DNA from: a virus | Virus record (IMG/VR): IMGVR_UViG_3300037842_000594 | Span: 1-32,314 of that record | Direction: 5' to 3' (one strand) | DNA length: 32,314 bases | Shown: in pieces, positions 1-32,314 of the stretch | Layout: each line of letters opens with the position of its first letter | How positions within the stretch are numbered: the stretch's first letter is position 1 | Notes under the pieces: model-generated | Told to the model about the DNA's origin: nothing | Databases searched by the model: none | What the model saw: the letters and a program-made list of their open reading frames with translations, nothing else | Translations under genes and position numbers: made by a program

Positions 1-704
1 CGTGCGTATATATTTCCGCCATCGTCGTTGTCGACAATCTGTTTCATAAAGTCCCAATGCTCCTCCATCATAAGTGGTTCGCCACCCACCCAATAGATTT
101 CTTCTACTCTGTGTTCGTCTACTGCTTCTTGGAATTCTTTACGTACTATACTATCTTGAAACTTTGATATTTCCCTCTTAACATCAGGGCGCATCCAATT
201 ATTTTTAGGATTGGATAAATCAACCATGTTGTGTTTACGTTCTTCGCTTTCCCAACTTGAACTAAGCATGTCGCCACACATTCTACATTTAAAATTACAT
301 AAGTTGCTAAACCTGTAATCCCAACTAACAGGCTTCATTTGTGTATGTCCGCTACCATCTGTCTTATCCCATATATCCTCGTACTTGTGTTGGAACAGAT
401 GCCAGAAGTAACTCCTATAAACATCAGTGTTTAATAACTTATGATTGCATACTTGACACTCTTCTGGAACCTCATTGTTCATCATCTTCTTTCGAACAGT
501 TTTAACGTGTTCACTATTCCACCATTCATCTAATGTAAGTGGGTTGTACACGCCGTCAGCATCACTAGTATCAATGTACTGTTTGAAATTCTGTGCGGGT
601 TCTCTACTAGCACAACATAGTCTACGTTCGGATTGTGGACTAAGGTACGTATGCACCCATGGTGCTAGACATAACGTATCTGGTCTATTGTCAGGTTTAT
701 TCAT
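1..704 (-). CDS. Radical SAM protein with N-terminal twitch-like Cys module (partial, 3' end outside window)
   Basis: This is the last of seven radical SAM genes in a row, and its C-terminus lies beyond the left edge; 234 codons are visible. The ATG at 704 overlaps the stop of the preceding gene by 8 nt. In the translation I see an N-terminal cysteine set (C12 in LCLAPW, C30-C31, C83 and C86 as CQVC) and then the radical SAM [4Fe-4S] motif CNFKCRMC (C136, C140, C143), followed by GGEP at about 207-210 (WVGGEPLMM). CxxxCxxC with GGEP is diagnostic of SAM-cleaving radical enzymes. The order LCxxPW...CC...CxxC looks like a SPASM/twitch auxiliary-cluster module placed before the core instead of after it. 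It is closest in layout to the two genes immediately upstream (1883-3181 and 697-1899). The substrate is unknown. The ORF is open to the window edge. Confidence 0.88.
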   Translation of the reverse strand, partial: MNKPDNRPDTLCLAPWVHTYLSPQSERRLCCASREPAQNFKQYIDTSDADGVYNPLTLDEWWNSEHVKTVRKKMMNNEVPEECQVCNHKLLNTDVYRSYFWHLFQHKYEDIWDKTDGSGHTQMKPVSWDYRFSNLCNFKCRMCGDMLSSSWESEERKHNMVDLSNPKNNWMRPDVKREISKFQDSIVRKEFQEAVDEHRVEEIYWVGGEPLMMEEHWDFMKQIVDNDDGGNIYA

Positions 705-1899
705 ATCCAATTGCCTTTGCTAATTCATTGTGTGCGTTGGCTAAATTATGATTTCTACGTTGGTCAACACGCTTAATGTCTAGTAACAATTCATAATAAC
801 TAACACCATTGCGTTGCATCATAAATTCAGCAACTTTTTTAAATTCTTCTACATGCTTACTGTTTGAATTTACTAACTTATTGTAAGCAATCTGCTTTGC
901 TTCTTCAGGCAACGAAATAATACTATGCACAGGTGCATCATGAAGCATATTCCAATAAACAAAATCAAAACCTTGTTTATCAATCCATTCTGCTACTTCG
1001 TCTAAGTACAACACATTAAAGATATTAATAGTACTGCATACTTGCAATGATATATTAGTAAACTGTCCTCTAAGTGCTTTAAACTTAGTAATGTTCTCTT
1101 CTACTTTATTCCACTTTGCTTCTGTACGTTGATACTCAAATCGTTCTTTAGTTGCATCTATACTAAATGCAATTTCAACATGTTTAAAGTGGAACCAAAT
1201 ATCTTCGGCTTCTTCGGGGTATATAGTTCCATTGGTGTTGTAATGTATTTCAATGTTGTGTGCAACGCCCATGTCTACTAATGTATTAAGAAATTCAAAA
1301 TGTTCCTTAATCATAAATGGCTCGCCGCCAGTGAACTCTAAGTAACGTATTGCACTAACATGTTCTTTTAATTCATTCCAAAATGTATTGGACTTACGTG
1401 GCCACGCACCTTTTTGCACCATTTCTCGGTGGAAACTAGTCTTACGTTCTTCTTTAGGAAGTGCTTTAAGTTCTTCGCCTGCGTACGTACTAGAACTCCA
1501 CGAACCACATATACGACATTTTAAGTTACATATATTTCCCAACTTTAAATCCAAGAAATACAATTGCTTAGGTTCTTCTGTCCATTCTGTTTCGTGCCTG
1601 AGTATATCTTTTAGTCTATCTAACGTATGTATACGTTTACTAGTTCTGCCTGCATCTTCTTCTGCCCAACAGCGTTGGCATGCTGACGGTTGCTCTCCGT
1701 CTAAAAAATAACGACGTAAATTAGTCATATCGACGCCGTTAGTAATATCATCCAACTTAGCATTGTTTAAATCAAACTTATTGCCTAAGTTATCGCTGAG
1801 TTCGTTCTTTGCTAAACAACACGGACGAACAGTGCCAATTGGACTCGCTTCTAAACTAACCCAAGGTAGAACACAAAATTTATCATGTGGTAATTTCAT
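697..1899 (-). CDS. Radical SAM protein with N-terminal twitch-like Cys module (400 aa)
   Basis: Sixth of the seven tandem radical SAM genes. The N-terminal auxiliary cysteine set is C9 (FCVLPW), C27-C28 (RPCC), and C74/C77 (CQRC). The core has CNLKCRIC (C124, C128, C131), FTGGEPFM (GGEP 191-194), and a later YNTNGT strand typical of the TIM-barrel core. The last ~100 residues are helical-looking and lack a further CxxC, so the only visible extra cluster site is at the N-terminus. The start at 1899 overlaps the upstream stop by 17 nt; the stop at 697 overlaps the next start by 8 nt, so translation is probably coupled. Family knowledge: such enzymes reductively cleave SAM and often act on peptides or sugars. 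The actual substrate is unknown. Part of one operon with three glycosyltransferase-like genes. Confidence 0.9.
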   Translation of the reverse strand: MKLPHDKFCVLPWVSLEASPIGTVRPCCLAKNELSDNLGNKFDLNNAKLDDITNGVDMTNLRRYFLDGEQPSACQRCWAEEDAGRTSKRIHTLDRLKDILRHETEWTEEPKQLYFLDLKLGNICNLKCRICGSWSSSTYAGEELKALPKEERKTSFHREMVQKGAWPRKSNTFWNELKEHVSAIRYLEFTGGEPFMIKEHFEFLNTLVDMGVAHNIEIHYNTNGTIYPEEAEDIWFHFKHVEIAFSIDATKERFEYQRTEAKWNKVEENITKFKALRGQFTNISLQVCSTINIFNVLYLDEVAEWIDKQGFDFVYWNMLHDAPVHSIISLPEEAKQIAYNKLVNSNSKHVEEFKKVAEFMMQRNGVSYYELLLDIKRVDQRRNHNLANAHNELAKAIGYE

Positions 1900-3181
1900 T
1901 TAATTCAGGTATTGAATCAAATATGTTTTCGTTGCGTATTTCATCTAGTTGTCTAGTTTTTTCCCAAAAAGTGTTCAAGTAATTAGTGTTATTTACGTCT
2001 AGAAAATTTATAGCACTAATAAATCCATTAGTGGCACGTTGCAAATCGTCATGTCCTTCTAACCACTTAATATGTTCTTGGAACTTAACACGTATCTTAT
2101 CTTTATAATGTTCAGGAGCAATATCAATACGGTAATGCATTGGGTCTTGCAGAATGTTTATGTTTAAGTCTTGATGCTTTAATAAGCCTTTCTCTACCCA
2201 ATCTTTATGGAAGTCTGTAATGTGCATTGCGTTCATGATGCTTAACGTAGGACTAATATAAAAATCCACATTAGGACAAGTATCTAACATACGTTTGCGA
2301 TTGTCTTCGACAGTGCTCCACTTCGTGCCTTTGCGTATGTACTCTGCACGTTTACCCATTGCATCTAAGCTAGCACCTACACTTACGCTATCAAACTTCT
2401 TCCAGTAATCAAACACATAACGGTCTTTTAATTTAACTTGTGTGAAGTTTGAATTGTATATCAAACGAACATCGAACCGCTCTCTGCGTTCAAGTTCTTC
2501 TAATATAACGTAGTGTTCATCCATCATTAATGGTTCGCCACCTGCAAAGTATATTTGCTCTACGTGGTCGATGTGTTCCATTACTTGGTCAATCATGTCT
2601 GTCTTAGACTTACCACTTACTAAGAGAACTTTGTTCTCTTTTTTCCAATTAGGGTCGCCTGCTTGCTCTGCTAAATGACTTTGGTCTTTATGCCAACTAC
2701 TACTAAAAATGTGCCCACAACTTCTGCAACTTAAATTACACAAGTTACTAAAACGTATATCCCAATAAGTCATTTTAAAATCATGAATAGTACCTGCATC
2801 GGTTGTGTGTAATGCTTTTGCAATGTGATGTCCGTGGTGTTTGTTAGCACTTTTGCGCCCACTAAAGAAGCCATGGGATTCTTGTTCATAACAACCATTA
2901 CAAATATTGTTATGATGCCCCATTAACATATCATTGCGAAGTTCTCGCATGTTATGATTATTCCAAATATCCTTTAGTGCATCTTCTTTATTATTGCCTA
3001 CTGGTATTTGTATGTCTGCATGACAACACGGATACGTTTCGCCTGTTGGATACGAATGCAAATGTATCCACGGGTAGATACAAAACGTATCACTGTCTTT
3101 TAGTAAATGTTTCTCTGATATAGATAAATCTTCTACTTTTATCTTTACCGGTTCCCAACTGTCATATTCGTATTTGCTCAT
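1883..3181 (-). CDS. Radical SAM protein with N-terminal twitch-like Cys module (432 aa)
   Basis: Fifth of the seven tandem radical SAM genes. Residues ~34-97 read like a SPASM/twitch element: C34 in FCIYPWIHLHS, C52-C53 in YPCC, a LKDIWNNHNMRELRNDML segment (~69-86), then CNGC (C94, C97). The radical SAM core follows with CNLSCRSC (C148, C152, C155) and YFAGGEPLMM (GGEP 214-217). The segment SNLCN is shared with the truncated last gene of the cluster, so these two are close relatives. A histidine-rich stretch (KHHGHHI, ~115-120) lies between module and core. The start ATG overlaps the upstream TGA as ATGA (4 nt); the 3' end overlaps the next gene by 17 nt. Substrate not identifiable from sequence. 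Confidence 0.9.
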   Translation of the reverse strand: MSKYEYDSWEPVKIKVEDLSISEKHLLKDSDTFCIYPWIHLHSYPTGETYPCCHADIQIPVGNNKEDALKDIWNNHNMRELRNDMLMGHHNNICNGCYEQESHGFFSGRKSANKHHGHHIAKALHTTDAGTIHDFKMTYWDIRFSNLCNLSCRSCGHIFSSSWHKDQSHLAEQAGDPNWKKENKVLLVSGKSKTDMIDQVMEHIDHVEQIYFAGGEPLMMDEHYVILEELERRERFDVRLIYNSNFTQVKLKDRYVFDYWKKFDSVSVGASLDAMGKRAEYIRKGTKWSTVEDNRKRMLDTCPNVDFYISPTLSIMNAMHITDFHKDWVEKGLLKHQDLNINILQDPMHYRIDIAPEHYKDKIRVKFQEHIKWLEGHDDLQRATNGFISAINFLDVNNTNYLNTFWEKTRQLDEIRNENIFDSIPELNEITT

Positions 3182-4197
3182 AATTTTTTAACCTTAATCT
3201 TATTTCCACTAACTGCATTTAGTTTAAAACTTTCTCCCAAACCATCAGGGCAAAACTTACATTGGGGTATTTCATTTGGCAAAGATTTTACAAACTCTTC
3301 AATAGTATTGATGTTATTCATTGATAAAGGAACATAAGAATTAACTAACTCCATATCCTCTTTGGAAATATTAAATGGAAATTGTTTAACAAACTCGGGC
3401 AATATACCAGAAATTGCACACTTGTACAATTTTCCTTTTACGAAATGGTAATTGTTTTTGCCATGACAACGTTCGTGTGCTTTAGTTGGATTACTATTGT
3501 TTAGATTAAATACACCATTATTAAGAGTTATTGCACTATGGTAAAAAATATCTTCGATATATACCAAAATCTTAACAGAGTTCTTATCGATGTATTCATA
3601 ATAAGTATTGAAATTAATGAAATCCACATCATTCAAACCATTTTCGATACAAATTTCTTTGTATTTAGATGGTAGATTTTTAAAATCTTTATGGGTATCA
3701 CAATCCACCCAATCTTCTTGCTTAATACGATTGTACTGCTGTTGCCATCTATTATCTATATCGATTGGAACAATAGATTTCTTTGTAATTGGAGATTCTA
3801 AAAACTCATGTATATTCTCGTCAATCGTTCCATTTAAAACTTCCTGATTGTGTACGCTCACATGAAAAAATGCACCTGTATCTTTGACTGCTTGGTATAA
3901 CCCCTTCACATAATTCAACCGATACCCATTTGATGTTATTTCTATAGTGGTTTCATCCCATATTTCACGTATTCCATATATCCAATCATTTATAGTAGGG
4001 TTTAATAAAGGTTCACCACCCAATATAGACACATATGGAAGTTCTATAACTTCACCCCATTTTTTATAAACATCAGAATAATCATCCCACCGTTGATGTC
4101 CGCTAAAATGATAATTATTAAAACGATTGCATTCAGTGCAATTTAAATTACAAACATTAGTTATATAAAATTCTGCGTAATTTAGACGATGTGTCAT
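3178..4197 (-). CDS. Radical SAM protein with C-terminal twitch-like Cys module (339 aa)
   Basis: Fourth of the seven. Domain order is the reverse of the neighbours: the radical SAM motif CNLNCTEC sits at the N-terminus (C16, C20, C23) with SILGGEPLL (GGEP 60-63), and the auxiliary cysteines are at the C-terminus: C244 (HERCHGKNNYHF), C260 (GKLYKC), then CKFC (C313, C316). The phrase GKLYKC followed by a late CxxC is typical of twitch/SPASM-type auxiliary cluster domains in sugar- or peptide-acting radical SAM enzymes. It is a clear paralogue of the gene at 4194-5081: motif positions match residue for residue in the N-terminal part and tracts of 30-33 nt are identical. Coupled by ATGA overlaps at both ends. 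No recognisable substrate peptide nearby. Confidence 0.9.
   Translation of the reverse strand: MTHRLNYAEFYITNVCNLNCTECNRFNNYHFSGHQRWDDYSDVYKKWGEVIELPYVSILGGEPLLNPTINDWIYGIREIWDETTIEITSNGYRLNYVKGLYQAVKDTGAFFHVSVHNQEVLNGTIDENIHEFLESPITKKSIVPIDIDNRWQQQYNRIKQEDWVDCDTHKDFKNLPSKYKEICIENGLNDVDFINFNTYYEYIDKNSVKILVYIEDIFYHSAITLNNGVFNLNNSNPTKAHERCHGKNNYHFVKGKLYKCAISGILPEFVKQFPFNISKEDMELVNSYVPLSMNNINTIEEFVKSLPNEIPQCKFCPDGLGESFKLNAVSGNKIKVKKL
4057..4173 (-). repeat. Duplicated tract in paralogous radical SAM genes (copy 1; copy 2 at 4941-5057)
   Basis: With an offset of 884 bases, 33 bases (4057-4089 and 4941-4973), 30 bases (4129-4158 and 5013-5042) and 14 bases (4160-4173 and 5044-5057) are identical. 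They code for the N-terminal radical SAM core of the two adjacent paralogues. Confidence 0.8.
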
Positions 4198-5081
4198 TTT
4201 TTTGGAACGCGTTTCTTATTAGTGTCAGATTCAATGTATTGAACGCCCAATGATTCAGGGCAAAACTTACATTGTGGTATCACATCACAATTAACTAACC
4301 CATCCATAAAGTTGGAAATAGTAGATGAATCTGACTCAACCCTTAGTGGCTTATAATCGTAAATTAATTCAATATCCTCATCACTTATATCAAAATTAAA
4401 CTGTTCGTAGAATTCGACAAGTGTAGTCATGACCATACATTTGTATAATTTACCCCTATTGAACCCATGGCATGTCTTCCCATTGCATGCACTGATTGCT
4501 CTACTCGGATTACTATCATGAAACCTAAACACCCCATTATTTTCTATAAGTGCCGATTTATCAAATACGCTAATTCTTCTTAATGATACTGAAACATTAT
4601 TCCTATCATGCATCTGAACATATCCTTCCCTCGATAATAATGTTTCTCTGTATTCATCGAGTGGGAGTTTAAACTCTTCCAAAAAATCTTCAACATTCAC
4701 CAACATCGATTCTATGTCATTTTTATTATGGATACTGATTTCAATGGAAACCCTACCCCCATATTGTTTAATGGTATCATATAACCCTCTAACTCTGTTA
4801 ATATGTGTTCCATTCGTGGAAATGTACACATCAGTTTCATTCCATAATGTAGAAATACCATTAACCCAATCCAATATCGTTGGGTTCATCAATGGCTCTC
4901 CACCCAAGATTGATATCCTCCCAAATTGGGCAATATCACTCCATTTTTTATAAACATCAGAATAATCATCCCAATTCTGTTGCCCATGAAAATAAAAGTT
5001 ATTAAACCTATCGCATTCAGTGCAATTTAAATTACAAACATTGGTTATATAAAATTCCATTTCATCCAAATAAAATTTCAT
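4194..5081 (-). CDS. Radical SAM protein with C-terminal twitch-like Cys module (295 aa)
   Basis: Third of the seven and paralogue of the next gene. I choose the ATG at 5081 instead of the first in-frame ATG at 5096: it makes an ATGA overlap with the upstream stop, as at the two following junctions, and it places EFYITNVCNLNC at the same residue numbers as in the paralogue. With this start the radical SAM cysteines are C16, C20, C23 (CNLNCTEC), GGEP is at 60-63, and the C-terminal auxiliary set is C199 (plus C204), C215 (GKLYKC) and C271/C274 (CKFC). About 40 residues shorter than its paralogue, mainly missing sequence between the core and the C-terminal module (the NNRWQQQYN... region). A radical SAM enzyme of unknown substrate; both the core and the auxiliary cluster ligands are intact, so it should be active. 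Confidence 0.88.
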   Translation of the reverse strand: MKFYLDEMEFYITNVCNLNCTECDRFNNFYFHGQQNWDDYSDVYKKWSDIAQFGRISILGGEPLMNPTILDWVNGISTLWNETDVYISTNGTHINRVRGLYDTIKQYGGRVSIEISIHNKNDIESMLVNVEDFLEEFKLPLDEYRETLLSREGYVQMHDRNNVSVSLRRISVFDKSALIENNGVFRFHDSNPSRAISACNGKTCHGFNRGKLYKCMVMTTLVEFYEQFNFDISDEDIELIYDYKPLRVESDSSTISNFMDGLVNCDVIPQCKFCPESLGVQYIESDTNKKRVPKK

Positions 5082-6415
5082 AACATGTTGTACCATTCTG
5101 CTAGTGTAGTAAATGTATTAGTGAAATCTTTATTACGTCTAGTGTCGTACTGTTCGTAAAACTTCTTAAAATCATTTAACAATGCAGGCATCTCAAACGT
5201 ATCACTATGCGGGGTTTTAACTACGTCTAAGTAATCAATTAAACGCTGTGTATGATTAATTTCGTGCTCGTGTAGCAACGGATTATCACGGTTGTTGTCT
5301 AACCAATCTTGGAGATTATCCTTGTACTTAGTTTTAATATCTTCAGGAAGTATTAACGGGCTTTGGAAACTCGGAAACCTTAATATATTTAATGTGAAGT
5401 TAGGGAAGTCTTTACCATGCGATGCTTTTTTATCCAAACACCAACTTAAAAATTCAGGCAATGTTTCTAAGCATAATGCATTAACTGTACACATAACATG
5501 CAACCCTTTAAGGTTTCCTCTGTGCAATAACAAGTCCATATTGCTTGTCCATTGTTTCCAATTTAATCCATCTCTAATGTATTCTGCTTGTTTACCTATA
5601 CTCTCGTTGCTAGTATACAAATGAAAGTTTTTGATGCCTTTAGTGGCATCTAATAACTTTAGCATTGTTTTCTTCTCGATGCCTAAGTTACTATTCATAG
5701 CAAACTGTACTTTAGATTTACTTTCTTTTAACCAATCTAATAAACGCCATGTATGCGGACTCATTAATGGCTCGCCACCTGTTAAACGTAATTCATCTAA
5801 TGTATGCTGTAAATCACTTTCCCACCATTTAAAAAATGCTTCAATGTACGGGTTGGTTTCAGTTGGCTTGTAACGTTGTGATGTATCGTGCGTATGTGTG
5901 AAATGATTTCTTCCGTCGCTAATTAAATCTTCGAAACCACCGTTTTTATTAATGTCTTTAACCCACTCTGTACTAAATGCAGGATTGCAGTAACTACACG
6001 CAAATTGACATGTTCTATCGAATGCAATTTCTAATGTTTTTAAGTTTATGTCGTTGTTGGGGTTTGATGTGTATGCTATTTCTAAATCATTATCTTCGTA
6101 TATCTTAGACTTATAAACTCTATCACTAATATTGTCTTTAGCAATATCCTCAATCTTCCAACAATACTCACACCCACTAGGACGTTCACCACATTGCATT
6201 TGCTTACGTTCTTCTTTCTTTTGTGCAGTATTATGCAATGCTTTTGGATTTACTATTACATCATCAACAGGAACATAATGCGGTAATGGATGATGGCAAC
6301 TTGTTGTCATTCCACTTCCTAACCATATAGTTGCGTTGTACCATTTAGCACCACAAAAACTATCACTCTTGGTGTCTAGTACCCTGTGTTTATATTCTAA
6401 ATCTGTTTCACTCAT
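5078..6415 (-). CDS. Radical SAM protein, FCxAKW subfamily (445 aa)
   Basis: Second of the seven. N-terminal auxiliary cysteines: C21 (SFCGAKW), C40 (TSCHHP), and C82/C85 (CEYCWK); a conserved ALHNT..KK..RK.M block (~59-73) lies between them. The core has CQFACSYC (C136, C140, C143) and RLTGGEPLMS (GGEP 213-216), preceded by a NPYIEAFFKWW segment. The gene at 6408-7817 has the same blocks in the same order, so the two form a distinct subfamily with a single C40 in place of the CC pair seen in the 697-3181 genes. The start at 6415 overlaps the upstream stop by 8 nt (ATGAGTGA); the TGA stop is shared as ATGA with the next gene. The C-terminal ~150 residues show no further CxxC. Substrate unknown. 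Confidence 0.9.
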   Translation of the reverse strand: MSETDLEYKHRVLDTKSDSFCGAKWYNATIWLGSGMTTSCHHPLPHYVPVDDVIVNPKALHNTAQKKEERKQMQCGERPSGCEYCWKIEDIAKDNISDRVYKSKIYEDNDLEIAYTSNPNNDINLKTLEIAFDRTCQFACSYCNPAFSTEWVKDINKNGGFEDLISDGRNHFTHTHDTSQRYKPTETNPYIEAFFKWWESDLQHTLDELRLTGGEPLMSPHTWRLLDWLKESKSKVQFAMNSNLGIEKKTMLKLLDATKGIKNFHLYTSNESIGKQAEYIRDGLNWKQWTSNMDLLLHRGNLKGLHVMCTVNALCLETLPEFLSWCLDKKASHGKDFPNFTLNILRFPSFQSPLILPEDIKTKYKDNLQDWLDNNRDNPLLHEHEINHTQRLIDYLDVVKTPHSDTFEMPALLNDFKKFYEQYDTRRNKDFTNTFTTLAEWYNML

Positions 6416-7817
6416 AACTACACCGCTTACATTCGTTCCACCAATTACTCATCTCTGGAAAAGTTTTTAAAAAATTAGTACCATGTCTCTTATCAGACTC
6501 ATTAAAGAATCTATAAAAGTCTGCTTTTTGACTATTAACATACACATCACTCAATGGTTCTTGCATCCACGCAATATCTCTTTCCATGCGTTTTACTTCA
6601 TAATCTTTGAACCCGTGGTACAAGTCACCTTCTGTTTCTAAGTTACGTTCCATCCAACTTCTAATACTATTTAACTTCATTACGTACGGCTCTGGCAATA
6701 ACTGCATACTCTGCCAACTTGGCGTACGTAACACGGGCGTATCAAACCATACACGTTGAAAGTCTTTACTATATGTTTTGCGCAACTCCAAAATGCCTTC
6801 CATTAACTTATCTAAGTTACTAACAGACAAGTTATTCATAGTAATAATAAACGTAATGCTACTATAGTTAGGTACTTCTTCCAAGAACTGATGCACTCGT
6901 TTCCAAAGTAAATCAAAGTCTAATCCTTCTCTGATGTACTCTACTTGTGTCCCCCATGTATCTACACTAACGTATTGCATGAAGTGTTCAATCTTACCTG
7001 TGCATAGCAATTTAACATAATCTAGGTACTTGTCCCACAATGCATCAGTTACACTAAGGTTGCTAGTAACATTAAGATGCAAATCGGACTTAGGATTATC
7101 AAGTACATAGTTAAATACTCTGTACGTATTCTTATCCATTAGTGGCTCGCCACCTGTCATGCGAAAGTGTTCCAACTCTTTGTATAAATCAGGCCACCAT
7201 TCCCAAAATGCATCTACATAAGGATTCTCTTGGCTGTGCGGTATTGGTAATCGATTACCAACAAAGTGCTCTAGTGCATTATGCGGTGTGCTAGTTGGGT
7301 ATGCACCTAAGTCCTTTGTCTCTGACATCCAACTACTACTGAATTGTGGGCTACAGTAACTACACTTTAGGTTACACGCATTGTTAAAGTTTACCTCAAC
7401 ATAACTGGGTGTAATATCTGCTTGTGGGTTCTCTACAATAGCATCAAAATCCTTAGATGCCCATGGCTCGCCTGACCTATAATGTCTATCACTTAAATCG
7501 CCGTTGCTTTCCATCTTCCAACAGTACTGACATTCATCGGGTTTCTTACCTACCATCATTAATTTTCGAATGTCTTTCTTCTGCTTTGTGTTGTGCAATG
7601 CTGACGGATTATTCTTTAATGTCTCTATTGGTATTTCGTGCAAGGGCGGATGATAGCAAGAGTTATTTAATCCAGTTGGTAAATGTAGGCTAACTTGTTT
7701 CCACTTTGCTAAACAGAAACTTGGACTAATGGTGTCTAGTTTTTCTTTTGCTATTTCTGCATCTGATAAGAATTTACTTTTAAAACCATCATCGGCTCTT
7801 TCATCACCCTTATTCAT
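6408..7817 (-). CDS. Radical SAM protein, FCxAKW subfamily (469 aa)
   Basis: First of the seven radical SAM genes in transcription order and the largest. N-terminal auxiliary cysteines: C35 (SFCLAKW), C54 (NSCYHP), C96/C99 (CQYCWK), with a SALHNTKQKKDIRKLM block between. The core has CNLKCSYC (C148, C152, C155), an ENPYVDAFWEWW segment (~197-208), and RMTGGEPLMD (GGEP 222-225). The extreme C-terminus carries one more CxxC (CKRC), absent from its paralogue at 5078-6415. The start abuts the stop of the glycosyltransferase-like gene directly (TAA-ATG), joining the radical SAM run to the sugar-transfer genes in one transcript. The first ~30 residues (charged, KGDERADDGFKSK) are an extension compared with the paralogue. 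Function beyond SAM radical chemistry is unknown. Confidence 0.9.
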   Translation of the reverse strand: MNKGDERADDGFKSKFLSDAEIAKEKLDTISPSFCLAKWKQVSLHLPTGLNNSCYHPPLHEIPIETLKNNPSALHNTKQKKDIRKLMMVGKKPDECQYCWKMESNGDLSDRHYRSGEPWASKDFDAIVENPQADITPSYVEVNFNNACNLKCSYCSPQFSSSWMSETKDLGAYPTSTPHNALEHFVGNRLPIPHSQENPYVDAFWEWWPDLYKELEHFRMTGGEPLMDKNTYRVFNYVLDNPKSDLHLNVTSNLSVTDALWDKYLDYVKLLCTGKIEHFMQYVSVDTWGTQVEYIREGLDFDLLWKRVHQFLEEVPNYSSITFIITMNNLSVSNLDKLMEGILELRKTYSKDFQRVWFDTPVLRTPSWQSMQLLPEPYVMKLNSIRSWMERNLETEGDLYHGFKDYEVKRMERDIAWMQEPLSDVYVNSQKADFYRFFNESDKRHGTNFLKTFPEMSNWWNECKRCSYE

Positions 7818-8741
7818 TTACCATCCTTCCGCTTTTCTAATTACATCAATCTCTTTTATGGTAGCGCCAACATTGCGCCAATTACTCATGTAATGTTGTT
7901 TAAAGAATTTACTTTGTTCCGGTGAGTAACTAACAGCAGGTAAATCCAATTGTTCATTTAATTTCTCACCATAATCATAGAATGCATCAACATCAAATTC
8001 TTTATCAACCTTGTTCCATATCTCTTTAAGATTGTCAAACCACTGTACTTGTATGTAATCCCAATCAGTAAGCATAGTCATGTACGTTCCTTGTCTAGCA
8101 CCAAGCATTGCCCAATTGCCGTACTCGACATCATCACCAACGTTTTGCCATATACTTAAATGGTCCATATTACGCTTATGTACATTATCTTTAAAATCTA
8201 TCAAACTAGGTTTTGCTCCCCTATCTAAGCACATCTTAACACCCTCACGGAATCCTGCTCTCCAAGCATGAAATGCACTGCCATTAGGGTATGTTGTACT
8301 GTAACAATCATGCATTGGCCAATACAGTGGGTCGAAACAGAACTCAACACAAGTTTCGTCACTTCCATCACTACTCTCATGTGTTTGCATGTTCTGTATG
8401 AACTCTTTTGTCCAACAACTTAATCCGCCATTGCCGTACATCAGTCCATTAATATGATTCTTTGCTCTCCAACGAAACACTGCTTTCTCGTATTGTTCAT
8501 TTTTAATATCTAATTGCAAATTAAAAAATTCAGGGGCAGGTAAGTTATCCCCGTCTATCAAAATAAACCGTTCTGTTTGACTTGCGTCAGCGGCGGCTTT
8601 ATGTGCGGCATCACTACCTTCAACCCCATCTACTCTTACTGCCCACGGAACCATGTTCTTTATCTTAACCCAGAATTCTTCCTTCTGTGGTTCGTCATAA
8701 CTCAAATAAACCACATCCAAATCTGCTATATCAATTATCAT
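7818..8741 (-). CDS. Glycosyltransferase-like protein with DGD motif (307 aa)
   Basis: The N-terminus reads like a GT-A (Rossmann-like) nucleotide-sugar transferase: DVVYLSYDEP (9-18), VPWAVRVDGVEGSDAAHKA (31-49), then FILIDGDN with D63-G-D65 as the likely DxD metal/nucleotide-sugar site. MYGNGGLSCW (~101-110) resembles the acceptor/donor loop of such enzymes. I have seen similar proteins annotated as hypothetical proteins or glycosyltransferases in phages and in surface-polysaccharide loci; that is recollection, not a search. The start overlaps the upstream 108-aa gene by 11 nt, with AAGAAG as a possible ribosome binding site; the stop abuts the first radical SAM start. The donor sugar and acceptor cannot be told. 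Confidence 0.7.
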   Translation of the reverse strand: MIIDIADLDVVYLSYDEPQKEEFWVKIKNMVPWAVRVDGVEGSDAAHKAAADASQTERFILIDGDNLPAPEFFNLQLDIKNEQYEKAVFRWRAKNHINGLMYGNGGLSCWTKEFIQNMQTHESSDGSDETCVEFCFDPLYWPMHDCYSTTYPNGSAFHAWRAGFREGVKMCLDRGAKPSLIDFKDNVHKRNMDHLSIWQNVGDDVEYGNWAMLGARQGTYMTMLTDWDYIQVQWFDNLKEIWNKVDKEFDVDAFYDYGEKLNEQLDLPAVSYSPEQSKFFKQHYMSNWRNVGATIKEIDVIRKAEGW

Positions 8742-9057
8742 AACTTCTTAAACTCCAATTCGTGCCTTCATCTGAAATTAACGTAATATCACCGTCACTA
8801 CAAGTTGATGCGTTGCCGTGTTGTGTTAACTTACTAATATCTTTGAATATCATTTCAACTAGTTCACCGTCTTTAACATACACATTATAGTTTGCTTGTG
8901 TATAAACTTCCACACCGACTACAATGTAATCACCGTCCACTACATCCATACTATAAAATAATGGTTGTCCATTATCTTTATTATAGTACAGCATATACTT
9001 AGATACTACCTTAGTAGTATTCTTCATATTACTTATTGCTTTAAAAAAATTGCTCAT
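8731..9057 (-). CDS. Small protein of unknown function (108 aa)
   Basis: A soluble, mainly beta-looking small protein (SKYMLYYNKDNGQPLFY at 19-35, DGDYIVVGVEVYTQANYNVYV at about 42-62) with no signal peptide or membrane segment. I do not recognise a family. It has a single cysteine (ASTCSDG, about residue 86). It is held between two glycosyltransferase-like genes with 17-nt and 11-nt overlaps, which argues that it is real and co-expressed. It could be a partner, a regulator or a substrate of the neighbouring enzymes; nothing in the sequence decides this. No leader/core cleavage motif such as a double-glycine was seen, so a classical RiPP precursor is not supported. An alternative start at the internal Met (residue 11) is possible. 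Confidence 0.72.
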   Translation of the reverse strand: MSNFFKAISNMKNTTKVVSKYMLYYNKDNGQPLFYSMDVVDGDYIVVGVEVYTQANYNVYVKDGELVEMIFKDISKLTQHGNASTCSDGDITLISDEGTNWSLRSYDN

Positions 9058-9856
9058 AATGCTTATTTAATACCTTACTAAAATCTTTAACTTGATAATG
9101 AAATGGGTACATCTGCTCTACGGTATCAATCCTAATACGAGATTTGTTTAACTCGTATACCATTTCCTTTGTCCAATCTTCGTCTGCAAGGAAGTTGATA
9201 TGCCCTTTCATATGAATCATACTTGGATAAGATGTGTTTGGTAATGTTACGTTCTCAATTCCCATAATTGTACTAGCGATTGCATACACAACATCGGTTG
9301 TTCCTGGGTCTGTATGACCACCTTTAATAGTTTTTTTAACTTCGTTCCAATTATTAAAAATATCTTTAACTAAGTTAAAAAAGGTTTGTGCAGTTTCGCT
9401 TAAACGCCAATATGTTATTGCGTTGTACACATCAGGTAAATTATTAACATCAAATATCTTTCGATAATGCCTACTAGTAGTGTACTCATTTAAATAGTTT
9501 CTTGCCCCTGTTGAAATTACTACATCTCGCTTCTCAAGCATCGTCCACCAATGTTCAATACTGTGTGGAATAATCATATCTGCTTCTAACTTAATTGTTT
9601 GTCTAAACGGACTTGCATAGAATACTTGCCAATCATTCTTTAACTTCCAATCACTATCGGGTGCTTGGTCACCATACGGTAATGGCACTACATAATCAAA
9701 TACTTCGTTAGTAACATCACTAGAAGTAACTAAACAAATCTTAGCATTTGGTGTATGTAATTTAATACTACGGGCAAGTGCTAACGCACAATCTACATAA
9801 TCAGTTTCCTGTGTGTTGTCTGCAACAATTAAGTATCCGCGTTCTTCTTTAAGCAT
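9041..9856 (-). CDS. Glycosyltransferase-like protein (271 aa)
   Basis: The opening GYLIVADNTQETDYVDCALALARSIK... followed by KICLVTSS (39-46) is the usual first part of GT8-like or nucleotide-diphospho-sugar transferase folds. The segment QTIKLEADMIIP places E91-A92-D93 where the DxD metal motif is expected, with EAD in place of DAD. The middle contains GGHTDPGTTDVVYA (~178-191) and the end HMKGHINF (~217-224), plausible donor-binding and catalytic-loop stretches. It shares general layout with the gene directly upstream (9849-10667), so the two are probably distant paralogues. It overlaps neighbours by 8 and 17 nt. Sugar and acceptor unknown; the altered first acidic position leaves catalytic activity less certain than for the neighbour. 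Confidence 0.68.
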   Translation of the reverse strand: MLKEERGYLIVADNTQETDYVDCALALARSIKLHTPNAKICLVTSSDVTNEVFDYVVPLPYGDQAPDSDWKLKNDWQVFYASPFRQTIKLEADMIIPHSIEHWWTMLEKRDVVISTGARNYLNEYTTSRHYRKIFDVNNLPDVYNAITYWRLSETAQTFFNLVKDIFNNWNEVKKTIKGGHTDPGTTDVVYAIASTIMGIENVTLPNTSYPSMIHMKGHINFLADEDWTKEMVYELNKSRIRIDTVEQMYPFHYQVKDFSKVLNKHYEQFF

Positions 9857-10667
9857 GTATCACCTTGTCTAATGCAAACTTATTAATGAAGTGGAAATCT
9901 GTTCCGTTAATAATTGACTTATAAGGCTTCTTCTCTCCATTGATGGTCTTTGTGTATGAAATTTTAAACTTAGTATCATCTAACTGTTCTAAATCAACAT
10001 CATCATACGCACTAGGCATAGCCCATGGTATTGTTGGTATTGCATCTAGTTTGTGTCCATAAAGGATACTTAGTGATATACTAACAATAAAATCATTTCG
10101 CATTATATTCCCACTAAACTTATACAAATTACTATAATGTGCGTAGTTATCTTTGACCATTTCCATTAACTGAAACATTTCTTTGCCCATTTTGGATTTT
10201 CTAAAGAACAACACAGTTGCCCAATAGTGAGGGAACTTATGCTTGCCGAATGTGTTATATGGTGCGAACCTGTTTGTTCCTGTGATATCGTATACATCTC
10301 TATGACACAAAACATCGTGCTTAGATTCAAACACTCTTAGCAATTGGTCACTGTTAACAACGTAATCGCTATCAATTGCAATAGTTTCGTCGTACGGCGA
10401 TAAGTTATACGACTGAAATCTATTTGAGTTATACCACGTACCAACGTTGCCTTCTTCTGTGTGCTTGAAGTTTCTTTGTCCTCCAGAAATAGCATCACTT
10501 AGAATAAGATTATGTTTGAATTTTCTTCCGTTAATACTCTTTGTATCTGTGATAATAGTAACAGGTAAATCTAAGTACGTATTAACACGGTCGGCGACCC
10601 AATCTGCTTGTTCCAAGTAATCAATTTTTTCGTTGCTGAACGCAAATATTAAAATACCACGTGTCAT
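9849..10667 (-). CDS. Glycosyltransferase-like protein with DSD motif (272 aa)
   Basis: Begins with a hydrophobic strand GILIFAFS and VTIITDT (36-42), then YDETIAIDSDYVV with D99-S100-D101 as the likely DxD motif of a GT-A glycosyltransferase. Later blocks such as HYWATVLFFRKS (~147-158) and FSGNIMRNDFIVS (~184-196) fit the region that shapes the acceptor site, and a terminal FHFINK supplies a possible metal-ligand histidine. It starts as ATGA overlapping the stop of the 101-aa gene and is followed with 8-nt overlap by another glycosyltransferase-like gene, so it belongs to the same operon. It might glycosylate a virion fibre protein or build part of a surface glycan; this is inference from position next to tail-fibre genes. 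Confidence 0.72.
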   Translation of the reverse strand: MTRGILIFAFSNEKIDYLEQADWVADRVNTYLDLPVTIITDTKSINGRKFKHNLILSDAISGGQRNFKHTEEGNVGTWYNSNRFQSYNLSPYDETIAIDSDYVVNSDQLLRVFESKHDVLCHRDVYDITGTNRFAPYNTFGKHKFPHYWATVLFFRKSKMGKEMFQLMEMVKDNYAHYSNLYKFSGNIMRNDFIVSISLSILYGHKLDAIPTIPWAMPSAYDDVDLEQLDDTKFKISYTKTINGEKKPYKSIINGTDFHFINKFALDKVIHA

Positions 10668-10969
10668 CTTTGTCGACTAACCTCATCATATTCATTAACC
10701 CAAGCGTTCATTTGTTCTTGATAACGTTCTTTAGCACTATGTAATAGTTCAGTTCGGTTAACTTGACATGGGTTGCCGTACGTGTCACATATCACAATAT
10801 CATCGGTACTAAATGCTGTAAGTAGTGTGATTAACTCAGGGTTAGCACACCACATACCTCCACTCAATGCAAATAACATCTTTGCTTCGTATTTCTCTTT
10901 AAGAACTTGCTTCGCGGATTCGTAATCAAAACGTTCTTTTACTGTTTGTGTTAGATTTTCTATATTCAT
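10664..10969 (-). CDS. Conserved-type small protein, first gene of the modification operon (101 aa)
   Basis: I take the ATG at 10969 as start. The longer in-frame ATG at 11014 lies inside the stem-loop of a Rho-independent terminator and adds 15 residues of low plausibility (MPFFNACSLCK...). The product is small, charged and soluble, with a VKERFDYESAKQVLKEKYEAK helix early on, SGGMWCANPELITLL in the middle, DTYGNPCQVNR and a helical C-terminus (AKERYQEQMNAW). I associate this pattern with small hypothetical proteins of marine T4-like phages but know no function. It is followed by an ATGA overlap into a glycosyltransferase-like gene, so it is the promoter-proximal member of the radical SAM/glycosyltransferase operon. 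No catalytic motif was seen. Confidence 0.72.
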   Translation of the reverse strand: MNIENLTQTVKERFDYESAKQVLKEKYEAKMLFALSGGMWCANPELITLLTAFSTDDIVICDTYGNPCQVNRTELLHSAKERYQEQMNAWVNEYDEVSRQR

Positions 10970-11002
10970 ATTACTACTTATTTTACATAAGGAACACGCA
11001 TT

Positions 11003-11029
11003 AAAAAAGGGCAATTAAGCCCTTTTTTT
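11003..11029 (-). terminator. Rho-independent terminator after the tail-fibre block
   Basis: A perfect 10-bp inverted repeat AAAAAAGGGC / GCCCTTTTTT with an AATTAA loop, ending in a U-run on the minus-strand transcript. It lies 23 bases downstream of the stop at 11052 and would end the structural-gene transcript. Being symmetrical, it could also work in the other direction. Confidence 0.85.
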
Positions 11030-11051
11030 ACCTAATTAATATTTTAATTAA

Positions 11052-11990
11052 TTATGAATCAGTGTATGTTACTGTTGCAGTAGGTGTTCCCCAAGATTTA
11101 GAAATATATGTAGTACTAGGCTGTCTAATAGTCAAATTACATTGAATATTAAGATTAATTGTTTCATCTTGTGTTGCGCCTGAGTTACCTGATGTATTTG
11201 CATTATCAAATAATTTCACTTCAATAATAACGTTACTTGAAGTGTAATGATATCTACATGTAATGTAGTTCGAAGTGTACAAGTACGTTGAATCGTACTG
11301 CTTAAACAATTCCTGCCATGAACCAGTGAGGTTGAAGAAACCTGTGTTTGATTCTGTTGTCACTGAACCTGCACCACCCTTCTTATCACAACCTTGGTAT
11401 GATGTTCCTGCTAATGTAACTGATGTTGCAGGACCAGAAGAACCAGCTGATGTTAACCAAACTGTACCAAAGTTTGAGATTAGGTTACCCCAACCAGTAT
11501 CTTTAGAACCTGAACCGCCACCTTGGTTCGTAAAGTTAATACCAATCATACCACCACAGTTGAAGAACTCTCTTGCTTCCGTGTCGTTTGCAAAGTCTGT
11601 AGTAGCAGTGAATGTTGTATGAGTATTCCACGTTGTGGTGTTATTACTACTTGCAGTAATATCAGAACCATGTGCATGCACGTTACCACGGTTAGTAGTA
11701 CATGTTGAAATGTCACCCGATAAATCTGCTAATGCACTTATTGTATTACCTGCACTAACCGTAGAAAATGAAATACCTAAAGTTGCTTGGTGACTGCCAA
11801 TAGTCTCAAGTCTACTCAATAATGTTTCCCATTGTGTTGCTGTAATTGATGCTCCTGCACTGACTGAACTCAATGCACTCCCTTGACCATAACCCGTATT
11901 ACCCGATGCTGTCCCCCAAATACTATTAATATCTGTTGAAAAACCATTGTAATGGTCGTCTAATATATTTCCACCTGCTGAATAAGCCAT
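11052..11990 (-). CDS. Virion structural / fibre-type protein (312 aa)
   Basis: Rich in Gly, Ser, Thr and Asn with few charged residues, as expected for an extracellular beta-structured fibre or decoration protein. The N-terminus (AGGNILDDHYNGFSTDI, then INSIWGTASGNTGYGQ and ITATQWETLLSRLETIG) resembles small structural proteins I associate with marine T4-like phages. Cys at ~97, ~144, ~201, ~245 and ~283 are scattered. The C-terminal half (residues ~200-312) looks like beta-strands ending in ATVTYTDS. An AGGA ribosome binding site lies 8 bases before the ATG. It is the last gene before the terminator at 11003-11029, so it closes the tail-fibre block. The exact location in the virion is not known. 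Confidence 0.75.
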   Translation of the reverse strand: MAYSAGGNILDDHYNGFSTDINSIWGTASGNTGYGQGSALSSVSAGASITATQWETLLSRLETIGSHQATLGISFSTVSAGNTISALADLSGDISTCTTNRGNVHAHGSDITASSNNTTTWNTHTTFTATTDFANDTEAREFFNCGGMIGINFTNQGGGSGSKDTGWGNLISNFGTVWLTSAGSSGPATSVTLAGTSYQGCDKKGGAGSVTTESNTGFFNLTGSWQELFKQYDSTYLYTSNYITCRYHYTSSNVIIEVKLFDNANTSGNSGATQDETINLNIQCNLTIRQPSTTYISKSWGTPTATVTYTDS

Positions 11991-12047
11991 ATTTTTTTTC
12001 CTATAGTTTAGTTTTGAAACACGTCAAGATTGCCTTGGCGCTAAGTC

Positions 12048-13526
12048 TTAATTGACCTTCACTATTGCTTCTATTGTTCCATTGCCTGTTGTTGTTTTTG
12101 TTTCTAATGACCTACCAATAACATTAAATGCAGTAATTTCACTTTGCGTTGCCGCTCTTGCAAAACCATTACCTGCTGATACCAATCTGTCCCCTTTCAT
12201 TACCTTTCCTGTAACTTTCACAGGAACTCTCCCATTAATTGCAATTGGTGGATGTGTGTCACTATTTCCTGCACCAGCATTCATTAAATACGCCGCATTC
12301 GTGCTTATTACACCAAATACATTGTCTGTTAATTCTTCAATTACTTCTGTAATTTCATTAATTCCACCCAACTCAACGACTGTTCCTGCTTCATATACGT
12401 CGTCTGCTTCAAAGCGCTCTGCTAAGTCAGCGTATTGTGCCGTTGAAGCGACGCCATTAAACGTAGTTGCATATACATTTTGAAATTTCAATGCGTTTGA
12501 ACCAAAGTCACGAGTATTATTTATATCAGGTGTAATATCCCCTGTAATTGTATTTGACCCATCACGTGATAATCCAGATGCTCCAGCACCACTTACTTGA
12601 CCATCTACGTAAGATTTTGTAGCAACTCCCAAACTTGCAGTTGGGTCAGCATTTACCAATGCCTTTCCTGTTGCTCCATCTATCGTAATAACCGTGGTCT
12701 GAACACCACCATCATTAACTGATAACTCCAAGTCACCATCTGATGTTATATTTTTAAAAGATACGTCACTTCCACTAACACTTATAGACGCATCACTATC
12801 TGCACCAACTGATAAACCACTATCATTAAGAACACCCATCGTACCACTCGTGGTATCGTTTGCAGTAGACCTTAAGAAATCAGTTGAATTTAAATTATCT
12901 AATTTATCTGAATTAGATGCAGTTCCTTGAAACATTGCCCCAGTAACTGTGCTTGATATTTGAAATCCAGGCTTAATAGTTGCAAATCCTGTAATTCCCA
13001 ACGAAGGGGTAAATTCAGCATCATCACTAATGAATGCCATAGCCAAATTTTCAATTGAAAATTTAACTACTACGTGGTCAACTGCACCATCGTCTGTTAC
13101 TGTAACCACTTCTGGACCTGACGTACCTACACCCACTGATGTTGGAGGTCCAACTAATACAAATGATGAACCGTTATAAATTCTTAATTGATTATTAGCA
13201 CTATCAAACCATAAGTCACCAGACGTCAATGATGATGCCGGCTCTGCACCAGACACCTTTACACTACTGATTGGTTTAAATTCTGAACCGTTATAAACGT
13301 TCAATACCGTACTAGTAGTATCATACCAAAGCTGACCTGCTAGTGGACTGCCTGGTGCAGATGAATTGGCACTATTCTCCAAAATCTTAACAAAATTTTC
13401 ACCAAGAAATTCGCCATACCCCGCATAGTTTCTACCAACAACGGTAATACTACTAGTCGTATCAACTGTGCCATCTGCTACAGTTGTGAATATACTTCCA
13501 TTTGTTTTATTAATTACATATGACAT
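12048..13526 (-). CDS. Tail-fibre protein, paralogue of 14506-15975 (492 aa)
   Basis: The N-terminal ~130 residues contain two repeats of the type GQLWYDTTSTVLNVYNGSEFK and GDLWFDSANNQLRIYNGSSF, a pattern common in phage fibre proteins. Residues ~215-315 are a shaft-like segment (GVLNDSGLSVG, VSFKNITSDGDLELS, ADPTASLGVATKSYVDGQV) almost the same as in the gene at 14506-15975. The C-terminal ~130 residues (YADLAERFEADDVYEAG, VFGVISTNAAYLM, GRVPVKVTGKVMKGD) resemble the C-terminal module found in some phage fibres and reminiscent of Peptidase_G2-type autoproteolytic domains; the identification is tentative. Preceded by three tandem late-promoter-like units and a weak GGA ribosome binding site. 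Confidence 0.82.
   Translation of the reverse strand: MSYVINKTNGSIFTTVADGTVDTTSSITVVGRNYAGYGEFLGENFVKILENSANSSAPGSPLAGQLWYDTTSTVLNVYNGSEFKPISSVKVSGAEPASSLTSGDLWFDSANNQLRIYNGSSFVLVGPPTSVGVGTSGPEVVTVTDDGAVDHVVVKFSIENLAMAFISDDAEFTPSLGITGFATIKPGFQISSTVTGAMFQGTASNSDKLDNLNSTDFLRSTANDTTSGTMGVLNDSGLSVGADSDASISVSGSDVSFKNITSDGDLELSVNDGGVQTTVITIDGATGKALVNADPTASLGVATKSYVDGQVSGAGASGLSRDGSNTITGDITPDINNTRDFGSNALKFQNVYATTFNGVASTAQYADLAERFEADDVYEAGTVVELGGINEITEVIEELTDNVFGVISTNAAYLMNAGAGNSDTHPPIAINGRVPVKVTGKVMKGDRLVSAGNGFARAATQSEITAFNVIGRSLETKTTTGNGTIEAIVKVN
12706..12761 (-). repeat. 56-nt perfect repeat shared by the two tail-fibre genes (copy 2 at 15113-15168)
   Basis: The two 56-base tracts are identical on direct reading and code for the same segment of both fibre proteins (NITSDGDLELSVNDGG). 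A second identical stretch (about 26 bases) begins at 12811 and at 15218 with the same 2407-base offset. Confidence 0.85.
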
Positions 13527-13537
13527 ATGATTTTTCC

Positions 13538-13576
13538 AATGTATTTATTTAATGTATTTATTTAATGTATTTATGT
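13538..13576 (-). repeat. Three tandem 13-nt units containing late-promoter-like AATAAATA/CATAAATA
   Basis: On the plus strand the unit aatgtatttattt starts at 13538, 13551 and 13564; the third ends ...tatgt. Read on the minus strand each unit offers NATAAATAC (CATAAATAC in the most upstream copy, AATAAATAC in the other two), close to the T4 late promoter TATAAATA. The array fills the gap between the stop at 13579 and the start at 13526. It may give several late transcription starts for the tail-fibre gene, or be a simple tandem expansion. Confidence 0.7.
13568..13575 (-). promoter_or_regulatory. Late-promoter-like octamer CATAAATA upstream of tail-fibre gene
   Basis: The minus strand reads CATAAATA, one base from the T4 late consensus TATAAATA. 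The same octamer occurs before 16726 and before 32115. It lies 41 bases upstream of the ATG at 13526, a normal distance for a late transcript with a leader. Confidence 0.5.
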
Positions 13577-13578
13577 TA

Positions 13579-14502
13579 TTAATCCCAATCCCAAGTTTGC
13601 ATAGTTTCTATACTTGGTAAAAATACGATATTAACTGTTCCATTGCCACCATTGTCATTATTGGCTATTCCTATAAGTGGGCTCACACCTTGAATAAAAT
13701 CCTCATTATAATAACTAGAACCTGCTTCACCAGGATATCCATCACTATCATAAGAACCCATGTATGCGCCACCATCTCCACCAGGTACGCCGGCACCACC
13801 ACCACCACCTGCGCCACCATCTCCAGTGCCACAATTTGCTCCATTACCACCTACAGTATCCATACTAGAACCTCCTGCTAACACAAGCATAGTAGTAACA
13901 CTTGAACTGTCCTTTCCTTTTGCTTGACTTGAAGATAATTGTGCTTGATTACCACTTCCCGAACCACCAGAACCAGACCCAGCAACCATAACCAATGTAC
14001 CATCAGGCATAGAAATGGATGTTGAACCACCGCCACCGCCTCCACCACCTGATGAACCATGTGCACCAGCATTTCCGCCATTTCCACCATTTCTATGCCC
14101 TGCGCCACCATCTCCACCCGATGCAGATGATGCATGTCCTTGTCCATTGCCACCAACAGCACCAACAACATAACTCAACGTTGTAAATGGTTCCACGTCT
14201 ATAGTTCCACCCATAACAGCACCTGCACCACCAGGACTAGATGCGTGACTACCATCACCTCCACCCGAACCACCGTTTGCGCCAGTTATTATACATATCG
14301 CACGGTATGCTCCTTGGGGGACTACATAAGTTCCCGCTCCTGTCGTAGTAATAGTGGCAGTAACAATATCATATAATGATGTTTGCCAAATTCCGTCTTT
14401 CTTAATGTACACTTCTTTGCAACGGCGCCACGACCCCGAGTCCTTGATATGGACTTCAGTCGCTTCTTCCCAACTACCTGAATGCTTTATACTTAATGGC
14501 AT
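13579..14502 (-). CDS. Glycine-rich adhesin-like fibre protein (307 aa)
   Basis: The N-terminal ~45 residues hold three short repeats of one unit (IKHSGSWEEATEV, HIKDSGSWRRCKEV, YIKKDGIWQ). Residues ~55-80 form a beta-rich segment (TITTTGAGTYVVPQGAYRA). From ~84 to ~265 the protein is extremely rich in Gly, including an eight-Gly run and many GGxGG blocks spaced by short strands, before a hydrophobic C-terminal strand (TVNIVFLPS). This composition recalls the gp38-type adhesins of T2/S16-like phages, in which polyglycine type II helices carry the receptor-contacting loops. That is an analogy by composition, not a demonstrated homology. The gene sits between two paralogous tail-fibre genes, where a receptor-binding tip protein would be expected. 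Confidence 0.75.
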   Translation of the reverse strand: MPLSIKHSGSWEEATEVHIKDSGSWRRCKEVYIKKDGIWQTSLYDIVTATITTTGAGTYVVPQGAYRAICIITGANGGSGGGDGSHASSPGGAGAVMGGTIDVEPFTTLSYVVGAVGGNGQGHASSASGGDGGAGHRNGGNGGNAGAHGSSGGGGGGGGSTSISMPDGTLVMVAGSGSGGSGSGNQAQLSSSQAKGKDSSSVTTMLVLAGGSSMDTVGGNGANCGTGDGGAGGGGGAGVPGGDGGAYMGSYDSDGYPGEAGSSYYNEDFIQGVSPLIGIANNDNGGNGTVNIVFLPSIETMQTWDWD

Positions 14503-14505
14503 AAT

Positions 14506-15975
14506 TTAATATCTGTACCAAATATCGCCATCGGAACCACCACTTGGTGCTCCCGTGCTCACAGTACGTGTTCCGTATCCATTAGTTGAGGCTCCTGATG
14601 TAACCGAAGAAACTTGTGCATCAACATATGCTTTGGTAGATGCATGTAACGCGGAAGTTGGGTCTGCGCTTAGTGTTAACTTACCAGTCATTGTATCGCC
14701 TGCTTTAGCAACCTTCAATGATACACCTGAAGAGGTCACTTCACTATCAACGTACTGTTTCGTTGCCGAATGCATTGCATTCGTTGGGTTTGCATTTAAA
14801 GTTAAATGACCCGTCATAATATCGCCTGCTTTAGCAACCTTTAACGCTAATCCAGATATGTTTGCACTTGCAACATTTCCTATTTCTGTTTCTACCTCAG
14901 CAAATGTGTCGTATCCCGCACCAGCACCACTTTTCAATGTTGTGATTAAACCATCTGAATATGCATTTGACGTTGAAACTGCACTACCTGAAATTGGTCC
15001 AACTGCTGTATCAACATACTGCTTAGTAGCAATACCCAATGCATCTGATGGGTCAGCATTTACTGACGCTTTACTAGTTGCACCATCAATTGTAATGACA
15101 GGAGTTTGTACTCCACCATCATTAACTGATAACTCCAAGTCACCATCTGATGTTATATTTTTAAAAGACACATCGTTACCACTAACACTAATTGTACAAT
15201 CACTATTAGTACCAATTGATAAACCACTATCATTAAGAACACCTAGTGTTCCGGACGTAGTGTCATTTGCAATTGCACTTAAAAAATCAGTACTAGCAAA
15301 TCCACTTAATGATGTTGCTTCTCCATGAAACTGTGCATTTGAAACAGCACTTGATAATTGAATTCCAGGCTTAATAGTAGTCGTAAATCCTGTAAATTGA
15401 CTACCTACTGCCAATGTAAATGTCGCATCCTTACTAATAGTTGCAACAACATCCGAATTTGCTGGTGTTCCTGGCTCTGAATTATAGATTTTGGTGATTA
15501 AATGATTGTTACCCAAACTATCCTCAACACTTTCCACAATAGGACCAGATTTTCCATCTACTTCAGAATATATAGGTCCAACTAATATAAAACTAGCGCC
15601 ACTGTAAACTTTTAATTGGTCATTGGTCGTATCAAACCACAAATCACCTGTGGTTGGACTAGATGGTTGAGATGCACTAATATTTGCTCCGCCCAATGGT
15701 TTAAATACTGTTCCATTGAATACACCTATCGTACTTGGAGATACTCCACTTACTGCACTTGCTGATGTATTAAACCAAAGTTGACCAGAAACAGGATTAG
15801 TTGGTGCTACTGCATTAGCATGATTTTCCAATAACTTAATAAAGTTTTCAGCGAAAACCTCACCATAAGATGTAACATTCTTACCTACAAGTGTAACACT
15901 GTACGTGGAATCTTTTATGCCATCCTCAACCAGTTTTGCTACTGTTCCGTTTGTAAAATTAACTTCGTATGCCAT
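14506..15975 (-). CDS. Tail-fibre protein with repeated ATKxYVD motifs (489 aa)
   Basis: The N-terminal part (FTNGTVAKLVEDGIKDSTY; GQLWFNTS; GDLWFDTTNDQLKVYSG) aligns with the start of the 12048-13526 protein. The middle part shares GVLNDSGLSIG, VSFKNITSDGDLELS and VITIDGA with it. The C-terminal third contains two full copies of a fibre repeat (VAKAGDIMTGHLTLNANP..ATKQYVD and VAKAGDTMTGKLTLSADP..STKAYVD, residues ~375-460) plus an earlier partial copy (ATKQYVDTAV). It ends in GSDGDIWYRY, a common tail-fibre terminus. It is led by a good AGAGG ribosome binding site 5 bases before the ATG, overlapping the upstream stop. Probably forms a trimeric fibre; which host structure it meets is unknown. 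Confidence 0.85.
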   Translation of the reverse strand: MAYEVNFTNGTVAKLVEDGIKDSTYSVTLVGKNVTSYGEVFAENFIKLLENHANAVAPTNPVSGQLWFNTSASAVSGVSPSTIGVFNGTVFKPLGGANISASQPSSPTTGDLWFDTTNDQLKVYSGASFILVGPIYSEVDGKSGPIVESVEDSLGNNHLITKIYNSEPGTPANSDVVATISKDATFTLAVGSQFTGFTTTIKPGIQLSSAVSNAQFHGEATSLSGFASTDFLSAIANDTTSGTLGVLNDSGLSIGTNSDCTISVSGNDVSFKNITSDGDLELSVNDGGVQTPVITIDGATSKASVNADPSDALGIATKQYVDTAVGPISGSAVSTSNAYSDGLITTLKSGAGAGYDTFAEVETEIGNVASANISGLALKVAKAGDIMTGHLTLNANPTNAMHSATKQYVDSEVTSSGVSLKVAKAGDTMTGKLTLSADPTSALHASTKAYVDAQVSSVTSGASTNGYGTRTVSTGAPSGGSDGDIWYRY

Positions 15976-15980
15976 AATAT

Positions 15981-15985
15981 CCTCT
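15981..15985 (-). promoter_or_regulatory. Ribosome binding site AGAGG for the 489-aa tail-fibre gene
   Basis: The minus strand reads AGAGG five bases before the ATG at 15975 and overlaps the TAG stop of the preceding gene (15984-15986). It supports the chosen start. Confidence 0.6.
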
Positions 15986-16589
15986 ATGTTGTGCTAAGGT
16001 TCGTTAACGTTTGTATACGAACTGTATAATCGATTTGAATTTGTCTGTTTAATGATTTTTGAACTGGATGAAAAACAACATGCGTAACTAATCGCAAACT
16101 ACTTGCGCTTCCATTCCATGTCTTAAGACCTAACTCATCGAATACAAATTCACCGTTAAGGTCTGTGCTATTGTCAAATGCCTGTTGTCCTGTAGGTTCA
16201 CTATAATCCAATAAACAACTTACCAAAATATCAGTATAAACTTTTCCAGGAGTATGCAATACAGTTAAGTTATTTCGTGCAGTATCAGTGTTAGTCATGG
16301 AATTATCATCCACAACCTTACTAAAAGTTTCGTTGTACAAGTCGGCATTTTGACCTGTTGAATTTGCTGGTAGGTATGTAATAATCCCAGTTGGGTCAAC
16401 ACTAGTACCACCATTGCCAAAAGACATTTGATAAATGTATCCTAAGTTTTTATTAGACATACTCTGTGCCATAGATTCTGACATATTCTCAAAATGAATT
16501 GCGTTTTCACCTTCAAAAAACACTTCATTTGTTTTTGGGTCGAAAACTTTTAAAAATCCTTTAACATTGCTGTTTGTTATTTCGCTCAT
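15984..16589 (-). CDS. Virion structural protein, tail/baseplate-associated (201 aa)
   Basis: Residues 10-36 (KGFLKVFDPKTNEVFFEG, then NAIHFENMS) and 50-62 (GYIYQMSFGNGGT) look like conserved blocks of a small structural protein that marine T4-like phages carry near the baseplate and fibre genes; GEFVFDELGLKTW at ~146-158 is the most recognisable block, and the C-terminus is a run of beta strands (RQIQIDYTVRIQTL). No enzyme motif is present. The ATG is 2 bases after the stop of a 44-aa gene that repeats its N-terminal VFDPKTNEVF segment. It lies between the giant structural protein and the first tail fibre, so it may connect fibre to baseplate; that role is inferred from position only. Confidence 0.72.
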   Translation of the reverse strand: MSEITNSNVKGFLKVFDPKTNEVFFEGENAIHFENMSESMAQSMSNKNLGYIYQMSFGNGGTSVDPTGIITYLPANSTGQNADLYNETFSKVVDDNSMTNTDTARNNLTVLHTPGKVYTDILVSCLLDYSEPTGQQAFDNSTDLNGEFVFDELGLKTWNGSASSLRLVTHVVFHPVQKSLNRQIQIDYTVRIQTLTNLSTT

Positions 16590-16591
16590 AA

Positions 16592-16726
16592 TTAACTTCT
16601 TTTATTAACAAATACCTCTTCGGTATTTGGGTCAAATATCTTAACATGCCCCTCGACGCTAGTTGCACTTGCTTCGTTTGGCTTTACAGAACGTTGGTCG
16701 TCCTTGTTCTTTTTTTCATCTTTCAT
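16592..16726 (-). CDS. 44-aa mini-protein sharing a motif with the next gene's N-terminus
   Basis: Too short for most gene calls. After a charged start (MKDEKKNKDDQRSVKP) residues 25-40 read EGHVKIFDPNTEEVFV, matching GFLKVFDPKTNEVFF at residues 11-25 of the 201-aa protein that follows 2 bases later. It could be a genuine small virion protein, a partial duplication, or a remnant of a longer gene that lost its 3' part. A late-promoter-like octamer lies only 5 bases before the ATG, so a transcript from it would be nearly leaderless for this ORF. Confidence 0.55.
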   Translation of the reverse strand: MKDEKKNKDDQRSVKPNEASATSVEGHVKIFDPNTEEVFVNKRS

Positions 16727-16731
16727 TGCAC

Positions 16732-16739
16732 TATTTATG
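16732..16739 (-). promoter_or_regulatory. Late-promoter-like octamer CATAAATA between the giant gene and the fibre block
   Basis: The minus strand reads TATAAAATACATAAATAG, with CATAAATA 15 bases after the stop codon of the 3788-aa gene and 5 bases before the 44-aa ORF. It would start the transcript for the 201-aa and fibre genes. The upstream TATAAAAT (16741-16748) is a second, weaker candidate. Confidence 0.55.
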
Positions 16740-16753
16740 TATTTTATACATCC

Positions 16754-19700
16754 TTATTTTTTAACAAAATTTGCTTGTACGGTTACTTGGTCCTGTAGTG
16801 CTATACCATTACTTGGTGCGTTAATACCATTAGCGTACCAAACCTTATCATATGAATATACAGACATATTCGTGTCTGCACCCAATGTGGTTGATGTAAT
16901 CACACTACCATTAACAGTGTTACCAACGTTCAAATCATCTACCTTATCGCCAATATAATGTGGAGAAATTGCTGTTCCTGCAGTTCCTCTACGCAATCCA
17001 CTAATTGTATTAAGTGTAGTATCTCTTTCTCGATAAGTGATTCTCTCACCATCAATAATTAAAATACCAAAAATACCCAATGGTAAATTTGGTATGGCTA
17101 ACTTGCTAGAATCATCCACATATATAATATCGTCAGTATCATTTAAGTCACTAACTAAATTAACCGAATCTTTGATTCTGTACATAGCAGAACTACCATT
17201 CATATCCTTGAACAATCTAAACGACAATGCATCAGGAACAACATCATCAGTCATACTAGTCACAGCAATAACATCACTTGAACTTAGTACGTCACCAACA
17301 ATCATCAACGTTGAATTGGAAATCAAATAATCATTTCCATTCATCAATAACTGACCATTTTTAGTAACCCATAATCTATTGGCATTAGTAACACTTCTCC
17401 CTAAGTCAAATAAATTTGTATTGATACTTTCTGATGATAATTTATCAAATTCAATAACATCAAAACCACCACTATCATAAAGGTCAACAATTGTTTCTGA
17501 TGTCATAGTTGGACCTTTAAATACATTTGTTAAAATATCAAGTTGTGATGTATCATTCCAAGTTGTAATTGAAATGGTATCTACAGCAGATACACTACCC
17601 TTGATATTTAAAACAGACCCGTTAATTGTATATGCTGAATCGGTTGTAATATACACGTCTATCTTAGTGTTGGTTGGTGGTGCTATCGCAAATACAACTT
17701 GCTTAAACTCAGTAGCATCAGATGATACTTCAGTTGAATCCACTGTGATTGCCGATGAATCAACATACAATATATAAATATTATAATCAGTACTTAACGT
17801 TTGTTGAATATCATCAATATAAACCACAACTTCACTATTTGAAATAAGTGAATGAGATGTTCCGCCCTCGGTAGGGAATGCAAAATTTAAATTAGAATTA
17901 TTGCCACTATATCGAATCCCTTCAGGTGGGCGAAGTCGCAATCCATTATGTTCAACTATTGCGTTCTGTTTATTCTTACCCAATACACTAACAGACTTTT
18001 CATTTGCATCACTACCAACTCCAGTTTCAAAATTAGTAGACACATTATCAGTCGTAATTGAATCACTATCAACAGTGAATAATGACGAATCTGCACCATA
18101 AGGAGTAAATATCTTAGTAGTTGGGTATGTGTATTCATGTTGTGTATTCTCAAATCCAAATACAGTAATAGATACAAAATCAGTAGACGTGTAAGTATCA
18201 GCAAATGATATTGTAGTAGTATTATCTGACGATGATGACACAGTATCTACTGTCAATGATTCAGAGTCAGATGTTTCCAATATCGAATCAACTGTAATCG
18301 AACCATCTGATGATGATGTAAATCCATTAGTTAATTCAATGCCATTTACCATTACCACGATATCATATATACTTTTAGCCTCAGTGGGGATGGTAACTTC
18401 GTTACCAATAATATCACCAATATATGTGTTTCTATATAATTGATTTCCACCGCCAATTTCATATGCAATTACATGTACACTATCATCACTAACAACTCCT
18501 GAAAGAATTGAAATAGTTCCGTCAACCCAATTGATTGTATAATTATTTGTTTCAGTTAATACAATACCATTGGATGCATTTATAACCTTTATTGCTATTG
18601 GATGTGCTACTAATTCATTAAAACTAAATACTGAGGTTGTTGGTGTGTAAATAAACATACCATATTGAACTTCAAACGCATGCCCATTACCATCATAATC
18701 AAATCCAGGTCTAGTATTCACTACTAAATTTAATGTATCGAATATACTACTTGGTACCAATTCTTCAGGTGAATGACTACTATGAACATCAATAAATTCA
18801 CCACCATCTGCATTAATATCACTAGGTCTAGTTCCAATGTACAAGTCATTGAATGAACCAATGTACTCAGAATCGAGAATTCCATCTGAATAATTTGTAC
18901 TACCATCTTCCGATACTTCGATAATATCAAACAAACCAATATCAAATCCAAGAACATCAAATCCAGCACTATTGGTAAAATCTAAATTCTTGACTTCAAC
19001 GCCATTGTAATCGATTCCATTAAGTAACAATGATAAGTCCAATCCAACACTATTTTTATCAGGGTTGTAATACCCCATAGTTCTATCAACACCACTAAGC
19101 GTACCAGAATCAACAATAGAATAGTTATTAATATCGAATACTGTTTCCAACGCTCGCCTATCATTAAGACGGTAAACATCATTCTTGTATCTCACCAATT
19201 GTCCAATGTCATAAACAGTTGATGCTGAATCAACCTTAATACTAGTAGCATCAACTGTCATACTGTCATCACTCGATGTTAATGAATTACTAACCCAATC
19301 AACAACTGATGTGATATATTCATATCTGTCATATTTGATGGTCGTTGAAATATTTCTAACCAATAAATTTTGCATAATTGGGGTGATAATTGCCCCATTG
19401 CCACCACCACTACCAATAGTGATTGCTGGCGTAGATGTATACCCACTGCCATTTGATACAACATTCACGCTTATAATTTGACCAGAAGTATTAATTGATG
19501 CAACCAATTCAGCAGGTATTGTTGCATCACCACTAACTGTTATGATTGGTACCGATGTATAATTATTACCAGCATTAACGATAATAGCACTCTTAATGGA
19601 TAATGCACGGTTATCGTACCAATTATCCCAAGGTGTTAATTTCCATATATTGTAGTCATTCTCTTTTAACCCAACGCCACTATCATCAAAATTACTATGG

Positions 19701-22700
19701 TCTGATTTCAATATTACGCCATCATAATCTAAAATCGGACTAATATTTTTATTAAACGTACTATCATAATACGAAGGCACATCAAAATCTGCCAAATTAG
19801 CATTGTATTGGTCTACACCACTATACTTCAGTAAAAAATCCTTAATCTTAGTATGGTAAGGTTTTGACTCATTCAAGTAATTTAATAAGAAATCTTGGTC
19901 GTCTTTTTTATAGGTGGAATATTGTTCTAAATCTCTTACATTATGTTCCACATCGATGAAACTAGTTTTATACAACCAATCAACACTACTCTGTTCAGAA
20001 AGAATATAATTGAATATGGAGATTAGTGACTTGTTTCGTTCTATCAATATATCATCAACAAACAAACTTTCATTAATTGCTTTAATTACATTTCTTAACT
20101 CAGCGCCACCAGTTCCATTGTCTGCAGAATTGATAATAGAGTCTACTGTGAATGCATCGGTGTCAATCGTGATGTTATCTTGGGTGGATGTTCCATCCCA
20201 TAGATTACTACTAAATTCAATAGTACCATCCTCTAGACCAACTCTAACCCAAAATGCATTTCTTAATTGATAAATCTCAAATTTACCAACACTGTTGCTA
20301 GTAACTCTAACATATGATTTATCATCAATTTCCAATGATGATAAATCAGATGCATTACTAACATCAATGATTGGTATACTATTTTCAGCATCAGAATCTT
20401 CATACCAATCGATATACTTCCATGCTCTAGTAGTATCATATTTTTGTACTCGAATCAATTGTAATGTTTGCCCACTAACAACTTCATATATACTCCATCC
20501 ACCACTATTATTAGTATCCGTAGTTACCAAATATTTGTAACCAACTGATACAATAAGCAAGTCTTGATAATACAATTCGGATAAATCTGCTACTTTGAAA
20601 TTCCATTCACCATTTGAATTTCCTGGAATAATTTCCTTCTTATTCAGTAACTCAAAATTCTTGTTAGTTGTTACGATGTGTTCTTTTAATACCGAATTAA
20701 CTTGAGTCAAATACACTTTCAATGCAGATAAACGATTATCAAACATTGATTGTCTAGGTCGATACCCAATACCATTACGTTCGGCAACACTTAAATTTTT
20801 ATCTGGTACTGATAATCCCAAACTATTTCCACCAACAAAACTATCTTGTAACTTTCTATAGGTTATATCGTTTATGAAATCATTCTTATTATTTTCTTTT
20901 ATTAATTTGTACTCATTGAATATATCACCATCATTGTATGATTGATTGTATGAAATATGCAATATACCATCATTAATGTACTTCAGTGAATTGTATATAC
21001 CAACCGTAGAATTACTCAAGAATCCAACAAAACCAATACCACTTGTGTGTGGATTATCAATATACTGAGTAATAGAATTAGTACTCAACGTTTTGTTATC
21101 AAAAATACTATCCAACCCATTTACCCAAAAATAATAACTCTGCACTATTGTCTTCGCTGTATTGATTCTAGATACAGTAGTAAATGACGAAGCGTCCACT
21201 ACCGTTCCATTTCCTGTATATTGTGATGGATGTACTGAACTTTTTACCCATTGGTTAACATTAACGGTACTACCAGGAAACAATCCTCCCCAATTTCTAC
21301 TAGAATATGCATAGTCAGATTGATTGTAATCGAGATATCGTATATTAGTTACATCCCACCATATTTTACCAACTTGGTTATCTCCCCATACCACTCCATT
21401 TATATTAGTTCCTTGGTTATATAATGCAGGGTCTGATGGCATTATGAAATCTATATTTTCATTTGCAATACCTAATATTTTTCCATTAATTGGGTCAATA
21501 TAATCTAAATTTTGACTTACTATTTTAGTATTCTTATCATAAATCATTACTCGATTTATCAACTTAGTATCAACAACATCCTGTTCTTCACGAAGCAATA
21601 CCCATACACTATTTCTATCTGTGTTATATATGTCGGAATTTAATATTACTCTACCATTTGTAGAATATTTTTCATACACACAATGCTTATCATTCACATT
21701 GATGTCCACCCATACACGGGCGCCAATCGGTAATTGGTCAATATATATGTCTTGTAAATTATCAGAACTAGGTACTCTAATTGAATTCAATCTATAAGAA
21801 AATCCCAATACATGGTCTGACGAATATAAATCAGTATCAGATGTTATTGAACTATCCGAAGCAATATTCACAAACATATCAACAATTACTAATGGAACTC
21901 GAATAACCTTGGAATTTATTACATCCACTACTTTGTGAGAACCATCAACGATAAGATTATTTCCTTGTATAACTAATATATCATTAGTAACAAAATCATG
22001 ATTATGATAAAAAGTAATTTCAGTCTTTCCATCAACAGGAATAATACTCTGAATATTACTCTGCAATTCTGCGCGATAAATGTTCCAATCATAAAGAGTA
22101 TCCTTGGCTACCCAAATAATTGAACCTGAAATCAAATCCTTTATAAATGGCACACCAGCACCACCATTGAAATCAGTAATTTCAAATAATGCAATATCTG
22201 CATCATTAGCATTAACATGCCCAGCAATCGGTAAATTAGTATTGGTTAACTTAGTAGTTATAGATGAAAAAATGTTTTTACTAGTGGGTACTTCACTCTG
22301 ATTGTACAACTCACTTATTTTAATCATTTGATGCGTTGATGTTAGTGAATTAGAGTTATCAACCACTTCTATAATCGATGGATTATTTTGTAGTAAATCG
22401 GAATTCATTTCTAAATCAATGAATGACCTATTTCCACTATTACCAAATGTTGCCTCACGAACTGCCCAATTTTCAAAAATTTCATAATCAGTTACCTTCT
22501 TATCAAACTTAACATTTCGAAAAGAATCTGCACTAACATGCGTTCCTTTATTTGAGATAAATCCTGTATAAAAATTAACTTGACTAACATCATCCAATGT
22601 ATCCAAATACGAACGTGGTCTGAACCCAGTTAAACCCATTGCCAATAAATCAACATCCGATTCTAAGTTGGTTGTCTTCTTATTATAGTACTCAGAAATC

Positions 22701-25700
22701 TGTCCTGCTTTAGTTGATATATTTGGCGATAACCCCTTAGTAATATCATTATAATTTATTTTCTTCCAACTGTTAAATTCAAATGTGTCCGAAGGGTCTA
22801 CTTTACTAACCGCACTCCAAAAAGCATTCTTAAATTTAATAATGTTTCCAATAGAATAGAACTGATTCGGTTCCCATTCATCAACATTATCTTGGTTAAG
22901 AATGAATCCCTGTGCGTCTAACTGACCATTCCAATCAAATGTTGTAAATCCAACTAATTTAATTCTAGATTGGCGCAAACCATTTATCGGAAGATACATC
23001 AAGTCATTAAATACACTAGTATTATCAAGAATCAATAAGTGCTCATAACTTGTAGTGTCTATTTTTAAGAAATTAATTGTCTTATTAATTGTCGTTATTT
23101 TAAAACTGTTATCCAATCTAGTAATACTGTAATCATCAGGTGTTAGTGGCATTCCATTTTGGTCAAGTGCTTGTACATGCTTTCCATTAATGTTATCGAC
23201 TACCAATAAGTTTTTATTGAATTCCAATGAGATTGCATTTGGATTTAAATTAACAATACTACCAATACCCCAACCATGTGCATCCCACGCAAGAAATTCC
23301 TGCGCCATCATTCCCCAATTCAATATTTTTGAATTTTCATAGGTTTTGAATACCATCCCCATAGATTCTAAGAATGCACCATAACTTACCAAGAAATCAA
23401 TTACACTCTGTTTATTTGTAAATACATACCCATACGGAACTAAAGTAACATTATCAGTGAAATTTGTGGGTAATGATATATCCCCAATAATATCATCATT
23501 ACTATCTTGAATACTTTGTAAAATCTCAAAATACTGCTGTGATGTACTATGCCCATGTACTGAATAACCATCATGCGTCTTCTGTACAATTACTGCTGAA
23601 TATTGTAATTCATACAATGCTTGGTTTTTATGTAATAATAGTTCATAACTTTGGTCTGGTAATAACAGCCCATTATTCGAACTATCGGGACTACTATTAT
23701 CAGTAAATATCTTTAAGTATTTCTTATCAGTAAATGATGCCATTCTATAAGCAAGTCTGATATCCATTCTACCCAATTGGTCTTTGATATCCACACAACT
23801 ACACCCATTATTGTTATGGTAATCTGCAACCCAATTAATATAACTATGTTTTGGATTGGCGTTTGTTTGAACATCAACGAGTCTAGTATCTAAGCGATAT
23901 CTAGAATCATATAAATATTGTTTCATCGTGTCATTGTACTTGTATCGGTCAACATCAATCGATAAAGCAAAATACTTCGCGGGTTTGGTCAACGCAAATA
24001 AACGTTGCAACGCAAATGGATACGAACTACTTCTTCTCCACGCTGATTCTGTTGGTCCACAATCACCAATTACCCAACTCTTTCTAAAATCTGATTGTGA
24101 ATAATTTTGAACAATTGATACAAATGGGTTTAATAAATTTCCCTCTGAATCAACAGGAATTACCTTAATTAAGTCATCGCGTTTATAACGTATGTCTACT
24201 CTATTATTACCAGGTTCTTTAATTGTTCCATTTGATAAATCACCCCACAATACCAAGTTACCACTAGTGTATGGTGCGACTCCGTATTCATTCTCCCACC
24301 ACAGTGGCTTTTCGGAAATACCAAGCATCTCCCATGGTGTTGTATGTGGTGTATCAGTATCATAATAATACTTATATACACCACGCCAATGACCCTTCAA
24401 TGCTGTTCCATCCAATTTACTACTACATGTACTATAGTTCCATGTTAATTCGTTATCCGATAGATAATCCTGCGTTTTATAATCTAATCTATTCCACCCA
24501 ACCCAATTTAAGAAACTATTAGATAATATTGATATTGTTTCTGCATCAGTGTATTCAGTAGTTCTAAATTTACCAGGAATAACATCAACATCACGAACAG
24601 GAATAGTATTATTAGTTTTAATATTATTGTAAATTCTAGTTTCAAATTCAAGTAATACATCATCTCTGATATCATCAAATGCAACCATGATACTTCCATC
24701 ATGCCCTTGTACTACCATGGTTGGTGTAGTGAAAGTATTATCAGTGTATTTACTAGGTTTAAACTTTTGATACAACCCCATCTTAGTTGGTGTATTTGGT
24801 ACATACGTCCCATCAGTAGAAGGATATTCCTTAACTGTTATGATGTCACCATTTGTTAACACCGATGATATTTGTATAGTTGGACTATCAGATGATATAA
24901 TGTACTCGTGGTCTTTAATTAATATAGAATCATTTAAATACACTAGTACCGCAACATTACTTGCTTTTGTAAAATCATATATATTAACTATATTGAATGT
25001 ATCTGTACTAATCGAAGTAACAGTATGTGTTGTTATAGTAGGAGCACGTACACCTGCAATCATATCACTTTTGAAGAATGGGCTACTTTGTCCCTTTCCA
25101 ACGTTAATTGCCACTAATGCTTGGTCCAAAATTACACCAGCACTAAGTCCGTACGTATCATTTTTCAATATGTAGTCTAAAACCTTTAATTTAAACTTTT
25201 CATAGGCATTGGCATTGAAATTAACAGACTCAAAGAAATCAAATTCTTTACTATGGAGGAATTTTGCCATTGGTACCAATGGCGAACTATTTTGGATAAT
25301 AGTATCACCATAACTTTCAATATTCCCCAAATCTCTAGAATTATTTGAACCATGTATCTCACCTGATAATTCTAATAAATTCTGTGCTAATTTACCATAA
25401 TGATTTCTAATAGTCCCTAAAGTTAATGTGTCACTATTTTCATTAAATGCATTATTCTCTAAATTCTTAGGGACACTATAATATCCAACCTTACTTGCAA
25501 TATCACTTATAACAGTAACTTTAATTTCAGTTTTCTCATCAACGGTATCAATAAATTTAATCACCATCCCCGTATCAATAACCGTGATTGTGTACTTAGA
25601 CGAATCAACAAACTTATTATCAATATACACCTTAGTGGACGGAATACTTAATCCATCTTTTGGAACTATATCAAATATCAATGAGTTCCCATCATAATCG

Positions 25701-28120
25701 AAATCAAATACCTGCTCTGATATAGAATTATTTACAAATTTAGTCCAACCAATTTCATTACCAAATGCAGAGAGAGAAGTGTGTTTTCTAATAAATCCAA
25801 CACTTACTTTCTTTGATGCCAATGGAGTTCCATATGTGAATGTGTCGGAGTACAAATCATTATTAAAAACTATATCTCCCAAATTATCAATATTAAGATA
25901 TGCTAATGGAAATCCAAGAACACTATCTTTTTTACCAACACCGACACCATAACTGAAAAGTTTGGTTCCACCAAATGATGTTTTAGGATATATGTTTGTG
26001 TTTGATAAACTATAACCATCTATGTCAAACACATCAAATAATGGTGCTTGATTCAATGTTGTTTTTTGTTGTGAAAATACCCAATCAGTGCCATCGTAAT
26101 GATATACCTTCCCCTGAAGAGTCGCTCCATTTGTACAAACAACCACATGATTAACTTCGCTAATAGAATCTGATGTTTCAACTAAATTAACAACCTTAAT
26201 ATCATCCCCATTCAAATCAATGTATTGGACTTCGTATATTTTATTACGCACATTACCATTATTATCTTTTGCAAAAATGACACGTGACCCTTCTGTTATA
26301 TTAAATCCATCAATTGAGAATCCACCAAGCCCATTCACATTACTCAATGCATCTACTTCATTAAAATCTATCACTGTTATTGGAGTTTTACTTTGTGTTC
26401 CAAAGTTAAACAATTTCAATCCAGCATCAAACTCTATAATTGGTCTATTTGCACGCAAGTTATTATCTAATATTGCAACAGAATTATTATATTCGGCTGT
26501 TTTTTCAATAACAGAACGATGAACCCATCGATTACTTCTAGACCATGGATTCAAATCAATGCATGCTCGATTAATCGTAATGAAATCGGGAATGGATGGT
26601 GAATTTAAATTCCCATCAAAATTAGTACTATCAAATGTGTTGAAATCAAATGGTTCCAACTTACTAGTTGTGTATGGCTCTGGAGTTACTAAATCATTAA
26701 CATCAATTAACTTAATCGATGCACCAACCCCTTCTACAAAATATTCTTTATTGTGATATTCAGTTGGGTTAACAGTTCCTCTGAATATAACCTTGAGACC
26801 ATTGGTAAATTCAACACCATTAGTACTTGTATAATTAGTCTTTCCAATTATATCGGAGATATTGATTGCTACATCTGACGATGCATCAACTAAGTTTATA
26901 ATACCAAACTTATCACCATCACTACCGTCTTGATAATAAAGTGTATCCTGTGCTGCCGTCAATAATGGAATCTCTTGGAAAAATCCCATTGAGTTTTTAT
27001 AAATTGATTTATTACTATACACATCACCGTACAATATATCAAACTTCTCAAGATTTGAAATTTCTTTAATTTTGTTCAATTTAATAATAGTATTACCACC
27101 AATAGAGATATATTCTATCTGATAAACACTATATCTATCCTCTTGGTTGTCGATAAATAATGTCTCTTCAAATGGCTCTGATTCAAATGGTGCATCCTCA
27201 TGCAAATTCAAATACTGCCACCCCAAGTCCGCAGAATTTCCATACGTTGTATCCAAAAATACAATAGTTTTTCCCTCTAAGTCAGCAATACCATCAATAC
27301 CACCAAGTTGACTCACGAGTTTTCCATTAATTGCATCAAACCTATCGAACGTTGCCAAATCAATTCCGGAAATTTCAGTTAAATCATAATAGAACTGTTG
27401 ACTATCCACGTTGGGCACTGTGAATGTTATTACACCACCATCTGAGCCATTATTGGTAACTCCTGCTACATCACGGCTACTAATATTACTCGCATGATGC
27501 ATAGTTCCATTTGTTCCAATATTGGATTGGATATGAAATTTATTACCATGTTGGTTCACAGCAAATGTATATTCACCACCTCTGACTAATGTAATGGATG
27601 GATTAGTTCCTGCAATACCACTTAAACTATAAGAAGCATTATTTCTAGTAACATCAAAATTATCAGTTAATAAAATATCAGTAGAACTGACATCCACACT
27701 ATCAGTACCACTAGGCAACCAATAGTATTGACTATGATTAACAAATTTATCAAAATCGATTAACGGATTCCAACTATATATTGGACTTGAAAATAATCTG
27801 TCATGGCGAGAAACGTTGGCACCTTTCGACTTCAATGAATCGATTATCTCTGGATATGTAATAGCACTTTCTACTTCATCGGTGTCATTTTTAAATACCA
27901 CTGTTGGTTCCAACTGATAGTTACTTCTTTCACCTGTTGGTTCCAATACATATGAATCACCACTGTTGATTCCTGTACCAAATTTTCTTCCAACAAACCC
28001 TTGCGTTTGTTTTAATTTTGGTGCTTGGGTAAGTTGGTCAAGTGTTGAGCCTAAAAATTCCTTATTAGTATCTGTTTTGAATATTTCAGGTAGAAAATCT
28101 ACCGACCTATCTCTAGCCAT
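16754..28120 (-). CDS. Giant virion structural protein, baseplate region (3788 aa)
   Basis: One uninterrupted frame of 11.4 kb. The N-terminus (DFLPEIFKTDTNKEFLGSTL, GFVGRKFG, YQLEPTVV, FYSW-like IYSWNPLIDFDKFVN, YYWLPSG, within ~1-140) matches what I know of very large structural proteins of marine T4-like phages coded next to gp6. Residues ~173-235 (GGEYTFAVNQHGNKFHI..GVTNNGSDGGVITFTVP) look like a cupredoxin-like beta sandwich. Residues ~1420-1530 form a conserved-looking block (NWVADYHNNNG..LGRMDIRLAYRM). Residues ~2840-2910 have GNNYTSVPIITV / GSGYTSTPAITI strands, ~2640-3475 have recurring TVDS repeats, and ~3675-3735 hold IIDGERITYRERD..SGLRRGTAGTA. Its ATG lies one base after the gp6-like stop, where T4 encodes gp7; it may take that wedge role, but homology to gp7 is not visible. 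Confidence 0.78.
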   Translation of the reverse strand: MARDRSVDFLPEIFKTDTNKEFLGSTLDQLTQAPKLKQTQGFVGRKFGTGINSGDSYVLEPTGERSNYQLEPTVVFKNDTDEVESAITYPEIIDSLKSKGANVSRHDRLFSSPIYSWNPLIDFDKFVNHSQYYWLPSGTDSVDVSSTDILLTDNFDVTRNNASYSLSGIAGTNPSITLVRGGEYTFAVNQHGNKFHIQSNIGTNGTMHHASNISSRDVAGVTNNGSDGGVITFTVPNVDSQQFYYDLTEISGIDLATFDRFDAINGKLVSQLGGIDGIADLEGKTIVFLDTTYGNSADLGWQYLNLHEDAPFESEPFEETLFIDNQEDRYSVYQIEYISIGGNTIIKLNKIKEISNLEKFDILYGDVYSNKSIYKNSMGFFQEIPLLTAAQDTLYYQDGSDGDKFGIINLVDASSDVAINISDIIGKTNYTSTNGVEFTNGLKVIFRGTVNPTEYHNKEYFVEGVGASIKLIDVNDLVTPEPYTTSKLEPFDFNTFDSTNFDGNLNSPSIPDFITINRACIDLNPWSRSNRWVHRSVIEKTAEYNNSVAILDNNLRANRPIIEFDAGLKLFNFGTQSKTPITVIDFNEVDALSNVNGLGGFSIDGFNITEGSRVIFAKDNNGNVRNKIYEVQYIDLNGDDIKVVNLVETSDSISEVNHVVVCTNGATLQGKVYHYDGTDWVFSQQKTTLNQAPLFDVFDIDGYSLSNTNIYPKTSFGGTKLFSYGVGVGKKDSVLGFPLAYLNIDNLGDIVFNNDLYSDTFTYGTPLASKKVSVGFIRKHTSLSAFGNEIGWTKFVNNSISEQVFDFDYDGNSLIFDIVPKDGLSIPSTKVYIDNKFVDSSKYTITVIDTGMVIKFIDTVDEKTEIKVTVISDIASKVGYYSVPKNLENNAFNENSDTLTLGTIRNHYGKLAQNLLELSGEIHGSNNSRDLGNIESYGDTIIQNSSPLVPMAKFLHSKEFDFFESVNFNANAYEKFKLKVLDYILKNDTYGLSAGVILDQALVAINVGKGQSSPFFKSDMIAGVRAPTITTHTVTSISTDTFNIVNIYDFTKASNVAVLVYLNDSILIKDHEYIISSDSPTIQISSVLTNGDIITVKEYPSTDGTYVPNTPTKMGLYQKFKPSKYTDNTFTTPTMVVQGHDGSIMVAFDDIRDDVLLEFETRIYNNIKTNNTIPVRDVDVIPGKFRTTEYTDAETISILSNSFLNWVGWNRLDYKTQDYLSDNELTWNYSTCSSKLDGTALKGHWRGVYKYYYDTDTPHTTPWEMLGISEKPLWWENEYGVAPYTSGNLVLWGDLSNGTIKEPGNNRVDIRYKRDDLIKVIPVDSEGNLLNPFVSIVQNYSQSDFRKSWVIGDCGPTESAWRRSSSYPFALQRLFALTKPAKYFALSIDVDRYKYNDTMKQYLYDSRYRLDTRLVDVQTNANPKHSYINWVADYHNNNGCSCVDIKDQLGRMDIRLAYRMASFTDKKYLKIFTDNSSPDSSNNGLLLPDQSYELLLHKNQALYELQYSAVIVQKTHDGYSVHGHSTSQQYFEILQSIQDSNDDIIGDISLPTNFTDNVTLVPYGYVFTNKQSVIDFLVSYGAFLESMGMVFKTYENSKILNWGMMAQEFLAWDAHGWGIGSIVNLNPNAISLEFNKNLLVVDNINGKHVQALDQNGMPLTPDDYSITRLDNSFKITTINKTINFLKIDTTSYEHLLILDNTSVFNDLMYLPINGLRQSRIKLVGFTTFDWNGQLDAQGFILNQDNVDEWEPNQFYSIGNIIKFKNAFWSAVSKVDPSDTFEFNSWKKINYNDITKGLSPNISTKAGQISEYYNKKTTNLESDVDLLAMGLTGFRPRSYLDTLDDVSQVNFYTGFISNKGTHVSADSFRNVKFDKKVTDYEIFENWAVREATFGNSGNRSFIDLEMNSDLLQNNPSIIEVVDNSNSLTSTHQMIKISELYNQSEVPTSKNIFSSITTKLTNTNLPIAGHVNANDADIALFEITDFNGGAGVPFIKDLISGSIIWVAKDTLYDWNIYRAELQSNIQSIIPVDGKTEITFYHNHDFVTNDILVIQGNNLIVDGSHKVVDVINSKVIRVPLVIVDMFVNIASDSSITSDTDLYSSDHVLGFSYRLNSIRVPSSDNLQDIYIDQLPIGARVWVDINVNDKHCVYEKYSTNGRVILNSDIYNTDRNSVWVLLREEQDVVDTKLINRVMIYDKNTKIVSQNLDYIDPINGKILGIANENIDFIMPSDPALYNQGTNINGVVWGDNQVGKIWWDVTNIRYLDYNQSDYAYSSRNWGGLFPGSTVNVNQWVKSSVHPSQYTGNGTVVDASSFTTVSRINTAKTIVQSYYFWVNGLDSIFDNKTLSTNSITQYIDNPHTSGIGFVGFLSNSTVGIYNSLKYINDGILHISYNQSYNDGDIFNEYKLIKENNKNDFINDITYRKLQDSFVGGNSLGLSVPDKNLSVAERNGIGYRPRQSMFDNRLSALKVYLTQVNSVLKEHIVTTNKNFELLNKKEIIPGNSNGEWNFKVADLSELYYQDLLIVSVGYKYLVTTDTNNSGGWSIYEVVSGQTLQLIRVQKYDTTRAWKYIDWYEDSDAENSIPIIDVSNASDLSSLEIDDKSYVRVTSNSVGKFEIYQLRNAFWVRVGLEDGTIEFSSNLWDGTSTQDNITIDTDAFTVDSIINSADNGTGGAELRNVIKAINESLFVDDILIERNKSLISIFNYILSEQSSVDWLYKTSFIDVEHNVRDLEQYSTYKKDDQDFLLNYLNESKPYHTKIKDFLLKYSGVDQYNANLADFDVPSYYDSTFNKNISPILDYDGVILKSDHSNFDDSGVGLKENDYNIWKLTPWDNWYDNRALSIKSAIIVNAGNNYTSVPIITVSGDATIPAELVASINTSGQIISVNVVSNGSGYTSTPAITIGSGGGNGAIITPIMQNLLVRNISTTIKYDRYEYITSVVDWVSNSLTSSDDSMTVDATSIKVDSASTVYDIGQLVRYKNDVYRLNDRRALETVFDINNYSIVDSGTLSGVDRTMGYYNPDKNSVGLDLSLLLNGIDYNGVEVKNLDFTNSAGFDVLGFDIGLFDIIEVSEDGSTNYSDGILDSEYIGSFNDLYIGTRPSDINADGGEFIDVHSSHSPEELVPSSIFDTLNLVVNTRPGFDYDGNGHAFEVQYGMFIYTPTTSVFSFNELVAHPIAIKVINASNGIVLTETNNYTINWVDGTISILSGVVSDDSVHVIAYEIGGGNQLYRNTYIGDIIGNEVTIPTEAKSIYDIVVMVNGIELTNGFTSSSDGSITVDSILETSDSESLTVDTVSSSSDNTTTISFADTYTSTDFVSITVFGFENTQHEYTYPTTKIFTPYGADSSLFTVDSDSITTDNVSTNFETGVGSDANEKSVSVLGKNKQNAIVEHNGLRLRPPEGIRYSGNNSNLNFAFPTEGGTSHSLISNSEVVVYIDDIQQTLSTDYNIYILYVDSSAITVDSTEVSSDATEFKQVVFAIAPPTNTKIDVYITTDSAYTINGSVLNIKGSVSAVDTISITTWNDTSQLDILTNVFKGPTMTSETIVDLYDSGGFDVIEFDKLSSESINTNLFDLGRSVTNANRLWVTKNGQLLMNGNDYLISNSTLMIVGDVLSSSDVIAVTSMTDDVVPDALSFRLFKDMNGSSAMYRIKDSVNLVSDLNDTDDIIYVDDSSKLAIPNLPLGIFGILIIDGERITYRERDTTLNTISGLRRGTAGTAISPHYIGDKVDDLNVGNTVNGSVITSTTLGADTNMSVYSYDKVWYANGINAPSNGIALQDQVTVQANFVKK

Positions 28121-28121
28121 T

Positions 28122-31100
28122 CTATGCTCCGTTTAAATTATCTGATGTCAAAGAACTAACTACCTTCACATTGTCGACTGTCGTTGCATTCACAAATATT
28201 TCATTTGACAATGACCGTATTTCATACAAATCACCAAATGATTTATCAGCACTACTTGGAACCAACACGACCGAACCGATAATACCACCCATCTGTTCAT
28301 GTAAGAATGCTGATAGTTCTGAAAAATAGAACGTATCACCAAAACTCCAATTCGAAATATCAAAATAATCATTCATTGCTGTTACGACACGGCTCTTGAT
28401 TTCACTATCACTAACTAATGAGTTATATGACTTAACAACAGATATATTAGCACGCAAATCTGTAGATGCTTTATTTCCAAATAACGGTTTAAATGAAACA
28501 CTATTCATAACAATATTATCACTTACCATCTTACTGTCATGAAGTGATTGATACGCTGATGTTAATTCAGAAATACTAGGAACTGCAGGTATGGTTATCA
28601 TTCCCGTAGTATCTTGGATATATTTCTTATATTCGGTGTAATATGCATCTGTAACAAAATACATATCAATAATATTAGTTAAACCAGGATTAATACGCTT
28701 TGATTCCGAACTATTATGTCTGTATTGGAATTGCAAATCCTGTCTTCCTGTTTTTGCCAATAAATTAGTTTTATCTTCTAAAATACCACCAACTATTTCC
28801 TTGAACTTAACAGTCTCCCCGTAAAAATAAAATAATTGATTCTCTGAATAACTAGTAAGAACTAATAATGGGTCTGATGTACTCGAAAACTCTACATTAA
28901 TGACATCACTCGCAAGTGGCAAATCTCTTTCCAATCCATCGGCATCAACAGTTGTTTGAAAGAATACTAACCCACTTGGTGCGACGATATCATCAAAGAA
29001 ATCTGGATTATCCGCAACACCATCATTATCCGAATCAGTGTAACTAACTTCTACATTAAAATCATTGACAAATCCATCAGTCTCAATGGGTTGTCCAATA
29101 ATATCCATCTTTATATCACCACTCAATGGTGAATTATTAGTCGGTTGTGAATTGGTTTTTAATACACCAACAAAATCATTAACAATCTTTCCAGATTTAA
29201 TATCGAAAATCTTGTTGTGCCCACTGAAGTAAAATCTTGTTTCAATTACACTAGAGAAAAAATACTGCAATGCTCTAGTAGTAACTGTATAAACGTTATC
29301 AACTGAGGTGAATTTAACAATCCAACTAGCATCTATATTATTATTCATTAAGTCTTCAGAATGAGTTAAACTAAAATCCCCATTCTTATTAATATTAGAA
29401 CTTGAAATAACATACCACGTACCTGTTAGGTTATTAAACCCTATACCAAAATCATTATATGATTCTATTTGTGCTAAAATACTCTGCTCAAATACTAATG
29501 GCAAATCCGTATTGAATACGGGTACAATTTCAGAAGGAATTGCTCCACTTGGAATAAAGTTTGCCAATACTATAGGTCCAATACCATCACTACTATTTCC
29601 AATACCAAAATTAGTACCCTCCAATGAAACAGATTTAACTGCACTCCACAAAATAGTATTATCAGTAGGTAATAACTTAGTTCGTTGTTTTAATCTATCA
29701 TTCACATCAAAATAATACACACCACCATCGTCAGATGTGGGGGTTTTGAATTTTATCAGTGCATTTGGTGCAATATACTGCCTATTATCAGACACATATG
29801 TTCCAACCTGTAATGCAAATCCATTGGTATTTTTAAAATATCCAGTCGTTTGATTGGTGGTTGTTGTACTTTGATTCCAAATAATATCAATCGATGTCAA
29901 TGGCATTCTATTGAAGTTACTGTTATATAAGTGTATCGTACTGCGTTTAGCAAGTTTTGGCTCAATCTGATTTCTAATAACTGCTTCAATATCATTCTTA
30001 TCATCAAAACTAAATGTAAATGATGTACTTGAGTTATTTTTAAATACTGCACCATCGCTATTGAATGTGTTGATACTAGAATACTTACCAGTTGGGTCGA
30101 CTAAATCTAAATGTCTACTAGTGCCCACATTTGTTCTTACAATAGCCTTACTTTTGATAATACTACTGAACGCTGTGTACGGGAAGTTATTGTAGTCTTC
30201 ACCATTTACCATTCTGTTTTGTGTATAGAATCTTGCAGGTGCGTTTCGTTTAATATCTGCTAAACTCTCCTTCGTAGTTGCATTATTGATATTTTGAGTT
30301 AGACTGACTGTAAATGTCGCAGTTTCTGCTCTACCATTTCTACTAATATAAGGAACAGAAAGATTAATTCCAGACATGTCACTTGAATTAATAATGTACT
30401 TCTTCCCGTTGCTCAACCTAACAAAAGAGCGGAAGAATCCTGTTGGAATATCACCAAAAACACCGTCGCCAAAATTCATCGTGATTTGGTCATTAGTTCG
30501 ACTCGTTTCACTAAAATATTTTCTTTTAGATGTTTCTGTTTGTTTTGATATGGGTGCATAAATATTTTGAACTGCTTCCCACTCGTTTATTACGGCACCA
30601 GTTACATTGTTTAATTCATACAACCAAACATCATTATTATTAATCCCTTCAACATTAATGTCAACATTGCGGTTTGCAATTCTATCACTCAACGTAAAGT
30701 CTTTGTTAATTAACGTACCTTGTTTAAAGTAAAAGAAGAATCCAGTATTTGCACTTGCAAATCCTAATTTATCATTTCTGTATAGGATATTAAAATCACC
30801 ATTAAGAACTGGTGATGGTTCATATACTGATGCTGTGTTTGCTGTGGTTGCACTAACAGCCTCAAAGTCCATGTTAGCACCGTTTACGGTTGCTGAAAAT
30901 GGTATAACTGGCATCAAATTGCTAACCAAATTTACCGTGTACTCATCTGTCTTGTTACCAAGCACATCTGCTGTTCTTCCTGGCTTTCCAACTTTTTGGC
31001 TATCAACCATCATAGCATTCATTACAGTATTAAATTGGTCTTGCCAATCAATATTTGTACTATCATTCCACCGTAGTGTTACGTTTGCCAAGTTAGCACC

Positions 31101-31499
31101 ATTAAAGTCAGTAATATTTTCTGTCGTGCTTACTGAAGTAACCTTCAAAAATCCACTAGCATTTTCATTACGTTTTGGTGTGTATCCAACTAAATCAGCA
31201 AGTCTAACAACACTGTCTCTACGTTCTGCAGTATCTAAAAAGTTTTCACGTGTGTTTAAATCTTGTCTGTAACTTATCGATTGCCCCATAAATGCCATTA
31301 CATCAAGTAACGCAATGAATTCTGAACTCTCAACATAATCATTGAAGTCTTCTGGGTGATGTTGTCTTAAATAATCAACAAAACCTTTTCGTAGTGTTTC
31401 GAAGTTATAACTTTGGAAGTCTGCCTGATTGTATGTCTTGTAAAGAGAACGCCAATCTTCGATTCCAAAAATACTGGTTTGTCGACTAGATGTTGCCAT
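28122..31499 (-). CDS. gp6: Baseplate wedge protein, gp6-like (1125 aa)
   Basis: The first ~115 residues carry the gp6 signature: YNFETLRKGFVDYLRQHHPE, DFNDYVESSEFIALLDVMAF, GQSISYRQDLNTRENFLDTA, ERRDSVVRLADLVGYTPKR. In T4, gp6 dimers link the wedges and form the inner ring of the baseplate; this protein should do the same. At 1125 aa it is far longer than T4 gp6 (660 aa), with extra sequence mainly in the C-terminal half. Residues ~820-837 contain YTDSDNDGVADNPDFFDD, a thrombospondin-type-3-like calcium-binding pattern. The start at 31499 has a strong AAGGAGAT ribosome binding site at 31505-31512 that lies inside the 3' end of the upstream HNH gene. The stop is separated by one base from the giant structural gene, so the two are coupled. 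Confidence 0.9.
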   Translation of the reverse strand: MATSSRQTSIFGIEDWRSLYKTYNQADFQSYNFETLRKGFVDYLRQHHPEDFNDYVESSEFIALLDVMAFMGQSISYRQDLNTRENFLDTAERRDSVVRLADLVGYTPKRNENASGFLKVTSVSTTENITDFNGANLANVTLRWNDSTNIDWQDQFNTVMNAMMVDSQKVGKPGRTADVLGNKTDEYTVNLVSNLMPVIPFSATVNGANMDFEAVSATTANTASVYEPSPVLNGDFNILYRNDKLGFASANTGFFFYFKQGTLINKDFTLSDRIANRNVDINVEGINNNDVWLYELNNVTGAVINEWEAVQNIYAPISKQTETSKRKYFSETSRTNDQITMNFGDGVFGDIPTGFFRSFVRLSNGKKYIINSSDMSGINLSVPYISRNGRAETATFTVSLTQNINNATTKESLADIKRNAPARFYTQNRMVNGEDYNNFPYTAFSSIIKSKAIVRTNVGTSRHLDLVDPTGKYSSINTFNSDGAVFKNNSSTSFTFSFDDKNDIEAVIRNQIEPKLAKRSTIHLYNSNFNRMPLTSIDIIWNQSTTTTNQTTGYFKNTNGFALQVGTYVSDNRQYIAPNALIKFKTPTSDDGGVYYFDVNDRLKQRTKLLPTDNTILWSAVKSVSLEGTNFGIGNSSDGIGPIVLANFIPSGAIPSEIVPVFNTDLPLVFEQSILAQIESYNDFGIGFNNLTGTWYVISSSNINKNGDFSLTHSEDLMNNNIDASWIVKFTSVDNVYTVTTRALQYFFSSVIETRFYFSGHNKIFDIKSGKIVNDFVGVLKTNSQPTNNSPLSGDIKMDIIGQPIETDGFVNDFNVEVSYTDSDNDGVADNPDFFDDIVAPSGLVFFQTTVDADGLERDLPLASDVINVEFSSTSDPLLVLTSYSENQLFYFYGETVKFKEIVGGILEDKTNLLAKTGRQDLQFQYRHNSSESKRINPGLTNIIDMYFVTDAYYTEYKKYIQDTTGMITIPAVPSISELTSAYQSLHDSKMVSDNIVMNSVSFKPLFGNKASTDLRANISVVKSYNSLVSDSEIKSRVVTAMNDYFDISNWSFGDTFYFSELSAFLHEQMGGIIGSVVLVPSSADKSFGDLYEIRSLSNEIFVNATTVDNVKVVSSLTSDNLNGA

Positions 31500-32115
31500 T
31501 ACTTATCTCCTTTTTACACAATCTTCCGTGCGCGAATCCATGCGGTTCTTCACCTGGAAATACCATAATCCCTATCAAACCATTATTATAATGTTTGCGA
31601 CCGTTTTCGCCTTTATTATGTGCAACTCTACCACGTTTAGTTTCGCTTATTTTTTGTTTATGCTCTTCTGTTAAAGACATACCTTTATTCCAAATATTTC
31701 TTCCTTTTAACCCTTTGCTCATATTTTTAATATGTTCATTTGATAACTTTCTTCCTCTAAGTGCATTTGCGGCGTTTTTAATATGCTGATTGGACTTTGG
31801 TTTACCTTTTTTTGCTTTAGATAACTTAAGGCGGTATTCATCCGTTATATGGTTACTTCCTCCTATAACTTTAATAAAATTTACCGAAATTTTATCACCT
31901 CTATTCTTGTGAATAGCAATATGGTCATCAGGATGTAATGCTATTAGATTTGATGGATGATGTATTTTTAAATCATCCTTGTTTTTAAACGTTGATTTTG
32001 GTTTAATATGATGCACGTGGAATCCTTTGGGTATTGTCCACCCAGGAATTAATTGATTCCAATAGTTGATTAAGTTTCGTTTATAGTTTGAAGTGTATTT
32101 GAATGTTGTTGCCAT
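31486..32115 (-). CDS. HNH homing endonuclease with NUMOD3 repeats (209 aa)
   Basis: Free-standing mobile-type endonuclease. Residues 33-69 form an HNH-like site (HVHHIKP at 33-39 with H35/H36, N56 and H61/H65/H69 in NLIALHPDDHIAIH). Residues ~91-163 hold about four copies of the DNA-binding NUMOD3 pattern (TDEYRLKLSKAKKGK, NQHIKNAANALRGR, SNEHIKNMSKGLKGR, TEEHKQKISETKRGR). The C-terminus has HYNNGLIGIMVFPGEEPHGF..GR, a tail often seen in phage HNH endonucleases. It lies between gp25-like and gp6-like genes, not inside an intron. Its last codons overlap the first 14 bases of the gp6-like gene, and its 3' end carries the ribosome binding site for that gene. Both proteins start with the same nine bases, ATGGCAACA. 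It probably nicks or cuts the same intergenic site in related phages to spread itself. Confidence 0.88.
   Translation of the reverse strand: MATTFKYTSNYKRNLINYWNQLIPGWTIPKGFHVHHIKPKSTFKNKDDLKIHHPSNLIALHPDDHIAIHKNRGDKISVNFIKVIGGSNHITDEYRLKLSKAKKGKPKSNQHIKNAANALRGRKLSNEHIKNMSKGLKGRNIWNKGMSLTEEHKQKISETKRGRVAHNKGENGRKHYNNGLIGIMVFPGEEPHGFAHGRLCKKEISNGNI
31505..31512 (-). promoter_or_regulatory. Ribosome binding site AAGGAGAT of the gp6-like gene, inside the HNH gene
   Basis: The minus strand reads AAGGAGAT five bases before ATG 31499. It is the strongest Shine-Dalgarno sequence I found in the window and is part of the coding sequence of the HNH endonuclease. Confidence 0.75.
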
Positions 32116-32139
32116 AATAACGTAATTTTGTGTTTACGT

Positions 32140-32147
32140 TATTTATG
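32140..32147 (-). promoter_or_regulatory. Late-promoter-like octamer CATAAATA upstream of the HNH and gp6-like genes
   Basis: The minus strand reads GCATAAATAACG; the octamer sits 24 bases before the HNH start at 32115 and 20 bases past the gp25-like stop. It could drive both the HNH gene and the gp6-like gene and may be the original gp6 promoter. Confidence 0.5.
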
Positions 32148-32167
32148 CTGTTAATAAACTGTGTATA

Positions 32168-32314
32168 TTATGCGAACTTAGCAGTGTTAGTATTTTGGTC
32201 GAACATCAAGTTAATAACTTCCAAATTAACATCAGGAAGAATTCTAACGTTCATCTCAATTAATATATTGTGATTTTTAGCGTACACATTGACTTCTTCT
32301 GCTTGTATTCTAGG
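32168..32314 (-). CDS. gp25: gp25-like baseplate wedge protein (partial, C-terminal 48 residues)
   Basis: An open frame enters from the right edge and stops at 32168. The visible residues PRIQAEEVNVYAKNHNILIE followed by MNVRILPDVNLEVINLMFD match the C-terminal pattern of gp25/GPW proteins: an acidic PRI segment, then alternating strands. In T4, gp25 is the small sheath-initiating lysozyme-like wedge protein that binds gp6. The following gp6-like gene supports the call. The N-terminal part is outside the window, so the identification rests on one short segment plus context. Confidence 0.6.
   Translation of the reverse strand, partial: PRIQAEEVNVYAKNHNILIEMNVRILPDVNLEVINLMFDQNTNTAKFA

Follow-up and report, generated by a model that had tools for sequence, protein, structure and literature searches.

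A conserved cassette of radical SAM genes in an uncultured jumbo-type phage lineage, with a tentative link to virion glycan tailoring

Clusters of several radical SAM genes are already on record in phages, always without a function (PMC2853527, PMC5332604, PMC7029224, PMC12390700). The Campylobacter phages CP220 and CPt10 carry 11 and 12 such genes, respectively, which were described in 2010 as 'highly unusual'; their exchangeable cluster comprises five radical SAM genes and an amidinotransferase gene, to which two NDP-sugar transferase genes are added in CP220, and the authors suggested a boosting of host metabolism (PMC2853527). Twelve radical SAM genes were found in the T4-like phage TARA_ERS488813_N000010 (PMC5332604) and 8 in the Aeromonas phage 332-Vera, where they lie in the structural cluster, among tail-fibre genes (PMC12390700). 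In pelagimyophages, the host recognition cluster, situated between VrlC/tail fibres and gp14, is an island located by the tail fibres, with glycosyltransferases and sometimes added radical SAM cassettes (PMC7029224).

The locus described here opens a 32,314-nt stretch of DNA (referred to as the window), an IMG/VR virus record (IMGVR_UViG_3300037842_000594) of an uncultured, jumbo-type phage, whose gp6-like baseplate protein has its nearest relatives (approximately 33% identity) in jumbo phages of the Atu_ph07/RaK2/121Q type. The Moraphages were considered as the same lineage and set aside; the word 'radical' is absent from the paper describing them (PMC12619734). A six-frame search of the window record gave seven PF04055 matches, and seven adjacent radical SAM ORFs, all on the minus strand, are present at the start of the window, as the original prediction had stated: g1 (3..710, truncated by the contig start), g2 (697..1899), g3 (1883..3181), g4 (3178..4197), g5 (4194..5096), g6 (5078..6415) and g7 (6408..7817), the last of which opens the radical SAM part of the cassette. 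Successive junctions from g1 to g7 overlap by 14, 17, 4, 4, 19 and 8 nt, in agreement with the predicted range of 4–19 nt, while g7 directly abuts the next gene, c3 (0 nt). All seven proteins contain CxxxCxxC and a GGEP-type SAM motif, which places them in the radical SAM superfamily, as well as a second set of cysteines. The three predicted subfamilies were recovered, i.e. the FCxAKW type (g6 and g7), the FCxxPW type (g1–g3) and the N-terminal core type (g4 and g5).

Five of the seven proteins, with a twitch domain at the N-terminus, reach the 170-bit whole-protein cut-off of the N-twitch family NF033640 (N_Twi_rSAM; E-values of 1e-57 to 1e-119), namely g1 (193.9 bits for the partial protein), g2 (339.1 bits; PF04055 and SPASM also above their cut-offs), g3 (398.4 bits), g6 (311.2 bits) and g7 (329.5 bits). 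With 17.7 and 31.1 bits, g4 and g5 fall below this threshold; both exceed the PF04055 cut-off, combine an N-terminal core with a C-terminal twitch-like CX15C..CxxC arrangement, and form a tandem pair sharing 46% identity. The best PDB sequence match of the radical SAM proteins is viperin (E 1.5e-7, limited to the core region); membership in that family was rejected, as their scores come nowhere near the 180 required by viperin_w_prok. Bacterial homologues were set aside as a guide to function, since they occur singly, in Bacteroidota, alphaproteobacteria and other groups, without a shared neighbourhood.

The gene order g7-g6-g3-g2-g1 is complete in 56 IMG/VR loci. When N-type radical SAM proteins were sorted by best-hit labels and a tree, g1, g3, g6 and g7 each formed one clade (SH-aLRT 98–100) and g2 a single clade except for one long-branch row, so the five core genes are old and separate lineages. 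The original view that the run is not one gene copied in place holds for these five old clades and does not extend to the g4/g5 tandem pair. The cysteine ligands of the core genes are invariant among 71–79 orthologues per family (8 Cys of g1 in 72 orthologues, those of g6 in 75–76 and of g7 in 71/71), with one exception (g2 C28, 75/76), and those of g4/g5-type proteins are kept in 78–79 of 79 relatives; the claim that all ligands are intact was thereby upheld. Together with a dN/dS of 0.06–0.11 for the core, this indicates an intact radical SAM set under strong purifying selection. In an independently ascertained set of loci, found via a baseplate-adjacent protein and not via radical SAM genes, 42 were sufficiently long; g7 is present in 41 of these, and the block c10-c5-c4-c3 in 42/42, with baseplate and tail-fibre genes alongside. 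Of 74 loci, the window alone has g5-g4 inserted between g6 and g3. What was originally regarded as a seven-gene system is a conserved system of five genes, to which g4 and g5 are accessories.

The radical SAM run continues, on the same (minus) strand, into a block of genes with sugar-type features. The product of c3 (7818..8741; 64–71% identical to its relatives) is a probable GT-A-type glycosyltransferase with an invariant DGD; the top match in its fold search was the PBCV-1 capsid glycosyltransferase (E 3.6e-3), and its model (pLDDT 73) gave VIA Z values of 7–8.7 to GT-A and nucleotidyltransferase folds. It is followed by c14 (8731..9057), encoding a 108-aa protein conserved among relatives, whose profile found no relative in the PDB, and by c4 (9041..9856; kept in 42/42 loci), a probable glycosyltransferase gene with a weak GT8/glycogenin-like signal, its profile matching glycogenin-1 only (best E 0.17). 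The glycosyltransferase-like c5 (9849..10667) is presumably related to c4, judging from a common match to phrog_1903 and a DxD-like motif; PDB sequence searches with the c5 and c7 profiles gave nothing useful. For all three proteins (c3, c4 and c5) the glycosyltransferase signal in the sequence is weak. Across the relatives, the five core genes are accompanied by two to three soluble glycosyltransferase-like proteins; most relatives also have a carbamoyltransferase (PF16861/PF02543) near the cassette and many an amidinotransferase, a DegT-type aminotransferase (PF01041) and SGNH proteins; the amidinotransferase profile hits AGAT, SxtG and inosamine-phosphate amidinotransferase at 1e-23 to 1e-30.

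The transcription unit of the cassette seems to begin upstream of the radical SAM run, at 10664–10969 (minus strand), with c10, a gene for a conserved protein of about 100 aa (start set by alignment; 42/42 loci). A sigma70-like -10 element, TGTAAAAT, lies upstream of c10 (10980..10987, minus strand), and such TATAAT-like elements were found at 22 of 27 loci versus 12.8 +/- 2.7 in shuffles. Between c10 and the tail-fibre gene c9 a terminator-like hairpin is predicted, AAAAAAAGGGCTTAATTGCCCTTTTTT (11003..11029, minus strand); at 19 of 24 junctions of this type a hairpin beyond shuffles was detected. The T4-type late promoter TATAAATA is not enriched in the window. Since the cassette has its own sigma70-like promoter and an upstream terminator, simple late co-expression with the fibre is disfavoured. 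The cassette lies directly downstream of tail-fibre genes, and c9 (11052..11990, minus strand) encodes a Ser/Thr-rich (29% S+T) tail-fibre-like protein, a candidate acceptor. Its sequence diverges among loci (26–39% identity), whereas c3 is far more conserved, which would suit a shared chemistry better than host-specific surface mimicry.

We tentatively propose, with somewhat less than even confidence, that the virus encodes a pathway for glycan tailoring with the radical SAM run at its core, the most likely targets being host-recognition proteins of the virion. The link of the cassette to glycans is moderately supported; the acceptor, e.g. the neighbouring c9-type tail fibre, is named with less certainty. 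Cytosolic glycosyltransferases would assemble a short glycan. With a 5'-deoxyadenosyl radical derived from SAM and one auxiliary 4Fe-4S cluster apiece, the twitch enzymes may then alter one sugar residue of this glycan after another by redox, epimerising or dehydrating reactions, in a BtrN-/DesII-like manner; amine and hydroxyl groups could then be amidinated or carbamoylated, and g4 and g5 would provide optional extra steps that are, at this position, peculiar to this phage. Because no multi-TM ORF was found among 1100 island ORFs, an acceptor in the cytosol is favoured. In favour of glycan tailoring we count the conserved core with its essentially invariant ligands and low dN/dS, the independently ascertained loci, the stronger conservation of the enzymes than of the fibre, the sugar-type partners, the GT-A-like c3 with a capsid-glycosylating viral enzyme as its top match, and the pairing of radical SAM with sugar genes, which recurs in K566, CP220 and S-SCSM2R. 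The weak glycosyltransferase calls count against it, as do the cassette's own promoter and upstream terminator and the model of g3 (pLDDT 95.2), whose fold matches SPASM/twitch radical SAM enzymes with sugar and peptide enzymes appearing to tie (VIA Z of 12.7 for DesII, 12.7 for SuiB, 12.6 for BlsE and 12.4 for anSME). Also counted against it are the dispersed N-twitch copies in these genomes, which adjoin gp46/gp47, terminase or recombination genes and were not enriched near sugar genes in three records (p 0.65, 0.80 and 0.47), so that the N-twitch family has associations other than glycans. The multi-step pathway of the original prediction appears a fair inference for an intact, selected multi-gene set joined to glycosyltransferase-like genes.

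It is rather unlikely that the enzymes instead alter a host envelope glycan (e.g. the LPS core or O-chain), thereby blocking other phages or the sticking of virions to debris. The authors of the pelagimyophage study read GT8-rich host-recognition clusters in this way (PMC7029224), and the GT8-like signal in c4, the GT8 genes of K566, a promoter compatible with early or host-type expression, and the soluble or peripheral nature of LPS-core transferases, shared by the cassette enzymes, agree with it; however, host-specific envelope chemistry should vary with the host, and here the enzymes are nearly fixed while the fibres diverge, and in every long locus the cassette stays next to the tail-fibre genes. 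RiPP maturases commonly contain SPASM/twitch domains, the nearest folds of g3 include the peptide enzymes anSME, SuiB and SkfB, and a Ser/Thr-rich fibre adjoins the cassette, all of which would suit enzymes that act on the backbone of a RiPP-like peptide or of a fibre protein, by epimerisation or by forming thioether or C-C links. We nevertheless consider this improbable, as none of g1–g7 reached a RiPP-maturase equivalog cut-off (all scores were far below), the partners are sugar-type enzymes, no precursor-like small gene was seen among the annotated frames, whose overlaps leave no room for one, and in c10 and c14 conservation extends over the whole protein, unlike a leader with a variable core.

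Sets of glycosyltransferases and carbamoyltransferases are known for hypermodified phage DNA, which would fit a role in base hypermodification (glycosylation, carbamoylation), and auxiliary small-molecule metabolism of the host would accord with the proposal of the CP220 authors (PMC2853527). Both, taken together, are decidedly improbable: the PF00303 family (thymidylate synthase/dCMP-hydroxymethylase) was absent from 13 large related records in which positive controls were detected, and adjacency to tail fibres and pairing with an amidinotransferase would be left unexplained. TET/JBP gave no match in the large related records, and neither did the positive control. The 6–21 radical SAM genes of this kind in each large related record, with copies inserted between core T4-like genes, could also reflect, for the most part, the proliferation of a moron-like family whose members share no pathway; against this stand the constant order of the five fixed paralogues and their matching partners, the essentially invariant ligands and a dN/dS of about 0.1, which make it highly improbable.

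Despite the cost and oxygen sensitivity of radical SAM enzymes, this lineage keeps five of them in a fixed order, with up to 21 per record and under strong purifying selection, which makes them a component of basic phage biology and not an auxiliary gene carried now and then. If glycan tailoring is the correct reading, phages would furnish virion or host surfaces with modified sugars of their own making, which would bear on adsorption and host range as well as on enzyme discovery. That the whole uncultured jumbo-type lineage depends on an obligatory, sequential five-enzyme radical chemistry, yielding a phage-made glycan on the fibres with sugars new to phages, is a doubtful extension of this idea. 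The old remark on unusual genes becomes a testable question, as cultured phages with parallel clusters exist.

Compared with the systems already described, the prediction of an undescribed system stands for the function and for the conserved cassette, and not for multi-radical-SAM clusters as such. NF033640 is a subfamily model without a function, covering five of the seven window proteins and leaving g4 and g5 outside. TARA_ERS488813_N000010 and 332-Vera resemble the window, by description, in their many radical SAM genes per phage. In Vibrio phages K566/K567, four N-twitch radical SAM genes are interleaved with glycosyltransferase genes (GT8, GT4-like and GT8, seen in K566), but they differ in gene order and share approximately 23–26% identity with the window proteins. 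Three of these four genes are annotated as radical SAM, without an assigned function. Synechococcus phage S-SCSM2R has one radical SAM gene beside amidinotransferase, DegT and glycosyltransferase genes. CPT_0086 of CP220 matches the cassette's amidinotransferase profile (1.8e-20), whereas the radical SAM proteins of this phage are hardly, if at all, matched by the N-twitch profile and lack the five-paralogue order, and its cluster is exchangeable while the window-type cassette is fixed. The tail-fibre side of the island is present in 42/42 loci; a 3788-aa ORF considered as a VrlC candidate is identified only as 'virion structural protein'. The host recognition cluster of pelagimyophages is hypervariable and includes radical SAM genes only sometimes, whereas the window-type core is nearly fixed.

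Within its first 7.8 kb, the window carries on the minus strand a row of seven radical SAM genes, g7 to g1 in the direction of transcription (g7, 6408-7817; g1, 3-710, truncated at the contig edge), as the original prediction stated. PF04055 gave seven matches in the whole record in a profile search, and the overlaps along g1-g7 are 14, 17, 4, 4, 19 and 8 nt. Five proteins (g1, g2, g3, g6 and g7) passed the cut-off of NF033640, the NCBIfam twitch-domain radical SAM subfamily with the auxiliary-cluster domain ahead of the core (here N-twitch); the Pfam SPASM model also matches g1-g3, at the N-terminus. In the other two, g4 and g5 (46% identical), the core comes first and a CX15C..CxxC set lies at the C-terminus. 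The cluster ligands, predicted to be intact, are indeed so: core and twitch cysteines are invariant in the 71-79 orthologues aligned per family (single exception: one g2 position, 75/76), and those of the g4/g5 type are kept in 78-79 of 79. Median pairwise dN/dS of the five N-twitch genes among close relatives is 0.06-0.11, and neither analysis gave any sign of decay of the radical SAM genes.

The order g7-g6-g3-g2-g1 is seen again in IMG/VR relatives selected for the similarity of their radical SAM genes, with all five genes full length in 56 loci. A tree of 116 proteins places g1, g3, g6 and g7 in one clade each (support 98-100), and likewise g2 bar one long-branch row. Genes g6 and g3 are direct neighbours in 64/74 loci and g3 and g2 in 56/73; the g7-g6 and g2-g1 slots often contain a transferase-like insert (families c11, c25). 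The conserved core is five genes, not seven: among the loci compared, only the window has g5-g4 inserted between g6 and g3. A g2 relative (45% identity) is also encoded by a 22-kb contig binned into a Pelagibacter MAG, which may be a phage contig with a host hint, or a binning error.

A second locus search, started from the baseplate-adjacent structural protein (15984-16589), avoided selection by radical SAM genes. Of the loci found, 42 extend 9 kb or more downstream; c9-c10-c5-c4-c3 was present in 42/42 of these and g7 before the flank end in 41/42. Some contigs are near-duplicates, so there are somewhat fewer independent loci. The c10-led cassette with its radical SAM core is thus nearly fixed in this phage lineage, whose nearest relatives by the gp6-like protein are jumbo phages such as Atu_ph07 and RaK2, at about 33%. 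In large related records the count of N-twitch genes is 6-21 per record (fragments can only undercount). A freestanding HNH/homing endonuclease gene (31486-32115) lies immediately upstream of the gp6-like baseplate gene.

The junction between the tail-fibre-like gene c9 and c10 contains a terminator-like hairpin and, after it, a -10-like element. Across loci, the hairpin exceeds shuffles at 19/24 junctions, and 22/27 loci have a TATAAT-like element ahead of c10, versus 12.8 +/- 2.7 in mononucleotide shuffles; the cassette thus probably starts its own transcript at c10, separate from the fibre gene. The TTG start of the automatic c10 ORF (10664-11014) falls within the hairpin, and alignment gives ATG 10969 as the real start. 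Two relatives (L054 and L056) have the late-promoter-like CGATAAATAG 5' of c10, replacing the sigma70-like -10 of most others. Short ATAAATACATTA repeats (13540-13577) lie 5' of the fibre gene at 13526, and CATAAATA, which could be the late promoter of this phage, also occurs ahead of structural genes, at positions 16739 and 32147. Two related fibre-like genes of family c12 (12048-13526 and 14506-15975) lie on either side of a gene for a glycine-rich protein (13579-14502), an arrangement that suggests fibre duplication.

Upstream of g7 lie c3, c14, c4, c5 and c10. The c3 protein shares 64-71% identity with its relatives and has an invariant DGD; its model (pLDDT 73) weakly matches GT-A-type folds, the top Foldseek match being a glycosyltransferase of PBCV-1 capsid glycosylation. 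The sole PDB match of the c4 profile was glycogenin (weak, E 0.17). Downstream of g1, relatives encode c1 (360 aa, e.g. L011:12451-13551; immediately 3' of g1 in 60 loci; no match in Pfam or PHROG), a carbamoyltransferase (c2), an amidinotransferase (c17), SGNH-like proteins (c22, c18), transferase-like c7 and c16, and a DegT aminotransferase (c29).

The g3 model (pLDDT 95) is equally close to DesII, SuiB, BlsE and anSME, and the fold therefore does not settle the substrate class. Aminoglycoside pathways include sugar-acting twitch enzymes (BtrN). N-twitch paralogues scattered elsewhere in the genomes show no enrichment near sugar genes and adjoin gp46/gp47-like, terminase and recombination genes. 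Five relatives (L374, L378, L367, L361, L379) have extra N-twitch genes as single inserts among T4-like core genes; insert sites lie between gp47- and gp46-like genes and next to late sigma factor, terminase and recA-like genes, and these extra copies look like morons spread across the genome. A role of the cassette in DNA hypermodification is unlikely, the thymidylate synthase/hydroxymethylase family being absent from the 13 large records searched. As to the acceptor, the virion is inferred: the cassette keeps its position beside the tail-fibre genes, c9 is rich in Ser/Thr, the enzymes are better conserved than the fibre, and membrane proteins are lacking (none of 1100 island ORFs has at least three predicted membrane spans). 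The host envelope is a serious rival target, favoured by the separate sigma70-like promoter of the cassette and by the way similar islands have been interpreted in print (PMC7029224).

Phages rich in radical SAM genes have been on record since 2010, in each case with no function given: CP220 and CPt10 (11 and 12 genes; 2010; PMC2853527), a T4-like Tara genome (12; 2017; PMC5332604), pelagimyophages (2020; PMC7029224) and 332-Vera (eight, within the structural cluster; 2025; PMC12390700). The proposed novelty is accordingly narrowed to the five-paralogue N-twitch core, its near fixation in one lineage and the start of its operon, none of which was found described in the searchable literature. 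The core island contains sugar-type partners, and this pairing recurs in other phages; both observations point to a glycan-related role for the cassette. Vibrio phage K566 has four N-twitch genes in alternation with GT8, GT4-like and GT8 genes. Campylobacter phage CP220 encodes an amidinotransferase, matching the profile built from that of the cassette (1.8e-20), and two NDP-sugar transferases beside five radical SAM genes (PMC2853527), and Synechococcus phage S-SCSM2R has a g4/g5-like radical SAM gene grouped with amidinotransferase, DegT and glycosyltransferase genes.
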